In this document: positions 1 to 64,000 of the stretch, in pieces
How positions within the stretch are numbered: position 1 is the stretch's first letter
Layout of the letters: the number at the start of each line of letters is the position of its first letter
Source of the DNA: Labilithrix sp.
GTDB taxonomy: Bacteria > Myxococcota_A > Polyangia > Polyangiales > Polyangiaceae
Direction of reading: 5' to 3'
Length of the DNA: 64,000 bases
NCBI GenBank assembly: GCA_019637225.1
Contig: JAHBWC010000028.1
Coordinates: 1-64,000 of the forward strand
The notes under the pieces: model-generated
Told to the model about the DNA's origin: nothing
Seen by the model: the letters and a program-made list of their open reading frames with translations, nothing else
The model's database searches: none
Position numbers and translations under genes: made by a program

Positions 1-255
1 TCCCTCGAAGCACCAGATGAAGTCGTTGTCGCCGTTGACCTTCTCACCGCACGCGACGGTCATTCCCGGCGAGGGACACGCGCACCCGGCGCGCGGTGTC
101 AGACAGGTGTCGATCGGCGCGGTCTCGCCGCCTGGCTCCGCGCTCGGCGGGTTGCCCGTCCCGCACGAGGACGTGGTGAGCACGGTGGCGACGACGATCG
201 AAATCGAAAGCGCACCCGCGCGCTTGGCAAACCTACGCCAGGGGATCGACTTCAT
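1..255 (-). CDS. Cys-rich lipoprotein, partial (runs off left edge)
   Basis: The reading frame opens at an ATG at 255 and stays open to base 1, giving 85 codons without a stop, so the C-terminus lies outside the window. A GGAGGAGG-like ribosome-binding site sits at about 261-268. The N-terminus is a lipoprotein signal: basic residues, a hydrophobic stretch, then a TTSSC lipobox with the lipidated Cys at about residue 35. After it comes a Cys-rich segment (CACPSPG, VACGEK, NDFIWC) that matches the start of the mature protein encoded at 804-3506. I infer an exported, membrane-anchored surface protein of the same paralogous group. No enzymatic function is visible. The plus-strand frame over the same bases is Arg-rich and looks like a shadow. 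Confidence 0.75.
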   Translation of the reverse strand, partial: MKSIPWRRFAKRAGALSISIVVATVLTTSSCGTGNPPSAEPGGETAPIDTCLTPRAGCACPSPGMTVACGEKVNGDNDFIWCFEG

Positions 256-803
256 CGCCAGCCTCCTCCGTGCCCCGATGCGCATCTCGACGCTCTCCAC
301 TCGACCGCGCCCCACCTCGCCGGCGGACGAACCGTCAAAGCGGTCCGCGCCTCCCCCGCGCGCATCTCCGAGGCGCAAGGGCGAGCCCGGCCGCGTCGGC
401 GCAGGCCTGCGCGCGAGGCGACGGCCCCCGTCGTCACGTCAACGTGTCCTCGGCTCCCCCCGGCGCCCCTCCCGAGTCAGGACGTCGAACTGCAACATGC
501 GTTCCCACCCCTGGGCTTGCAATCTTGCAAGACTTTCAGGAGCGAACGAATGACGTGAGGGCGAAATCGTTTCAGCGCTCTTACTTTCTTGCGCATGCGG
601 TGAGGGAGGAGGCCTCCGGAGAGGTAGCCCCGCCCGATTTCGACCCGCGACCAATTCGCAGGGTCCCCGAACCCGAAAGCGTCGTGCGAGAGCCGTCGCT
701 CCTCCTCTAGGTCTCCCCGTTGGGCCGGAGATTTCGGTGGAATGAAGGTTGCACTGCCTCAGGGGCTGCCGTTTGGGTTCTTCTCGCGGGGGTGGAGTCG
801 CGG
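256..803. other. Intergenic region between divergent lipoprotein genes
   Basis: These 548 bases separate the leftward partial lipoprotein gene from the rightward gene at 804. Open frames here translate to Arg/Pro-rich sequence without any recognisable domain, so I see no gene. The region should hold the promoters of both flanking genes. The one structured element is a perfect short inverted repeat at 516-531, listed separately. Confidence 0.5.
516..531. promoter_or_regulatory. Perfect inverted repeat, possible operator
   Basis: CTTGCA at 516-521 and TGCAAG at 526-531 are exact reverse complements separated by ATCT. The element stands out because it is AT-richer than its surroundings. It lies about 270 bases upstream of the lipoprotein start at 804 and 260 bases upstream of the divergent one. 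It could be a regulator-binding dyad. There is no T-tract and no gene end nearby, so a terminator is unlikely. Confidence 0.25.
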
Positions 804-3506
804 ATGCCCGTTCCGAAGATTGTAGGTCCCGTCGCTCTCGTGGCCGCCATCGCGGGCATTGTGATCGCGTGTGGTGCGGAGGGTCCCGAAGCGACCGCCG
901 GGGGCGGAGGGCCGAGCACCGGCGATCCCGCGACGTGCGCCACCCCGAACGACGGGTGTCCGTGCGACGAGCCGGGCGCCGTCGTCGACTGCGGGAAGAC
1001 CCTCGAGCGCTACAACGACTTCGTGCTCTGCGCCGCGGGGAAGCGGACATGCATCGGCGAGCGCTGGGGTGAGTGCTCGGGCGACGGCGCGATCTCCACG
1101 AAGCACGTCCCCAGCTTGCGGTTCTCGGCGCTGCAGGCCACGAGCACGAGCTGCGGGACCATCAACGCGTGCGATCCCTACTGCGTCGTCTACAGCGACG
1201 ATCCGAGCGGCATGACGCTGGAGGGCGGGCTCGCCGTCAACGACGCCGGCATCTACGTCGCGTCGTCGGGAGACGCGTCGGTCCCGACGGGCGTCGTCAC
1301 CACGGGGAGCGGGGACCAGGGTTGCGGCGCCGTCAACCTCCACACGGCGCCCTGCCATACGGCCGGCGTCATCGACCACTCGAGGTGCCAGCAGGACTTC
1401 CGCTGCAACGTGGCCACCAACACGTGCGTCTGGAACGGCGCCAGCGGCTACTTCGACCCGACCGCGGGCGGCGTCGACCTGACGATCGGCGCCGCGTGCG
1501 AGTACTCCGGGACGGGGATCGTTCCGGTCTGCAACCGTGGCTCCGCGGCCGTCCCGGCCGGGACGTCGATCGGCATCAACATCCTCTCAGCCGCGCCGGC
1601 CGACTCCTGCGCGGCCATCGGACCGCCGACGTGCTCGGCGGCGGCGCCCGCGGGTGGGCTCAACCCGGGCCAGTGCATGAACCTCCCCGGCTGCCCGTTC
1701 ACGGGCGGCGACAACGCCGCCGTCGTCAACGCCGGCCAGCGCGACATCGCCGAGGGGCCGAACCGCTGCCGGAACAACGCCGCGTCGGCCAAGAACCCGT
1801 TCGCTCCCGGCTGCGGCACGTGCTCGACGTGCGATACGCGCGTCACCGGCAGGGTGTACGCGCCGAACGGGACGACGCCGCTCGCCGGAATCACGGTCTA
1901 TCAGGCAGCCGGCCCGCTCGCGACCTTCACGGACGGCGTCGCCTGCGACACCTGCGCGTCGCTCGCCTCGCCGATGATCACGGCCGCGACGAGCGCCGCG
2001 GACGGCAGCTTCACGCTCTACAACGCGTCGCCCGGCCCGAACCAGCAGCTGGTCGTGCAGTCCGGCCGGTGGCGCCGCGCCGTCAACTACACGGTGAACG
2101 CCTGCGCGTCGAACGCCGCCCCGGCGGCCTCGACGCGACTCCCGCAGAACCGGACCGAAGGCAGCATCCCGAAGACCGCCTTCGTGCAGGGCAACCGCGA
2201 GGCGCTCGAGTGCACGCTCCTCAAGTTCGGCATCTCGCCGAGCGAGGTGACCAGACGCACCGGCCCGGGCGACGCCCAGCGTATCCAGCTCTACCGCGTC
2301 AACACGACCACCGGCTTGAGCACCGGGATGACGACGTCCGCGGGCATGGCGCCAAGCGCGAACGGCCTGTTCGGCTCGGCCGCCGTCCTCAACGAATACT
2401 CGGTCGTCGTCCTCCCCTGCTCGATCGAGATGAAGGAACAGTCGAGCGCGTACCAGTCGGCGGGGAACAAGACGAACTTCGTCAACTGGCTCAACCGCGG
2501 CGGCCGCGCCTTCATGGACCACTGGCCGGGCGAGGCGTTCATCCACAACCTGGGCCCGGCGTTCTCCGCCACCACGACCTGGGTTTCGCCGCTGCCGAAC
2601 TCCGCGCTGAACACCATGCGCGGGCGGGTGAACGCGACGACGCCAGCGCAGACCCTCATGCGGGACTGGCTCGCCAACGTGGGCGGCTCGACCGACTGGG
2701 GCGCGGGCTGGATGCGCTCGGACGAGCCCTGGCGCCACGCGCTCAACCCCAACCCGGCGACGACCACCGAGTGGATGCGCGGGCTCTCGAACTACAACGC
2801 GATGACCGGCAACCAGTGGACGACCACGCCGGGCGGGGACATGACGCTCAGCTACTCGTTCGAGACTCCGCTCGCCGCGGCGCCCGCCCCCGCGTGCGCG
2901 GTCGGCGCGGGCGGACGCGTCATCTACAACGGCATGCACGTCGCCCAGGCGCGCATCGCGTCGAGCGCGTACCCCGCCTCCACCCACGTCTTTCCCACCG
3001 ACTGCCAGAACGGGCCCGGGCTCACCTCGGAGGAGCTCGCGCTCATGTACCAGTTCTTCCAGCTCACGGCGTGCGCGCTCGGTGGAGAGCCCCCGCCGCC
3101 CCCTCCGACGCCGCCGCCGCCGCTCCCGACGGGCATCGTCTTCACGCGTGACTACGCCGCGAGCTGTCCGAGCGGCACGCGCCCGGTCTGGCAGCTCTTC
3201 CAGTGGCAGGCGACGATCCCGCCCGGCACGTCGATCGGGTTCCGGGCCGCGACGGCCGACACCGTGGCTGCTCTCCCGCCTCCCCCGCCCGGCGGCGTGC
3301 CGACGACGGCGGACATCGGCACCGCGAACGCGACGACCGGCGGCTGGACGAACGACACCGACACCGTCGACTTCAGCCTCAACGCGGACACCGGCACGCG
3401 GTCGAGGGAGTACCTCCGCGTGTACATGACGTTCAACACCACCGCGACGCAGTCGCCGGTGCTCCAGAGCTGGCGGCAGCTCTACGACTGCCTCCCCGCG
3501 GAGTGA
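804..3506 (+). CDS. Large Cys-rich surface lipoprotein with carboxypeptidase-regulatory-like domain
   Basis: The 900-residue product starts at ATG 804, preceded by GGGGGTGGAG. The frame extends upstream, but only this start yields a clean lipoprotein signal ending in IVIAC. The mature N-terminus has a Cys module (CPCDEPG ... VVDCG ... CIGERWGEC) shared with the partial gene at 1-255. Around residues 350-430 is a GRVYAPNGTTPLAGITVY stretch typical of carboxypeptidase-regulatory-like beta-sandwiches, then a region around 560-680 resembling the glutamine-amidotransferase-like folds of surface proteins (hydrophobic VVVLPC, GGRAFMDHW). A short PPPPPPTPPPP linker precedes a C-terminal beta-rich segment. 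Probably an outer-surface or adhesin-like protein; the exact role is unknown. The next lipoprotein gene starts one base after its stop, so they are likely co-transcribed. Confidence 0.7.
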   Translation: MPVPKIVGPVALVAAIAGIVIACGAEGPEATAGGGGPSTGDPATCATPNDGCPCDEPGAVVDCGKTLERYNDFVLCAAGKRTCIGERWGECSGDGAISTKHVPSLRFSALQATSTSCGTINACDPYCVVYSDDPSGMTLEGGLAVNDAGIYVASSGDASVPTGVVTTGSGDQGCGAVNLHTAPCHTAGVIDHSRCQQDFRCNVATNTCVWNGASGYFDPTAGGVDLTIGAACEYSGTGIVPVCNRGSAAVPAGTSIGINILSAAPADSCAAIGPPTCSAAAPAGGLNPGQCMNLPGCPFTGGDNAAVVNAGQRDIAEGPNRCRNNAASAKNPFAPGCGTCSTCDTRVTGRVYAPNGTTPLAGITVYQAAGPLATFTDGVACDTCASLASPMITAATSAADGSFTLYNASPGPNQQLVVQSGRWRRAVNYTVNACASNAAPAASTRLPQNRTEGSIPKTAFVQGNREALECTLLKFGISPSEVTRRTGPGDAQRIQLYRVNTTTGLSTGMTTSAGMAPSANGLFGSAAVLNEYSVVVLPCSIEMKEQSSAYQSAGNKTNFVNWLNRGGRAFMDHWPGEAFIHNLGPAFSATTTWVSPLPNSALNTMRGRVNATTPAQTLMRDWLANVGGSTDWGAGWMRSDEPWRHALNPNPATTTEWMRGLSNYNAMTGNQWTTTPGGDMTLSYSFETPLAAAPAPACAVGAGGRVIYNGMHVAQARIASSAYPASTHVFPTDCQNGPGLTSEELALMYQFFQLTACALGGEPPPPPPTPPPPLPTGIVFTRDYAASCPSGTRPVWQLFQWQATIPPGTSIGFRAATADTVAALPPPPPGGVPTTADIGTANATTGGWTNDTDTVDFSLNADTGTRSREYLRVYMTFNTTATQSPVLQSWRQLYDCLPAE

Positions 3507-3507
3507 C

Positions 3508-4149
3508 ATGACGCGACGACTCCTCTTCGTGATCGCGGCGCTCGGTTCGGCGTCGATGGCGGCGCTCTCCTCGGGCTGCTCCGCGGACGATCGACCGACG
3601 ACGACCGGCGGCGGGGCGATCGCTCCGCCGACGGGCGGTGGAGCCGACCGGGACGGCGCGAGCCCCGATCCCAGCGGCGATGGCGGCGCGGACGGCCTCT
3701 GCGATCCGGCCGCCATCACCGTCGACGGCGAGGGCATCGCCGAGACCATCGTCCGCTCGAACACGCCCCCCGATCCGCTCGGCGGCCCGATCGCGGCCGG
3801 CACGTACGTCCTGACGGACGTGAGCCGGTTCGCCGCCGGCACCGGCGGGCCGAACGACGAAGACGGCGGCCTCGGCACCGGCACCCCGGATTCGAACAAG
3901 CTGACGAGCAAGTCGATCGTCGTCGCGGGAAACACCTACCTCATCGGTGAACGAACCGGGACCGTCGGCGGCGCGCTCTCGCCCACGCCCACGCTGACGG
4001 GTGGGACGTTCGCGATCGACGGGACGTCGGTGACCATGACCGACACCTGCCCCAAGGCGTCCGAGAAGAAGATCGGGTTCACGGCGGTCGGCGCGACACT
4101 CTCGCTCTACTGGACCAAGGACCGGCGAGAGACCTACCTGAGGCAGTAG
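3508..4149 (+). CDS. Putative lipoprotein
   Basis: The 213-residue product starts at an ATG one base after the stop of the preceding gene. It has a typical lipoprotein signal with the sequence ALSSGC as lipobox. A Gly/Pro/Asp-rich linker follows (residues 27-62), then a single small domain with alternating hydrophobic residues that looks beta-rich (AGTYVLTDV, NTYLIGERTG, GGTFAIDGTSVTM, GATLSLYW). This pattern resembles small lipocalin-like or beta-barrel secreted modules, but I do not recognise a family. Position and spacing indicate translation coupled to the large lipoprotein upstream. Base composition is like its neighbours. Confidence 0.65.
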   Translation: MTRRLLFVIAALGSASMAALSSGCSADDRPTTTGGGAIAPPTGGGADRDGASPDPSGDGGADGLCDPAAITVDGEGIAETIVRSNTPPDPLGGPIAAGTYVLTDVSRFAAGTGGPNDEDGGLGTGTPDSNKLTSKSIVVAGNTYLIGERTGTVGGALSPTPTLTGGTFAIDGTSVTMTDTCPKASEKKIGFTAVGATLSLYWTKDRRETYLRQ

Positions 4150-4206
4150 CGCGCGAGCATCGCTGAACGTCGACGAAGACGCGCCGTTGTTCCCTGTGGA
4201 ACCACG

Positions 4207-4566
4207 ATGCAACGACCGCGCTTCGTCCCGACGGGCATGCTCCTCCTCCTCTCGTCGCTCGCCCTCACCGCATGCGCCGCAGAGCGCCCGGAGGTGGCGA
4301 GCGGGCCGAGCGACTGGAGCGTCGCCGAGGACGACACGCCGCTCGACGCCGGCGAAGAGGGCGACGGGGGCGCAGCCCCGGAGGCGCCGCCGACGCGGTG
4401 CACGCCGGGTGAGGGTCGCGCGTGCAAGCAGACGTACTACGACGCGGACGGCCGCAAGCATTGCCCGACGAGCACGCAGTACTGCCGTGCCGACGGCCTC
4501 GGCTGGCTCGCGTGTGGCTCGCCGCCCGAGCCTTTGTCCGCGGTCGACGGCGACCCCGAGCGCTGA
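4207..4566 (+). CDS. Small Cys-rich lipoprotein
   Basis: A 119-residue product with a lipoprotein signal (hydrophobic LLLLSSLALTAC, lipidated Cys at about residue 23), then an acidic Asp/Glu/Gly linker and a compact Cys module with the spacing C-x7-C, CPTSTQYC and WLACG. The module is reminiscent of the Cys modules in the genes at 1-255 and 804-3506, so three neighbouring lipoproteins carry related motifs. GTGGAA lies upstream of the ATG as a weak ribosome-binding site. It probably belongs to the same rightward transcription unit. Function unknown; likely a surface-exposed anchored protein. Confidence 0.6.
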   Translation: MQRPRFVPTGMLLLLSSLALTACAAERPEVASGPSDWSVAEDDTPLDAGEEGDGGAAPEAPPTRCTPGEGRACKQTYYDADGRKHCPTSTQYCRADGLGWLACGSPPEPLSAVDGDPER

Positions 4567-4600
4567 CGCTCACGGCCCCGCGCTGGCGCTAACGCGAGCC

Positions 4601-4654
4601 GACGCGACCCGACGCGACCCGACGGGGCCCGCCGCGACCCGACGGGGCCCGACG
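4601..4654. repeat. 10-bp tandem repeat
   Basis: Five consecutive 10-mers follow the pattern GACGCGACCC / GACGGGGCCC / GCCGCGACCC, beginning at 4601 and ending in a partial sixth. The array lies between the stop of the small lipoprotein and the ATG at 4759. It is probably replication-slippage sequence. It may also vary in copy number and affect spacing of the downstream promoter. Confidence 0.7.
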
Positions 4655-4758
4655 AGAGGGGTTCTGCCGGGCGACGCTCTGTGCTCTGATGAGGGATCGT
4701 CGGGGAACGCAGTGCACACCCACGAGGGATCCCGACCCTCGACGTCGGGACGAAGCGA

Positions 4759-7191
4759 ATGGCTGAGAACAAGGCGGGCGGGGGCGAGGCGGCAGGCGGC
4801 GAGTTGCGGACCGAGAGCTCCATGCTGCGGGAGAGCTCGGCGTCGGGGAGGGCGTCGCGTCCGCCGGTCCCGCCGCGGCGGGATCCGCGGGCGGATCCGG
4901 ACGACGAGCCGATCTCCGAGCGCGTGGACGTCGTCACCGTCGAGCGTGGCGGAGAGCGTCAGGGCGGCGCGTCGGTCGACGCGCTGACCAACGCGGCGCT
5001 CACGCTGCGCCGCGAGCTGGCGAAGCTCCACCAGCAGGCCGCGGCCGTCGAGCGGACCATCGAAGATCAGCGCCGCGAACGGAGCGAGGCGTTCGAGCGC
5101 GTCGATCAAGCGAACTCGCGCGCAGACGAGCTCGAGCAGAAGCTCGAGCTCGTCGAGAGTGAGGCCGTGAACTTGCGCCGCCTGCGCGACACCGCGCTCG
5201 AGGACCTCCAGACGGTCCGAGCCGAGCGCGACGACCTCGCCCGCGCCATCGAGAGGGCGAAGGACGCCGCCGAGGACCTCGCGCGCACGCGCGCCGAGGC
5301 CGACACGCTGCGCAAGGCGCACGACGAGGCGCTCAAGGCCGCGTCGACCCGCGAGGCGGAGCTCGCGGAGATCCGCAAGCGCGAACAGAGCGACGCGCAG
5401 AAGGCGAGCGCGGGCGAGGAGGAGCTGCGAGCGCTGCGCGAGCGGCTCGAGCGCGTGAGCGCCGAGCTCGCGCAGGCGCGCGACGAGGCCGCGCAGGGCA
5501 AGAAGGACGCCGAACGGCTCCGCCGCGAGGCCTCCGAGGCGGCCGAAGGCGCGGCGAAGCTAGAGGCCGAGGCCGAACGCGAACGACGAACGGCGCGCGA
5601 CGAGATCGAGCGCCTCGGGAAGCAGTTGGCCGAGGCGCGCGTCGCCGCGGACAAGCTCGCGGTCGCCGAGGCGGACCTCGCGGCGCGGCGGACCGAGACG
5701 ACCGAGGCGCGGGCCGAGGTCGGACGGCTCGAGCGCGAGCTCGAGTCCACGCGGCACGCGCGCGACGTGAGCCTCGAGCGCGCGACGATGGCCGAGCGCG
5801 AGCTCGAAGACGCGCGCAAGGACGCGGTGCGCCTTCAGCGCGAGGTGGAGGAGACGCTGGTCGCCTCTGCGAGCGCGAGCGCGCGCGCGATCGCGGCAGA
5901 GCGGGCGCGCTCGTTCGTCGAGGACGGCGTCAAGCAGCTCCGCGACGAGGTGACGACCGCCTTCGCGCGCTGGCGCTCGATGACGCCGTCGTCGCCGCCT
6001 CCGGCGAACGAGGGCTCCGTCGCGCCGCCGACGCGCGCGGTCGTGCCGCACTCCCCGGCCACGTCCGAGGCGCCGCCGCTGACCAAGCGCGGCGGGGCGG
6101 GCTCGACGTCCTTCCCTCCCTTGATGGCGGAGGCGCGCCCGCTGAGCATGCCGGCGCCGTCGCCTCTCCCGACGCCGCCGCTGGACGACGACTGGTCGAC
6201 CGATTCACAGCCCGCGACGCGGTCCGCGGCGCCTCCCCTGCCCGCCGCGCCTCCCGTGCCCAGGGTGTCGACCGCCGCTCCGCCGATCGGCAGGGACACG
6301 CCGGCGACGCGCTCGGTGCCCCCGCCGCTGCCTCCGCGTGCGCAGCGCGTCACGCAGCCCTCGTTCCCGCCGGCGGTCTACCCGTCCGTCCCGCCGCCGG
6401 CGGCCTCGACGCCGACGCTGCCGCCGCCGGCGCCGACGCCCTCCGCGCGACCACCGGAGCCGTCGTCGAGCGTCCAGATCCTCTCCGAGGAGCGCGACGC
6501 GCTCATCGAACAGCTCGCCGACGCGGCGACCACCCGCGACGCCGCCGTGAGCCTGCTCCAGCAGCCCGACTGGCTCCGCGGCCGACCTCCGCTCGAACTC
6601 CTGATGGCGCTCACGCACCTCGACTACGACGTCGAGGCTCCGGTCTTCGAGCTCGCGCGCGCCTGGGATCGCGAACCGCTCTGCCGCGCGCTCATCGCCG
6701 CGCTCCGCGACGAGCCCGACGCCAAGCTGCGCGAGCACGGCGCGTGGCTCTTGAAGCACCTCGGAACGCCGAACGCGTGGCCCGCGCTCGCGGAGCTGGT
6801 GAGCAACGAGGCGGAGCCACCGCCCGTACGCCGCTGGCTGCTCGAGGCGATCGAGCGGCTGGTCGCGAGCCGCGGCATCGGCTGGAGCGAGGTCGGCGAG
6901 CTCGTCACGCGGCTCGTGCGAAACGCGGACGCTTCGCTCCGCGACGGCGCCATCAGCGTCGTCGCCGCGCTCGAGCGATCGGACGACAAGCGCCGCGTGC
7001 TGCTCGAGATCCTGCGGACGGACGACGACGAGATCGTCCTGTCGAGCGCCGTCCACGCCCTGGCGAGCGCGCTCCCCATCGAGCTCGATCCAGCCGTCGC
7101 GGAGCGTCTGCTCGGACACTCGAGCGCCCGCGTGCAGCGCAGCGTCGTCGAGTTCATCGAGCGGTCGAAGCGCGCGGCCGTCAAGGGCTGA
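4759..7191 (+). CDS. Coiled-coil, Pro-rich, HEAT-like repeat protein
   Basis: The 810-residue product has three clear parts. Residues about 75-400 form a long charged coiled coil dominated by Glu, Arg, Ala and Leu heptads. Residues about 405-575 are a disordered Pro/Ala/Ser-rich linker. Residues about 590-805 show helical pairs typical of HEAT/Armadillo-like repeats (for example LRDEPDAKLREHGAWLLKHL and VSNEAEPPPVRRWLLEAIER). There is no signal peptide or membrane segment, so it is cytoplasmic. The family is not recognised. The layout resembles scaffolds that link an elongated rod to a helical docking domain, as in polarity or motility proteins of gliding bacteria, but that is only analogy. 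The downstream TPR membrane protein begins six bases after its stop. Confidence 0.7.
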   Translation: MAENKAGGGEAAGGELRTESSMLRESSASGRASRPPVPPRRDPRADPDDEPISERVDVVTVERGGERQGGASVDALTNAALTLRRELAKLHQQAAAVERTIEDQRRERSEAFERVDQANSRADELEQKLELVESEAVNLRRLRDTALEDLQTVRAERDDLARAIERAKDAAEDLARTRAEADTLRKAHDEALKAASTREAELAEIRKREQSDAQKASAGEEELRALRERLERVSAELAQARDEAAQGKKDAERLRREASEAAEGAAKLEAEAERERRTARDEIERLGKQLAEARVAADKLAVAEADLAARRTETTEARAEVGRLERELESTRHARDVSLERATMAERELEDARKDAVRLQREVEETLVASASASARAIAAERARSFVEDGVKQLRDEVTTAFARWRSMTPSSPPPANEGSVAPPTRAVVPHSPATSEAPPLTKRGGAGSTSFPPLMAEARPLSMPAPSPLPTPPLDDDWSTDSQPATRSAAPPLPAAPPVPRVSTAAPPIGRDTPATRSVPPPLPPRAQRVTQPSFPPAVYPSVPPPAASTPTLPPPAPTPSARPPEPSSSVQILSEERDALIEQLADAATTRDAAVSLLQQPDWLRGRPPLELLMALTHLDYDVEAPVFELARAWDREPLCRALIAALRDEPDAKLREHGAWLLKHLGTPNAWPALAELVSNEAEPPPVRRWLLEAIERLVASRGIGWSEVGELVTRLVRNADASLRDGAISVVAALERSDDKRRVLLEILRTDDDEIVLSSAVHALASALPIELDPAVAERLLGHSSARVQRSVVEFIERSKRAAVKG

Positions 7192-7197
7192 CCCTGC

Positions 7198-8199
7198 ATG
7201 CGCCGCGTCGTCGCTCGAGCCCTGTCGATCGCGGGTGTGCTCGAAGTCCTCGCCTTCGCCGACCACGCGTCGGCGAGCGATCCGGCGGCCGCGCAGGCGC
7301 TCTTCGACCAGGCGCGCAAGCTGATGACCCAGGAGCGCTGGGCCGAGGCGTGCCCGAAGCTCGAGGAGAGCCAGCGGCTCGATCCGGGCGGCGGCACCCT
7401 CCTCCACCTCGCGATCTGCCGCGACCACGAGGGCAAGATCGCCACGGCGTGGGCGCGCTACCAGGACGCGCTCGGCGCGGCCAAGCACGACAACCGCAAG
7501 GACCGCGCGAAGATCGCGCAGGCGCGGATCGACGCGCTCGGTCCGCGCCTCCCGCGGCTCCGCCTGCGCGTCGCGGCGCGGAACCGGACGCTGACCGGCT
7601 TTCGCGTCTCGCGCGACGACGTCGACGTCGGCGAGGCGCAGTGGGGCGAGTCCGTCCCGGTCGATCCCGGCGCTCGCGTGATCGCGGCGTGGGCCGACGG
7701 GCACAAGCGGTGGACGACGACGATCGACGTCCCGGCGCGCGCCGGCGAGACCGCGGTCGAGATCCCCGCGCTCCAGCTCGATCCCGACGCGGCGGCAACG
7801 ACGACGCCGCGTCGCGACGAGCCCCCGAAGCCGACACGGATCGAAGAGGCGACGCGCGGCGACGGGCAGCGAACCGTCGGGGTCGCGCTCGGGGCCGCCG
7901 GAGTCGTCGGCGCGGCCGTAGGATCGATCTTCGGCCTGATGGCGATCTCGAAGCAGCGCGAGGCCGACGCCGAGTGCAAGCCCCCGGAGCGAACGCTGTG
8001 CACCGCCGCAGGCGTCGCCGCGGGCGAGGACGGGACCACGTTCGGCACCGTCTCGACCGTCGCGTTCATCGCGGGAGGCGCGCTCCTCGCGGGAGGCGCC
8101 GTCCTCTACTTCACCGCGCCCGACGCGAGCTCGAGGGTCGGCCTCGCGCCGAACGTCGGCCCCAGCCGCGGCGGCCTCGCGCTCCACGGCACGTTCTAG
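7198..8199 (+). CDS. TPR/signal-peptide protein with C-terminal membrane helices
   Basis: This 333-residue protein begins six bases after the preceding stop. A signal peptide ends around residue 27 (ASASDP). Residues 28-110 form TPR-like helices ([40 protein letters not shown]). A PEGA-like beta segment follows around 120-185. Near the C-terminus are two hydrophobic helices ([40 protein letters not shown]) flanking a short loop with two Cys. The gene at 12143-13129 encodes a paralog of the same architecture. Such proteins are common in Myxococcota envelopes and are usually of unknown function. A role as an envelope-anchored scaffold is an inference. Confidence 0.7.
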
Positions 8200-8220
8200 C
8201 TGTCGCCGGTCGCCGCGCTC

Positions 8221-8245
8221 GCCGGCGGCCGCTGCGGCCTCCGGC
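8221..8245 (+). terminator. Stem-loop after TPR membrane protein gene
   Basis: GCCGGCGGCC at 8221-8230 pairs with GGCCTCCGGC at 8236-8245 with one mismatch across a five-base loop. It lies 22 bases after the stop of the TPR protein gene. There is no T-tract, so it is a hairpin that may act with Rho or as a weak terminator. It ends 24 bases before the next start. Confidence 0.35.
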
Positions 8246-8269
8246 ACGAGACGTGGATGCCGCTCAGGC

Positions 8270-8710
8270 ATGAAACGCATCCTCGTCGCCCTCGACTCCT
8301 CCCCGCGCGCGAAGGACGTGCTCGCCGCAGCGATCGACCTCGCGCGCCGCACCCAGGCGAAGGTGCGCCTCCTCCGCTGCGTCGGCCTGCCGCCCGAGCT
8401 GCCCTCCAACCTCTGGGCACTGCCGCCGGCCCAGGTGACCGAGACGTTCCTCGCGGACGCGAAGCGCGACATCGAGGATGCGGCCGCGACCGTTCCACCC
8501 GAGCTCCTCGACGGCGCGTACGCGCAGGTCGGCGTGGCCTGGGACGCGATCTGCTCGGTCGCGCGCGAGCACGACGCCGACCTCATCGTGATCGGCTCGC
8601 ACGGATACGGTCTGCTCGATCGGCTCCTCGGGACGACGGCGGCGAAGGTCGTCAACCACGCGGACCGCTCGGTCCTGGTCGTCCGATCGCCCGAGCCGAA
8701 GCCTGCGTGA
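8270..8710 (+). CDS. Universal stress protein (UspA family)
   Basis: The 146-residue length and sequence fit a single-domain universal stress protein. The N-terminal strand [10 protein letters not shown] and the C-terminal nucleotide-binding signature [13 protein letters not shown] followed by HADRSVLVV match the ATP-binding Usp subgroup. It is cytoplasmic and, by family knowledge, helps cells survive starvation, redox or envelope stress. It converges on a site-2 protease gene with CBS domains, another nucleotide-sensing protein, with only 15 bases between stop codons. A hairpin whose arms include both stops closes the pair (GCGTGA 8705-8710, TCACGC 8726-8731). Confidence 0.88.
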
Positions 8711-8725
8711 AGCTCCGTGGACGCG

Positions 8726-9934
8726 TCACGCGTGGCGTGCGCGTAGGGGCAGCTCGCGGACGATCCGGCTGCGGAGCTGCAGCCAGCGCGCGACGTCGTT
8801 CTCGTAGAGCATGCCCGCGAGCGCGCCTTGTTCGTCGAGCGCCGGGAGCTGGCGCACACCGGTCGCGCCGAGCTTTCGCAGCGCCGCCGCGAGCGGCTCG
8901 GTGGGCGTCGTCACCACGAGCCGCTTCCGTGGCGTCATCACGTCGCGCACGGTCTTCGTGGCCCAGTCGCCGGGCCCGATCTTCCGGAGATCGTCGAGCG
9001 ACACGATGCCGAGGAACACGTCGCCCTGAATGACCGGGTACGCGGGCTCGTCGTGGCGCAAGAACCAGTCGTCGACCAGGTCGCGGACGGGGAGCCCCGG
9101 CTCGACCCACGCGCCGTGGACACGCATCAGATCGGCGACCTCGACGTCGGCGAGCGCCCGGTCGACCGCCGCGCCTCGCACGTGCGCGACCGCGGCGTTG
9201 CGGAGGAACAGGCCGATCAGCGCGAGCCACAGGCCCGACGTGAGGCCGGTGCCGAAGATCGGCACGCGGAGGCCGAGCACCATCGCCGCCCCGAGCGCGA
9301 CGAAGAGCCAGCCCACGGCCTGCCCTGCCCCGCCCGCGATGCGCGTCGCCCGCTCGAGGCTGCCCGTCACCTTCCACACGATCGCGCGGAGGACGCGCCC
9401 GCCGTCGAGCGGAAAGCCGGGGATCATGTTGAACACGCCGACGATGACGTTCACGGGCCCGAGCCAGACGAGCAGCGTCTCGATCGGACCGAGCTGCGAG
9501 ATCACCACCTCGGCAGAGCCGACGTCGGAGGCCCGCACGTTGATCAAGGCCGAGGTCGCCACGAGCATCGCCATGCCGAGGCCGATGCTCGCGATCGGAC
9601 CGACGATCGCGATGAGAAGCTCGGCCCGCGGAGTGGGCGGCTCCTTCTCGATGTTCGACACCCCACCGAAGAGATGGAGCGTGATGTCCCGCACGGGGAT
9701 CCCGTAGACGCGCGCGACCGCCGAGTGCGCGAGCTCGTGGACGAGGACCGAGGCGAAGAACAGCAGGGACGCGACGAGCGCGACCGCGAGGCTCGTCCCG
9801 AACGACCAGCTCGGGTGCCAGCTCGCGAAGAGCGACGTGAGGCTCCACGAGATGAGCACGAAGATGAAGAGCCAGCTCGGATCGATGCGGATCTCGATCC
9901 CGAACAGACGCCCGACGCGAAGCCCGTTGCCCAT
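8726..9934 (-). CDS. Site-2 protease (M50 family) with C-terminal CBS domains
   Basis: The 402-residue intramembrane zinc metalloprotease starts at the ATG at 9934 ([18 protein letters not shown], a typical family start). The frame extends further upstream but is then Arg-rich. The zinc ligands are in HELAH at residues 66-70 within a membrane helix, and the second motif is [11 protein letters not shown]. Five or six hydrophobic segments are visible. From about residue 275 two CBS motifs follow ([11 protein letters not shown] ... [32 protein letters not shown] ... [14 protein letters not shown]). In this Rip3-like subgroup CBS domains are thought to gate proteolysis by binding nucleotides. The substrate is not evident. 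It probably cleaves a membrane-bound anti-sigma factor or signal peptide remnants. Confidence 0.88.
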
Positions 9935-10234
9935 GATCGCGGGTGCGCACGGCGTGTGCCACGGGCGATCGAGCTCGACCGCAAGCGCGGTCTCCGACGT
10001 GCGGCCAGCGAGCAGAGGCGGCGTGTATCGAACACCGACACCCCGTTGCCCGCCGCGACGGCCACGCCCCGGCGGTGTGAAGACTCGCACGCGTTTGCGT
10101 CCGCGCGACCACGCGGACGAACCTCCTTTCGAGGTGTTGCATCGCGCCTCTTCGTGGCATGCGTGCTGCACCTCGTTCGGCGTCCGATGGGGGAATCAAC
10201 ACGGACCCTTTGTTGTCGTTACGTGGAGAGACCG

Positions 10235-10519
10235 ATGTCGACGCCGAACCGAATCGTCCTTCTGGACTCGAAGGGGGCAGAGCTCTTCTCGGGCGGGAGC
10301 CTCCTGTCGGAGCCGCCGCCCCCGCCGACGCTCCGCCGGGAGGAGCTCGCGGTCGGCGCGCCGCGTGACGTGTATACGGCGAGCCAGGAGGAGACACCGG
10401 TCGAGCACGACGAGGCGGACGAGCCGCTGCCGGAGACCCTCCGGAGCAGCGTGCTCGTCCGTGCTCGCGAGCCGGTGAGCCGTCCCATCGTGGTCGAAGA
10501 AGACCACCGTGCCGCATAG
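10235..10519 (+). CDS. Small hypothetical protein
   Basis: A 94-residue acidic, Pro/Glu-rich protein starting at ATG 10235, preceded by GTGGAGAG. The frame is open far upstream, but only this part has non-Arg-rich composition and a ribosome-binding site. It starts MSTPNRIVLLDSKGAELF and has no signal peptide, membrane segment or recognised domain. It ends 27 bases before the yqeY start, and the two are likely co-transcribed. A regulatory or adaptor peptide is possible, but nothing in the sequence decides it. Confidence 0.5.
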   Translation: MSTPNRIVLLDSKGAELFSGGSLLSEPPPPPTLRREELAVGAPRDVYTASQEETPVEHDEADEPLPETLRSSVLVRAREPVSRPIVVEEDHRAA

Positions 10520-10546
10520 CGGTGGCGCGACGGCGCCGGGTTTGCG

Positions 10547-10993
10547 ATGCTGCCCGCCGTGCTCGTCGACGACATCAAGAAGCAGATCACTGGGGCGATG
10601 AAGTCCGGCGACGCGGTCGCGCGCGACGTCCTGCGCCTCGCGCTCTCCGAGATCCAGACCACCGAGGCACGGAAGAACACCCCGGCCTCCGACGAGGACG
10701 CGATCAACGCCGTACGCAAGTTGATCAAGTCGAACGAGGAGACGCTCGGGCTCACGGCCGACGCGGAACGCGCGGGCGTCCTCCGTCGCGAGGTCGAGGT
10801 GCTCTCGGCCCTCCTCCCGAAGCAGCTCTCGGTCGAAGACATCGTGGCCGCGCTCGCTTCGGAGCACGAGGCGATCAAGGCCGCGAAGACCGACGGCCAA
10901 GCGACCGGCGTCGCGATGAAGCACCTCAAGTCGACCGGGGCCTCGGTCTCCGGCAACGACGTGGGCGCGGCCGTGAAGAAGATCCGGGGCTGA
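10547..10993 (+). CDS. yqeY: GatB/YqeY domain protein
   Basis: The 148-residue product fits the YqeY family in length and in its helical sequence, including the DDIKKQITGAMKSGD start, the VLRLALSEIQ segment and the C-terminal KHLKSTGASVSGNDVGAAVK. YqeY resembles the C-terminal tRNA-binding domain of the GatB subunit of the amidotransferase. It may influence tRNA-dependent amidation or tRNA binding, but its cellular role is not settled. In many bacteria it lies near rpsU or dnaG, which are not seen here. It converges with a leftward lipoprotein gene 17 bases away. Confidence 0.88.
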   Translation: MLPAVLVDDIKKQITGAMKSGDAVARDVLRLALSEIQTTEARKNTPASDEDAINAVRKLIKSNEETLGLTADAERAGVLRREVEVLSALLPKQLSVEDIVAALASEHEAIKAAKTDGQATGVAMKHLKSTGASVSGNDVGAAVKKIRG

Positions 10994-11010
10994 CGCGCGC
11001 TCGTCCTCGC

Positions 11011-11529
11011 TTACGGCGGGCAGACCGGAGGCGTCCCGCAAGCGCCGATGCGGACGCCGTGACAGTCCACGAGCCGGCACGTCTCGCCCGTCTCGCAGTG
11101 CGCGTCCTCCGCGCACGCGCGGGGACCGGTCGAGCACTCGGCGGCGAGCGCCGTGGTCGCGCCCTCGCCGCTGCCGCGCCAGCAGCACACGCTCTCGGTG
11201 TTCGGATCGGGACCGAAGCAGCGGTAGAGCGCGCCGCGCTCGGACCGGCAGCGGTCCTCGTCGGTGGTGCAGAACGCAGGACCCGCCGCCGAGACGCAGC
11301 ACGCGAGGCCCTGCGACGAGTCGCACGGACAGGACTCGAGCTCGGAGCCCGCGAGCGGCGGGAGCACCGCTTCACCGCCGTCCGCCGCAGGCGATGCGGA
11401 CTCGACCGCGCCGTCGGGCGCGCCGGCATCGGTGTAGGTTACATCCAGGTTGACCGCGGACTCGCAAGCGAGGCCGGCGGCGCCGACGCCGAGGGCGAGG
11501 AGCGCGACGGCGGCGAGGCGCGCGCTCAC
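11011..11529 (-). CDS. Cys-rich lipoprotein B of a tandem pair
   Basis: The 172-residue product starts at a GTG at 11529 that overlaps the TGA of the upstream gene as GTGA. GGAGGAGC lies just upstream. A lipoprotein signal ends in AGLAC. After it comes LDVTYTDAG, then a Cys-rich domain with about sixteen Cys, including CPC, ACC, VCCW and CHGVRIGACG. The upstream gene (11526-12146) encodes a protein with the same LDVTY strand and the same Cys spacing, so they are tandem paralogs. Probably disulfide-stabilised envelope proteins. A third gene of the operon is a TPR/membrane protein, suggesting one surface complex. Confidence 0.72.
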   Translation of the reverse strand: MSARLAAVALLALGVGAAGLACESAVNLDVTYTDAGAPDGAVESASPAADGGEAVLPPLAGSELESCPCDSSQGLACCVSAAGPAFCTTDEDRCRSERGALYRCFGPDPNTESVCCWRGSGEGATTALAAECSTGPRACAEDAHCETGETCRLVDCHGVRIGACGTPPVCPP

Positions 11530-12146
11530 AGCTCCTCCGGACACGTCGGCGTGCGCCCGCACTCGCCGATGAGGAACGGGTTCGCGACCCCGCAGGACTT
11601 CGTGAGGCAGGTGACGCCGTCCGGGCACCCCGCGCTGTCGAGGCACGCGATCGCCCCGCCCTTGCAATCCGCCGCGTAGGCGGCGATGCGCCCGTTCGCG
11701 GTCGTGCGCCAGCAGCACATGTCGTCACCGCGCGACTGGCGGCACGCCACGAAGACATCGCCCTTGCAGCGCACCGGCGCCTCGACGAGCTCGATGCACA
11801 CCGCCTCGTCCTTGCCGAGACAGCAGCCGAGGCCCGCAGTGTCGTCGCAGCCCGACGACTCACCGAGGCCGCCGTCGCACGGCCCGAGATCGCTGGCGGC
11901 GCTGGTCGGGGCCTGGGCGTCGACGGGCTCGACGCTCGACTCTCGGACGGTGCGCGACGCGTCGTCGACGCCGCTCGCGTCGGAGCCGGAGTCCTCGGAG
12001 AAGTCGCTCGACGCGTAGGTGACGTCGAGCTCGGCGACGGTCGCGCACGCGCCGAGAAGCGCGCTCACGACGGTGCACGTCCCGAAGGCGGCGCACACGA
12101 GGAGGAGACGCGAGCCGGCCACGCGTCCAGCGCGCCTCGGCCTCAC
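11526..12146 (-). CDS. Cys-rich lipoprotein A of a tandem pair
   Basis: The 206-residue product starts at GTG 12146, again overlapping the preceding stop as GTGA, so translation is coupled at both junctions of this three-gene operon. The signal peptide ends in LLGAC. The mature protein begins ATVAELDVTYASS, then an acidic Ser/Asp linker, then a Cys-rich domain (GLGCCLGKDEAVC, DDMCCWRTT, CLTKSCG, GECGRTPTC) matching the paralog encoded just downstream. No enzyme motif is seen. I infer a periplasmic or surface-anchored partner of the TPR protein encoded upstream. Confidence 0.7.
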   Translation of the reverse strand: MRPRRAGRVAGSRLLLVCAAFGTCTVVSALLGACATVAELDVTYASSDFSEDSGSDASGVDDASRTVRESSVEPVDAQAPTSAASDLGPCDGGLGESSGCDDTAGLGCCLGKDEAVCIELVEAPVRCKGDVFVACRQSRGDDMCCWRTTANGRIAAYAADCKGGAIACLDSAGCPDGVTCLTKSCGVANPFLIGECGRTPTCPEEL

Positions 12147-13129
12147 CAGAAGCCCTCGACGCCGAGGCCCGCGCCGCCACGCGAGGCGCGCGGCGAGACA
12201 CGCACGCCGGTCCGCGGACCGAAACGTGACGGGGCGGTCAAGTACAGGGCCGCACCTCCGAGCAGCGCCGCGCCGCCCACGGCGAGGCTCACCGTCGAGA
12301 TCGCCGCGGCCGTCTTGGCGGACTCGGTCTCCGCGTCGAGCGATCCGGCGGGCGCCGCGCAGTTGAGGACGGTGCCGCCGCAGGCGTTCTCGATGCTCTT
12401 CTTCCGGTCGAGCGTGAGGATGCCGAACACGATCCCCGTCGCGACGCCGGCGACGCCGACGGCGCCGACCGCGAGGCCGAGCGTTCGCTGGCTCGCGCCG
12501 GGATCGATCTCCGACGAAGCGCTCGTGCTCGCCGCGACCGGCGGCGGCGCCGCCCCGCGGCAGTCTTCCTGCTGGAGCGCGACGGTCACGGGCGTGGCGA
12601 CGCCCGCCGCGGCCGTCACCGCTCCCGAGAAGCGCTGTCCGGGGGCCGACGCCTCGACGCGATGGTTGCCTGGCATCGTCGCGTAGCCGGAGCGGTAGAG
12701 GTACCGGTCGACGACCTCTCCGTCGACGCGCAGCTCGAAGCCTGGCCGCTCGGTCGCCGCCGGCAGCGCGAAGACGAGGAGCGCGAGCCGGCTTTGAAGA
12801 GCGAGGGCGCGCTCTTCGGTGACCGCGAGGCGCTCGTCGCGGTTCATCAGCGACAGCGCCGCGGCCTCCTTCAGGACCTTCCACGCCTGGAGAGGATCGC
12901 GCGCCTCGATGCAGTCCGCGATGCTGAGGCGCGCGCCGATCGACGACTCGTACGCGAGGCTCTCGCGCAGCTTCGGGACGGCCTCGTCGCAGTTGCCCTG
13001 CTCGATCAGCTTCCGGGCCTCGAGGAACGCGGCGGCGGCCCGCTCATGGGCCCCCTCGTCGGCCTGCGCCCTCGGCGGTGCCAGAGCAACGACGAGCCCG
13101 ACCGCTACACCGATGAACCATCGACTCAT
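12143..13129 (-). CDS. TPR/signal-peptide protein with C-terminal membrane helices (paralog)
   Basis: The 328-residue product starts at the ATG at 13129, with GGGAG about ten bases upstream. A signal peptide (FIGVAVGLVVALAPPRAQA) is followed by TPR-like helices (FLEARKLIEQGNCDEAVPKL, LSIADCIEARDPLQAWKVLK), a PEGA-like beta region around 125-180, and two C-terminal hydrophobic helices near 205-225 and 275-295. It parallels the protein encoded at 7198-8199 in layout, length and the Cys-containing loop between the helices. It heads an operon with two Cys-rich lipoproteins joined by GTGA overlaps, so it may organise them at the envelope. Confidence 0.72.
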   Translation of the reverse strand: MSRWFIGVAVGLVVALAPPRAQADEGAHERAAAAFLEARKLIEQGNCDEAVPKLRESLAYESSIGARLSIADCIEARDPLQAWKVLKEAAALSLMNRDERLAVTEERALALQSRLALLVFALPAATERPGFELRVDGEVVDRYLYRSGYATMPGNHRVEASAPGQRFSGAVTAAAGVATPVTVALQQEDCRGAAPPPVAASTSASSEIDPGASQRTLGLAVGAVGVAGVATGIVFGILTLDRKKSIENACGGTVLNCAAPAGSLDAETESAKTAAAISTVSLAVGGAALLGGAALYLTAPSRFGPRTGVRVSPRASRGGAGLGVEGFW

Positions 13130-13237
13130 GACGCGAGGTCTCCCACGCTAGCGATACTGACATAGCTTCCTACGCGCGCGAGGACCGATTCGCTCCTTCG
13201 CAGAAGCTACGTTCGCAAGAGTGACGACCGAGCGCTC

Positions 13238-13281
13238 GCGCAGTTCGTTCGAAGCGCCCGCGCAGCTCGTTCGAGGCGCTC
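13238..13281. repeat. 22-bp imperfect direct repeat
   Basis: Two adjacent 22-base units start GCGCAGTTCGTTCGAAGCGC at 13238 and GCGCAGCTCGTTCGAGGCGC at 13260, differing at three positions. Each unit contains a TTCGAA- or CTCGAG-like core. They lie in the 213-base gap upstream of the TPR/lipoprotein operon start at 13129 and could be tandem regulator sites or chance slippage. Confidence 0.45.
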
Positions 13282-13342
13282 GCGCGCGTAGCAGAGTGGC
13301 GCGCAGTCAGCGCCGATGTGGGTAGCGTGCAAGAGACGACGC

Positions 13343-13711
13343 TCAGCAGGACGTCTTCGGATTCGGGAAAGCGTCGGCGTCGTCCTCGTGCGGGCGCGTC
13401 GTGAGGCACGCGAAGTCCTTCTCGACGAGGATGCGGAGCGTCCTACCTTGCCCGATGTCCTGCGCGCCCTCGAGCCCCACCGCGTCGCTCGCCGCCCAGG
13501 CGCGCGCCACGTCGGCCGGAACCGAGACCTCGACGCGGGGACCGGAGAGCGTCGCGGAGAGCGTCGTGCCACCGAACGCGATCGCGTAGCTGAGCGCGAC
13601 GTCCGGGCCGAAGCCGATCGACTCCTCCACGATTCCGCCCTCGGCCAGGGCCGCGACCTCGCCCTGCGAGAGCCGCAGCCTGATCGAGTCGCCACGGATC
13701 CGGAGCTTCAT
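13343..13711 (-). CDS. DUF7009-like small protein beside mobA
   Basis: A 122-residue protein starting MKLRIRGDSIRLRLSQGEV, followed by alternating strands and ending in a Cys-containing tail. The start motif and length match a family of small uncharacterised proteins I know as DUF7009. The assignment is from memory of the family pattern. Its ATG overlaps the TGA of mobA as ATGA, so the two are translationally coupled. Association with mobA and the divergent fdhD suggests a role in molybdenum cofactor enzymes, but that is inferred only from position. Confidence 0.65.
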   Translation of the reverse strand: MKLRIRGDSIRLRLSQGEVAALAEGGIVEESIGFGPDVALSYAIAFGGTTLSATLSGPRVEVSVPADVARAWAASDAVGLEGAQDIGQGRTLRILVEKDFACLTTRPHEDDADAFPNPKTSC

Positions 13712-14298
13712 CCTTCTTTGGTGTCACGGCTCGAGGCGACAGGCAAGGTATCCCAGTCGGTTAAGGTCGCCTCCTCCTCGGGCGTGAGCGCGAGGGGCTG
13801 AGCGCCGGCGGCGTCGAGCAACCGCTGGAGCTTGCGCTCTCCGCGCGCGGCGAGCGCGCGCGCCGTCGAGAGCACCATGGCGGAGTCGTAGCGCGCGAAG
13901 AGCGGCTCCCAGACGTCGCGCCCGAGCTCGGGCGCGCGCCGGCGCGGAGCGACGATCGGCGCGGGCGGCGCCTCGAGGAGGCGGCGCACGATGGCGCGAC
14001 CGAACAGCGGCATGTCACACGCGACCGCGAGCGCGGGACGGTCGCCCGCTCGCGCCAGGAGCGCGAGCAGGCCCGCGAGCGGCCCCTGGGCGCCAGGATC
14101 GTCGGGGACGACCTCGAGGCCGAGCTGAAAATACGCCGGATGAGCTCCGACGAGCACACACACGGCTCCAGCCTCCTCGAGGATCCGGCGGGTGCGCGCC
14201 ACGATTGGCTCGCCGTCGGGTGCGACGAGCAAGCCCTTGGCGATCCCCCCCATGCGGGAAGCGCGACCGCCGACGAAGATGCCCGCGACAGGGTGCAT
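13708..14298 (-). CDS. mobA: Molybdenum cofactor guanylyltransferase (MobA-like)
   Basis: The 196-residue product starts at the ATG at 14298 (MHPVAGIFVGGRASRMGGIAK). The nucleotidyltransferase signature VGGRASRMGGIAKGLL matches the GGxxxRMGxxK motif of MobA, which transfers GMP from GTP to molybdopterin to make the bis-MGD cofactor. A metal-binding VACDMPLFG matches the DxP motif of the family. Cytoplasmic. The gene is divergent from fdhD, with a 120-base gap holding both promoters, and is coupled to the DUF7009-like gene. The context points to a bis-MGD enzyme such as formate dehydrogenase elsewhere in the genome. Confidence 0.85.
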   Translation of the reverse strand: MHPVAGIFVGGRASRMGGIAKGLLVAPDGEPIVARTRRILEEAGAVCVLVGAHPAYFQLGLEVVPDDPGAQGPLAGLLALLARAGDRPALAVACDMPLFGRAIVRRLLEAPPAPIVAPRRRAPELGRDVWEPLFARYDSAMVLSTARALAARGERKLQRLLDAAGAQPLALTPEEEATLTDWDTLPVASSRDTKEG

Positions 14299-14418
14299 GA
14301 TGCAGCCGTCAGTGTAGCCGTGGCGCGTCGAGTCATCACCGCCCGCGCTGCGCCTCCCGACCGACCGGCGCGCGCGGCGAATGGCCTGCCGGGTCGGCCT
14401 GCGCGATACTCGCGGGCG

Positions 14419-15261
14419 ATGACGATCGATCGAGCCGTTCGTTCCTTCGACGTCGAGCGCCACGGCGCGGACGCGACCGGCGCGGGCGAGGCCCGCGCGG
14501 ACGAGGTCGCGGTCGAGGAGCCGCTCGAGGTCCGCATCTCCGGCGAGACGCTCGCGATCACGATGCGGACGCCGGGCCACGATCGCGAGCTCGTGCTCGG
14601 GTTCTTGCTCGCCGAGGGCGTCATCGCGAGCGCGGACGACGTCTCGCGCCTCGTTCACTGCGGGCGCACGACCGACGAGGGGCGCGACAACACGATCGAC
14701 GTGACGCTCGCGCCCGGCGTGAAGCCTCCCGTCGACCAGGAGACCGGGATGCTCGCGCGTCGAGGCACGCTCGTGACGAGCGCCTGCGGCGTGTGCGGTC
14801 GACGTTCGATCGACGATCTGCTCGCGCGCGCGGCGCCGCTCCACGACGAAGGGCGCGTCGCGCGCTCGGTCCTGACGGACGCGGTGGAGGGCCTCCGCGA
14901 AAGGCAGCCGGTCTTCTCGCGCACCGGCGGTTGCCACGCGGCCTCGCTCGTGTCGTTCGCGGGCGAGCACGTCGCGACGTTCGAAGACGTGGGGCGGCAC
15001 AACGCCGTCGACAAGGTCGTCGGCTCGCGGCTCCTCGCCGGAGCGGTGCCGCTCGAAGGTCACGTGCTCGTCGCGAGCGGGCGATCGAGCTTCGAGATCG
15101 TGCAGAAGGCGCTCTCCGCGGGGATCCCCGTGGTCGCGTCCGTGTCCGCGCCGTCGTCGCTCGCGATCGACCTCGCGCGGCGCGCCAACGTCACGCTCGC
15201 CGGCTTCGTCCGCGGCGGAGCGATGACGATCTACGCGGGCAGAGACCGCGTCGCGCCCTGA
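14419..15261 (+). CDS. fdhD: Formate dehydrogenase accessory sulfurtransferase FdhD
   Basis: The 280-residue protein starts at ATG 14419 and aligns with FdhD along its length. The hallmark TSACGVCGR (CxxC) is at about residues 119-127, and the typical segments EEPLEVRISGE, MRTPGHDRELVLGFL, TGGCHAASL and EDVGRHNAVDKVVG are all present. FdhD passes sulfur from a cysteine desulfurase to the molybdenum cofactor so that formate dehydrogenase becomes active. No formate dehydrogenase gene lies in this window. It diverges from mobA and converges on a beta-helix lipoprotein gene with 13 bases between the stops. Confidence 0.93.
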   Translation: MTIDRAVRSFDVERHGADATGAGEARADEVAVEEPLEVRISGETLAITMRTPGHDRELVLGFLLAEGVIASADDVSRLVHCGRTTDEGRDNTIDVTLAPGVKPPVDQETGMLARRGTLVTSACGVCGRRSIDDLLARAAPLHDEGRVARSVLTDAVEGLRERQPVFSRTGGCHAASLVSFAGEHVATFEDVGRHNAVDKVVGSRLLAGAVPLEGHVLVASGRSSFEIVQKALSAGIPVVASVSAPSSLAIDLARRANVTLAGFVRGGAMTIYAGRDRVAP

Positions 15262-15281
15262 CCGCCGCGCGCGCTCAGGGC
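15255..15281. terminator. Hairpin spanning both stop codons of convergent genes
   Basis: GCCCTGA at 15255-15261 and TCAGGGC at 15275-15281 are perfect reverse complements. The TGA and TCA within the arms are the stop codons of fdhD and of the leftward lipoprotein gene. The symmetric structure could terminate transcription from either side. No T-tract is seen. Confidence 0.45.
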
Positions 15282-16468
15282 TGCGATTCGAACGCGCCGA
15301 CGTCGCTCTTGGGCGCCGCGCCGACGCCGCCCGCCGGGCGCGGGCAGCCGAGGTAGTCCTCACCGGGCACGACGGCACCGTTCGGGATCGCGTCGACGAC
15401 CGCGGAGGTCGCGCCGAGGCGCAGGTCGCCGGCGTCGGCGTCGACGAGCGCAGGATCGCCGCTCGCGAAGGTGCCGCTCACGGGCGGCGTCGCCGCGGGC
15501 GTGGTGACCTGCCAGGCGAACGAATAGGCGACGTCGTAAGCGGAGCCCTCGATCCCCTTCGCGCCGCGCACGAAGAGGTTTCCGCTGGTCGTCGACTTGC
15601 GGTCCACGCCCTGGAGGCTGATGGCCGTGTCGAAGTCGTAGAACGTGTTGTGCTCGATCCTGGCGTTGATGACGCCGACGAGCCCCGACTCGGCGGCGAC
15701 GAAGGGCCTCGCCACGTGCACGAACGCGTTGTTGCGCACCGTGATCGTGACCGCGTGGGTCAGCGTGTCGTAGTTCGTGCGCGCCTCGACGCCGCGCTCG
15801 CGGTTGTCGAACGCGTTCGAGTCGACCGTGAGCTCGACGGTGGCCGCGACGAGCGCGTCGATCGAGCGGCCACTCACGCCGGCCTCGTTCGGCGAGCCGC
15901 CGCCGGTGAAGCGGTTGTAGCGAACGACGTAGCTGCCCGTCCTGTTCGCGACGATCGTCCCGCTCACGACGAAGCCTTCGATGTTGCCGCCGCTGCCGGC
16001 GAAGCCGATGTTCCCGGTGATCGACGCGCCCTCGCAGCCGCGAAGCGTCACGTACGCGGGCACCTGCCAGCCGGCGCCGAGCGCGCGGCCGCGCACCTGC
16101 ACGACGTCGCTCGCCTTCGCGTTCGCGAACGCGTCCTGCAGCGTCGACTCGCTCGGGACTTCGATGACGTTCGCAGGCGCGGGGTCGAGGCAGTCGAGCG
16201 GGATGGGCCGGCATGCGGCGCTCGGCCCGACGCCGGCGTCGCCCTTCGGTCCAGCCTCGAAGGCGCCGGGGCCCGACGCGTCGTCCACCGGACCGATCGA
16301 CCCGTCTTCGTCCGCCGCCGCCGCGTCCGCGCCCGGCTCGACGCCGGCGCCGACGGACTCGCCCTTCTTCAGCTCGTTGCACGCGAGCGCGGCCAACGTC
16401 GCGAGCGCCGCCACGACGGGCACACCTCGCACGTGGCGCGGGGCGCCTGTTCGGCGACGCGCGCTCAT
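15275..16468 (-). CDS. Parallel beta-helix lipoprotein
   Basis: The 397-residue product starts at ATG 16468, overlapping the upstream stop as ATGA. A lipoprotein signal ends in AALAC, followed by an acidic linker to about residue 85. From about residue 100 onward are many short turns with Asn at regular spacing (VTLRGCEGASITGNIGF, VVRYNRFTGGG, VTITVRNNAFVH, RIEHNTFYDF). This is typical of right-handed parallel beta-helix proteins of the pectate-lyase/NosD type. No catalytic residues are recognisable, so it could bind or degrade a polysaccharide. The upstream partner is a deacetylase-like protein, which supports a carbohydrate-related role. Confidence 0.72.
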   Translation of the reverse strand: MSARRRTGAPRHVRGVPVVAALATLAALACNELKKGESVGAGVEPGADAAAADEDGSIGPVDDASGPGAFEAGPKGDAGVGPSAACRPIPLDCLDPAPANVIEVPSESTLQDAFANAKASDVVQVRGRALGAGWQVPAYVTLRGCEGASITGNIGFAGSGGNIEGFVVSGTIVANRTGSYVVRYNRFTGGGSPNEAGVSGRSIDALVAATVELTVDSNAFDNRERGVEARTNYDTLTHAVTITVRNNAFVHVARPFVAAESGLVGVINARIEHNTFYDFDTAISLQGVDRKSTTSGNLFVRGAKGIEGSAYDVAYSFAWQVTTPAATPPVSGTFASGDPALVDADAGDLRLGATSAVVDAIPNGAVVPGEDYLGCPRPAGGVGAAPKSDVGAFESQP

Positions 16469-17577
16469 GCGGCCACCGGCGTGCGGTAACGCTCGGCCTC
16501 GAAGTCGGCGAAGGTGCCGAACGAGAAGCGGTCGGGGTGCGCGGCGACGAACTCGAGGAACGGCCTGAGGCTCCGCTCGTTGTGGCTCGTGAACGTCTTC
16601 GAGTGACCGATGAGCACGAAGGGCAGCGGCGCGTCCGGGTGCCCGTAGCGCGCCTCGACGCGCTCGAGTCCCTCGATGAGCTGCTTGCCGGTGCACTGGT
16701 TGAAGTCGACCTTCCACGGGTGCTGGCGCACGAGCGCGCTCGCCAGCCCGCGCAGCTTGCCGGCGATCGAGCGCGGCGGCCCCGCGACCTGGGGTCCCGC
16801 CATCGGATCGGCCACCGCGTCCGGGCTCGGCAGCGGGTTCAGCCGCTGCGCGATCACGCGGTAGACGCGGTTCGCGGTGAGGAAGACCCAGAGCCGCTGC
16901 TGCTCCGTGTAGATGGGGAACTCGAAGAGGCGCCCGTCGGGATCGCGACGGCAGACGTCGTTCGGATCGATGGGCCACGGGACGAGGTCGCTGTGCGCGT
17001 CCGAGTAGTCGAACTTGACGAGGTCGTCGTAGACGCCGTGCTTCCAGACCGACGTGTCGATCCGGAAGCCCTCTTCGACGAGGGCGCGCACGATGTTGGG
17101 CGACGGCTGCATCGACCAGTTCGCCGCGCGGAACGCGAAGCACTCGTAGTCGGGCCGGGCGACGCGGCAGGTCTCTTCGAGCAGGCCCTTGCCGCGACGG
17201 ATCATCTCGCGGACGCGCTCGTACGGGAGGCTCGCGAGGTCGTACTCCGCGTAGTCCTGCTTCCAGTAGCCCTTGGTCTCGTCCCAGGTGGCGTTGAAGT
17301 ACGACGAGTGGATGTGGAGCTGGACGTCGTGTCCGGTCTTCACCGCGCGCTGCATCTGACGGGCGATGGCGCCCCAGTGGAAGCGGTCGTCGCCGGTCGC
17401 CTCGGCGTACTCCTTGAACTTCAGGATCTCGCCGACGTCCGCCATGATCGTGAGCTTGCCGCCGTAGCGGTCGAGCTGGTCGAGCATGCGCGTCGTCGGA
17501 TCGACGACGAGGTCCTTGGGCGATCCCATCCCGCTGCCGTGGATCTCGTAGTCCGAGGTGAAGAGCACCTTGTACAT
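16465..17577 (-). CDS. Polysaccharide deacetylase-like protein
   Basis: The 370-residue protein starts at the ATG at 17577 (MYKVLFTSDYEIHGSGMG), with GTGAGG upstream. The start TSDYE matches the first-Asp motif of NodB-type deacetylases. HIHSSYF near residue 98 has an H-x-H pair, and FAFRAANWSMQPS around residue 156 resembles the motif-3 Arg/Trp region. FVLIGHSKTF near the C-terminus supplies another His. This fits the broad carbohydrate esterase 4/NodB fold used on sugar polymers, but not every metal ligand can be assigned by eye. No signal peptide is seen. It is translationally coupled to the beta-helix lipoprotein gene downstream. Confidence 0.65.
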   Translation of the reverse strand: MYKVLFTSDYEIHGSGMGSPKDLVVDPTTRMLDQLDRYGGKLTIMADVGEILKFKEYAEATGDDRFHWGAIARQMQRAVKTGHDVQLHIHSSYFNATWDETKGYWKQDYAEYDLASLPYERVREMIRRGKGLLEETCRVARPDYECFAFRAANWSMQPSPNIVRALVEEGFRIDTSVWKHGVYDDLVKFDYSDAHSDLVPWPIDPNDVCRRDPDGRLFEFPIYTEQQRLWVFLTANRVYRVIAQRLNPLPSPDAVADPMAGPQVAGPPRSIAGKLRGLASALVRQHPWKVDFNQCTGKQLIEGLERVEARYGHPDAPLPFVLIGHSKTFTSHNERSLRPFLEFVAAHPDRFSFGTFADFEAERYRTPVAA

Positions 17578-17645
17578 GGATGGCCTCACTCGAGCGTACG
17601 CCACGCCGAGCCGAGCGTCATCTCGCGCTTGCAGCGGCGGCCGCG

Positions 17646-18416
17646 ATGCGTCAGCGTCTCGGGATCGTGGCGAGGCTTCTTCAACACCTCACCGAGCCGC
17701 CGCACGCGTGCATCTACTTGCCGGAGATGCAGGCACAGCTCGAGATTCGCCTCGAGGTCGACGTGACTCCGCCGGAGCTCGAGGCGATGCTCGAGCGCGG
17801 CTGGCGGCGCTTCGGGCCGATGTACTTCCGCCCCGCCTGCGCCGACTGCGGCGAGTGCGTGACCTTGCGCCTCCGGCCCGAGGACTTCCGCCCCACGAAG
17901 AGCCAGCGACGCGCGCGGAAGAACGCCGCGCACCTGACGCGCACGGTCGGTCGACCGATCATCGACGACGAGCGGCTCGCGCTCTACGCCCGATGGCACA
18001 AGCAGCGCGAGGAGGCGCGCGGGTGGGACGAGAGCCCGCTCGACGCCGAGCGCTACGCCTTCGACTTCGCCTTCCACCACCCGTGCGTGCGTGAGGTGAG
18101 CTTCACCGACCCCGGCGCCGGCGATCGACTGGTCGGGCTCGGCATCGTCGACGACACCGACGTCTCGCTCTCGGCGGTCTACTTCTTCTGGGACCCCGAG
18201 CACGCGCCGGCGTCGCTCGGCACGGCGCACATCGTGATGCTCTGCGAAGAGGCGCGCGCGCTCGGACGATCGTTCGTGTACCTCGGCTACCGCGTCGAGG
18301 GCTGCGCCTCGCTCGCGTACAAGGACCGGTACGGGCCGCACGAGCTGCTCGAGGGGCGGCCGGAGCCGCGCGCTCTGCCGATCTGGCGACCGCGCGAGCC
18401 CGAGCGCCGAGGTTGA
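17646..18416 (+). CDS. bpt: Aspartate/glutamate leucyltransferase (N-end rule)
   Basis: The 256-residue protein fits Bpt in length when started at ATG 17646. An upstream in-frame ATG at 17580 would almost abut the divergent gene and adds an unlikely tail. The conserved N-terminal motif ACIYLPEMQAQLE and the Cys-containing FRPACADCGECVTLRL segment are present, as are the C-terminal YLGYRVEGCASLAYKDRYGP and ELLEG motifs. Bpt transfers Leu from Leu-tRNA to N-terminal Asp or Glu of proteins, marking them for ClpAP degradation. Cytoplasmic. It converges on a lipoprotein gene through a hairpin containing both stops. Confidence 0.9.
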   Translation: MRQRLGIVARLLQHLTEPPHACIYLPEMQAQLEIRLEVDVTPPELEAMLERGWRRFGPMYFRPACADCGECVTLRLRPEDFRPTKSQRRARKNAAHLTRTVGRPIIDDERLALYARWHKQREEARGWDESPLDAERYAFDFAFHHPCVREVSFTDPGAGDRLVGLGIVDDTDVSLSAVYFFWDPEHAPASLGTAHIVMLCEEARALGRSFVYLGYRVEGCASLAYKDRYGPHELLEGRPEPRALPIWRPREPERRG

Positions 18417-18444
18417 CGTCGGACGCGCCGACGCGCCGACGTCA
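18414..18444. terminator. Strong hairpin containing both stop codons of convergent genes
   Basis: TGACGTCGG at 18414-18422 pairs perfectly with CCGACGTCA at 18436-18444. After a bulged A, CGCG at 18424-18427 pairs with CGCG at 18432-18435 around a CCGA loop. The outer TGA and TCA are the stop codons of bpt and of the leftward lipoprotein gene. A likely bidirectional terminator despite no T-tract. Confidence 0.6.
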
Positions 18445-18942
18445 GCGCTCCGGCGGCCTGGGCGCCTGGATCGAGAGCGGCAGCGTGGACGGCTCGGACG
18501 TCTCGCCGGCGCCGGTGAGCAGCCGCACGGAGTAGCGGTTCAACGCGCCGACCCGGATGAGCTCCGGCGGTACCTGTGCGTTGACGAGGACCGTCACGGG
18601 GGCGTCGCCTTCGCCGTAGCGCGGCTCGAGGAGGTACTCGCGATCGACGCCGTCCTCGCTGCCGTCGTTCTGGAAGCGCACGTAGGCCTTCGACACGAAC
18701 TGGTCCTCGGGCAGGCGGAACGAGACGGTGACGGCGAGCGGGCAGGCCCCGCCGGAGTTCTTGGCGCTGCACTCGACGGTGTTCCGGACGGTGCCCCCCT
18801 CGAGGCTCGGTCCGGTCACGCTGACGATCTGCGGGCGCGCTCCCGGCTCGGTCCAGCCGTCGCTCCGCGTGCACGCCGCGGAGGCCAGCGAGAGCCCGAG
18901 CGCGAGCGCCCCGACGGCGGAAGAGGAGCTCGAGCGGCGCAC
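18442..18942 (-). CDS. Putative lipoprotein
   Basis: The 166-residue product starts at a GTG at 18942; no ATG fits a signal peptide in this frame. The N-terminus is Ser-rich, then hydrophobic, with the lipobox ASAAC. The mature part has two Cys (VECSAKNSGGAC) and alternating beta-type segments (PLAVTVSFRLPEDQFVSKAYV, PVTVLVNAQVPPELIRVGAL), suggesting a small Ig-like fold. The family is not recognised. It lies downstream of the giant ATPase gene on the same strand with a 72-base gap, so it could be the last gene of that unit. Confidence 0.6.
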   Translation of the reverse strand: MRRSSSSSAVGALALGLSLASAACTRSDGWTEPGARPQIVSVTGPSLEGGTVRNTVECSAKNSGGACPLAVTVSFRLPEDQFVSKAYVRFQNDGSEDGVDREYLLEPRYGEGDAPVTVLVNAQVPPELIRVGALNRYSVRLLTGAGETSEPSTLPLSIQAPRPPER

Positions 18943-19014
18943 GTCTCGTGATTAGAGCGGCGCGCACCGCGGCGCAAGCGGAACCCGCCGGACGCGCCAC
19001 GCCTCGACGCCGCG

Positions 19015-22000
19015 TCACTCGCGCACGAGCGGCTCGCGGTAGCGGGTGAACTGCGCGATCATCGCCGCGAGATCGCCCGACGGATTGACGAGCCTCGCGC
19101 CGAAGCCGGCCGGGGTGTCGTCGCCGAGGTGCTCTTGCACCCACGCGACCTGCGCCTGGCACTCCGTGCGGACGCCGCCGGGGAACGCCAGGCCGAGCGC
19201 GAGGATCGCCCCGAGCGGCGGCAGCTTCGCGTACGTCGCGACGAACAGGCCGCCGTGGCGGACGACGTCCTCGCCGTCCATGCTTCGCCAGAAGGTGCTC
19301 GGGCTCGACGCGTCGAGCGACACGTCGAACCGCGGCAAGGACGTCGCGAGCGTCGAGAGGCGCTGCTCGAGGCGCTTCACCGCGCCGACGAGCTCCTCGA
19401 GGCGCATGTCGACGAGGCTGCCTGGCGGCGGTGGCGTCGTCGCGCCCGCGTGCCGCGGCAACGCGGGCGGGCCCGGGAAGCTCGGGTTCGTCGCGCGCTC
19501 CGGCGCGCGCGGCGGCAGCGTCCCGGAGGGCCCGACGTGACCGGGGTGCTGCGGCTGCATGGCTGGCTCGGCGGCGCGCTTCGCGAGCTCCGTCAGGCTC
19601 GCGATGACGCGCTGGAAGACCGCCGCCTGCTCGCGGACGACGTTCACCACGGCGACCGCGGCGGCCGCGCTCCCGTCGTCGATCCGGAGCTCGACGCGCG
19701 GCGGCTTCGCGAGCGGACGGAGCGCCTGCTGCATTCTGTCGAGCACCGGCGCGAGCGCCTCGGCGTCGCTCCCCTTCGCGGTCGCCGCCGACGTCGCGGC
19801 GATCGTCGCGTGCGAGATCGCCTCGCGGATCCGCTGCAGCTGCTCGTCGACGCCGGAGAGCGCGCCGGTCACGCGCGCGACCGGATCGTCGCCCTTCTTG
19901 CCCGCGCGTCCCACGCGGACGAACGCGTCCTTGATCTCCTTCCACCGAGCGCGCTGCTCGTCGGACATCCGCCCGCGGAGCTCGGCGAGCTTCAAGAGGT
20001 TCTGCTCGGCGCCGGTCGTGAGCGTCTGCGACTCGCTCGCGTAGTGGTCGTCGATGAGCTGCTCGAGCTCCTCGTCGTTCATCACCGAGACGATCTTCTC
20101 GGCGAGCTTGTTCATGTTGCGGTAGCTGCCCTGGAGCTTGAAGGGCGGCTCGGTGCGGTACGCGTCCTCTTGCGAAGCCGACTTGATGTACTCCTGGTTC
20201 ACGTCGAGGAGCAGCGACTGGACCTTCGACATCCGCTGGAGGACGCCGAGGATCTCCTCGACCTCCGCGGCCGAGTAGCCGTGCGACAGCTCCGTGAGCG
20301 GGACGTCCTCGCCCTTCGCCATCCGGACGAGCTTCTGCACGTCGCCGGGCTCCCGCGTCGCGAGCGGCGCGAGCGCGCCGTTCGACGTGAGCGAGTTCTC
20401 GATGTAGCTCGAGGCGAAGAGGGCCTCCTGCCCGCCGAGGATGTCGCCGAGGTTGTACGTGTCGGCGCGGTTGGCGAGCATGTCGGGGATCTGAAAGCGC
20501 GCGCCCGACTCCGTGTACGGGTTGCCCGCCATGACGACGCAGAACTTCTTCCCGCGAAGATCGTACGTGCGCGTCTTGCCCTTCCACACGCCCTCGACGC
20601 GGCGCTGCCCGTCGCAGAGCGAGATGAACTTCTGCAGAAGCTCCGAGCTCGTGTGCTGGATGTCGTCGAGGTAGAGCATCACGTTGTTGCCCATCTCGAA
20701 GGCGAGGTTGATCTTCTCGACCTCTTGCCGCGCGGTGCTGCTCTTCGCCTCGTTCGGGTCGAGCGACGTCACGTCGTGCCCGAGCGCCGGGCCGTTCACC
20801 TTCATGAAGACCAGACCGAGCTTGCTCGCGACGTACTCCATGAGCGTCGTCTTGCCGTAGCCCGGCGGCGAGACGAGGAGCAGCATGCCCATCAGGTCGG
20901 TGCGCTTCTTCGCGCCGACGCTGCCGATCTGCTTGGCGAGGTTGGCGCCGACGAGCGGCAGGTACACCTCGTCGATCAGCCGGTTGCGGACGAACGACGT
21001 CAGCACGCGCGGCGCGAACTCGCTCATGCGGAGGCGGCGCCGCTCGCGGTCGACGATGTCGGCCTTCAGCTTGCGGAACGCGCGGAAGCGCGGGGCGGCC
21101 TCCTCGATGAACGGCACGAGCCGGGCGAGCACCTCGTCGATGGCGACGTGCATCGCGCGGTTCTGGATGCGCGGGTGCGCACCGAGCAGGCCGGTGACCT
21201 CCGCCTCCACCGTGGCCGCGCTCGGCTCGCGATCGAGGCCTCCCCTGCCCGCCCCGCCGTCGGTCACGAGCATCACCGCCGCCTCGCGCACGAACGGGCG
21301 GACATGCTCGACCTTCTTGGTCGAGACGAACGCGTCGATGTACGCGATCGCGACGCCGAGGCGCTCCGCGAGGTGCCCCTCGAGCGTGCGGAGCTCTTCC
21401 TCGAACGCGCGACGGCTGCCGGCCTCGTCGAGGAACGACATCAGCCCGCGCCGGAGGCTGTCGGCGGCGGCGCTCGCGACGAGGCGTAGCTTCTCCTCCG
21501 CGAGCTCGAGGACGAGGTACCGCGCCGCGCTCGACACGTCCCCGCGCGTCGGACTGAGCCCGAGCGAGCGGGCGTGCTCGGCGATCGGCTTCTCGAGCCC
21601 GCGCGCGAGCTCCGCCTGCGCCGCGGCGTGCTGGGTCTCGAGCCGGAGGCGCCCGAGGCTCCGCGCGCGCGCGTGGAGGACCTTCTTCGCGTCGGCGTCG
21701 AGGCTCGAGAGCCACAGGATCGCGATGGCGCGCGCGTCGGCGGCGAAGCGGAGGAGGCCGGCGCTGGCGCGGAGCGCGAGGAGCTTGTCGAGGATGAGCG
21801 CCGTGTCGGCGTCGTGGATCCCGCGCTCGTAGCCTTCGTCGAGGCGGTCCTGCGCGTACGCGCGGACATTCTCGACGAGCGAGCCCCCGCGCGACGCGTC
21901 GGTCAAGAGCTCGATCGTGAGGCCGGCCTTGCCCTCCTCGGCGTCGAGCAGCATCGACGTCGCGAGGAACTCGCCGCGGTAGACGCCGGAGGACTCGTTC

Positions 22001-24804
22001 GGGAGCGTCTGGTCCCAGAGGTCCTTCGCGGCCGCGAGGTCGGCGTCGTCGATCTCCTCGAAGAAGTCGGTGCCGGTCACGTGCAGCGTCATCACGCCGT
22101 CGCGCGGGACGAGCACGAGCTCGAGCGGCTGCGTGTGGACGGTGAAGCGGTGCTCGCCGAGCTTGATGACGTCGCCGGCGCCGCCGTCGAAGAGATCCGC
22201 CTTGTCGCGCATGGCGCGGAGCGCGTCCTGGCGCGCCGACTTGATGCGCGACGCGACCTCGTCGGCGCGCACGCCGTCGCCGAGCTTCGCGAGCTCGGCC
22301 TGGACGTCGGCGAGCTTCAGCACCATCGCGTCGGAGGCGAAGTACGCGTTCAGCTCGTCGGGCGTCTTGAAGGTCGCCGCGCGGCGCGCCACGCCGGAGA
22401 GGATCCGCTCGGCGGCGGTCATCAGGTTCTGCGCGCGCCGGTGCCGCTCGTCGAGGAGCTGCTGGCGCTTCGCGCCGATGGCGTCGTTGACCTCCTCGCG
22501 CTTCGCCGCGAGCTCCGCGGTGAACTCGTCGAGGTCGCCGAACTTGCCCTCGAGCTCCTCGAGACCGAGGAGCAGCTTCGAGAGCTGCTCGTCGCACGTC
22601 TCGGGCGTGTCGCACAGGGCGACGGCGCCGGTGACGGCCTGACCGAAGAGCCGGAACTGCGCCGCGAACTCGGCGCGCGCCTCGTTGCCCGACGTCTCGC
22701 GCTTCTTCGCCTGCCAGACGGCGCGCGCGCGGTTCTGGTGCGAGAACGCGGCGCTGACGCCCTCGAGGATCCGCGTGCGCGCGGTGGCGTCGTCGATCTT
22801 GAGCGAGCCCGTGACCTCCGCGAGGAGCGTCAGGCCCTGGTGGACGACGTCGAGCTCCTCGCCGTAGGGCGCGAGGTCGGTCGCCTTCGTCGTCGCCTCG
22901 ATCTTCTCGACCGCGGCGTCGAGCCGGTCGACGAGCGGCTTGAACGCGTCGTCCTTCAGGAAGAACTCGACGCACGCGTTGCTCACCTCGTCGAAGCGCT
23001 CGACGAGCTCGTTCTCGAGCCGCGCGACCGCGTGGGCGTCGATCCCGCGGAGGTCCTTCAGGCTGATCAGCTGGCCGCGCTGGTGGCGGAGCGTCGTCAG
23101 CGCGCGGAGGTAGTCCTCGACGACGTGGAGGTCGTCGGGGCGGACGCGGACGAAGAGCTCCTTCTGCGCGGCCTCGGCGGTCGCGAGCGCCTCCTCGGCG
23201 CGCCGCTCGATCGCCTCGACCTTGTCGAACTCGTCGAGGACGAGCTCGCTCGTCTTCTTGACGGCGTGGAGCGTCGACGCGAGGTCGCCCGCCTCGGCGT
23301 GGCCGAGCCAGTAGTGCGCGTCGATCGCGCGGGTGACGGCGGCGACGAGGTCCTCGTACGTCGTGCGCGAGGGACGCTCGGCGGTCGCGAGGCGGCGGAG
23401 CGCCAGCGCGTCCGAGACGCCGCGTACGAGGTCGGCGTTGCCGACCTTGCCGAGGTAGCTCCCGTCGGTCGGCTTGGCGGCTGCGTTCTCGACGGTGTTG
23501 AACGGCGTTCGCCAGATCTGCAGCGGGTGCACGCGCGTCGGCTCCGCGACCGCGCGGAAGATCGCCATGGTGCCGTCCGCGAAGAGGCTGTAGCCGTGGC
23601 ACCGGATGGGCGTCGCGACGTCCTTGCGGATCACGTTGTACGGGAGGAGGAGGTACTCGCCCTCGTCGCGGTGGTGGTAGACGTAGAGGACGTCCTCGCC
23701 GTTGGGCGACTTGATCACGCGCTCGAACTCGAGGTCGTCGCTGTCGCCGTCGAAGATCTTGTAGTCGCCGCTCTGGAGGTAATACCCGCCCGGGAAGACG
23801 ATCCCGTGGTCCTCCGGGAGCTCGTGGCACGCGTGGCCAATCGCGTCGATGCGGAGGACCCGCTTCGCCCGCGTGTCGAACACGAGGTAGCGGAACTTCT
23901 CCTCGCGGAACGGCTTCACGCGGAGGAGGATCAGCTGGCCGACCTTGGCGTAGGCGATGTCGCCGTCGTCGAGCGTCTGGTTCGGATCGTCGACGGGCTC
24001 GCGGTAGATCCCGCGTCCGTCCTTGGTGTTGTTCTCGATCTTGATCGTGAGGTCGCCGCCGACGGTCTCGACGAAGCACGCGTCGAGGATGCTGACGTGG
24101 GGATGCGGGCCGGCGACCTGATCGTCGCGCGTCGTCGGGGTCCATTCGAAGTCGCGCTGCCTCGGCGGCTTCGCCTCCTCGTCGCCGCGAGCGTCCATGT
24201 ACGCGACGCGCCCGACCGCGTCGATCGACCAGCGGAGCACCTTCGCGTCGGTCGCTGCGCTGCCGATCTGCACCGCGGCGAGCAGACGCGTGTCGGTGCG
24301 CTTGAGCCGCAAGAGGCGCGCGTCCTTCGCGTACTTGAACGTGTCGCGGAGCTCCTTGACGAACGCGGCGTCGGCGAGGAACGCGCCCGGGCCCTCGAAC
24401 GGAAGCTCTCCGAGGTCCCACTCCTCGGAGCCCTCTTGCTTCTCGAACTTGTAGAACGCGAAGACGTCGCTCACGGCCGTCTCCGTCTTCAGGCCCATGA
24501 AGACCTGGAAGCCGAAGAGCAGGTTGCCCCCGACGCTGATGACGTCGCGCGCGATGCAGTTGTGCTCGGTGCGGACACGCTCGTTGGCGATGAGCGCGAG
24601 CTCCGCGCCGCCGAAGATCTTCTTCCGCTTCTCGTTGAGCGCCTCGGCCTTCGACGCGAGCTCGGCCGCCTGCTCGAGGAGACGCTTGCGAATGACGTCG
24701 TAGCTGCCGCCCTCGAGCGTCTGCGCGGCGCTCGCCGCTCCGCCGTCGCCGTTTCCGGGCGGAGCCCCGTTCGTCTGCTTGCCGGTCTCGATGTGCGAAG
24801 TCAT
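19015..24804 (-). CDS. Giant DUF3686-type AAA ATPase with C-terminal PilZ-like domain
   Basis: The 1929-residue cytoplasmic protein starts at ATG 24804. Residues about 30-470 match what I know of the DUF3686 domain of so-called DNA repair ATPases (GGNLLFGFQVFMGLKTETAV, VFPGGYYLQSGDYKIFDGD). A long, mainly helical middle of about 800 residues follows. The AAA module has Walker A SPPGYGKTT near residue 1311, Walker B VMLYLDDIQ near 1375 and a sensor-like VVMAGNPYTESG near 1420. After a Pro-rich linker (about 1740-1790) the last 130 residues carry GGLFVATYAKLPPLG and AQVAWVQEH ... GFGARLV, a PilZ-like pattern of the kind common in Myxococcota. The PilZ Arg box is not obvious, so c-di-GMP binding is uncertain. 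The DNA repair name is historic. The true function is unknown. Confidence 0.75.
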   Translation of the reverse strand: MTSHIETGKQTNGAPPGNGDGGAASAAQTLEGGSYDVIRKRLLEQAAELASKAEALNEKRKKIFGGAELALIANERVRTEHNCIARDVISVGGNLLFGFQVFMGLKTETAVSDVFAFYKFEKQEGSEEWDLGELPFEGPGAFLADAAFVKELRDTFKYAKDARLLRLKRTDTRLLAAVQIGSAATDAKVLRWSIDAVGRVAYMDARGDEEAKPPRQRDFEWTPTTRDDQVAGPHPHVSILDACFVETVGGDLTIKIENNTKDGRGIYREPVDDPNQTLDDGDIAYAKVGQLILLRVKPFREEKFRYLVFDTRAKRVLRIDAIGHACHELPEDHGIVFPGGYYLQSGDYKIFDGDSDDLEFERVIKSPNGEDVLYVYHHRDEGEYLLLPYNVIRKDVATPIRCHGYSLFADGTMAIFRAVAEPTRVHPLQIWRTPFNTVENAAAKPTDGSYLGKVGNADLVRGVSDALALRRLATAERPSRTTYEDLVAAVTRAIDAHYWLGHAEAGDLASTLHAVKKTSELVLDEFDKVEAIERRAEEALATAEAAQKELFVRVRPDDLHVVEDYLRALTTLRHQRGQLISLKDLRGIDAHAVARLENELVERFDEVSNACVEFFLKDDAFKPLVDRLDAAVEKIEATTKATDLAPYGEELDVVHQGLTLLAEVTGSLKIDDATARTRILEGVSAAFSHQNRARAVWQAKKRETSGNEARAEFAAQFRLFGQAVTGAVALCDTPETCDEQLSKLLLGLEELEGKFGDLDEFTAELAAKREEVNDAIGAKRQQLLDERHRRAQNLMTAAERILSGVARRAATFKTPDELNAYFASDAMVLKLADVQAELAKLGDGVRADEVASRIKSARQDALRAMRDKADLFDGGAGDVIKLGEHRFTVHTQPLELVLVPRDGVMTLHVTGTDFFEEIDDADLAAAKDLWDQTLPNESSGVYRGEFLATSMLLDAEEGKAGLTIELLTDASRGGSLVENVRAYAQDRLDEGYERGIHDADTALILDKLLALRASAGLLRFAADARAIAILWLSSLDADAKKVLHARARSLGRLRLETQHAAAQAELARGLEKPIAEHARSLGLSPTRGDVSSAARYLVLELAEEKLRLVASAAADSLRRGLMSFLDEAGSRRAFEEELRTLEGHLAERLGVAIAYIDAFVSTKKVEHVRPFVREAAVMLVTDGGAGRGGLDREPSAATVEAEVTGLLGAHPRIQNRAMHVAIDEVLARLVPFIEEAAPRFRAFRKLKADIVDRERRRLRMSEFAPRVLTSFVRNRLIDEVYLPLVGANLAKQIGSVGAKKRTDLMGMLLLVSPPGYGKTTLMEYVASKLGLVFMKVNGPALGHDVTSLDPNEAKSSTARQEVEKINLAFEMGNNVMLYLDDIQHTSSELLQKFISLCDGQRRVEGVWKGKTRTYDLRGKKFCVVMAGNPYTESGARFQIPDMLANRADTYNLGDILGGQEALFASSYIENSLTSNGALAPLATREPGDVQKLVRMAKGEDVPLTELSHGYSAAEVEEILGVLQRMSKVQSLLLDVNQEYIKSASQEDAYRTEPPFKLQGSYRNMNKLAEKIVSVMNDEELEQLIDDHYASESQTLTTGAEQNLLKLAELRGRMSDEQRARWKEIKDAFVRVGRAGKKGDDPVARVTGALSGVDEQLQRIREAISHATIAATSAATAKGSDAEALAPVLDRMQQALRPLAKPPRVELRIDDGSAAAAVAVVNVVREQAAVFQRVIASLTELAKRAAEPAMQPQHPGHVGPSGTLPPRAPERATNPSFPGPPALPRHAGATTPPPPGSLVDMRLEELVGAVKRLEQRLSTLATSLPRFDVSLDASSPSTFWRSMDGEDVVRHGGLFVATYAKLPPLGAILALGLAFPGGVRTECQAQVAWVQEHLGDDTPAGFGARLVNPSGDLAAMIAQFTRYREPLVRE

Positions 24805-24947
24805 GGCGCCGATCCGTCTTCCGCGCGGCCGCGGGCGGCCATCGTACCCGGATTCGGCCGCGTTCCATACGACCCGTGCCCAGAAACACCCCTCCGAGGC
24901 GCCGCGATTCGTGCGAGGATTCCTGCAAACTAGGCGAGGAGACCTCG

Positions 24948-25508
24948 ATGCCCGAATACCGCGGAAGCAGCTCGAAGTGCGGAGACATCCTGATCAACGT
25001 CTCGTCCAAGGCGCTCTCGCACTGCGGAATCGTCGTGAAGAACCGCGACGTGGTTCACGCGACGGGCAGAGGCATGATGATCGACGACGTCGACATGTGG
25101 ACGACCCACTCGGACGTCTTCCGCCCCCGCGCGCTGCTCCCCGCTCTCGCCGACGGCATCGACCAAGTCGCGCGTCGTCTCCAGGCGCAGAAGACGCAGT
25201 ACGGCAAGGCTCGCGCAGGCTTGAAGAGCTGGACCGGCAGCTCGTCCTTCGGCTCCGGCGCCCGCGAGCGTCTCGCGAAGTACCGGACGCGCATGGCCGT
25301 GCCCTTCGAAGACTCCGCCGAGGCCATCGTCAAGAACGTGTTCTGCTCGGAGTTCGTCGTCCTCTGCTACCAGCTCGCGAGCGCGGACGAGAACGGGCGC
25401 CACTTCATCAAGCTCGACGCCAAGCACACCCTCCCGAAGAACTTGCGGGCCTACCTCCAGAACGATCTGGCGTACTGGGAGCACATCGGCCAGCTCGCGG
25501 CCGGCTGA
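24948..25508 (+). CDS. Permuted papain-like (YiiX/NlpC-P60-type) hydrolase
   Basis: The 186-residue protein starts at ATG 24948 with GAGGAG upstream. GDILINVSSKALSHCGIVV near the N-terminus followed by VVHATGRGM fits the His-bearing strand of permuted NlpC/P60 (YiiX-like) enzymes. FCSEFVVLCYQLA near residue 131 fits the Cys-bearing helix, which comes second because the domain is circularly permuted. Family members cleave or transfer acyl groups on peptides or lipids. No signal peptide is seen, so it is probably cytoplasmic or a secreted effector without a Sec signal. It diverges from the giant ATPase gene over 143 bases. Confidence 0.65.
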   Translation: MPEYRGSSSKCGDILINVSSKALSHCGIVVKNRDVVHATGRGMMIDDVDMWTTHSDVFRPRALLPALADGIDQVARRLQAQKTQYGKARAGLKSWTGSSSFGSGARERLAKYRTRMAVPFEDSAEAIVKNVFCSEFVVLCYQLASADENGRHFIKLDAKHTLPKNLRAYLQNDLAYWEHIGQLAAG

Positions 25509-25542
25509 GCCTCCCGCTCAGAGCCGCCCCGGCCCTCAGCCG
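25502..25542. terminator. Hairpin spanning both stop codons of convergent genes
   Basis: CGGCTGA at 25502-25508 and TCAGCCG at 25536-25542 are perfect reverse complements that include the TGA of the rightward hydrolase gene and the TGA of the leftward aldehyde dehydrogenase gene. A nested smaller stem (CTGAG/CTCAG, 25505-25521) competes with it. No T-tract. Confidence 0.4.
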
Positions 25543-27041
25543 CCGAAGTTCCCCTCGCAGCGGGCGTCGCCGTCCGTGAAGGCGAGCACGAGGTTCGTGC
25601 CGCCGACGAAGGAGCCGTGCCACGACGCGCCCCGGCCGCCGAACGCCTCCTCCTTGTCGCCGCGCGAGCGAAGCGCGTTGATGCCCGTCTTGAACGCCAT
25701 GAGCCGCGCGGCGAGCCGCTCTCCGCGCGCGACGTCGTCCGTCGCCACCGACGCCACGAGCGCGCCGCTCGAGACGTTCGCCTCGCGCACCAGCTCGTCG
25801 TCGGAGTCGACGGCGACGAGGACGTCGACGGGGCCGAAGGGCTCACGCTGGTAGAGATCGAGCTGGGGCGCGAGCCCCGTCAGCAGCGTCGGCGCGAGGT
25901 ACGCCGCACGGCTCTGGTCGGGGAGGAACGCGTCCTCGGCGAGCGTCCCCTCGAAGAGCGTCTCGGCGCCTAGCGCGCGAGCCTCGCGGATGCGCGTGCC
26001 GAGCTCGTCGACCTTCGCGGCGTTGATCAGCGGGCCGAAGTCGACGGCGACGTCGAGCAGCGGATGCCCGACGCGGATCGACGAGGCGGCGCGCGCATAC
26101 GTCTCGACGAAGCTCGGCACGAGCGAGCGCTCCACGACCCAGCGGGTGTACGCGGTGCAGCGCTGCTTGCCGTACTCGAAGCCGGCGCGGATCTGCTTCT
26201 CGAGCCCCGCCCAGTCGGAGAACGCCGTGACCGCGTAGGCGTTCACGCCCTCCATCTCCAGCGCGTAGCGCTTGCCCGTCCCGCGGAGTCGATCGAGCAC
26301 GGCCGCGCCGTTCGCGCGTCCGCCGACGAAGGCGACCCCGGCGAGCGCGGAGTGACCGACGAGCGGCTCGGTCAGATCTCGGCCCCGCCCGCCGACGAGC
26401 GAGAGCGGCACCCCCGCGCGACGCGCAAGCGCCACGGCGAGCGTGAGCGAGAGGCCGCCGCCCTGCGCCGGGCTCTTCGCGATCACGGCGTTGCCCGCGA
26501 GCGCCTGGACCAGCATCGTCATCAGCAGCACCGAGAACGGGTAGTTCCACGACGCGATGTTCGAGACGACGCCGATCGGTCGGCGCCCCTCGAGCATGCG
26601 AGCGCACTCGCCGAGGTACCACTCGACCCCGACGAGGCAGCGATCGACGTCGTTGCCCGCCGTCTTCAGCGTCTTGCCGATCTCCCAGGCGAGGAGCGCG
26701 ACGAGGAGGTCGCGATGCTCGCGCAGGATCAACGTCGCGCGGCGGACGGCGTCGATCCGCTCGGCGAGCGACCGCTCGGCCCACGCGGGGAGCTCCCTCT
26801 GGACGGCCTCGACGGCCCCCGCGACCGCCGGCGCGCTCAGCGTCGGCAGCTCGGCGATGGCGCCTCCGTCGATCGACGCGATCGCGGTGTAAAAGCCGGC
26901 AGGATGAATCCAGCTCCCCGCCACCGGCGAGAGCAGCCGCCCGCCGGCGTCGAACGCCTCCGTGACGCGCCTCTTCGCCTCGGCGACGAGCTGCTTGCGG
27001 TCGACGCCGCGCGCCTCCCTCACGACGATCCGTTGCTCCAT
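25536..27041 (-). CDS. Aldehyde dehydrogenase family protein
   Basis: The 501-residue protein starts at ATG 27041 (MEQRIVVREARGVDRKQLV). The NAD(P)-aldehyde dehydrogenase landmarks are in order: SWNYPFS with Asn166, EMEGVNAY with Glu264 in place of the usual ELGG motif, and GKQRCTAYTR with catalytic Cys295. The C-terminal EPFGPVDVL strand is also canonical. The enzyme oxidises an aldehyde to an acid with NAD(P)+. The substrate cannot be read from sequence. The AraC-type regulator gene lies upstream on the same strand, and the 302-base gap holds a pair of direct repeats that could be its binding sites. Confidence 0.85.
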   Translation of the reverse strand: MEQRIVVREARGVDRKQLVAEAKRRVTEAFDAGGRLLSPVAGSWIHPAGFYTAIASIDGGAIAELPTLSAPAVAGAVEAVQRELPAWAERSLAERIDAVRRATLILREHRDLLVALLAWEIGKTLKTAGNDVDRCLVGVEWYLGECARMLEGRRPIGVVSNIASWNYPFSVLLMTMLVQALAGNAVIAKSPAQGGGLSLTLAVALARRAGVPLSLVGGRGRDLTEPLVGHSALAGVAFVGGRANGAAVLDRLRGTGKRYALEMEGVNAYAVTAFSDWAGLEKQIRAGFEYGKQRCTAYTRWVVERSLVPSFVETYARAASSIRVGHPLLDVAVDFGPLINAAKVDELGTRIREARALGAETLFEGTLAEDAFLPDQSRAAYLAPTLLTGLAPQLDLYQREPFGPVDVLVAVDSDDELVREANVSSGALVASVATDDVARGERLAARLMAFKTGINALRSRGDKEEAFGGRGASWHGSFVGGTNLVLAFTDGDARCEGNFGG

Positions 27042-27343
27042 GAACGCCTCCAGTGTCCGACGACGGCGGTGAGCGAGCGCGATCGAGTCGGTCGTCGCGC
27101 GCATGCTCGATCGATGACCCTCGAAGGATAAGGAGCCGGCCGCGCGACGCTCGGCAAATGAGCTCGATCGCGCGTAGCGTCTGTCAACGAGTTGACCGCG
27201 CGCGCTTGACTGCTGTCGATCGCCGGAGCTCCCGCGCACGCGCCTGGACGATCGGCGTGGTCACACCTGGCCCATCCCCGCGCAAGCGAGCTTCTGCGCG
27301 CCGCGCCGCTGGACGATCGAGCTTGTCACAGGTGCGTGATGCG
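27042..27343. promoter_or_regulatory. Upstream region of aldehyde dehydrogenase with 25-bp direct repeats
   Basis: No gene is visible in this 302-base gap. The motif TGGACGATCG-N5-GTCACA-N2-TG occurs at 27245-27269 and again at 27310-27334 in the same orientation, 65 bases apart. Both copies lie 204-293 bases upstream of the aldehyde dehydrogenase start and just after the stop of the AraC-type gene. AraC-family proteins usually bind direct repeats with two recognition blocks, which fits this layout. The link is inferred. Confidence 0.4.
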
Positions 27344-28267
27344 TCAGCCGGCGCTCGGGAGGAACGCGCGCCGGTAGTCGCTCGGAGACATCCCCATGAA
27401 GCGCTTGAACGCCTTGCTGAAGGCCGCCTCGGACTCGTACCCCGTCGCCTCGGCGACGCTGGCGAGCCGGACGTCTTCGCCCCGCAAGATCGTGGCCGCG
27501 CGCTGCATCCGCGCGCGCGTGACGTACTGGAGCGGCGTGTCGCCCACGAGCACGCTGAAGCGCGCCGCGAAGGCGGAGCGGCTCATCTTCACGTGAGCGG
27601 CGAGCGACGCCACCGTCCACGGGAGCTCGGGATTCTTCTGGATCGCCGCGAGCGCGTCGGAGACCTGCCGGTCGCGGAGCGCCCCGAGCCACGACTCCGC
27701 GCTCGCGCTCTGCGACTCGAAGTACGAGAAGACGACCTTCACGAAGATGACGTCGAAGAGGCGGTTCACGACCGTCGCCGCGGAGGGCCGCGCCGAGGCG
27801 ACCTCGGCCGCGAGGAGCGAGACGGTCGCGCTGAGCGACGTGAGGTCCGAGCGCTCCGGACCGACGAGGTGCACCACCGGCGGCAGGCGCTCGAAGAGCG
27901 GGCTCTGGCGGTCCGCCATCACGAGATCGCCGCAAATGAGCGACGACGGCGCGCCGCCGCCGCCGATCGCGTGCGTGTCGGTCCCCTCGTCGCCGCTCGC
28001 GAGGATGCGCGACTCGATCGGCGAGGTGAGCGCGTCGCGCAGCGTGTGCTTGCCTCCGCTCGAAACGAGCACGACATCGCCGCTCGAGATGCGAAGCGGC
28101 TGCTCGATCGCGTCGCTCTCGAGCCAGCACGCGCCGCGCGTCATCAAATAGAGCGACGACGCGTCGGTGCTCCCCGCCTCGACGCCCCAAGGCGCGGTCG
28201 CTTCGAGGACGCCGTAGCGTGACCGCGCCGTGCGCACGGCGGTCATGACGTCGGAGAACGTTCGCAT
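27344..28267 (-). CDS. AraC-family transcriptional regulator with cupin-type sensor
   Basis: The 307-residue protein starts at ATG 28267. Residues about 10-185 look like a cupin-type ligand domain (SSLYLMTRGACWLESD, PLRISSGDVVLVSSGGKHTL), typical of the AraC subgroup with a divergent sensor. The last 100 residues are a two-helix-turn-helix DNA-binding domain (WTVASLAAHVKMSRSAFAARF, ASVAEATGYESEAAFSKAFKR, with the MSPSDYRR tail). It is likely an activator. It is divergent from the hydrogenase operon across 282 bases and upstream of the aldehyde dehydrogenase gene on its own strand, so either or both could be targets. Confidence 0.9.
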   Translation of the reverse strand: MRTFSDVMTAVRTARSRYGVLEATAPWGVEAGSTDASSLYLMTRGACWLESDAIEQPLRISSGDVVLVSSGGKHTLRDALTSPIESRILASGDEGTDTHAIGGGGAPSSLICGDLVMADRQSPLFERLPPVVHLVGPERSDLTSLSATVSLLAAEVASARPSAATVVNRLFDVIFVKVVFSYFESQSASAESWLGALRDRQVSDALAAIQKNPELPWTVASLAAHVKMSRSAFAARFSVLVGDTPLQYVTRARMQRAATILRGEDVRLASVAEATGYESEAAFSKAFKRFMGMSPSDYRRAFLPSAG

Positions 28268-28549
28268 TCGTTCGGCGAGATGGACGCTCGAGCATGAGAG
28301 CGCGACGCCCGGACATGGATTCTTAGGATGCGGCGTCTACGATGCCAGTGTTACTGCGGCCTCGTCCGCAACTTTTGGCGTCGTCTTCACACGTGATCAA
28401 CGCCGCGCTGCGAGCCTCTCGCGGTGTGCCGGTACGCGCGTGCACGCCGACTCTCGAACCTCCTCCGTGAGAGGATCTTGGCGCACCGCGGCAAGAATTC
28501 TCCACGAGGCAGCGCTCCATCCACGGCTCGGATCAAAGGAAAAAGCAGC
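28268..28549. promoter_or_regulatory. Divergent promoter region between AraC gene and hydrogenase operon
   Basis: The 282-base gap separates two divergent starts and holds no gene. A dyad is visible at 28476-28496: arms TCTTGGCGC and GCGGCAAGA around ACC, with one internal mismatch pair. It lies 54 bases upstream of the hydrogenase small-subunit ATG, a position suited to a repressor or to an activator overlapping the core promoter. The ribosome-binding site AAAGGA lies at 28535-28540. I could not place a convincing -35/-10 pair. Confidence 0.4.
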
Positions 28550-29512
28550 ATGGCGAACGTTCTCTGGCTGCAAGGCGGCGCGTGCTCGGGCAACACGATG
28601 TCCTTTCTCAATGCCGAGGAGCCGAGCGCGTGCGATCTCGTCACGGACTTCGGCGTCAACATCCTCTGGCACCCTTCGCTCGGCGTGGAGCTCGGCAACC
28701 AGCTCCAGGCGCTGCTGAAGAGCTGCACGTCCGGCAAGACCCCGCTCGACGTCTTCGTCTTCGAGGGCTCGGTCGTGCAGGCGCCGAACGGGACCGGCAT
28801 GTGGAACCGCTTCGCCGGCCGCACGATGATGGATTGGGTGCGTGAGCTCTGTGCGGTGGCGGGCTTCGTCGTCGCGATCGGCGACTGCGCGACCTGGGGC
28901 GGGATCCCCGCCGTGGCGCCGAACCCGAGCGAGTCGACCGGGCTCCAGTTCCTGAAGCGCAACCACGGCGGCTTCCTCGGCAAGGACTTCAAGTCGAAAG
29001 GCGGCCTCCCGGTGATCAACGTCCCCGGGTGCCCGGCTCACCCGGACTGGATCACGCAGATCATCGTCGCGCTCGCGACCGGTCGGACGGGCGACATCGG
29101 GCTCGACGATCTCCAGCGACCGAAGACCTTCTTCACGAGCTTCACGCAGACCGGCTGCACGCGAAACATGCATTTCGCATACAAGTCGTCGTCGACGCAG
29201 TTCGGACAGCGCAAGGGCTGCTTGTTCTACGACCTCGGGTGCCGAGGGCCGATGACGCACTCGCCGTGCAACCGGATCCTCTGGAACCGCCAGTCGTCGA
29301 AGACGCGCGCCGGCATGCCGTGCCTCGGTTGCACCGAGCCCGAGTTCCCCTTCGACGATCTCGCTCCCGGCACGGTCTTCAAGACCGCCACCGTCATGAG
29401 CGTGCCGAAGGCGCTGCCGTTCGGCGTGAAGAAGAAGGAGTACCTCACGCTCTCGGCCATGGGAAAGCTCGCTGCTCCGCAGTGGGCCGAAGAAGACATC
29501 TTCGTCGTCTGA
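28550..29512 (+). CDS. hucS: [NiFe] hydrogenase small subunit, Huc-type group 2a
   Basis: The 320-residue protein starts MANVLWLQGGACSGNTMSFL without a Tat signal, as in cytoplasmic group 2a (cyanobacterial HupS / mycobacterial HucS) enzymes. It carries the iron-sulfur relay that takes electrons from the NiFe site. The first ligand motif is C12-x2-N15, where most small subunits have CxxC. By family knowledge this goes with a proximal [3Fe-4S] cluster and oxygen tolerance. Other Cys motifs that suit the remaining clusters are QTGCTRN, KGCLFYDLGCRGP and MPCLGCTEPEFPF. AAAGGA lies at good distance before the ATG. It heads a fourteen-gene operon. The large-subunit ATG is 27 bases downstream. Confidence 0.95.
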   Translation: MANVLWLQGGACSGNTMSFLNAEEPSACDLVTDFGVNILWHPSLGVELGNQLQALLKSCTSGKTPLDVFVFEGSVVQAPNGTGMWNRFAGRTMMDWVRELCAVAGFVVAIGDCATWGGIPAVAPNPSESTGLQFLKRNHGGFLGKDFKSKGGLPVINVPGCPAHPDWITQIIVALATGRTGDIGLDDLQRPKTFFTSFTQTGCTRNMHFAYKSSSTQFGQRKGCLFYDLGCRGPMTHSPCNRILWNRQSSKTRAGMPCLGCTEPEFPFDDLAPGTVFKTATVMSVPKALPFGVKKKEYLTLSAMGKLAAPQWAEEDIFVV

Positions 29513-29539
29513 CGTCGGACACTGGAGAAGCGACCACAC

Positions 29540-31135
29540 ATGAGTCTTCGCACGCTTGATATTTCGCCGGTGGGACGCGTCGAGGGCGACCTCGACATCC
29601 GGGTCGACATCGAGGACGGCCACGTCGTCAACGCATGGACCCAGGCCGAGCTGTTCCGCGGCTTCGAGATCATCCTCCGCGACAAGGACCCCCAGGCGGG
29701 TCTCGTCGTCACCCCGCGCGCCTGCGGGATCTGCGGCGCCTCCCACCTCACCTGCGCGGCGTGGGCGCTCGACACCGCGTGGAAGACGGAGGTCCCGCGC
29801 AACGCCATCCTCGCGCGCAACCTCGGGCAGCTCGTCGAGAGCATCCAGAGCATCCCCCGGTACTTCTACGGCCTGTACGCGATCGATCTGACCAACAAGA
29901 AGTACAAGGGCTCGCCGTTCTACGCCGAGGCCGTCCGGCGCTTCTCGCCGTTCACCGGCACGTCGTACGAGCAGGGCGTCACGATCTCCGGCAAGCCCGT
30001 CGAGATCTACGCGCTCTTCGGCGGGCAGTGGCCGCACTCGAGCTTCATGGTCCCCGGCGGCGTGATGTGCGCCCCGACGCTCACCGACGTCACGCGCGCG
30101 TGGGCGATCCTCGAGTACTTCCGGCGAAACTGGATCGAGTCGCACTGGCTCGGCTGCACGCTCGATCGCTACGAGCAGATCCAGAGCTACGACGACTTCC
30201 TCGCCTGGCTCGACGAGTCGCCCGCGCACCGCGACTCGGACCTCGGCTTCTACTGGCGCATGGGCCTCGACATCGGGCTCGACGCGTTCGGCGGCGGTTG
30301 CGGCAAGTACGTCTCGTGGGGGTACCTCCCGCACGAGGACAAGTACCAGCGGCCGACGGTCGAGTCGCGCAACGACGCCGTGATCATGAAGAGCGGCGTC
30401 TACGACAGCAAGGCGAACACCCACGTCCTGATGGAGCAGGGTCAGACGCGCGAGAACATGAAGCACTCCTGGTACGAAGAGAAGGACGGCGACGTTCATC
30501 CCTTCGAGCGCCGGACGAACGCGCTGACCAAGAACGACACGAAGTTCGACGGCCGCTACACGTGGACGACGGCGGTGAGACACGCCGAGGTCGGCCGCCT
30601 CGAGGCCGGCCCGCTCGCCCGGCAGCTCATCGCCGGCGGCCGGCACGGCGCGATGTTCCAGCACTACGACCCGTTCATCCTCGACGTGTTCAAGAGCATC
30701 GGCGGTCCGAGCGTCCACATGCGCCAGCTCGCGCGGATGCACGAGATCCTCGCGCTCTACCGGCAGGCCGAGCGCTGCCTCCGCGAGTTCAAGCTGAACG
30801 ATCCCTGGTACATCAAGCCCAAGGAGACGGACGGCCGCGGCTGGGGCGCGACCGAGGCGAGCCGCGGCGCGCTCGCGCACTGGATCGACGTCCAGGGCGG
30901 CAAGATCAAGAACTACCAAATCATCGCGCCGACGACGTGGAACGTCGGACCGCGCGACGGTCAGGGCACGCGCGGTCCGATCGAGGAGGCGCTCATCGGA
31001 ACGCCGATCGCCGACGCCGAGGATCCGGTCGAGGTCGGGCACGTCGCGCGCAGCTTCGACTCGTGTCTCGTGTGCACAGTGCACGCCCACGACAGCAAGA
31101 CCGGCGAAGAGCTGGCTCGGTTCCGAACGGCGTAG
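29540..31135 (+). CDS. hucL: [NiFe] hydrogenase large subunit, Huc-type group 2a
   Basis: The 531-residue catalytic subunit binds the NiFe(CN)2CO centre. The N-terminal Ni-ligand motif is PRACGICGASH with Cys62 and Cys65. The C-terminal motif is DSCLVCTVH with Cys509 and Cys512; here DP is replaced by DS. Sixteen residues follow His515 and should be removed by the peptidase encoded immediately downstream. The enzyme splits H2 in the cytoplasm with electrons passed to the small subunit. The frame is continuous from ATG 29540 to TAG 31135, and the peptidase ATG is two bases later. Sequence and partner genes fit group 2a, whose members oxidise H2 at very low partial pressure. Confidence 0.95.
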   Translation: MSLRTLDISPVGRVEGDLDIRVDIEDGHVVNAWTQAELFRGFEIILRDKDPQAGLVVTPRACGICGASHLTCAAWALDTAWKTEVPRNAILARNLGQLVESIQSIPRYFYGLYAIDLTNKKYKGSPFYAEAVRRFSPFTGTSYEQGVTISGKPVEIYALFGGQWPHSSFMVPGGVMCAPTLTDVTRAWAILEYFRRNWIESHWLGCTLDRYEQIQSYDDFLAWLDESPAHRDSDLGFYWRMGLDIGLDAFGGGCGKYVSWGYLPHEDKYQRPTVESRNDAVIMKSGVYDSKANTHVLMEQGQTRENMKHSWYEEKDGDVHPFERRTNALTKNDTKFDGRYTWTTAVRHAEVGRLEAGPLARQLIAGGRHGAMFQHYDPFILDVFKSIGGPSVHMRQLARMHEILALYRQAERCLREFKLNDPWYIKPKETDGRGWGATEASRGALAHWIDVQGGKIKNYQIIAPTTWNVGPRDGQGTRGPIEEALIGTPIADAEDPVEVGHVARSFDSCLVCTVHAHDSKTGEELARFRTA

Positions 31136-31137
31136 CC

Positions 31138-31956
31138 ATGCTGGTCGTCCTCGGCTGCGGCAATCCGAATCGGAGCGACGACGGCGTCGGGGTCGTCGTC
31201 GCCCAGGCGCTCGCGCGCTCGCTCGCGGAGTCGCCCGCGCGCGAAGTTCGGGTCTTCGACGCCGGGACGAGCGGGCTCGACGTGATGTTCCGCGCGCGGG
31301 GAGCGACGAAGGTGATCATCGTCGACGCCGCGCGGTCGGGCTCCGAGCCCGGCGCCGTGTTCCGCGTTCCGGGCACCGAGCTCGAAGCGACGGAGCCGCC
31401 GCCGAACCTCCACGGCTTCCGCTGGGACCACGCGCTCTTCGCCGGCCGACGCATCTTCGGAGACGCCTTCCCCGCCGACGTCACGGTCTACCTGATCGAG
31501 GCCGCGTCGCTCGAGCTCGGGCTCGAGCTCAGCGCGCCGGTCCAGAAGGCGGCGGGGATCGTCCAGGCGGAGATCGAGCGCATCGTCCAAGGCGCGCCGC
31601 TCGTGAGCGCGACGCCCGCCGACGAGACGGTGCGGCTCCGGCGCGGCGCGCTGCACTTCCAGCCGGAGCAGGTGAGCCGCTGGTTCGGCGCGTCGAGCGG
31701 CGTCGCGCTGCTCTACCGGGAGAGCTTGCTCTTCGTCCTGCCGCTCACCGAGGCGACCGCCGGCGGCATGCTCTTCAAGCTGCGCTCGCCTCGCGGAGAC
31801 CGCGTCGTCGAGGCGCAGGAGTTCTTCCGCACGAACGGGCTCGACGACTGGGGCGAGGCCGCGTGCACCGCCTCGTGGGACGAGGCCGTCGGAGGGCTCT
31901 GCGTCCGCGTCCCGGACAGCCTTCGTCTCTCCCCGCCCGAGGAACCCCCATGCTGA
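31138..31956 (+). CDS. Hydrogenase maturation endopeptidase with C-terminal extension
   Basis: The 272-residue protein starts at ATG 31138, two bases after the large-subunit stop; the open frame runs further upstream only as a shadow. Residues 1-155 match HybD/HyaD-type peptidases that clip the large-subunit tail once Ni is inserted: GCGNPNRSDDGVGVVV supplies the N-terminal acidic metal ligand (Asp instead of the usual Glu), FDAGTSGLDV the second Asp and HGFRWDHAL the His. About 110 further residues (from roughly 160, ending in a Pro-rich tail) form an extra domain with Trp-rich beta segments that ordinary HyaD enzymes lack. Its function is unknown. The gene overlaps the TPR gene by seven bases. 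Confidence 0.88.
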   Translation: MLVVLGCGNPNRSDDGVGVVVAQALARSLAESPAREVRVFDAGTSGLDVMFRARGATKVIIVDAARSGSEPGAVFRVPGTELEATEPPPNLHGFRWDHALFAGRRIFGDAFPADVTVYLIEAASLELGLELSAPVQKAAGIVQAEIERIVQGAPLVSATPADETVRLRRGALHFQPEQVSRWFGASSGVALLYRESLLFVLPLTEATAGGMLFKLRSPRGDRVVEAQEFFRTNGLDDWGEAACTASWDEAVGGLCVRVPDSLRLSPPEEPPC

Positions 31957-33023
31957 CCGAGCTCCAGAAGCGCCTGCACGACGACAGCCTCATCGCCGCG
32001 ATGAACGAGGCGGCCACCGTCGACGCGAGCCCGCGCGCGCAGATCGAGATGCTGCTCGACCTGTCGATGAGCCTCCAGCAGCGCCCGCGCTACCGGACCG
32101 AGCTCGAGGACGCGGCCGTGCTCGCCGAGCAAGCGCGCGATCTCGCCGGCGCCGACATGCCGCTCCTCCGCGCGCGCGCGTGCCTCCGCCTCGGCACCGC
32201 GCTGAAGGCAGTCCCCGGCGACGTAGGCGTCCTGCACGACGCGCGGCGCGCGCTCGAGGAGGCCGTACCCGCCCTCCGCGCCGCCGGCGCGCGCGACGAG
32301 GAGATCGCCGACGGTGAGATGAACCTCGGCGTCGTGATGCAGACGCTCGGCGCCGCCGAGGGCGTGAACCTCGCCGACGCGCTCGCCTGCTACCAGCGCG
32401 CGCTCACCGTCTTCACGCGCGAGCGCTACCCGGCCGAGTTCGCGATGCTCCAGAACAACCTGGCGACGGCGTTCCTCGCGATGCCGCTGTCGGCGGAGCG
32501 CGCGCAGCTGCGGGAGGCGCTCGCGGTCCAGTCCTTCGAGGAGGGCCTCTCGGTCATCAACCTCGTCGACCACCCGACCGAGTACGCGATGCTCCAGAAC
32601 AACCTCGGCAACGCGCTGCAGGCGATCACGACGAGCCACCCGATCGAGAACCTCGTCCGCGCGGTCGAGGCCTACGACGAGGCGCTCAAGGTCCGCACCC
32701 CGCGCGACGCACCGCTCGAGTACGCCAACACGATCGCGAACAAGGCGAACGCCCTCGCCGGGCTCCCCGACGACCTCGACGAGCCCGAGCGCCCGAACGC
32801 GAAGAACCTCCGAACGGCGATCGCTCTCCTCGAGGAGGCCGACGGCATCTTCACGGCGCACGCCCTCGCGCAGCAGTCGGAGATCGTCGGCGTCGCCATC
32901 GCCGAGCTCCGTCAGGTGCTCGCCGCCGCCGAGCTCGGCGGTCCCGAAGAGCCCGCGGCCGCGCGCGAGCCCGGTGGCGCCACCCAAGACCCCGCAGCCG
33001 TCAGCCAACCGGAGGCCGAATGA
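31950..33023 (+). CDS. TPR-repeat accessory protein of hydrogenase operon
   Basis: The 357-residue cytoplasmic protein starts at ATG 31950 inside the end of the peptidase gene. At least four TPR-like repeats are visible, with the repeated phrases MLQNNLATAFLAMP, MLQNNLGNALQAI and NTIANKANALAGLP, and the acidic DYEALKVR-type helices between. TPR proteins occur in the Huc gene clusters of actinobacteria, by my recollection of those loci, and presumably scaffold assembly or hold the large and small subunits. The C-terminal 30 residues are Glu/Pro-rich and look disordered. Its TGA overlaps the ATG of the next small gene (ATGA). Confidence 0.8.
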   Translation: MLTELQKRLHDDSLIAAMNEAATVDASPRAQIEMLLDLSMSLQQRPRYRTELEDAAVLAEQARDLAGADMPLLRARACLRLGTALKAVPGDVGVLHDARRALEEAVPALRAAGARDEEIADGEMNLGVVMQTLGAAEGVNLADALACYQRALTVFTRERYPAEFAMLQNNLATAFLAMPLSAERAQLREALAVQSFEEGLSVINLVDHPTEYAMLQNNLGNALQAITTSHPIENLVRAVEAYDEALKVRTPRDAPLEYANTIANKANALAGLPDDLDEPERPNAKNLRTAIALLEEADGIFTAHALAQQSEIVGVAIAELRQVLAAAELGGPEEPAAAREPGGATQDPAAVSQPEAE

Positions 33024-33229
33024 CTCTCGATGCCGTCACGATCCAATCTGCGCCTCTGCTCATCTTCGCAGGCGTCGTCGCCGGCGTCGTCGGCGGCGTC
33101 GCCGGCGCCCTGTGGATCGGAGAGAAGGACCTCGGCCGGGACGTCTCGGCGACGCTCGGCTTGATGCTCGCGCCGCCCGCGGTCCTCCCCGGCCTCGTCG
33201 CCGCCCTGGCCTTCCTCGCGCTCGGCTGA
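33020..33229 (+). CDS. Tiny membrane protein 1 of hydrogenase operon
   Basis: A 69-residue hydrophobic protein whose ATG overlaps the TPR gene stop (ATGA). Two membrane helices are predicted by eye, about residues 11-32 (LLIFAGVVAGVVGGVAGALW, Gly/Ala/Val-rich) and 45-68 (LGLMLAPPAVLPGLVAALAF). A charged loop (IGEKDLGRDVS) separates them. No family is recognised. Its place in the middle of the operon, next to a second tiny membrane protein and the NifU-Rieske gene, suggests a membrane anchor or quinone contact for the otherwise soluble hydrogenase. That is an inference from position and hydrophobicity. Confidence 0.75.
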   Translation: MTLDAVTIQSAPLLIFAGVVAGVVGGVAGALWIGEKDLGRDVSATLGLMLAPPAVLPGLVAALAFLALG

Positions 33230-33249
33230 GCCGCAACGGAGAACGCACG

Positions 33250-33474
33250 ATGATTGACCTCGCGATCATTTCGTTCAAGCTCCTCCTCCGCGGGAAGCTG
33301 TTCCGCGATCCTGCGTTCGTGGTGCGCCAGGGCTTCTTCGCCGTGGCGATCACGAGCGGCGCCATCGTCGGCCTCCGACTCCTCCACCTTCCGCTCCTCG
33401 CCGCGGTGCTGGTCGGCGCGTTCATCGGCGGGTTCGTCACCCCCTACCTCTTCAAAGACCTGAAGGCGGCATGA
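33250..33474 (+). CDS. Tiny membrane protein 2 of hydrogenase operon
   Basis: A 74-residue protein starting at ATG 33250 after GGAGAACGCACG, 20 bases downstream of the other small gene. Helices are visible at about 26-45 (RQGFFAVAITSGAIVGLRLL) and 47-66 (LPLLAAVLVGAFIGGFVTPY), with a basic amphipathic N-terminus (KLLLRGKLFRD) that could lie on the inner membrane face. Its last four bases overlap the NifU-Rieske ATG (ATGA), indicating coupled translation with the electron carrier. No family is recognised. Together with the preceding gene it is the best candidate for the membrane link of this hydrogenase. Confidence 0.75.
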   Translation: MIDLAIISFKLLLRGKLFRDPAFVVRQGFFAVAITSGAIVGLRLLHLPLLAAVLVGAFIGGFVTPYLFKDLKAA

Positions 33475-34352
33475 CCGCGCACGCGCCCTCCCCCGCGACG
33501 GTCGAGAGCGAGAGCGACCTCGAGTCGCTCGTTCGCGACATCGCGCGGCTCGAGGGCGTCGTCGAGGCGTGGCCCGACGAGCAGCAGCGCCTCGCCGTGA
33601 CGGCGCTGAAGAACGCGGTCGAGCGGCTCCACCGCGAAGCCTTGCGCCGGATGATCCGCAGTGTGAAGGTCTCGCCCGGAGGTCTCGCGGCGCTGAAGGA
33701 GGCCGCGGCCGATCCGATCGTCCTCTCGGTGCTCGAGTACCACGAGCTGCTCCGCGCGCCGCGCCCGTCGATCGAGGACCGCGTGCGGACGGCGCTCGCC
33801 GAGGTCCGGCCTTCCCTCGAAGCGCATCAGGGAGACGTCTCGCTCGCACAGGTGCGCGGGGACGTCGTCGAGGTCACGCTCCACGGCACGTGCGTCAACT
33901 GCCCGTCCTCCACCATCACGCTCACCGACGGCATCGAGGAGGCCATCAAGCGGCACTGCCCGGAGATCCGGAGCGTCGTCGCCGTGAGCTCTCCGGCGGA
34001 GGAGCGCTCGAACCTCGTCCAGCTCAAGAGCCCGTTCGGCAAGAAGCGCTGGGCGCGTGCCGCGCTAGTCTCCGACGTGCCGGACGGCGACGTCCTCGGC
34101 GTCAGCGTCGAGGGGCGCGCGGTGCTGCTCTCGCGCAAGGGAGGCTCGGTGCGCGCCTACCGCAACGCGTGCGCCCACCTCGGGATGCCGCTCGACGACG
34201 GGAGCATCGACGGCGACGTCTTGACCTGCGACTACCACGGCTTCCAGTACCTGCTCGCCACCGGCGAGTGCCTGACCGCCCCGGAGGTGCAGCTCCAGGG
34301 CTTCGCCGTGCGGATCGAAGCCGGCGCCGTCCTCGTGAGGATCGACGACTGA
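33471..34352 (+). CDS. hucE: NifU-Rieske fusion electron carrier (HucE-like)
   Basis: The 293-residue soluble protein has three parts: a helical N-terminus (1-95), a NifU-like C-terminal-type domain with HGTCVNCPSS (Cys141, Cys144) and a Rieske domain with CAHLGMPL (Cys234, His236) and CDYHGFQY (Cys253, His256). All Rieske 2Fe-2S ligands are present. This combination is what I recall as HucE in mycobacterial Huc loci, proposed to accept electrons from the hydrogenase. It would carry them toward the respiratory chain. The gene overlaps its neighbours at both ends (ATGA, TGATG), so the product is made in step with the small membrane proteins. Confidence 0.9.
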   Translation: MTAHAPSPATVESESDLESLVRDIARLEGVVEAWPDEQQRLAVTALKNAVERLHREALRRMIRSVKVSPGGLAALKEAAADPIVLSVLEYHELLRAPRPSIEDRVRTALAEVRPSLEAHQGDVSLAQVRGDVVEVTLHGTCVNCPSSTITLTDGIEEAIKRHCPEIRSVVAVSSPAEERSNLVQLKSPFGKKRWARAALVSDVPDGDVLGVSVEGRAVLLSRKGGSVRAYRNACAHLGMPLDDGSIDGDVLTCDYHGFQYLLATGECLTAPEVQLQGFAVRIEAGAVLVRIDD

Positions 34353-35560
34353 TGCGGGCTTCGCTGTCGGTGCCGATGAGCCAGCGCGCGGCGTCGCCGG
34401 GAGGCGCGCCGCCTCCGCTCCTCGCGCGACGCGGCGCGGACGTGATCCTCGGCGAGAGCGCGCTCGGCGCCTCGGTGGCGCCGTCGCGGACGACGATGTT
34501 CGGCCCGCGCGGCGCCCACCTGTTCGGCGATGACGGTCCGCTCTGGGTCTGCGACACCGGCCATCACCGCCTGCTCGGCTTCGCGAAGGCGCCGAGCGCG
34601 GACGGCGCGCCGGCCGACTGGGTGATCGGCCAGCCGTCGTTCGCGTCCGAGGGCCGGAACGGCAAGGGACCGACGAGCGCGAGCACGGTCAACGTCCCCA
34701 CCGGGATCGCGCCCGTCGGCGACGGCTTCGCGGTCGCCGACGCCTGGAACAACCGCGTCCTCGTGTGGCGGACGATGCCCGCGGGCGACGGCGTCCCCGC
34801 GGATCTCGTCCTCGGCCAGGCCGATTTCACGGGCGACGCGCCGAACCGCGGGCTCGCGGCGCCGGCCGCCGACACGCTGCACTGGCCGAGCGCGGTCCTC
34901 GTCGTCGGCGGCGCGCTCGTCGTCGCGGACACGGGCAACCGTCGCCTCCTCGTCTGGGATCGCCTCCCCGACGCCCACGGCGCGCCGGCCGATCGCGTGC
35001 TCGGTCAGCCCGACTTCGCGTCGCGCAGCGACAACGGCGGCGGTGACGCCACGGCGGCGAGCTTCCGCTGGCCGCACGCGCTCGTCTGGCAAGACGGCCT
35101 CTTCGTCGTGGCGGACGCCGGCAACAGCCGCCTGCTCGTCTTCCGCGGGCTACCGCGGCACGGCGGCGAGCCTGCGATCGCGATCGTCGGGCAAGAGCGC
35201 GCGACCGATACGGACCACAACCAGGGGCGCTACTGGCCGACGGCGTCCTCGCTCAACATGCCCTACGGCGTCGCCGGCGCAGGCGACGGCGAGCTGGTCG
35301 TCTGCGACACCGCGAGCTCGCGGGTGCTCGGCTTCTCCGATCTCCTCGCGAGCGGCGGCCGACACGCGCGACGGCTCTCGGCGCAGCCGAGCTTCGAGAC
35401 CAAGGGCGACAACCGCTGGTCGATGCCCGCGCGCGACAGCGTCTGCTGGCCCTACGGCGTCCAGGTGCACCGGCGCGTCGATGGGCGACGCCTGGCCGTC
35501 ATCGCCGACTCGGGCAACAACCGCGTCCTCCTGTGGGAGCTCGAGGAGAGCCGCCGATGA
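34352..35560 (+). CDS. NHL-repeat beta-propeller protein
   Basis: The 402-residue protein starts at ATG 34352, one base overlapping the NifU-Rieske stop. Six repeats with an Asp-x-Gly-Asn/His-x-Arg core are visible (CDTGHHRLLGF, VADAWNNRVLVW, VADTGNRRLLVW, VADAGNSRLLVF, CDTASSRVLGF, IADSGNNRVLLW). This predicts a six-bladed propeller. There is no clear signal peptide. NHL proteins accompany group 2a and related hydrogenases in actinobacterial loci, by my recollection, and may form a docking platform; there is no catalytic motif. The hypF gene begins within its stop codon (ATGA), so structural and maturation genes are one transcription unit. Confidence 0.85.
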   Translation: MRASLSVPMSQRAASPGGAPPPLLARRGADVILGESALGASVAPSRTTMFGPRGAHLFGDDGPLWVCDTGHHRLLGFAKAPSADGAPADWVIGQPSFASEGRNGKGPTSASTVNVPTGIAPVGDGFAVADAWNNRVLVWRTMPAGDGVPADLVLGQADFTGDAPNRGLAAPAADTLHWPSAVLVVGGALVVADTGNRRLLVWDRLPDAHGAPADRVLGQPDFASRSDNGGGDATAASFRWPHALVWQDGLFVVADAGNSRLLVFRGLPRHGGEPAIAIVGQERATDTDHNQGRYWPTASSLNMPYGVAGAGDGELVVCDTASSRVLGFSDLLASGGRHARRLSAQPSFETKGDNRWSMPARDSVCWPYGVQVHRRVDGRRLAVIADSGNNRVLLWELEESRR

Positions 35561-37953
35561 CCGAGCTCGTCGCCGAGACGATCCGCGTGCGCGGCACCGT
35601 GCAGGGCGTCGGCTTCCGCCCGACGGTCGCGCGGCTCGCCCGACGGCTCGGACTCCGCGGCAGCGTACGCAACGACGGCAGCGGCGTGACGATCGAGCTC
35701 ACCGGTGACGCGGGCTCGATCGACGACTTCGTCGCGCGGCTCGCGCTCGAGCGCCCGCCGCTCGCGATCATCGACGCGATCGAGCGTCAGGGACGCGCGC
35801 CCGGGCCTCTCGAGGACGGCTTCCGCATCGACGACAGCCGCTCGACCGCGCCGGCGACGGGCATCGCCGCCGACGCCGCGAGCTGCGACGCGTGCGTGGC
35901 GGAGACGAAGGATCCGTTCGCACGCCGCTACCGCTACCCGTTCACCAACTGCACCCACTGCGGACCGCGCCTGTCGATCACGCGGGCCATCCCGTACGAC
36001 CGAGGCCACACCAGCATGGCCGCGTTCGCGATGTGCGACGACTGCCGGCGCGAGTACGAGGACGAGGACGATCGGCGCTACCACGCGCAGCCGCTCGCCT
36101 GCCACGCGTGTGGCCCTCGCGTCACGCTCTCCCGCGCCGACGGCCGCGCCGTCGAGGCGACGATGTTCTCGATGATGGACGCGACCGACGCGGTCTGCAC
36201 GCTGCTCCGCCGCGGCGAGATCGTCGCGATCAAGGGGATCGGCGGCTACCACCTCGCGTGCGACGCGACGATCGACGCGGCGGTGAGCCGACTCCGCGTG
36301 CAAAAGCAGCGCGACGCCAAGCCCTTCGCGATGATGGCGCGCGATCTCGACGTCCTCCGGCGCTACGCGTCGCCGACGCCGCTCGAGGAGGAGACGCTGA
36401 GGAGCCCGGCGCGCCCGATCGTCCTCCTGCGGCGCGGTGAGGCCGCCGTCGCCGACGAGGTGGCGCCGGGGCAGAGCCTCGTCGGCTTCATGCTGCCGTA
36501 CACGCCGCTCCACCACCTCGTGCTGGCGCGGAGCGATCGCCCCATCGTCCTCACGAGCGGCAACGTCGCCGACGAGCCGCAGGTGATCGACGACGCCGAG
36601 GCCAAGGCCAAGCTCTCCGCGATGGCGGACTACTTCCTCGTGCACGATCGCGCGATCGTCCAGCGCGTCGACGACTCGGTGGTGAAGGTGATCGCCGGCG
36701 TGCCCACGGTGCTCCGTCGCGGGCGCGGCTACGCCCCGCAGGCGCGGCCGCTCCCGCCGGGGCTCACGACGGCGCCGCCCGTCCTCGCGGCGGGGGCCGA
36801 CCTCAAGGGCTCGCTTTGCTTCACGGCGCGCGGCGAGGCCGTGCTCACGCAGCACCTCGGCGATCTCGGCAACGTTCGCTCGACGACCGCGTGGCGCGAG
36901 ACGCTCGAGCTCCATAGCGCGCTCGCAGGCCATCGCCCGGCCGCCGTCGCGATCGACGCGCACCCCGACTCGCGCGCGGCCGCGCTCGGCACGGAGATCG
37001 CGGAGCGTCACGGCGTGCCCGTCGTGCCCGTGCTCCACCACCACGCGCACGTGGCGGCATGCATGGTGGAGGCCGCCGTCCCCGACGGCGAGCGCGTGAT
37101 CGGCCTCGCGCTCGACGGCCTCGGCTGGGGCGAGGACGAGCTCTGGGGCGGCGAGGTCCTGATCGCCGACTACACCTCCGCCGAGCGCGTCGGGACGCTC
37201 AAGCCGGTCGCGCTCCTCGGCGGCGACGCGGCCGCGCGCGAGCCGTGGCGCTCGCTCTACGCGCACCTCATGGCCGAGATGGGCTGGGCCGAGCTCGCCA
37301 TGAACTTCGAGGACCTCGAGCTGGTGCGCTTCCTCGGCGCGAAGCCACGTGCAACGCTCGACGCGATGCTCGCGAGCGGGACCAACGCGCCGAAGGCGTC
37401 GTCGGCGGGGAGGCTCTTCGACGCGGTCGCCGCCGCGATCGGCGTTCGACGCGAGCGCGCGTCGTTCGAGGGGCAAGCCGCGATGGAGCTCGAGGCGCTC
37501 GTCTGCCCGGACGCGCTCGCGCACGAGGACGAGGAGCTCGCCTACCCGTTCGCCGTCCCGCGCCTCCGCGGCTCGAACCTGCCGTACATCGAGCCGCTCG
37601 CGATGTGGCGCGCCGTCCTCGGCGATCTCCTCCTCGGGACGCCGCCCGGCGTCATCGCGGCGCGCTTTCATCGCGGCTTCGCGCGCGCGCTCGTCCGGCT
37701 CACCGAGGTCGCGGCCGGCGGCACGGGCATCCGGCGCGTCGCGCTCACCGGCGGCGTCTTCCAGAACGCGATCCTCTCGGCGGAGGTCCGGCGTCGCCTG
37801 GAAGAGGCAGGGTACGAGGTGCTCGTCCACCGCGAGGTCCCGCCGAACGACGGCGGAATCGCGCTCGGCCAGGCGGCGATCGCCTCCGCACGATGGATCC
37901 GCGGGCTCGTGAACGAGCCCGCCGCGGCAACGAGGGACGAAGCATGTGCTTAG
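35557..37953 (+). CDS. hypF: Hydrogenase maturation carbamoyltransferase HypF
   Basis: The 798-residue protein starts at ATG 35557, overlapping the preceding stop; an upstream in-frame start at 35533 would lie within the propeller gene. Domains in order are an acylphosphatase domain (VRGTVQGVGFRPTVARL), two zinc-finger repeats (CDACVAET ... CTHCGPR, CDDCRREY ... CHACGPR), a YrdC-like domain and a Kae1-like domain with the HHHAH metal motif in VLHHHAHVAACM. HypF uses carbamoyl phosphate and ATP to carbamoylate HypE, the source of the CN ligands. Full length compared with the usual 750-800. Its last codons overlap hypC. Confidence 0.96.
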   Translation: MTELVAETIRVRGTVQGVGFRPTVARLARRLGLRGSVRNDGSGVTIELTGDAGSIDDFVARLALERPPLAIIDAIERQGRAPGPLEDGFRIDDSRSTAPATGIAADAASCDACVAETKDPFARRYRYPFTNCTHCGPRLSITRAIPYDRGHTSMAAFAMCDDCRREYEDEDDRRYHAQPLACHACGPRVTLSRADGRAVEATMFSMMDATDAVCTLLRRGEIVAIKGIGGYHLACDATIDAAVSRLRVQKQRDAKPFAMMARDLDVLRRYASPTPLEEETLRSPARPIVLLRRGEAAVADEVAPGQSLVGFMLPYTPLHHLVLARSDRPIVLTSGNVADEPQVIDDAEAKAKLSAMADYFLVHDRAIVQRVDDSVVKVIAGVPTVLRRGRGYAPQARPLPPGLTTAPPVLAAGADLKGSLCFTARGEAVLTQHLGDLGNVRSTTAWRETLELHSALAGHRPAAVAIDAHPDSRAAALGTEIAERHGVPVVPVLHHHAHVAACMVEAAVPDGERVIGLALDGLGWGEDELWGGEVLIADYTSAERVGTLKPVALLGGDAAAREPWRSLYAHLMAEMGWAELAMNFEDLELVRFLGAKPRATLDAMLASGTNAPKASSAGRLFDAVAAAIGVRRERASFEGQAAMELEALVCPDALAHEDEELAYPFAVPRLRGSNLPYIEPLAMWRAVLGDLLLGTPPGVIAARFHRGFARALVRLTEVAAGGTGIRRVALTGGVFQNAILSAEVRRRLEEAGYEVLVHREVPPNDGGIALGQAAIASARWIRGLVNEPAAATRDEACA

Positions 37954-38225
37954 GAATTCCGGGTCAGATCGTCGAGCTGGTCGACGAGACGAAGAAGCTC
38001 GCGCTCGTCTCCGTCGGCGGCGTCAAGCGAACGGTGAACGTCGCCTGCATCGTCGACGACGCGCACCCCGCGTCGGGCCTCGTCGGGACGTGGGTCCTCG
38101 TCCACGTCGGCTTCGCGATGAGCCGCATCGACGCGGCCGAGGCGGAGAAGACACTCGCGCTCCTCGAGGAGCTCGGTGAGGTGCAGGCGGAGCTCCAAGC
38201 GATGGCAGACGGAGAACGGGCATGA
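37944..38225 (+). CDS. hypC: Hydrogenase assembly chaperone HypC
   Basis: The 93-residue protein begins MCLGIPGQIVEL, the invariant HypC/HybG start in which Cys2 binds the Fe(CN)2CO unit. Length is typical (70-95). It carries the iron with HypD and delivers it to the large subunit. The ATG lies within the end of hypF, a ten-base overlap, and its stop overlaps the hypD ATG (ATGA), so stoichiometric synthesis is likely. Confidence 0.95.
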   Translation: MCLGIPGQIVELVDETKKLALVSVGGVKRTVNVACIVDDAHPASGLVGTWVLVHVGFAMSRIDAAEAEKTLALLEELGEVQAELQAMADGERA

Positions 38226-39379
38226 AATTCGTCGACGAGTTCCGCGATCCGACCCACGCCGCCGCGCTCGTTCGCGAGATCGGCGAGCGCGTGGCGACGC
38301 TCGGCCGCTCGCCGAGCCGGCCGCTCAAGATCATGGAGGTGTGCGGCGGCCACACCCACTCGATCTTCAAGTACGGCATCGAGCAGATGCTGCCGCCGTC
38401 GATCGAGCTGGTCCACGGGCCCGGCTGCCCGGTCTGCGTGCTGCCCGTCGGGCGCGTCGACGACGCGGTGAAGATCGCCGAGACGCCGGGGGTGCTGTTC
38501 GCGACGTACGGCGACGCGATACGCGTCCCCGGCTCGCGCGGGAGCCTGCTCGACGCCAAGGCGAAGGGCGCCGACGTGCGGACGGTCTACTCGCCGCTCG
38601 ACTCGCTCGCGCTCGCGCGAAAAAACCCGGACAAGCGCGTCGTCTTCTTCGGGCTCGGCTTCGAGACGACCGCGCCGTCGACCGCGCTCACCGTGCTCGA
38701 GGCCGAGGCGTCGGGCGTCGACAACTACTTCGTCTTCTCGAACCACATCACGATCCTCCCGACGATCAAGGCGATCCTCGACGCGCCGGATCTCTCGATC
38801 GACGGCTTCATCGGCCCCGGTCACGTGACGATGGTGATCGGCGTCGCGGCCTACGGCTTCATCGCCGACACGTACGGCAAGCCGTTCGTCATCGCCGGCT
38901 TCGAGCCGCTCGACGTCCTCCAGTCGCTGGCGATGGTCGTGGAGCAGATCGCGCGCGGCGAAGCGAAGATCGAAAACCAGTACCGCCGCGTCGTCCGCGA
39001 GGGCGGTAACGCGGTGGCGCAAGACGCCATCGAGCGCGTCTTCGAGCTGCGACCTCACTTCGAGTGGCGCGGGCTCGGGACGATCGAGCACTCGGGCCTC
39101 ACGTTCCGCGAGCCGTACGCGCGCTTCGACGCGGAGAAGGCCTTCGCGATCCGCACGGTCCCGGTGGCCGATCCGGAGCAGTGCCAGTGCGGCGACGTCC
39201 TCAAGGGCGTGATCAAGCCGTGGGAGTGCAAGGTCTTCGGGACCGCGTGCACGCCGGCCGTGCCCATCGGCGCCTGCATGGTCTCCTCGGAGGGCGCGTG
39301 CGCGGCGTACTACCAGTACGGCCGCGTCTCGACGAGCGCGCGCGCCGAGGCCCGCCGCGAGCTCAAGGTAGTTCGATGA
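38222..39379 (+). CDS. hypD: Hydrogenase Fe-ligand assembly protein HypD
   Basis: The 385-residue protein contains the signature motifs: CGGHTHSIFKYGI near residue 41, GPGCPVCVLP near 66 and the C-terminal [4Fe-4S] Cys set in QCQCGDVLKGVIKPWECKV and TACTPAVPIGACM. HypD is the scaffold on which CN and CO ligands are attached to iron with HypC. Cytoplasmic. The last bases overlap the hypE ATG. The length is standard, so the gene looks intact. Confidence 0.96.
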   Translation: MKFVDEFRDPTHAAALVREIGERVATLGRSPSRPLKIMEVCGGHTHSIFKYGIEQMLPPSIELVHGPGCPVCVLPVGRVDDAVKIAETPGVLFATYGDAIRVPGSRGSLLDAKAKGADVRTVYSPLDSLALARKNPDKRVVFFGLGFETTAPSTALTVLEAEASGVDNYFVFSNHITILPTIKAILDAPDLSIDGFIGPGHVTMVIGVAAYGFIADTYGKPFVIAGFEPLDVLQSLAMVVEQIARGEAKIENQYRRVVREGGNAVAQDAIERVFELRPHFEWRGLGTIEHSGLTFREPYARFDAEKAFAIRTVPVADPEQCQCGDVLKGVIKPWECKVFGTACTPAVPIGACMVSSEGACAAYYQYGRVSTSARAEARRELKVVR

Positions 39380-40500
39380 CGGGACGCGCGTCGAACGGGA
39401 TGCTCGCGCCGACCACCCCGCGCGCCGGCGAGCCGCTCCTCTCGCGCGTCGAGAGGGTGCGCCGGCGCGAGGGGCGCGTCCGGACGGAGCACGTCACGCT
39501 CGCGCACGGCGGCGGCGGCAAGGCGATGCGCGACCTCATCGACGACGTCATCCTCGGCGAGCTCGGTCAGCGCGATCACGGCGAGCTCGAGGACCAGGCC
39601 CGCACACCGCTCGAGGAGCTCTCCTCCCGGGGCGACCGCCTCGCGTTCACGACCGACTCGTACGTCGTCACCCCGCTGTTCTTTCCCGGCGGAGACATCG
39701 GCAGGCTCGCGGTCAACGGCACTGTGAACGATCTGGCCGTCTCCGGCGCGATTCCCCTTCACCTCTCGCTCGGGCTCATCCTCGAGGAAGGGCTGCCGAT
39801 CGACGATCTCCGGAGGGTGATGCGGAGCGTCCGCGCCGCGGCCGAGATCGCCCGCGTGAGGATCGTGACCGGCGACACGAAGGTCGTCGCCCGCGGGGCC
39901 GCCGACAAGCTGTTCATCAACACGTCGGGGGTCGGCGTCATGCGCCGCGGCATCAGCCCGAGCATCCGCGGCGCCTGCCCCGGCGACTACGTGATCACCA
40001 ACGGCTTCATCGGCGACCACGGCGCCGCGATCCTCGCGGCCCGCGGCGAGCTCGCGCTCGAGACGACGGTCGAGAGCGACACGCGCGCGCTCGGCGGCCT
40101 CATCGGCGAGCTGGTCGGGGCGTGCGAGGTCCACGCGATGCGCGACGCGACGCGCGGCGGCCTGGCGACCGTCCTGAACGAGCTCGCCCTCGGCTCCGAC
40201 GTCCACGTCTACGTCGACGAGCGCGCCGTCCCGGTGCGCGACGAGGTGCGCGGCATGTGCGAGCTCCTCGGGCTCGATCCGCTGTACCTGGCCAACGAAG
40301 GCAACGTCGTGTTCGTCGTCGCGGAGGACAGCGTCACGCGCGCGATGGAGCTCCTCCGCGCGCATCCGCACGGCGCGGGCGCCGCCGTCCTCGGTCGCGT
40401 CAGCGCGTCCCCCGAAGGGATGGTGACGCTTCGGACGCAGCTCGGCGGCGAGCGCGTCCTCGACATGCTGGTCGGCGATCAGCTCCCGAGGATCTGCTGA
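39376..40500 (+). CDS. hypE: Hydrogenase cyanide-forming protein HypE
   Basis: The 374-residue protein starts at ATG 39376, overlapping hypD (ATGA). It has an N-terminal extension of about 30 residues before the conserved LAHGGGGKAM. The PurM-like ATPase features include FTTDSYVVTP and TGDTKVV. The C-terminus ends PRIC, whose Cys is carbamoylated by HypF and dehydrated to thiocyanate. This gives the CN ligands. All parts of a functional HypE are present. The hypA ATG is two bases after its stop. Confidence 0.95.
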   Translation: MTGRASNGMLAPTTPRAGEPLLSRVERVRRREGRVRTEHVTLAHGGGGKAMRDLIDDVILGELGQRDHGELEDQARTPLEELSSRGDRLAFTTDSYVVTPLFFPGGDIGRLAVNGTVNDLAVSGAIPLHLSLGLILEEGLPIDDLRRVMRSVRAAAEIARVRIVTGDTKVVARGAADKLFINTSGVGVMRRGISPSIRGACPGDYVITNGFIGDHGAAILAARGELALETTVESDTRALGGLIGELVGACEVHAMRDATRGGLATVLNELALGSDVHVYVDERAVPVRDEVRGMCELLGLDPLYLANEGNVVFVVAEDSVTRAMELLRAHPHGAGAAVLGRVSASPEGMVTLRTQLGGERVLDMLVGDQLPRIC

Positions 40501-40502
40501 GC

Positions 40503-40853
40503 ATGCACGAGCTCGGCATCACGCGGAGCATCGTGGCGATCGCGGCGGAGAGCGCGGGCGGTCTTCGCGTCAAGCGGGTCATCGTCGCCATCGGGGAGCT
40601 GTCGGGGATCGACGCGGACGCCGTCCGCTTCTGCTTCGACATCTGCGCGAAGGGCACCGTCGTGGAGTCGGCGAAGCTCGAGATCGAGCGCGTCCCCGGC
40701 CGAGGGCGGTGCGCCGCGTGTGAGCTCGAGGCCGCGCTGACGACGCCGTACGGCGCGTGCGCGGCGTGCAACGCGCCGCTCCGCGTGATCGGCGGCGAAG
40801 AGCTGAAGGTCAAGGCGATGGAGGTCGACGATGTGCGTGACATGCGGGTGTAG
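40503..40853 (+). CDS. hypA: Hydrogenase nickel chaperone HypA
   Basis: The 116-residue protein begins MHELGIT, matching the usual MHE N-terminus in which His2 binds Ni. Two CxxC pairs (RCAACE and ACAACNAP) form the zinc site. It delivers nickel to the large subunit with HypB. Its end overlaps hypB by 23 bases, in a different frame. Length is typical for the family (about 113-118). Confidence 0.94.
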   Translation: MHELGITRSIVAIAAESAGGLRVKRVIVAIGELSGIDADAVRFCFDICAKGTVVESAKLEIERVPGRGRCAACELEAALTTPYGACAACNAPLRVIGGEELKVKAMEVDDVRDMRV

Positions 40854-41748
40854 CTCGGACGACGTGCGGATCTCCGGCGGCGCGCACGCCGGCGAGCACG
40901 AGCACGTGCTGCCCGACGGGACCGTCGTGCGCCACGCGCACCACGAGCACGCGCACGCGCATTCGCACGACCACGCGCATTCGGGCGACCATGACCACGA
41001 CCACGACCACGACCACGACCATTCGCACGGGCACGGGCACGGGCACGGGCACGGGCACGGGGAGGAGCCGGCGGACCGCGGACGCGGGATCGTCGAGCTC
41101 GAGGCGGAGATCCTCGCGAAGAACGACCTCACGGCCGCGCAGAACCGCGGCTGGCTCGGGGTCCGCGGGATCGTCTGCGTCAACCTGATGAGCGCGCCCG
41201 GCGCGGGCAAGACGACGCTCCTCGCGCGACTGATCCGCGAGGCCGGCGTGCCGGTCTCGGTCATCGAAGGCGATCAAGAGACGGAGAACGACGCGCGCCG
41301 CATCCGCGAGGCCGGCGCCCCCGCCATCCAGATCAACACCGGAAAGGGCTGCCACCTCGAGGCGAACATGATCGCCACGGGTCTCCGCGAGCTCGCGCCG
41401 AAGCCCGGCTCGCTCGTGGTCGTCGAGAACGTCGGCAACCTCGTCTGTCCCGCCCTCTTCGACCTCGGCGAGACCGCGCGCGTCGTCATCCTGAGCGTCA
41501 CCGAGGGCGAGGACAAGCCGCTCAAGTACCCGCACATGTTCCGCGTCGCCGACCTCGTCCTGCTCTCGAAGGTCGACCTCCTGCCTCACCTCGCCTTCGA
41601 CAAGGCCGCCTGCATCGCGAACGTCCGCAAGGTCGCTCCCCGCGCCCAGATCCTCGAGCTCTCCGCGACCACCGGCGCCGGCATGACCGCCCTCGTGGCG
41701 TGGCTCACCTCGCTCCGCACGCGGCTCGAGGCGGATCGAACCGCGTAG
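40831..41748 (+). CDS. hypB: Hydrogenase nickel-insertion GTPase HypB with His-rich arm
   Basis: The 305-residue GTPase starts at ATG 40831 inside hypA (MCVTCGC, the CxxCGC high-affinity Ni site). Residues 20-75 are a striking His-rich arm: HAHHEHAHAHSHDHAHSGD followed by alternating Asp-His then Gly-His dipeptides, able to store nickel or zinc. The GTPase motifs are SAPGAGKTT, ENVGNLVCP and SKVDLLP. GTP hydrolysis drives Ni transfer to HypA and the hydrogenase. It ends the operon; a hairpin follows within the gap to the convergent lipoprotein gene. Confidence 0.95.
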   Translation: MCVTCGCSSDDVRISGGAHAGEHEHVLPDGTVVRHAHHEHAHAHSHDHAHSGDHDHDHDHDHDHSHGHGHGHGHGHGEEPADRGRGIVELEAEILAKNDLTAAQNRGWLGVRGIVCVNLMSAPGAGKTTLLARLIREAGVPVSVIEGDQETENDARRIREAGAPAIQINTGKGCHLEANMIATGLRELAPKPGSLVVVENVGNLVCPALFDLGETARVVILSVTEGEDKPLKYPHMFRVADLVLLSKVDLLPHLAFDKAACIANVRKVAPRAQILELSATTGAGMTALVAWLTSLRTRLEADRTA

Positions 41749-41824
41749 GAGTCCGCGAGCGGGTGCGCGCGTACGGCAAAGGGCCGCGCGTCTCGACTCG
41801 GGCGACCTCCCGGTGCCGCGGACG

Positions 41825-41848
41825 GCTGACCCAACGCTCGCGGTCAGC
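41825..41848. terminator. Hairpin downstream of hypB
   Basis: GCTGACC at 41825-41831 and GGTCAGC at 41842-41848 form a perfect seven-base stem with a ten-base loop, 77 bases after the hypB stop and 24 bases from the end of the convergent lipoprotein gene. There is no T-tract. It is a candidate terminator for the hydrogenase operon. Confidence 0.35.
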
Positions 41849-41871
41849 TCACCAAGCGCAGAGGGCGCTCG

Positions 41872-42459
41872 TCAGTCGTTGCAGACGATCGATCCCTTGA
41901 CCGTGACCTTGCCCGCGGCAGCGACCTTCCCGAGCTCGACGTCGAAGTCCACGCGCGACCGATCGCGCTGCGCGACGACCGTGCCTGCCGTCTTGCTCCA
42001 CGTGTAGCTCGCCTTGTCACCGCTCGTGACGTTGAGCACGGTGGTCGGCTGCGGCCAGTCCTCCTCTTCGAGGATCACGACCGCGAGCTCGAACGCCGGA
42101 TCGACTCCGAGGTCCGCCGAGCGGACCTGGAACGACGCGCCGCCGGGGACCCCGCCGCACGTGCCGGCCTTCCCCTTCAGAGTGGCCGTGATGTCTCCCG
42201 TGAACGTGAGATCGACCTCGTTCTTCGACTCCGTCTTCGATCCGGAGCTCCCCGAGGTGCCCGAGCTCCCCGAGCTCCCGGCGTCGTCCGAGATCCCGGA
42301 GCTCCCGGAGCTCCCCGAGCTCGAGGCGCTCGTCCCGGAGGGTCCGCTCTCGTCCTCGGAGCATCCGGCGCCGCCGAAGGAGAGCGCGACGGCGACGAGA
42401 AGGAACGAGGGCGCGACCAGACGGCCATAGGGAGTGAGGAGGAAGTTCATCGGTGGCAT
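41872..42459 (-). CDS. Ser/Gly-rich lipoprotein
   Basis: The 195-residue product starts at ATG 42459; a second ATG at 42450 is equally possible, and no strong ribosome-binding site favours either. The signal peptide ends in GGAGC. The mature N-terminus is an extended low-complexity Ser/Gly linker (SGSSGSSG-type repeats) of about 35 residues, produced by a GAGCTCCCCGAGCTCCCG-like DNA repeat near 42238-42340. The C-terminal part is a single beta-rich domain (TFTGDITATLKGKAG, FELAVVILEEEDWPQP, KVTVKGSIVCND) with two Cys. Function unknown; it resembles small substrate- or surface-binding modules. Confidence 0.65.
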   Translation of the reverse strand: MPPMNFLLTPYGRLVAPSFLLVAVALSFGGAGCSEDESGPSGTSASSSGSSGSSGISDDAGSSGSSGTSGSSGSKTESKNEVDLTFTGDITATLKGKAGTCGGVPGGASFQVRSADLGVDPAFELAVVILEEEDWPQPTTVLNVTSGDKASYTWSKTAGTVVAQRDRSRVDFDVELGKVAAAGKVTVKGSIVCND

Positions 42460-42791
42460 CTTACGATCGCGTTCCGAGGGCGCTCGAGGCGATCGACGAC
42501 CTGTCCGCATTCGGGTGACGCGACCGCATCGCCGACGCGGACGACGACGCGACGGCTCCGTCCGCCGAGCGATGCCGTCGAGCATCGAGCGTTCGTCGTC
42601 CCGCTCCCTCCCCGCCGAACACGACGCGCGGACCCGCGCGACGCGACGGAGAAGACGAAGCGCGATGGTGGGCCGAGAGTTACCCACAACGTGGGATACG
42701 TCCTCGCGAGCCGGCGGCTGATCCGCAACATTTCAGCAACTTAGAACACATCCCACCATGGCCTACCCCGTGCAGCGACCGGAGCGTTGCC
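42460..42791. other. Divergent intergenic region
   Basis: These 332 bases separate the Ser/Gly-rich lipoprotein gene and the catalase-like lipoprotein gene. No coding region is convincing; the open frames are Arg-rich shadows. A small dyad CCCAC-AAC-GTGGG lies at 42683-42695, about 100 bases upstream of the rightward start. The following stretch to 42760 is AT-richer and may hold the rightward promoter. Confidence 0.4.
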
Positions 42792-43847
42792 ATGAACTCC
42801 CCGCGCCCCTCGCACCTCGCGCTCGTCCTTCTCGCGCTCGCTTCGCTTGCTCCGACCGCGGCCTGCGCGCCCGAGGACGACGAGGCGCTCGACGTCGGTG
42901 AGGAGGAGCTCCGCGCGCTGCCGGGAAAGCCGGCGGGCCGCCCCGAGCTGCCGGACGACTACGAGTCGCTCCGCGCCGTCGAGAAACAAGAGCTCCTCGC
43001 GCAGCTGATCCAGGTCGGCACGTACTGCGCGCCCTCGGACAGCGAAGCGGCCTGCCTCGGCAAGCTCCCGAAGGGCGGCTTCGGCTACTACGTCCGCGCG
43101 ATCCCGGCGCTCCTCTCGCTCCGCCCGACGTTCCATCACGCGAGCGACGAGGCGCCCGAGGGACGACGGAAGATCTTCCACCCCTTCGGCGTCGCCGGCA
43201 CGGCCGCGTTCGTTGCAGATTACACAGACACGCCCGCGCCCGGCACCTCGAGCCGGCGCGCGCCGTACAGCGGGCTCCTCGCCAACGGCGGGAAGACCAT
43301 TCCGCTCATCCTCCGGCTCGCGCCCGGCGGCGGCGGCCGGATGATCCCGGGAGCGTCGGTGAAGTTTCTCATCGACGGCAAGCCTTCGCGGAACTTCGTC
43401 GCCATCCACGACTTCAGCGGCCTGCCGGACCACGACTGGAACTACTTCAGCCAGGACCTCGGGCACATCTATCCGGAGGTGCCGTGGGTCGTGAAGAAGT
43501 ACTTCCAGACCGTCACGGCGAACCCGAGCCACCTGCCGATCACGCACCTCGGGGAGATCGCGCCGAGCGGCGCCGACGTCCGCCCGGCCGAGCAGTCGAC
43601 GCCGTACGAGATCGTCCTCCGCCCCACGGCCGAGGTCGCGACGCGCTTCCCGAACGCCGACCAGCACGACTTCCGCTTCGACCTCACGCAGATCGAGCCG
43701 GGCACCGCGGTCTACGACGTCATGGCGCGCGCGACGAAGGACGACACGACCTTCGAGAGGCTCGGGAGCATCCGCACGACCTCGCCGCTCGTCGCGAGCG
43801 AGGGCGGCGATCGCCAGCTCTACTTCAAGCACTCCGGAGGCAAGTGA
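42792..43847 (+). CDS. Lipoprotein with catalase-fold-like domain
   Basis: The 351-residue product starts at ATG 42792. A signal peptide ends in PTAAC, so it is a lipoprotein. From about residue 110 the sequence follows the order seen in the heme-catalase-like superfamily: HPFGVAGTAAFVADYTD, then SGLLANGGKTIPLILRLAP, then MIPGASVKFLIDGKPSRNFV. The proximal Tyr of true catalases cannot be assigned, so it may be a divergent or non-catalytic member. By fold it could act on a peroxide or hydroperoxide in the envelope, but this is a low-confidence inference. The stop overlaps the ATG of a membrane protein gene. Confidence 0.5.
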   Translation: MNSPRPSHLALVLLALASLAPTAACAPEDDEALDVGEEELRALPGKPAGRPELPDDYESLRAVEKQELLAQLIQVGTYCAPSDSEAACLGKLPKGGFGYYVRAIPALLSLRPTFHHASDEAPEGRRKIFHPFGVAGTAAFVADYTDTPAPGTSSRRAPYSGLLANGGKTIPLILRLAPGGGGRMIPGASVKFLIDGKPSRNFVAIHDFSGLPDHDWNYFSQDLGHIYPEVPWVVKKYFQTVTANPSHLPITHLGEIAPSGADVRPAEQSTPYEIVLRPTAEVATRFPNADQHDFRFDLTQIEPGTAVYDVMARATKDDTTFERLGSIRTTSPLVASEGGDRQLYFKHSGGK

Positions 43848-44374
43848 TGCCCCACCGTCTCCTCGCCCGCGGTCTCGTGGCGAGCCTCGGCTGGTGGCTC
43901 GCGGTCCTCGCGGGCAGCACGCTCGGCGGCGCCTTCGGATGGTTCGTCGGCCCGCTCGCCGGTCGCCTCGTCGGCGGCGTCGTGGCCGGGCTCGTCGGCG
44001 GCGCGCTCGAGGCGCGCGCGAACGGAGACCTCCGCGGCAAGCGCCTCTGCTTCACCGGCGCGAGCGCCGTCGTGACGACCCTCTTCGCGCTCGCCCTCCT
44101 CGACGTCGAGGCGGTCCCGTGGCTCGTCGGCGCCGTCTTCGGCGGAGCGCTCGGAGCCGCGCAGGCGCTCGCCGTCGGCCTCGGCCGCCGCGACGTGGGC
44201 CTCCGCGCCTCGACGTCGGCGGCGGCATGGTCGCTCGGGTTCGTCGCGCTCCAGGCCGCCGGACCGGCGAGCAAGCTCGGCCTGCTCGCCCCCGCGCTCG
44301 CCGGGCTCTTGCTTCACCTCGCCTCGCGCCGGCTCGCGGGCCCTGGCGCGACGCTCCTCGTACGCGCGAGCTGA
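43847..44374 (+). CDS. Multi-pass membrane protein, function unknown
   Basis: The 175-residue protein starts at ATG 43847, within the stop of the preceding gene (TGATG). Several hydrophobic helices are apparent (SLGWWLAVLAGSTLGGAFGW, RLVGGVVAGLVGGALEA, VVTTLFALALL, WLVGAVFGGALGAAQALAVG, LGLLAPALAGLLLHLA). They are Gly/Ala/Leu-rich, so five or six spans in all. I do not recognise a family. Coupled translation with the catalase-like lipoprotein suggests they work together at the envelope. Confidence 0.6.
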   Translation: MPHRLLARGLVASLGWWLAVLAGSTLGGAFGWFVGPLAGRLVGGVVAGLVGGALEARANGDLRGKRLCFTGASAVVTTLFALALLDVEAVPWLVGAVFGGALGAAQALAVGLGRRDVGLRASTSAAAWSLGFVALQAAGPASKLGLLAPALAGLLLHLASRRLAGPGATLLVRAS

Positions 44375-44405
44375 CGCGCGGAGGCAGCCGGGGTAAGCGG
44401 CGACG

Positions 44406-44810
44406 ATGATCGGCAAATCGCTTCGCGAGCGCTGGGAGCTCGGCCAGCTCGACGCGGACAAGGCCGTCGCGCTGCTGAAGCAGATGCTCGGCTCCCACGC
44501 GGAGCCGCTCGTCGAGGTCCGGCGCAAGGACGCGCGGATGATCGCGTGCCTCGTCGTCGGCGCCGACAAGCCGACGCTCCGCCTCTGCCGCGAGCTCGGC
44601 TTCGAGATGAGGCCGGGAGGCACCGGCGTGTTCGGCGTCCTCGGCGGCGACGCGGCGCGCCTCTTCGACACGCTGCCGGAGCCCCGGCGCGCGTGGCTCG
44701 AGGCGCCGTGCGGCCCGCGCGAGACCAAGGTGCTCCTCGTCGCCGGGGGAATCGCGCTCCTCTCGCTCGAGACGAGCGACGGCGCCGTCACCATCACCGC
44801 GGTTCCCTGA
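44406..44810 (+). CDS. Hypothetical protein
   Basis: The 134-residue cytoplasmic protein starts at ATG 44406, 31 bases after the membrane protein gene. It begins IGKSLRERWELGQLDADKAV and contains a mixed alpha/beta pattern (CLVVGADKPTLRLCRELGF, ETKVLLVAGGIALLSLETSDG). There is no signal peptide and no recognised domain. It may be the third gene of the unit starting at 42792. It converges with a small Cys-rich lipoprotein gene. Confidence 0.55.
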   Translation: MIGKSLRERWELGQLDADKAVALLKQMLGSHAEPLVEVRRKDARMIACLVVGADKPTLRLCRELGFEMRPGGTGVFGVLGGDAARLFDTLPEPRRAWLEAPCGPRETKVLLVAGGIALLSLETSDGAVTITAVP

Positions 44811-44837
44811 TCCGCACGTTCGCCCGAGGGCGCGCGG

Positions 44838-45200
44838 TCACTGCTTGCAGGTCACCGTGATGCCCGTCTTCGACGAGCCGCTGCACGACGGCTTGAACGG
44901 CGTCGTGCAGCCCGCGAGCGCACCGACCGCCTGAGGGCTGGGGCAGCGGCTCGCCGAAGCGCCGCTCACGACCCGACACGTGACCGATCCCGCGCTCACG
45001 ACGCAGGCCGACGTCGCCTTGTCGCAGCTCATCTGGATACCGGAGTTGCCGCAGCTGAAGCTGCCTTCGCACGGACCGCTCGTGTCGGCGCTATCGCAAG
45101 CGCCCTCGGACTCCTCCGCGTCGGTCGGCAACGAGCACGCTCCGATCACGACGAAGAGAGGCAGGGCGAGAAAGAACACGTTGCGGATCGCGCTGGGCAT
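44838..45200 (-). CDS. Small Cys-rich lipoprotein
   Basis: The 120-residue product starts at ATG 45200 with TTGGAG upstream. The signal peptide ends in VIGAC. The mature part has eleven Cys in 90 residues (EGACDSADTSGPCEGSFSC, MSCDKATSAC, CKQ at the end). The pattern looks like disulfide-rich Cys knots or modules of surface proteins in this phylum. No function is assigned. It is divergent from the FHA-ATPase gene across 237 bases holding a striking inverted repeat. Confidence 0.6.
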   Translation of the reverse strand: MPSAIRNVFFLALPLFVVIGACSLPTDAEESEGACDSADTSGPCEGSFSCGNSGIQMSCDKATSACVVSAGSVTCRVVSGASASRCPSPQAVGALAGCTTPFKPSCSGSSKTGITVTCKQ

Positions 45201-45289
45201 CGTCGACTCCAAGTGGGTTCGGTGGATCGCCGGCGCCGTTGCTACGGGACCGACGTCTGCCTACGATGCCGTCCGGGGCGCGGTCCATG

Positions 45290-45326
45290 CACGTCAAAGG
45301 TTCTCAAAAATGATCCGTTTGACGTG
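45290..45326. promoter_or_regulatory. Nine-base inverted repeat, probable operator
   Basis: CACGTCAAA at 45290-45298 and TTTGACGTG at 45318-45326 are exact reverse complements separated by 19 bases. ATGCACGTC occurs at 45287-45295 and again at 45342-45350, so three related half-sites are clustered. The cluster lies 88-151 bases upstream of the FHA-ATPase start and 87-150 upstream of the divergent lipoprotein start. It is a good candidate for autoregulation by the winged-helix domain of that protein. This is inferred. Confidence 0.5.
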
Positions 45327-45437
45327 TCTTGACGAGCCTCGATGCACGTCGCGCGAGCGCCGCGCGCGGGGCCGAGGGCCCTCGCGATCCGCGCTCCGCC
45401 GACGTCACGCCCGCGCGGCCGGAGGCCCCCGCACCGG

Positions 45438-46922
45438 ATGAACGCCGACGAGACGGAGAAGGCGGCGCCGAAGAGTCGGTGCTTCTATCTCGTGTATCGT
45501 CGTTCGGAGAACGCGACGGTTCGCGTCTCGCTCGACGAGGAGCGCGAGGTCGTCTTCGGCCGCTCCGACGCGGGCGACGTGGACGTCGTCGTCGACGACC
45601 CGCGCGTGTCGCGCCGTCACGCCCTCGTCCGGCGCTCGAGCAGCGGCGTCTACGTGCGCGACCTCGGCAGCCGGAACGGCACGAGCGTCGGCGGGGAGAC
45701 GCTCCACGACACCGAGCGCCGCGTCGGCGCGGGCGACGTCGTCGAAGTCGGCCCGCTGAAGGCCGTCGTGGCGTCGTCCTCGTCGAGCTTCGTCGTCGCC
45801 GATCCGGCGATGCGCAAGGTCCACGCGGCCGCGCAGAGCGTGGCGCGGCGCAAGGCTCCCGTGCTCTTGCTCGGGGAGCCCGGCGTCGGCAAGGCGCTCC
45901 TCGCCGGGTCGATCCACGACGCGAGCGCACGCGCCGACAAGCCGTTCGTGCGCTTCGACTGCGGCTCTCTTCCGGACGGACGCGCCGAGGCCGAGCTCTT
46001 CGGCGCCTCCGGCGCGACGGGGAGGAGCCTCATCAAGACGGCGCACCAGGGCACGCTCTTCCTCGCGGAGATCGGCGAGCTCGGCGCGGACACGCAGGAG
46101 CGTGTCTTCGAGCTCTTGCAAGCGCGCGCCTTCGAGCGCCCGCGGGCACACCTCGCGGCGCTCGACGTGCGCGTCGTCTGTTCGAGCAGCGCCGATCTGC
46201 GCGACGCGGTGCGGTCCGGCCGGTTCCACGCGAAGCTCTACGCGCTGCTCGGCACGCGCGCGCTCACGGTCCCTCCGCTCCGCGAGCGCAAGGACGAGAT
46301 CCCGGTCCTCGCGGAGCACTTGCTCCGCGTCGCCGCAGAGCCGCGCGTCACGCCGGAGCCGCTCGTCACGCCCGAGGCGATGGATCGGCTCGTCGCGTAC
46401 CCGTGGCCAGGCAACGTGAGCGATCTGCGAGACGTCCTCGAGCTGGCGCTCGCGCTCTCCGATGACGGACGAGTCACCCCCGCGGAGCTTCCGGAGGCCT
46501 TCGGACCCGATCAGGGCGTCGCGCCGATCGCCGGATCGCTCGAGGACGATGGCGCCGGCCGCGCGTCGCGCGTGAGCCCGCGCGTACCGGGACGAAAGGT
46601 CACGCTGCGGATCTCGCCGAACGGCGACTCGTTTCGCATCGCGTCGTCGCCCACGATCTCGCTCGCGCGGAGCGGAGCGCTGCGCCGCGTGCTGCTCCGG
46701 CTGGCGCAGCATCGCGGCGTGCCTCAGGGCGACGGGGCCGTTTCCTCCGACGCGCTCTTCGCCGCGGGATGGCCCGGCGAGAGGGCCGTCGAACAGTCCG
46801 CCAAGGGGCGACTCCGCACCGCGATCTGGGCGCTCCGGCGCATGGGGCTTCACGATCTGCTCGTCACGCGGGACGACGGTTACGCGATCGCCGCCGACGT
46901 CGAGATCGACTGGGGCGACTGA
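45438..46922 (+). CDS. FHA-domain, AAA-type signalling protein with winged-helix tail
   Basis: The 494-residue protein starts at ATG 45438. Residues about 35-115 are an FHA domain (GRSDAGDV, SRRHALV, DLGSRNGT) that binds phosphothreonine. Residues about 118-375 resemble a sigma-54-activator AAA domain (GEPGVGKA at 146-153, ELFGAS at 186, YPWPGNVSDLRDVL). The GAFTGA loop that contacts sigma-54 is absent (ELFGASGATGRSL instead), and the usual Fis-type helix-turn-helix is replaced by about 85 residues that look like a winged helix (LRRVLLRLAQHRGVPQGDGA ... VTRDDGYAIA). It therefore probably acts as a phospho-dependent DNA-binding ATPase rather than a sigma-54 activator. It precedes a Ser/Thr kinase gene by 33 bases. 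Confidence 0.78.
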   Translation: MNADETEKAAPKSRCFYLVYRRSENATVRVSLDEEREVVFGRSDAGDVDVVVDDPRVSRRHALVRRSSSGVYVRDLGSRNGTSVGGETLHDTERRVGAGDVVEVGPLKAVVASSSSSFVVADPAMRKVHAAAQSVARRKAPVLLLGEPGVGKALLAGSIHDASARADKPFVRFDCGSLPDGRAEAELFGASGATGRSLIKTAHQGTLFLAEIGELGADTQERVFELLQARAFERPRAHLAALDVRVVCSSSADLRDAVRSGRFHAKLYALLGTRALTVPPLRERKDEIPVLAEHLLRVAAEPRVTPEPLVTPEAMDRLVAYPWPGNVSDLRDVLELALALSDDGRVTPAELPEAFGPDQGVAPIAGSLEDDGAGRASRVSPRVPGRKVTLRISPNGDSFRIASSPTISLARSGALRRVLLRLAQHRGVPQGDGAVSSDALFAAGWPGERAVEQSAKGRLRTAIWALRRMGLHDLLVTRDDGYAIAADVEIDWGD

Positions 46923-46955
46923 TCGTTCGGACGGCGCCGCGCCCGCGCGATCGCC

Positions 46956-49751
<2,796 letters not shown>

Positions 49752-49966
49752 GGTCGAGGGTGCAGATTCGCCGCGGGCCCCTCGAGGCTCGCCGGGGTAG
49801 CGATAGGGCCGACGTTGCCCCGACGCAGCAGCGGTGTTGCGTCGACCCAACATCACCGACCGCGCGACGAAGCGCGATCGCTGGAAACTGGGCTCATTTC
49901 GCGGCGTCGATCGGTCCTCTCGTCCCCGCGGACGGCGGCACGGAGAGTGCTCTCTTTCACGACAAC

Positions 49967-50626
49967 ATGACCAAATTCAAGCCGTTCCGCGCTCTCTTCC
50001 TCGCCACCTGGTCCGTCACCGTCGCGTGTGGAGGCCTCGCCGTGGACCAAGCCGACGACCAAGGTGAGTCGGCGACCGGCGCGAAGAGCGCGACCTCCAA
50101 GGGGTCGACGCCCAGCCGGGCGGGCGACGACGACTCGGCCGCTGCGCCGCCGGAATGCGAGGGCGGCGACCACGTCTACAGCCCCAACGGCGACGGCGGC
50201 GTCGCCGGGACGATGCGCTCCCGGTGCGCTTCGGTCACTGTCGACGGGACGAAATGCTTGCTCGACGAGGACGGCGCAGGCCTGGACCTCGGCCTCGCGG
50301 GGCACGGCTGGACCGTGAACGCGACGATGTCCTGCTTCGGCGGCTCGATCCTTACCCTCTCCGGCGTCGACGACGCTCCCTACCCGCAAACCGCCGTGCG
50401 GCCGTTCCTGTCGGAGTCGAGCGCCTGGTTCGCGGCCGGCGGGGAGGCGTCCGACGGAGGCGCGAGCGATGGCACGTACTCCAGCGACCCGTCCGGCTCC
50501 TCGACGATCGAGCGCGGCCCCGTCGCGACCAACGGCGAGCGCACCGTCGGCGTCATCCGGGGGACCGCGCGCGTCGTCGCCGAAAACGGCGCCTCCCGCG
50601 ACATCCAGTTCTACTTTGCGTTCTGA
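49967..50626 (+). CDS. Putative lipoprotein
   Basis: The 219-residue product starts at ATG 49967 with a signal peptide ending in TVACGG. The mature protein begins with an acidic Ser/Thr linker, then three Cys-containing strands (PECEGGD, CASVTVDGTKC, ATMSCFGGSILTL) and an extended beta-rich tail ending FYFAF. No family is recognised. It follows the kinase gene after a 215-base gap with no obvious gene and ends in a strong hairpin at 50648-50675, so it is probably its own unit. Confidence 0.6.
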   Translation: MTKFKPFRALFLATWSVTVACGGLAVDQADDQGESATGAKSATSKGSTPSRAGDDDSAAAPPECEGGDHVYSPNGDGGVAGTMRSRCASVTVDGTKCLLDEDGAGLDLGLAGHGWTVNATMSCFGGSILTLSGVDDAPYPQTAVRPFLSESSAWFAAGGEASDGGASDGTYSSDPSGSSTIERGPVATNGERTVGVIRGTARVVAENGASRDIQFYFAF

Positions 50627-50647
50627 GACGCTGAGCCTACCCGCGAC

Positions 50648-50675
50648 GACCCCGAGCGCAATCGCGCGCGGGGTC
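50648..50675 (+). terminator. Hairpin after lipoprotein gene
   Basis: GACCCCGAGCGC at 50648-50659 and GCGCGCGGGGTC at 50664-50675 pair with one mismatch around a four-base AATC loop. It begins 22 bases after the stop of the lipoprotein gene. No U-tract follows, but the stem is very stable. Confidence 0.5.
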
Positions 50676-50700
50676 CACCGCCGTGAGCTACGGTGCGGGC

Positions 50701-51084
50701 ATGAAGGAAGCCGATCCGAACGTCTGTGGGGTGTGCGGCGGCGACGGCCGCATCGAGAACGCATGGGGTCAGGTCGCGAGGTGCCCGAGCTGCGGCGGGA
50801 GCGGCAAGCGCGCCGAAGACACCGGCTTCCGCGACGTCACCAAGACGAAGGAGTCTCACCACAAGAACACCCATCGCATCGGTGCGCCTGCCCCCAAGCA
50901 GACGTGGCCGAGCACGGCCGTCGGCGCGCAGCTCGCCAACGACATCAAGAGCTCGTCGCTCGCGCCCGAGACCAAGGAGCGACTCACGCGCGAGATCATC
51001 GAGCACGAGTCGACGCACGGTCAGTGCACGAAGACGTTCATCAAGAAGGTCCGCAAGCAGATCGGACCGCTCGCGAAGAGCTGA
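50701..51084 (+). CDS. Small zinc-finger protein (DnaJ-type CxxCxGxG)
   Basis: The 127-residue protein starts at ATG 50701, 25 bases after the preceding hairpin. Residues 9-35 contain two Cys pairs of the DnaJ zinc-finger type (CGVCGGDG and CPSCGGSG). The rest is a basic helical segment (SLAPETKERLTREIIEHEST ... CTKTFIKKVRKQ). There is no J-domain, so it is not a full DnaJ. It may bind unfolded protein or nucleic acid; function unknown. It converges on the flotillin gene across a 29-base tandem repeat array. Confidence 0.65.
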   Translation: MKEADPNVCGVCGGDGRIENAWGQVARCPSCGGSGKRAEDTGFRDVTKTKESHHKNTHRIGAPAPKQTWPSTAVGAQLANDIKSSSLAPETKERLTREIIEHESTHGQCTKTFIKKVRKQIGPLAKS

Positions 51085-51132
51085 CGACGCCTCGCATCCG
51101 GCGCGCGCAGCCCCGACGGAAGCGCGCTCGAC

Positions 51133-51244
51133 GGAAGGACGCGAGGCCGAGCCCGGCGACGGAAAGGACGCGAGGCCGAGCCCGGCGACGGAAAGGACGC
51201 GAGGCCGAGCCCGGCGACGGAAAGGACGCGAGGCCGAGCCCGGC
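51133..51244. repeat. 29-bp tandem repeat (about four copies)
   Basis: The unit starts GGAAAGGACGCGAGGCCGAG and ends CCCGGCGAC. A 28-base version begins at 51133 and 29-base copies begin at 51161, 51190 and 51219, the last one truncated. The copies are almost identical, so the array is recent. It lies between the convergent zinc-finger and flotillin genes. Direct abutting units without spacers exclude a CRISPR array. Confidence 0.85.
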
Positions 51245-51264
51245 CTCGCCGACGCGCTGGAGCG

Positions 51265-53334
51265 CTACTCGCCCGAGCCGGCCGGGCCCGAGCGCGTCGC
51301 GGCCTTGAGGCGCGCCGAGGCGGCCGGATCGTTCACGAGCAGCTTCTCGACCAGGCCGAGCACCGCCTCGTCGTCCGGGCGCATCGCCGACTCGACGAGG
51401 CTCTTCACGTGCGGGCTCGCGTCGACCGCGCCGTCGATCGCCTGACCGACGCTGACGGCCTTGACGAAGCGATCGAAGAACGCGCCGTCGCCGCCGACGA
51501 TGTTGAACTTCGCGTTGGAGAACGCCTGCGCGAGGATCTGCGCCTGAGCCTCGGCCACGCTCGTCTTGGCGTGGATCGTCTCGAGCTCGATCGTCTTCTC
51601 CTTGTCGAGGCGGAGCCGGAACTCCTCGTGCCCGCGGCTCGCGTCGTCGAGCGCCTTCATCGAGGCGGCCTTCTCGGCGATGCCCGCGGCCTCCGCGACG
51701 AGCTTCTCGCGCGTGATCTTGGCGAGCGCGAGGCCCTTCTGCTCCTCGCCCGACGCCTCGGCGACGAGCCTCTCGCGAAGCGCCGACGCCTCGGCGACGC
51801 CGAGCTTCTCGACCGCCGCCGCGTCGGCCTCCTTCACCTTCACCTTGGCGAGCCCCTGGCGCTCTTCGCCGGCCGCCACGGACTGCATCTTCTCGAGCGC
51901 GACGCGCGCCTCGACGAGGCCCTGCTTCTCCGTCGCCATGGCGTCGGCCTCCTTCACGCGGGCCTTCGCGAGGCCCTCGGCGGCGGCCTCGGCCTGCGTG
52001 CCCTCGGCGAGGCGGATCTTCGCCCGCGCCAACTTGTCGGCGGTCTCGAGCTCGGCGTCGGCCGTGATCGACTTCTGCCGGGCCGCGTGCTTCGCGACTT
52101 CCTCGGCGGCCTCGGCGGCCTTCACCTGCTTGACGAGCACCGTGGCGGCCTCGGCCTCCGCCTGGATCTTGAGCGCTTCGCGATCGCGGTTCGCGCCGGC
52201 GATCGTCCGCACGTCCTTGATGTGCTCTTCCTCGACCGCCACGGTCTTCTCGACCGCGATGCGGGCGCGGACGACGTCGGCGATCTCCTTCTTCTGCTGC
52301 TCGACTTCCTTGTCGCGCGCGATCCCGACGAGGGCGACCTCGCGCTCGCGGCCGATCGCCTCGAGCTGGCGAGCCTTCTCGACGCGCTCGGTCTCGACGG
52401 CGACCTCGCGCTCGCGGTTCTTCTGGGCGACGGCGACGCCGCGCTGCTTCGCCTGCTCGGCGATGAGCGCTTCTTCCTCGTTCTTGTGATGAACGATGTG
52501 CGTCTTCTTCGACTCCTCGCTCGCCACGCGCGCGGCCTCGTTCTGCTCGCGCGACTGCGCGATCGCGATCTCCTTGAGCTTCTTCGCCTCGGCCTCCGCG
52601 CGGCGCTGCTCGAAGTTGAAGATCGCCTCGTCGGACTTGAGGTTCTCGCTCCCCATCTCCATGCGCTCGCGCTGCCGGAGCTCGTTCGTCTTCACGTTGT
52701 GGGCGACGGTGATCTCGGTGATCTTCCGGATGCCGTCGGCGTCCATGATGTTGTCGCGGTCGAGCGCCTCGAGCGGCGTCTGCTCGAGGTAGTCGATGGC
52801 GGCGTCGTCGAGGATGAAGCCGTTCAGGTCCTTGCCGATGACCTCGATGATCTTGTCCTTGAAGTCGTCGCGCTTCGTGTAGAGCTCCTCGAAGTTGAAG
52901 TGCTTGCCTACGGTCTTGAGCGCCTCGGCGAACTTCGACGTGAACAGCTCCTGGAGCGTCTTCGGATCGCTCGCGCGCGCGCAGCCGATCGACTGGGCGA
53001 CCTTGAGGACGTCGTCCGCGGTCTTGTTCACGCGGACGAAGAAGGTGACGTTGATGTCTGCGCGGATGTTGTCGTTGCAGATGAGCCCCTCCTTGCCGCG
53101 GCGGTCGATGTCGATCGTCTTGACCGAGAGGTCCATCGTCTCGGCGCGGTTGATGACCGGGAACACCATCCGACCGGTGAACGCCACCTCCGCGTCCTTG
53201 CCCGTCGTGTTGACGATGAGCGCCTTGCCTTGCTCCACCTGGCGATAAAACCGCGAGAACATCGCGAGGACGCCGAGGAGGATGATGAACAGCGCGCCGA
53301 CGATGGCGCCGACCAGGATGGCAGTCTCGGGCAT
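51265..53334 (-). CDS. Flotillin/SPFH-domain protein (YqiK-like)
   Basis: The 689-residue protein starts at ATG 53334 after GGGGAGAAGAGA. A single membrane helix lies at residues 6-28 (ILVGAIVGALFIILLGVLAM). The SPFH/Band-7 domain follows (about 30-220), then a very long Ala/Glu/Lys coiled coil with repeating VEA/AAE heptads to about 600, and a C-terminal helical tail. This is the YqiK/flotillin layout. Such proteins form membrane microdomains and oligomeric rings. A YqiJ-like OB-fold gene lies on the same strand 3 kb upstream, separated by two genes. In other bacteria YqiJ and YqiK genes are adjacent. Confidence 0.88.
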   Translation of the reverse strand: MPETAILVGAIVGALFIILLGVLAMFSRFYRQVEQGKALIVNTTGKDAEVAFTGRMVFPVINRAETMDLSVKTIDIDRRGKEGLICNDNIRADINVTFFVRVNKTADDVLKVAQSIGCARASDPKTLQELFTSKFAEALKTVGKHFNFEELYTKRDDFKDKIIEVIGKDLNGFILDDAAIDYLEQTPLEALDRDNIMDADGIRKITEITVAHNVKTNELRQRERMEMGSENLKSDEAIFNFEQRRAEAEAKKLKEIAIAQSREQNEAARVASEESKKTHIVHHKNEEEALIAEQAKQRGVAVAQKNREREVAVETERVEKARQLEAIGREREVALVGIARDKEVEQQKKEIADVVRARIAVEKTVAVEEEHIKDVRTIAGANRDREALKIQAEAEAATVLVKQVKAAEAAEEVAKHAARQKSITADAELETADKLARAKIRLAEGTQAEAAAEGLAKARVKEADAMATEKQGLVEARVALEKMQSVAAGEERQGLAKVKVKEADAAAVEKLGVAEASALRERLVAEASGEEQKGLALAKITREKLVAEAAGIAEKAASMKALDDASRGHEEFRLRLDKEKTIELETIHAKTSVAEAQAQILAQAFSNAKFNIVGGDGAFFDRFVKAVSVGQAIDGAVDASPHVKSLVESAMRPDDEAVLGLVEKLLVNDPAASARLKAATRSGPAGSGE

Positions 53335-53639
53335 GACGACTCTCTTCTCCCCACGAACCGTGGAGCCGCTTACCGGCACCACGCGAGGGTGAGACCGGTC
53401 TCCTGGGGCACCGCGCGAACGTGGAGCCCCTGGCGCGGGCGAGACATCCGCACGCGCCCCGTTTCAAGGCCGGAAGGGTCGCATGTCTAGGCGGGGGAAT
53501 GGAGCGCCATTTTCGGCCGCCTCGGCCTCCCCTCGACACACGTGCAGGTGTGCGAGATCGCCCACCGGAGCCACGGTGTGAACGGGGAAGCGGGCGGCGG
53601 CCCGCGCGAACGGCACGCGGGGAGCGCGCGGTCGCGCTC
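53335..53639. other. Intergenic region upstream of flotillin gene
   Basis: The 305 bases between the flotillin start and the end of the next leftward gene hold no convincing gene. The flotillin ribosome-binding site is at the left border, and the promoter should lie in the first 100-200 bases upstream of 53334. No strong dyad is seen. Confidence 0.4.
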
Positions 53640-55244
53640 TCAGCGGCGGCGGCGAACGAACGCGGCGACGCCGAGGAGGATGCCGAGCATCGGGAGCCCC
53701 GAGCTCGCGCCCGTGCTGCTCGGGCTCGCCGAGCAGCCGTTCGCCGAGGTCTTCTTCTTCTTTTTGGCGACGGCCGGCTCGTCGTCGCCGTAGTCGCTCG
53801 CGTCGTCGTTCACGTCGTCCGCCGGCGGATCCGAGTAGTCCGCGTCCGAGGACGAGGAGCCGGGGCTCGCCGAGTCGGCCGGCGGAGGCGCATCCTGCGG
53901 CTTCGCGTCGCCCGGCGTCTCGGCCGGCTTCGCGTTGCCGACCTTGAGCTCGAGCGTCTTGGCGACGTCGAAGCCGTTGTCGATCCCGTCGAGGTCGCAC
54001 GGGGTCCAGGCCTCGCCGCCGTTCGCGGAGGCGCGGAACGCGACGATGTAGTCGCCGTCGGCGAGCGCCGAGACGCTGCCCTCGAACGACATCTCGAACG
54101 CGGCGCCCGTCGCCTCGGTGGCGGCGCGCGCGGGGAGCCAGCGCACCTTCGTCGGCGCGCTCTTCAGCGCGATGCCGAAGCGTCCGAACGGAGCGGAGCG
54201 CGCCTGCATGTCCTTGAACGCGACCTTCGCCGTCACCTTCGCCTCGCCACCGGTCGCGATCGGATCGAGCTTCGCCGTCTCGATCTTGCACGCGGCCACG
54301 GTGCCGCCCGACTGGTAGCCCCAGAGGCCCGCCGGCGCGTAGGGGAAGTTCCTGAGGATCGGCTTGTCGATGACGATCGGCTTGAACGCATCCGGCGCGT
54401 GCTCGCGGATGAAGTCGGCGTAGCGACCGAGCTGCGCGACCTTCCACGCGCCGGCCGAGCATCCGTTGCCGGTGTCGGCGGCGGCCGCGGGGCCGTCCTG
54501 GTTCGGGCGCTCGCGACCGTTGTCGCCGGCGGCCTTCGGACCATTGGCCGCGTCCGCCGCGGGCGCCGCGGGAGCCTCGGCGGCGATGACGAGGCCGGAG
54601 AGGCCGCACGTCCCGCGGATGTTGAAGCCCGCGAGCTTCGTCGCGGTGCTCGAGCAGACCGGCGCGCCGAGGTCGCCCGCGCAGATCTCGCTGCCCTGCG
54701 CGGGGAAGATCGTGCTGTGCATCTCGGTCTCGGACGTGAGCCGCCCGGCGATCGACGAGGCCTCGCCCTTGCCGGGATCGAAGAAGCCCGCGCCGTCGGT
54801 CGTCGCGATGCCGTTGATCGCGTAGCCGTCGCGGAGCGGCGCGTGCGTGATGACCGCCCGCGTCCCGCCGATCGCGCGATCGATCTCGACGATCGCGATG
54901 TCCGCGTCCGCCTGCGCAGGCACGTGGACCGCGACGACCTTCGCGCGAGCGCCCTTGCCGTCCCTGTCGGCGGCGCGCCCGAGGATCATGCCTTCCTTCG
55001 CACACGACTTGGCGGTGACGGCGACCTTGTCACCGAGCAGCGCGCCGGCGCACTTCGGCGGGACCGTGTTCAGCTGCGCGCCGTCGAACAGGTAGACGAC
55101 GGGCGACTCGATCGAGCCCGATCCGCCCGTGACGTCCTGCTGCGCCTCGTCGGCGTTGTCGTCTTCCTCCGGCGCGCACGCGACGAGGCTGCCGGTGGCG
55201 GCGAGGAGGAGCGAGAGGGCGAGGACCGAGCTGACGGGGCGCAT
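53640..55244 (-). CDS. Catalytically inactive trypsin-like lipoprotein with MYXO-CTERM-like tail
   Basis: The 534-residue protein starts at ATG 55244 with a lipoprotein signal ending in SLVAC. Residues about 40-215 follow the trypsin (S1) fold, but the catalytic triad is broken. The usual TAAHC is TAKSC with Ser80 in place of His, DADIAIVE keeps Asp115, and the usual GDSGAP is GDLGAP with Leu192 in place of Ser. A long unassigned region follows. The C-terminus is Asp/Ser/Lys-rich, then CSASPSSTGASSG, a hydrophobic helix and RRRR, matching the MYXO-CTERM sorting signal. It may bind a ligand instead of cleaving. It is probably displayed at the cell surface. Confidence 0.72.
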   Translation of the reverse strand: MRPVSSVLALSLLLAATGSLVACAPEEDDNADEAQQDVTGGSGSIESPVVYLFDGAQLNTVPPKCAGALLGDKVAVTAKSCAKEGMILGRAADRDGKGARAKVVAVHVPAQADADIAIVEIDRAIGGTRAVITHAPLRDGYAINGIATTDGAGFFDPGKGEASSIAGRLTSETEMHSTIFPAQGSEICAGDLGAPVCSSTATKLAGFNIRGTCGLSGLVIAAEAPAAPAADAANGPKAAGDNGRERPNQDGPAAAADTGNGCSAGAWKVAQLGRYADFIREHAPDAFKPIVIDKPILRNFPYAPAGLWGYQSGGTVAACKIETAKLDPIATGGEAKVTAKVAFKDMQARSAPFGRFGIALKSAPTKVRWLPARAATEATGAAFEMSFEGSVSALADGDYIVAFRASANGGEAWTPCDLDGIDNGFDVAKTLELKVGNAKPAETPGDAKPQDAPPPADSASPGSSSSDADYSDPPADDVNDDASDYGDDEPAVAKKKKKTSANGCSASPSSTGASSGLPMLGILLGVAAFVRRRR

Positions 55245-55412
55245 GCCATACACGTATCCAAATGTCGTACCATGTGACTGCGCTGAAATTATGTCGGTTT
55301 TCAGGACGAGCTGGATCGCCGAGCCCCCGACCGCCCGCGCCGACACCCCAGGGGCCGGCGTGGCTCGGGCCGGCGCGCCGGAGGCGCCAAGCCGCGACGG
55401 GGTCCCCGCCCG

Positions 55413-56300
55413 CTAGCCCCGACGCGCGCGCATCTGGTGGAGCGCCAGCTTCACCGGCGTCTCGCCGACCAGCTTCACCGCCCACGCGTCGAGCGCGCCG
55501 TCGAGGACGGGCACGCGCCCGAGCAGCGGCGCGACGCGCCACGCGACGTTGTTGACCGCGCGGAGCGGCAGCTCACGGCGAGGCCGGTCGGGCAGGCCCG
55601 CGAGCCGGCGCAGATCGCGGGGCACGAGCGTCGCCGCCGCGGGACCGAAGACGCTCGCGGCGACGCGCAGGTCCCACGGCGTTCGTCCGGCGAGGCGCGG
55701 ACGGACGATGAAGTCGATCGTCCGCGCGGCTTCAGCCGAGACGCAGAGGCGCGATCGCACGCCGGCGAAGTACTTGCGGTACGCGGCGACCGAGTCGGGG
55801 ACGATCTCCCGCGGCAGGCCGATGAGCTCGGCGGCGACGACCTGCTCGGCGAGGTAGCGATCGCGCTCGGCGAGCGTGAGGTATCCCGCGTAGGCGCGGT
55901 ACGCGGCGACGAACGAGTGGACCTCGGTGCAGTGGACCCACAGCATCGTCTCGGGATCGTCCGCGGAGAACGGCTGGCCGGTGACCGGATCGGTGCCGCG
56001 CACGCGCGCGTGGAGCTTCTTCACGCGCGCGACGGCGGCGAGGGCGGTCGCGCGATCGCCGAAGACGATCGACGCGACGTACGCCGAAGTCCCGCGGAGG
56101 CGCTTCAGCGGGTCGGCGCGGAAGTCCGAGTACTGCGAGACGCCCGCCATCGCGAGCGGGTGCATCGTCTGGACGATCAGCGCGCGCATGCCGCCGATCA
56201 GCGCGACGGGGTGACCGATGACCCTCCAGCTGACGCTGCCCGGCTCGAAGAAGCGCGCGCTCCGAGCGGAGTCGACGCGCGGCTCCGGCCCGGCGCTCAT
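55413..56300 (-). CDS. Oxygenase MpaB-like protein (DUF2236)
   Basis: The 295-residue product starts at ATG 56300, overlapping the preceding YqiJ-like gene stop (ATGA). It has the DUF2236/MpaB pattern: an early GMRALIVQTMHPLAMAGV segment with His, then DPETMLWVHCTEVHSF with two more potential heme or metal His, and AAYRAYAGYLT. Such oxygenases of fungi and actinobacteria use heme to cleave or modify lipids or rubber-like polymers. The substrate here is unknown. No signal peptide. Being coupled to the YqiJ-like gene is notable. Confidence 0.8.
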   Translation of the reverse strand: MSAGPEPRVDSARSARFFEPGSVSWRVIGHPVALIGGMRALIVQTMHPLAMAGVSQYSDFRADPLKRLRGTSAYVASIVFGDRATALAAVARVKKLHARVRGTDPVTGQPFSADDPETMLWVHCTEVHSFVAAYRAYAGYLTLAERDRYLAEQVVAAELIGLPREIVPDSVAAYRKYFAGVRSRLCVSAEAARTIDFIVRPRLAGRTPWDLRVAASVFGPAAATLVPRDLRRLAGLPDRPRRELPLRAVNNVAWRVAPLLGRVPVLDGALDAWAVKLVGETPVKLALHQMRARRG

Positions 56301-57103
56301 CGCGCGCGCCGCCGCCGTGGCTCTTCGTCGTCGAGGACGTCGTCGAGGACGTCGAGCGGCGCGACGGTGAACTCCTGCCGGGTGGCGTCGTAGCCGACGA
56401 TGACGGCCTGATCGCCGCGCGCGAGCTTCTCGCCCGACTCTACGCGCACGCGGACGACGACGCCCGCGCCTCCGTCCTCGAGCGTGGCCTCGCCGAAGCG
56501 ATCGGTCACCGTGCCCGTGCGGATCGTGCACATCTTGCCGACCAGCGCGTTGTGCGTCGTCGCCTTGATCGGGGTGAAGACGCGCGCGAGCGGCCGCACC
56601 ACGACGGACGTCGGGAAGAGCGCGAGCATCGGCGCGACGACGAGGAGCGCCGCCTTCGCGAGCGTGGTCACGATCCCCTCGCCGGGGAGGACCGCGAGCA
56701 CCGCCTTCATGCCGAGGATCGTGAAGACCCACGAGAACAAGAGGAGGGCGCTCATCACGACGGTCGCGGGGGCCGAGCGGAGCTTCAGCGCGGCGATGAT
56801 GCCGGCGTTGCCCCCGCCGACGTCGCCGACGTCGGCGTCGTGCCCGTGTCCACCTGCGCCCTCGAGGTGGTCGGCCGCGCCCTCGAGCATGCCCTTGGTC
56901 GCGCCCTCGAGCGCGCCCTTCGCGACCCCGTCGATCGCGGCGTCCACGGCGCCGTCGACCGCGGCGTCCACGGCGCCGTCGCCGAGCAGGTTCACGTGGG
57001 CCGCGCCCACCATGACGAACACCCAGTAGACGAGCGCGACGCCGAGCAGGACGGTGTAGACGACCGCCGGAAACGACAGCGCGAGCGCGAGGAAGGGGGC
57101 CAT
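56297..57103 (-). CDS. YqiJ-like membrane protein with OB-fold tail
   Basis: The 268-residue product starts at ATG 57103; an upstream ATG at 57127 is possible. Helices near residues 5-35 (LALSFPAVVYTVLLGVALVY) and about 110-175 flank an Ala/Asp/Gly repeat (AVDAAVDGAVDAAIDG), reflecting a DNA repeat near 56930-56990. The last 80 residues look like an OB-fold (VGKMCTIRTGTVTDRFGEAT ... GDQAVIVGYD), as in YqiJ, the usual partner of flotillin YqiK. Its stop overlaps the MpaB gene, and the K+-channel-like gene starts divergently 70 bases away. A membrane-stability or lipid-domain role is inferred. Confidence 0.65.
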   Translation of the reverse strand: MAPFLALALSFPAVVYTVLLGVALVYWVFVMVGAAHVNLLGDGAVDAAVDGAVDAAIDGVAKGALEGATKGMLEGAADHLEGAGGHGHDADVGDVGGGNAGIIAALKLRSAPATVVMSALLLFSWVFTILGMKAVLAVLPGEGIVTTLAKAALLVVAPMLALFPTSVVVRPLARVFTPIKATTHNALVGKMCTIRTGTVTDRFGEATLEDGGAGVVVRVRVESGEKLARGDQAVIVGYDATRQEFTVAPLDVLDDVLDDEEPRRRRAR

Positions 57104-57172
57104 GTCGGCCCTTCGAGCGTACGTCATCGGCTCGGTCGACGACGCCTCTTTCGCGGCGTAGCATCCGGGACG

Positions 57173-57613
57173 ATGCAGAAGCGCCCGCTCCTCGTCCTGG
57201 CCGCACTGGCCGCGGCCTCCGAGCCGGACTTCGGACGCGAGGCGATCGCGCGACTCAAGTCCGGCGTCCGCGAGAAGTACGCCGAGGACCCGATGGGCTC
57301 GACCGTCACCACGGTGCTCGTCGCGAGCTGGCTCTTCTACCGCGCCGAGCGTGGCCACAACCCGAAGGTGCGGACCTTCTACGACGCGCTGCTCTACGTC
57401 TCGACCAACCTCTCCGTCGGCTACAGCGACATCTTCGCCAAGACGCCCGAGGGCAAGACGATCGGCTCCGCCCTGATGACCTTCGGCCCCGCGATGGCGG
57501 CCGGCGTGCTCGGCGAGCCGGGCGCGGCGAAGAAGAGCGACGCCGACGCCGAGGCGGTCGTCGAGCGCCTCGACCGCATCCTCGCCGTGCTCGAGCAGCG
57601 CGCGGCCGGCTGA
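57173..57613 (+). CDS. One-pore K+-channel-like membrane protein
   Basis: The 146-residue protein starts at ATG 57173. Residues 43-57 form a first helix (STVTTVLVASWLFYR), 68-80 a pore helix (TFYDALLYVSTNL), then SVGYSD at 81-86 sits where K+ channels have TVGYGD, and 95-113 form a second helix (KTIGSALMTFGPAMAAGVL). The helix-pore-helix layout matches KcsA-type channels. The filter is altered (Ser for Gly), so ion selectivity is uncertain. A basic/acidic coiled-coil tail (DADAEAVVERLDRILAVLEQ) ends the protein. It may be a channel, a divergent one, or a structural homolog without conductance. Confidence 0.55.
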   Translation: MQKRPLLVLAALAAASEPDFGREAIARLKSGVREKYAEDPMGSTVTTVLVASWLFYRAERGHNPKVRTFYDALLYVSTNLSVGYSDIFAKTPEGKTIGSALMTFGPAMAAGVLGEPGAAKKSDADAEAVVERLDRILAVLEQRAAG

Positions 57614-57627
57614 CCGCGCGCCGGCCG
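57603..57627 (+). terminator. GC-rich hairpin at end of channel-like gene
   Basis: CGGCCGGC at 57603-57610 pairs perfectly with GCCGGCCG at 57620-57627. The loop contains the stop codon of the channel-like gene. It lies 22 bases before the end of the convergent Bax-inhibitor gene. No T-tract. Confidence 0.4.
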
Positions 57628-57649
57628 TCGAGCTCCGTCGGCGATCGCG

Positions 57650-58360
57650 TCAGTCGCGACGGCGGCCGAAGAGGCGGAGGAGGAAGAGGAACATGTTGAT
57701 GAAGTCGAGGTAGAGCATCAGCGCCCCGACCAGCGGCATGTTGGCGTGCGCCTGCCCGCTCGCGAACAGATCCTTCAGCTTCTGCGTGTCGTACGCCGTC
57801 AACGCGGCGAAGACGAGGACACCGACGATGCTGATGACGAACTGCAGCCCGCTGCTCGCGAGGAAGAGGTTCACGAGCGACGCGAGGATGAGCCCGATGA
57901 GCGCGAAGATCGCGAAGCGTCCGACGGCGCTGAGGTCGCGCTTCGTCACGAGCCCGACGACCGAGAGGCCCGCGAACGCGCCTGCGGTGACGAAGAACAC
58001 CGAGCCGATCGATGCGGCCGTATAGACGAGGAAGATGACGCTCATCGTCGTGCCGGTCAGCGCCGCGTAGGCGAAGAACATGGCCGCGACGGCCGCTGTG
58101 CTCGCGCGCACGGCCACGTGGTTGAACGCCATGACGAGCCCGAGCTGTCCGAAGAGCAACGCGTAGAAGACGATGCGGTTGCCGAGGATGATCTCGAGCG
58201 CGGCCGGAGAATTCGCGACCAGCAGCGCGACGAGGCCCGTGAGGGCGAGCCCAGCCGCCATCCAGCGGTAGGTGGCCCAGAGGGCGTCGCTGACGAGCGG
58301 CGCGGGCCGGGCGATTGCACCGTGAGGGGACGGCCAACGCCGTCGATCGTCGTAGTTCAT
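57650..58360 (-). CDS. Bax inhibitor-1/YccA family membrane protein
   Basis: The 236-residue product starts at ATG 58360 (MNYDDRRRW); an earlier ATG at 58381 is possible. Seven hydrophobic helices are visible, for example WMAAGLALTGLVALLVANSP, NRIVFYALLFGQLGLVMAF and LVGALMLYLDFINMFLFLLR. The conserved DTQKLKDL segment and the LYLDFINMFLFLLRLFG end fit the BI-1 family. These proteins act as Ca2+ leak or H+-dependent channels or quality-control factors such as YccA at FtsH. The function here is not decided. It diverges from the zinc-finger membrane protein gene. Confidence 0.9.
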   Translation of the reverse strand: MNYDDRRRWPSPHGAIARPAPLVSDALWATYRWMAAGLALTGLVALLVANSPAALEIILGNRIVFYALLFGQLGLVMAFNHVAVRASTAAVAAMFFAYAALTGTTMSVIFLVYTAASIGSVFFVTAGAFAGLSVVGLVTKRDLSAVGRFAIFALIGLILASLVNLFLASSGLQFVISIVGVLVFAALTAYDTQKLKDLFASGQAHANMPLVGALMLYLDFINMFLFLLRLFGRRRD

Positions 58361-58434
58361 CGTGGCGCCAAACTTACGCATCACTTCGGGATCGCGGAAG
58401 TGCGACGTGCGCTGCGGCGGGGAGGTACAGACGC

Positions 58435-58845
58435 ATGAGCTATCCGGAATCGCCGATCAGTACGGCCTCCATCGGATTTGGAGGCGCTTTGATGCTGGGC
58501 GGGCTCGCCCTCGTCGTCGTCGCAGCGGGCATCAGCCACGACTCGCGCATGTTCATGCTCGGAGGTCTGCTCGTCGTGGGCGGGGTGCTCCGACTCACGA
58601 CCGCGCTCGCGAGCGACGCGCGGCGGCGACGCAAGCACCCCGTCGATCCGAGCGATCCTCGGTGGCACGGCGGCGCGGGGATCACGCAGCTCGCAGGCCG
58701 GACGTGCATCGAGTGCGGCCGCCGCATCACGATCGGCGCCGACGGCATGAGCTGCAGCCAGTGCCACGCGCCCGCGCACATCGACTGCGAGGAGCTTCAC
58801 CTCGCGCACGCCCACGGGCCCGAGATCGCCTTCCCGTTCCGCTGA
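58435..58845 (+). CDS. Membrane protein with C-terminal zinc-binding domain
   Basis: The 136-residue product starts at ATG 58435 after GGGGAGG. Two hydrophobic helices at about 14-34 and 40-58 are followed by a basic RRRRK stretch. Residues 89-115 contain a Cys/His cluster (CIECGRR, CSQCHAPAH, DCEELHLAHAH), the pattern of a cross-braced zinc-binding module of RING/PHD size. The family is not recognised. It could be a small membrane-anchored adaptor. Confidence 0.65.
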   Translation: MSYPESPISTASIGFGGALMLGGLALVVVAAGISHDSRMFMLGGLLVVGGVLRLTTALASDARRRRKHPVDPSDPRWHGGAGITQLAGRTCIECGRRITIGADGMSCSQCHAPAHIDCEELHLAHAHGPEIAFPFR

Positions 58846-58993
58846 CGCCGCGCCTCGACGCGACGGCGCGCCATGGCCGAACGGCCTTCGCGCGCCGTCG
58901 CGCTCTTCACTGCACGCGCACAGCCTCGCGGTAACTGCGAAATCGTGCGCCCAACGCGTTGCGAGCGAACGACATGATGCTATCCCGTCCTAC

Positions 58994-59367
58994 ATGCGGC
59001 ACATCGTCGGCACGGTCGGAGTCCTCGTCGCGCTCGCGTTCCTCGGCGGCTGCGCGTCGCAACCGACGCGGGCTCGGGCCCCGGCGGACGTCTTCGGCGC
59101 GATGAACGCGGAGCTCTCGCGCTCGCTGACGAAGGGCGACGCCTTCGACGCGATGAACGACGAGCTCGCCCACGCGATCGGGACGACCACGCTCGCGAGC
59201 GCGGTCGTGCTCGGACCGATGCCACTGCCCGAGTCGCGCCTGTCGCTCGCGGCGAGACGCGCGCGCTCCAGACCTGGGGCGTCGCCGAGGCGGAGCTGGA
59301 AGAGCCCGCCGAGAGCGAGCTCGTCAGCGGGATCGATCCGGGCGGCATCCCCGACACGCGCGAGTAG
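58994..59367 (+). CDS. Small lipoprotein, apparently frameshifted
   Basis: ATG 58994 opens a lipoprotein (signal ending in LGGC) with two similar segments, FGAMNAELSRSL and DAMNDELAHAI. Around 59250-59265 the frame becomes Arg/Ser-rich (ARRARSRPGASPRRSWK). Shifting by one base restores normal composition (ALQTWGVAEAELEEP ... GIDPGGIPDTRE) and a TAG at 59365. This suggests a one-base deletion in the sequence or in the gene. The span given is the reconstructed gene. In the uncorrected frame the gene would run on to about 60160 with implausible composition. Function unknown. Confidence 0.5.
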
Positions 59368-59625
59368 CGCGCCTCGGTCGCGCCGATTGCGGCGCGCGAG
59401 CCTCAGCGGATCGCCGCGACGCTCGTCTGGACGCTGCTCGATCCGCCTCGCACCGGGCTCGCCGCGACGCGCGCTGAGAAACCCGGATGCCCAGCGCGCA
59501 ACGGGCGCGAGGACGCGCCGGCACGCTACGCGCAGAGAGCTTCATCAGCATCGACGGCGCCGAGGGATCGTCTCACCGCTCCCCTCTCCTCGGCGCTCTC
59601 TCGCGCCTTCGATGGCTACCGTCCT

Positions 59626-59665
59626 GGGCCGCATCGCAATTCGGCGATGCGGCCCTTTCCCTTTT
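59626..59665 (+). terminator. Rho-independent terminator with perfect 12-bp stem
   Basis: GGGCCGCATCGC at 59626-59637 pairs perfectly with GCGATGCGGCCC at 59644-59655 around AATTCG. It is followed by TTTCCCTTTT at 59656-59665. This is the clearest intrinsic terminator of the window. Its T-tract serves rightward transcription, so a rightward transcript continues about 260 bases beyond the lipoprotein stop. Confidence 0.8.
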
Positions 59666-59714
59666 CGGCGCGCGAGGAGCGGAGGCGAACGCGTCCTCAC
59701 CGGGCGCGGCGCGT

Positions 59715-61579
59715 TCAGTCGACCTTGCTCGGCGCCTTCTCGGTCTTGGACGCCTTGTCCGAGCTGGCGGTCTTGTCGCGCTTCTCGGACTTCTCGGACT
59801 TGCCGGACTTCTCGGACTTGTCGCTCTTCTTCGCCGGCGCGTCGGACTTGTCGCTCTTCTTCGCCGGCGCCGCTGCGGGCGCGTCGGACTTGTCGCTCTT
59901 CTTCGCCGGCGCCGGCGCCGCCGCTGGGGTGTCCGCGCTCGCGGCCGGCTTCGGGTCCTCGTGGACGACGATGCGGGTGCCGGGGTTTTCCTTCGTCGCG
60001 CGGACGCCGTGCCACCCCTCGGGCAGGTTCGGCCCCGCCCAGCCGAAGACCTGCTTGGCGTCGTGAGGCGTCATGTTCACGCAGCCGTGGCTCCGCTCGC
60101 GCCCGAAGCGCGAGTGCCAGAAGGCGCCGTGCAGCGCGTAGCCACCCTCGAAGTACATGATCCAGGGCACGTCCTGGATCGAGTACGGGCCGTCGCTCGC
60201 GCCGTCGTCTTCCATCGTGGCGGCGATGTGCTTCTCGCGGATCTGGAACTCGCCCTGGACCGTGCGGTGGTCCTTCGACTTGTCCTCGTCGTCGTGGCGG
60301 CCGGTCGACACGATGGTGGCGTACACGGGCTTGTCCCCCTCGAACGCGACGAGCGACTGCGTCGAGAGGTTCACGTCGATCCACTTCTCGCCCGCTCCGA
60401 GGTTCTTGGGCGCGGGGCCGGGGCGCGTGACGGCGGCGTCGGCGTCGCGCAGCCACCAGCCCTCGTCGGTCTCGAAGTAGCCGCGGCCCTCGATGGTGAC
60501 GCTCTTGCCGGTGAGCTGGACGATCGTGAAGCGGTCGACGGGATCGCCGCGCCTCAGCTTGCCGTTCTTCTCGTCGGCCCTCGTCGGATCGCCGGGCTCG
60601 ATCCGATAGTGATGCGCGCGCGGGCTCACGACCCAGCCGAGCGGCAGGTGGCGCTTCTCGCCCTCTGCGCCGATCTTCACGCCCTCGAACTCGGTCGTCG
60701 CCTTGTGGACGAGGATGTGATCGGCCGGCGCGAGGAAGCCGGCCGTGTTGCGCCAGAACTTGCCGGACGCCGTCGACAGGCTCTTGTCGAGCGCGAGGTA
60801 GAAGCCGCGCACCATGCGCACGACGACGAGCCCGCCCTGCTCGTTCGTGCGAATGTCGTCGATCGTGACCTGCGGGCGCTGCCCCTTGTGGTCCTTCAGG
60901 TACCACGGCGCGTCGCCGTCGCTCGGCGGCCGCGGAGCCTCGGCGTCCTTCTTCGTCTTGCCGACGGCGAGGCCCTTCTCGAGGTCGGTGCGCTCCTTCT
61001 TGAGCGGACGGCGGCGGTAGAGCGGCGCGCCGTTCGTCAGGTTGAGACCGTAGTCGTAAGGCAGCGGGCGATCCGTGTACGGCGGATGCGGCGCGGTCTC
61101 GAGCTCCTTCGACGCGAGATCGGTCGTCACGGATTTCCCGCAGACGAAGCCGCCCGAGGCGAGCTCGTACCAGCCCTCGGAGCAGTTGCCCTTCTTGACG
61201 ACCTTCGGCTTGACCGCGAGGACCTGGCCGCGGCGGAGGTAACCGAGGCGCTGCGCGCCCTGACGCTCCTCGGTGGTCTTCGACGGATCCTTCGCCGGCC
61301 ACTCGGTCATGTTGAAGACCGGCGTGACGAGATCGAGCGCGGCGATGCGCGGCGTCGATCCGTCGGCGTCGGCTCCGGCGTCGATCGCCTCGACGGTGAC
61401 GGGGCCGTCGTCGCCGCTCGTGGCTCGGTCGTCGCCGAGGCGTCGGCGGTCGACGAGCCGTGCCCCTTGCAGGCGCCGAGCGCGGGTATTCCGGCGATCA
61501 GGACGATCGAGGCGAGGGCGAGCGGGCTCGAGCACGCGCGGGGCCGAGACGAGCCGGATGTAGCGAACGGCGCTCTCAC
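59715..61579 (-). CDS. L,D-transpeptidase (YkuD family) lipoprotein with frameshifted leader
   Basis: The catalytic frame ends at 59715 and contains HGAFWHSRFGRERSHGCVNM, the YkuD active-site motif with catalytic Cys. YkuD enzymes form or anchor 3-3 peptidoglycan links. The last 60 residues are a Lys/Ser/Asp/Ala repeat arm (KKSDKSDAPA units), reflected in a DNA repeat near 59740-59935, and probably bind the wall. At the N-terminus this frame is Arg-rich. A different frame, opened by GTG 61579, encodes a good lipoprotein signal (ALGAC) followed by KGHGSSTADASATTEP, after which the catalytic frame resumes at about 61410-61425. So a one-base shift separates leader and enzyme. Span given is the reconstructed gene. 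Confidence 0.75.
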
Positions 61580-61664
61580 GGACAGTGAACCGCACTACGA
61601 CTGGTGGGCCGCGCGCGCAAGCCGTGGGGTCCGCCTCGCCGGAAAGAACGGCGATTTCGGTCGT

Positions 61665-62675
61665 CTAGAGCGCGCGCGCGAGCGTGAGCGCGGGCCTCCG
61701 CCAGCCGCGTTGGCGCTCGCGTTCCGCGGGGAAGAGCGTGCGCTGCATCTCCGCGAGGCTCGCTGTCGCAGCGGCGCGGCCGGCCGCCCCGAGCAGCGCG
61801 TCGAGGTGGCGCGCGAGCTTGCCTGCGCTCTCGTAGCGGCGCTCGCGGTTCCGCTCGAGCGCGTGGAGCACGATCGCCGCCAGCTCCGGCGGCACGTCGG
61901 GGGCGAGGACGCGCGGATCGGGGATCGGCCCGCAGTGCACCGCGCGCACGGTGGCTACGTCCGTCGCGCGGCCGAAGAGGCGACGCATCGTGCAGAGCTC
62001 CCAGAGCGTGGTGCCGAGGCCGAACACGTCGCTCCGGCGATCGAGCGGGAGCTGCATGATCTGCTCCGGCGACAGGTACGGCAGCTTGCCCTTGATGACG
62101 CCGCGACGCGTGGGCAGCGCGCGCCCACGGCACTTCGCGAGACCGAAGTCGATGAGCTTCACCTCGCCGTCGAACCCGAGGAAGATGTTGGACGGGTTCA
62201 CGTCGCGGTGGATGATCCCGAGCGGCTGGCCACGGTCGTCGGCGCGATCGTGCGCGTATTCGAGCGCGTCGGCGACGCGCGCGCCGATCCACGCGACGGC
62301 CTCCGGGTGGAGACCCATTCCACGGGAGGCGCAGGCGCGCTGGACCTCGGCGAGCGTGGTCCCGAGGAGCAGCTCCATCGCGATGAACGCGTGGTCGGGA
62401 TCCGCGCCGTGCTCGAACGTCCGGACGATGTTCGGGTGCACGAGCCGCTCGAGCAGCCGCGCCTCGTCGAAGAACATCGAGAGCACCTCGTCGTCGCCGC
62501 GCAGATCGTGCCGCACCACTTTGAGGGCGACGAGCCCGCCGTCGGCGGGGCGGCGCCCGAGGTAGATCGTCGAGAGGCCGCCGCCTGCGATCTTCCCGAG
62601 GACGGCATGCTGCCCGAGCTCCGCCGGGCGTGTGGGGCACGACGAAGTCGAGCGAGCGGCGCGCGTGAGCGACAT
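61665..62675 (-). CDS. Ser/Thr protein kinase
   Basis: The 336-residue product starts at ATG 62675 (MSLTRAARSTSSCPTRPAEL); the frame is open upstream but Arg-rich. The Hanks-type kinase landmarks are IAGGGLSTIYLG, ALKVVR with the Lys, HRDVNPSNIFL (Val and Asn replacing the usual Leu and Asp-adjacent Lys), DFGLAK and LPYLSPEQ. Length and lack of a membrane helix indicate a soluble, kinase-domain-only protein. A C-terminal 30-residue tail is basic. The changed HRDVNPSN loop is common in myxobacterial kinases and likely active. Targets are unknown. Confidence 0.85.
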   Translation of the reverse strand: MSLTRAARSTSSCPTRPAELGQHAVLGKIAGGGLSTIYLGRRPADGGLVALKVVRHDLRGDDEVLSMFFDEARLLERLVHPNIVRTFEHGADPDHAFIAMELLLGTTLAEVQRACASRGMGLHPEAVAWIGARVADALEYAHDRADDRGQPLGIIHRDVNPSNIFLGFDGEVKLIDFGLAKCRGRALPTRRGVIKGKLPYLSPEQIMQLPLDRRSDVFGLGTTLWELCTMRRLFGRATDVATVRAVHCGPIPDPRVLAPDVPPELAAIVLHALERNRERRYESAGKLARHLDALLGAAGRAAATASLAEMQRTLFPAERERQRGWRRPALTLARAL

Positions 62676-63106
62676 CGGCGGTCGGAAGGTCCGGATGCAC
62701 GCCGCGCGCCGCGCCCGAACGGCCTCGCCGCGCGCGCGGGCCTCCGGGAAGACGGAGCCTTGCGCGCTCGCGGGGCCCGTCGACGCGCGGCGACCGTGAT
62801 GTGCTGATGACTGCCCGCGCATCGCTGAGGGCTGCTCGCTACACGCGGCGCACGGCCGGATCCGGTCGTGGCGTCCGACACGCACTGTCATCGATCGACA
62901 TCCATCACGAACGGATGAGTACGCTCTCGTTGCGGGAAATTCGGCCTCCGCGCGCACGCGCGGTTGCCGGCCCGTGACCGCCTGCTACGTAAAGGCGGCT
63001 TCGCTGGCGCGCGAGGAGAACGGGGCACCCTCCGTGGGGCGCGCGCGGCGCGTCCTCCGCGACGGCGGCTCTGCGTCCTCGGTCGCCCCGAACACGGAGG
63101 CACCCG
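62676..63106. other. Divergent intergenic region
   Basis: These 431 bases separate the kinase gene and the GYF-like gene. Frames here are Arg/Ala-rich and appear non-coding. Only a ribosome-binding site GGAGG at about 63096-63100 before the rightward start is distinct. I see no strong dyad or promoter. Confidence 0.4.
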
Positions 63107-63898
63107 ATGAGCATCGACGTGAGGGCGAGCGGAAGCGATCTCGAGCTCTGGCACGTGCAGCTGGGAGGCGTCGTCCGGACGATGAGCCTCGACGAGCTCG
63201 ACGCGGCCTTCCAGGCAGGCATCGTCGACGAGCGCACGATGGTGCTCAAGGGCGGCGCCCTTCACTGGACCACGCTCGGTGACGTCGCCGGCATCGAGGA
63301 GCAGCCGAACAGCATCGCGCCGACGGCGGCGGACATCGCTCCGTCGAGCCTCGCGATCCCGCGGCTGCCGGACTTCGACGTCTCGCTCACGCCGGGCGCG
63401 CTCGACACCGCCGAGCTCGCCACGTTCCGGCCGAAGCGCCGGCTCGGCCGCGCGTTCGGTGCGCTCGCCGCCGTGGCGCTCGTCGGCGGCGCGCTCTTCG
63501 GCGTGAAGAGCTACGGCGTCGACGCCCTCGGGGCGAAGGTCGCGTCGGTGACGTCGTTCGTGAAGGCGAAGAGCGTCGAGAACGCGGAGAGCGCGCGCAC
63601 CGCCGCGGTCGCGCCGGTGGCCGCTGAGCCGGTCGCCGTGCCGGTCGCCGAAACGCCGTCGCTCCCGCCGCCCGCTCCCGTGGAGAGTCTCCCGTCGGCG
63701 ACGCCGTCGAGCGCGGGCGTCTCGATCGACTCGCTGCCGTCGGCGTCCGCGAAGCCGGGCAAGGCCGACAAGAAGGGCAAGCGGTCCGCCGAGCCCGCGC
63801 CGCGACGAAAGAGCGGGAAGAAGGCCAAGAGCAAGGGCTCGAACGATCCGACCCAGCGGGGCAGCGGTCAGTTCGATCCGCTCGACGGCAAGCTCTGA
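63107..63898 (+). CDS. GYF-like-domain membrane-associated protein
   Basis: The 263-residue protein starts at ATG 63107. Residues 10-60 (ELWHVQLGGVVRTMSLDELD ... LKGGALHWTTLGDV) match the GYF_2/DUF4339-type pattern of a Trp-flanked beta domain with a W-x-L end. It is followed by a basic stretch, a probable membrane helix near residues 115-135 (AFGALAAVALVGGALFGVKS) and a disordered Ala/Pro/Ser and Lys-rich tail ending RGSGQFDPLDGKL. In Myxococcota such proteins tend to link signalling or motility components, but the role here is not known. It is complete, 102 bases from the right edge. Confidence 0.65.
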   Translation: MSIDVRASGSDLELWHVQLGGVVRTMSLDELDAAFQAGIVDERTMVLKGGALHWTTLGDVAGIEEQPNSIAPTAADIAPSSLAIPRLPDFDVSLTPGALDTAELATFRPKRRLGRAFGALAAVALVGGALFGVKSYGVDALGAKVASVTSFVKAKSVENAESARTAAVAPVAAEPVAVPVAETPSLPPPAPVESLPSATPSSAGVSIDSLPSASAKPGKADKKGKRSAEPAPRRKSGKKAKSKGSNDPTQRGSGQFDPLDGKL

Positions 63899-64000
63899 CG
63901 CGCCGACCGCGACGGCGCGCGGGCCGCGGTAGCGTCGGCGCCTCACCACGGCCGGCACCCGACGCGCGAGCGACGTCAGCGTCACATCACCGAGACGACG

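Follow-up and report, generated by a model that had tools for sequence, protein, structure and literature searches.

Known membrane links of group 2a hydrogenases

In cyanobacteria, the uptake hydrogenase HupSL is attached to the membrane from the cytoplasmic side. A third, membrane-embedded subunit is expected, although its identity was still unknown in a 2019 review (PMC6616624). The extended hyp-operon of Nostoc sp. PCC 7120 includes two small genes, asr0689 and asr0690, whose products have two transmembrane regions each; in N. punctiforme, these are Npun_R0366 and Npun_R0365, and the gene order is TPR-asr0689-asr0690-NifU-NHL-hypF (PMC2408588, PMC3126725). The open reading frames (ORFs) of this operon are found in cyanobacteria with an uptake hydrogenase but are missing where the bidirectional enzyme is the only one, and a role in the maturation of the small subunit was suggested for them in 2008 (PMC2408588, PMC3126725). 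Our literature search revealed no other function for asr0689 and asr0690.

The mycobacterial hydrogenase Huc is organized around the scaffold protein HucM, which forms a stalk that is thought to be the path of menaquinone to the small subunit HucS. Huc reduces menaquinone directly at HucS, which holds it through Lys212, Tyr229, and Tyr301 in the numbering of Mycobacterium smegmatis (PMC10017518). H2 uptake by M. smegmatis also needs HucE, a proposed electron acceptor (PMC6883350). The genes in the HucM position, upstream of hucS or of hypAB-hucS, in Mycobacterium intracellulare, Thermus thermophilus, and Sulfobacillus acidophilus encode DUF1641 domains, and the same domain is encoded in this position in Parageobacillus (PMC12976888). 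In Bacillus ForCE, a soluble formate dehydrogenase is made reactive toward menaquinone by the DUF1641 protein ForE (PMC8808070).

Gene order in the Labilithrix hydrogenase operon

The analyzed stretch of DNA (the window) comprises 64,000 nucleotides from Labilithrix sp., a member of the Myxococcota. ORF, Pfam, and NCBIfam data reveal a single operon-like run of genes for 14 products at 28.4 to 41.8 kb on the forward strand, in the order hucS, hucL, maturation protease, TPR, sp1, sp2, hucE, NHL, and hypF-C-D-E-A-B (Table 1). Both hydrogenase subunits are closest to Huc and the quinone-site residues are present, which places the enzyme in group 2a (Huc/HupSL). The start of hucS was reassigned to an ATG that matches the N-terminus of Huc; the protein has no signal peptide, so HucSL is considered cytoplasmic. 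The hyp genes were named by their order, after the loci of Bradyrhizobium, Mesorhizobium, and Nostoc.

Table 1. Features of the hydrogenase operon in the window
Feature	Position	Strand	Evidence
hucS, hydrogenase small subunit	28550..29512	+	PDB 7utd_B, E=3.9e-157
hucL, group 2a [NiFe]-hydrogenase large subunit	29540..31135	+	PDB 7uus_A, E=1.8e-190; tree
Hydrogenase maturation protease with fused C-terminal domain	31138..31956	+	TIGR00072; phmmer E=1.1e-13 to a protein of locus L009
TPR protein, alr0691-type	31950..33023	+	ORF; Pfam; profile scan of loci
sp1, 69 aa, asr0689 homologue	33020..33229	+	ORF; NCBIfam asr0689_fam; alignment of 19 homologues; AlphaFold2
sp2, 74 aa, asr0690 homologue by position and sequence	33250..33474	+	ORF; alignments; AlphaFold2
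hucE, NifU-Rieske protein, alr0692/HucE-type	33471..34352	+	Pfam NifU and Rieske
NHL-repeat protein, alr0693-type	34349..35560	+	Pfam NHL
hypF-hypC-hypD-hypE-hypA-hypB, maturation genes continuing the operon	35554..41748	+	ORFs

The original prediction had pointed to two small ORFs between the TPR and NifU-Rieske genes, with two helices in each product and ATGA overlaps on the outer sides, and the coordinates and hydropathy profiles agree with that description. The ATG of sp1 overlaps the TPR stop codon (33020-33023), the stop codon of sp2 overlaps the hucE start (33471-33474), and the ATG of sp2 is preceded by GGAGA. What had been overlooked is that these genes are the known asr0689 and asr0690. 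The gene order from TPR to hypF is identical to that of the extended hyp-operon of N. punctiforme, and in the window the pair lies between TPR and NifU, with hupSL and hyp as further neighbors; unlike Nostoc, the host belongs to a phylum in which the 283 other sampled genomes lack sp2. Homologues of the two genes have been known since 2008, and what is new here is the distribution of the pair.

The operons of other bacteria show some further variation. The C-terminal domain of the protease is encoded in alphaproteobacteria (Bradyrhizobium) by a stand-alone gene of approximately 102 codons located after the protease gene and is fused in M. intracellulare in the same way as in the window. Alphaproteobacterial operons also contain two genes for products of approximately 105 aa between hucL and the protease gene (L009, positions 5921-6569; L011, positions 5924-6630), with relatives in a betaproteobacterium (L139) and none in the window.

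Sequence features and predicted structures of sp1 and sp2

The sp1 protein matches the NCBIfam model asr0689_fam with E=1.6e-8 and 34.5 bits, short of the curated equivalog cut-off of 95; the model is matched by 18 of the 19 aligned sp1 proteins. No NCBIfam model covers sp2, and neither protein has a Pfam match above the cut-off. The matches of sp2 to TM7S3_TM198 (E=0.0017) and MerE (E=0.058) both fall below it and were judged compositional. Homologues of the same length and in the same position are encoded in alpha-, beta-, and gammaproteobacteria, Nitrospirota, and Cyanobacteriota; sp1 and sp2 are real genes.

Hydropathy analysis indicates two membrane segments in each of the two proteins and no clear one in the other operon products, with a single window barely at the threshold (1.61) in the hypD product. 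In AlphaFold2 models, which were built as single chains with the family alignment as input, sp1 consists of two long helices (residues 11-38 and 40-68; pLDDT 84.6), and sp2 consists of an amphipathic helix (residues 2-14) followed by a confidently predicted helical hairpin (residues 21-44 and 49-67; pLDDT 91.5). A Foldseek search of the PDB with the sp2 model returned nothing significant (best E value, 3.7), as expected for a hairpin.

Nearly all of the 40 analyzed sp2 proteins are 74 aa long; G15, G61, P65, and L67 are invariant among them, and K16, L17, R19, K69, D70, and K72 are nearly so; the conserved ends read GKLxRDP and PxLxKDxK. Comparison of sp2 with homologues from five other groups (28 to 44% identity) leaves G15, L17, G61, P65, and L67 invariant. 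The sp1 family is characterized by a glycine-rich first helix (GGAIGG; packing motif GGxxG), a polar GKDLG loop, and a Pro residue in the second helix. The conserved charged residues of sp2 lie at its two termini and those of sp1 in its loop; by the positive-inside rule, these parts would be located on the cytoplasmic side. Neither family has conserved Cys or His residues, the highest column frequency being 0.15 in sp2 and 0.07 in sp1. It is therefore very unlikely that the pair binds heme or an Fe-S cluster, and it is not a redox relay.

Co-occurrence of the pair with the hydrogenase large subunit

Eighty HucL loci from bacterial genomes, with 73 to 80% identity to HucL of the window, were scanned with profiles, and sp1 was found on the fetched stretch in 52 of them. 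In 24 genomes, the pair is missing from the hupSL stretch; whole-genome searches found sp2 elsewhere in 23 of these. Among 214 cyanobacterial genomes, sp2 is encoded in 30 and HupL in the same 30, with neither found in the remaining 184, a match with a chance probability of approximately 1e-36.6 before allowing for kinship. In 7 of the 30 genomes (G303, G418, G458, G510, G514, G541, and G550), sp2 and HupL lie on one contig at a distance of 100 kb to 2.2 Mb. Being far apart and yet retained together, they owe their co-occurrence to selection rather than linkage. Homologues occurring mainly apart from hydrogenases, the pattern that the original prediction had set against itself, were looked for and did not turn up. 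The association of the pair with HupL is strong, although it falls short of proof.

Only two of 220 alphaproteobacterial genomes encode sp2, and one encodes HucL. The genome with sp2 alone (G650) is not a true exception, as its contig carries part of a Huc operon and breaks off within the protease gene. Of the 284 Myxococcota genomes, only that of the window encodes sp2 and a close HucL, which suggests that this phylum acquired the operon sporadically. Four other HucL matches in Myxococcota, with 41 to 45% identity, represent another hydrogenase group; the pair is absent from three of these four stretches as fetched with their flanks, and two that were placed in the tree occupy an outside position.

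Two cyanobacterial loci deserve separate mention. In one (L147, genome G441), hupSL and TPR-sp1-sp2 are both present in two copies, side by side. In Richelia intracellularis (L061, positions 1400-2150 and 8140-8373), the copy of the pair beside TPR is degraded, with an in-frame stop in sp2 and frameshifts in sp1, and a second, intact sp1 is found near hupS. This organism is possibly the one exception to the rule that the pair accompanies HupL.

HucM, the pair, and the quinone site of HucS

No HucM was detected in the profile scan of the 80 HucL loci, nor was DUF1641 found in the 30 HupL-positive cyanobacterial genomes. In the operon of the window and in the assembled genome (83% complete), the best DUF1641 score reaches 15 bits, below the cut-off of 21, so that the initial observation of no HucM-like gene extends to both. 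Conversely, the HucM operons of Mycobacterium, Thermus, and Sulfobacillus, the three loci by which the HucM side was sampled, lack the pair between TPR and hucE. A 125-aa protein encoded in this position in Thermus was considered as a version of the pair and rejected, as it has no membrane helix and belongs to no family. No locus or genome with both HucM and the pair was encountered.

In the HucL tree, the HucM clade and the pair clade are located on separate sides of a fully supported branch. HucL of the window is closest to the beta- and gammaproteobacterial and cyanobacterial proteins, its exact placement being unsettled. Since the switch between HucM and the pair is a single event on this tree, their mutual exclusion carries low statistical weight, whatever the number of genomes, and could be a mere clade marker. 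Members of the Bacteroidota (Runella and Hymenobacter) form a third HucL clade, with neither HucM nor the pair nearby. Thus, the expectation that the pair always accompanies group 2a hydrogenases without hucM holds nearly without exception within one large HucL clade and fails for the Bacteroidota, which have neither locally. The same clade and the single switch on the tree also qualify the proposal that the pair may replace HucM, which is partly supported by their never occurring together.

Among the 81 HucS proteins of the pair clade, Tyr229 is present in all, and Lys212 and Tyr301 are present in 80 each; HucS of the window has all three. Small subunits of the outgroup have Phe in place of Tyr229 and lack Lys212. 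Tyr301 is common to them as well and was dropped as a quinone-specific marker, which leaves only Lys212 and Tyr229 as specific. Judging from these residues, the acceptor site of HucS seems to be kept in enzymes without HucM, in which case something else must bring quinone there. Two plasmid-borne group 2a loci of Bacteroidota (L125 and L126) also keep Lys212, Tyr229, and Tyr301 and have no HucM, pair, or hucE nearby. The Bacteroidota enzymes perhaps represent a third way of coupling.

Gene loss in reduced symbiont genomes

Three reduced, symbiont-like cyanobacterial genomes (G303, G550, and G514; loci L136, L141, and L165) contain a hucE gene full of stop codons with no intact copy elsewhere, probably due to a single ancestral loss, and a fourth (G418; L164) has no hucE at all. 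In all four, sp1, sp2, and HupL are intact, with HupL located 1 to 2.2 Mb from the pair. The TPR gene adjoining the pair is a remnant in G514 and G418, where other TPR copies are possible. G303 (also L095) is the endosymbiont of Epithemia clementina, an organism in which immunoblotting has revealed mature HupL protein (PMC11070190). HucE may therefore be dispensable for HupSL in these four organisms. The pair outlasts its neighboring genes, a behavior easier to reconcile with partnership to HupSL than with one stage of an assembly process run by TPR and HucE.

Possible functions of the pair

We favor, with a probability of roughly 55%, the view that the pair is the module for membrane docking and quinone access in the cyanobacterial-type group 2a clade, where it would take the place of the missing HucM. 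Under this scheme, sp1 and sp2 would be small integral-membrane partners of the uptake hydrogenase that dock the soluble HucSL/HupSL dimer onto the membrane from its cytoplasmic side and open the acceptor site beside the distal cluster of HucS to membrane quinone, the job of the HucM stalk in mycobacterial Huc. The topology of the pair, its contact with HucS, and the quinone path are parts of the model that we infer. HucM (MSMEG_2261) is a soluble coiled-coil scaffold of 188 aa with DUF1641 counterparts, whereas the pair consists of membrane helices and has no DUF1641; the presumed shared task of joining quinone and the HucS acceptor site at the membrane would make the two analogues, not homologues. 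ForE similarly is an extra subunit that gives a cytoplasmic enzyme access to menaquinone (PMC8808070), but it shares DUF1641 with HucM and not with the pair, and has no transmembrane segment. The cytochrome b/HybB-type anchors of group 1 also serve as membrane partners that connect hydrogenases to quinone, as proposed here for the pair; in contrast to them, the pair has no heme-ligating His, has two helices per protein, and would serve a cytoplasmic rather than an exported hydrogenase.

The main rival to this view, which we regard as unlikely but deserving of attention, is that the pair acts in the maturation or assembly of the small subunit, through insertion or protection of Fe-S clusters. 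Such a role had been suggested in Nostoc, on the basis of co-transcription and position, for the upstream ORFs of the extended hyp-operon; it fits the location of the pair between the TPR and NifU-domain genes and would yield the same pattern of co-occurrence. However, the symbionts keep sp1 and sp2 despite the decay of the NifU-Rieske gene (and, in two of them, of TPR), so the pair is not tied to these genes, and mature HupL is still made in one organism with a broken hucE (PMC11070190). In addition, operons of the HucM clade hold homologues of the other accessory genes and do without the pair, and a membrane-embedded pair would be an odd tool for a cytoplasmic enzyme.

That the pair is an anchor or scaffold only, with quinone reaching HucS by other means or electrons leaving via HucE, appears less likely still. 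Its products are the sole clear membrane proteins of the operon and have no redox ligands, and M. smegmatis requires HucE, the proposed acceptor, for H2 uptake (PMC6883350); but four symbionts retain HupL and the pair with a broken hucE (three of them) or none at all (one), and menaquinone reduction by Huc takes place directly at HucS (PMC10017518). A transporter or permease, for instance for metal supply, is very improbable. It would agree with the annotation of the two proteins in 2008 as possible membrane parts of an ABC transporter (PMC2408588), but the operon encodes no ATPase partner, no Cys or His residues are conserved that could handle a metal, no Pfam family is matched above the cut-off, and the tie to HupL is strict.

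Returning to docking and quinone access, a wider form of this proposal, to which we give slightly less than even odds, is that cyanobacterial-type uptake hydrogenases have four subunits, sp1 and sp2 being the missing third and fourth. Together, they would make up a cofactor-free, heteromeric membrane module of two hairpins, from which a soluble [NiFe]-hydrogenase would receive quinone directly. Such a route to the quinone pool would differ from those through cytochrome b and HucM and would be in use in Cyanobacteriota, Pseudomonadota, Nitrospirota, and the Myxococcota genome of the window. The pair probably provides the best candidates for the membrane tie of this hydrogenase branch. Membrane attachment and electron exit of the uptake hydrogenase of nitrogen-fixing cyanobacteria have long been an open question, and the pair alone among membrane parts is present throughout, even in reduced symbionts after the loss of other accessory genes. 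It narrows the question of attachment to two genes that can be deleted in the genetically tractable Nostoc and, if the proposed role is true, would add to the means of linking soluble oxidoreductases to quinone one that is small and needs no heme.
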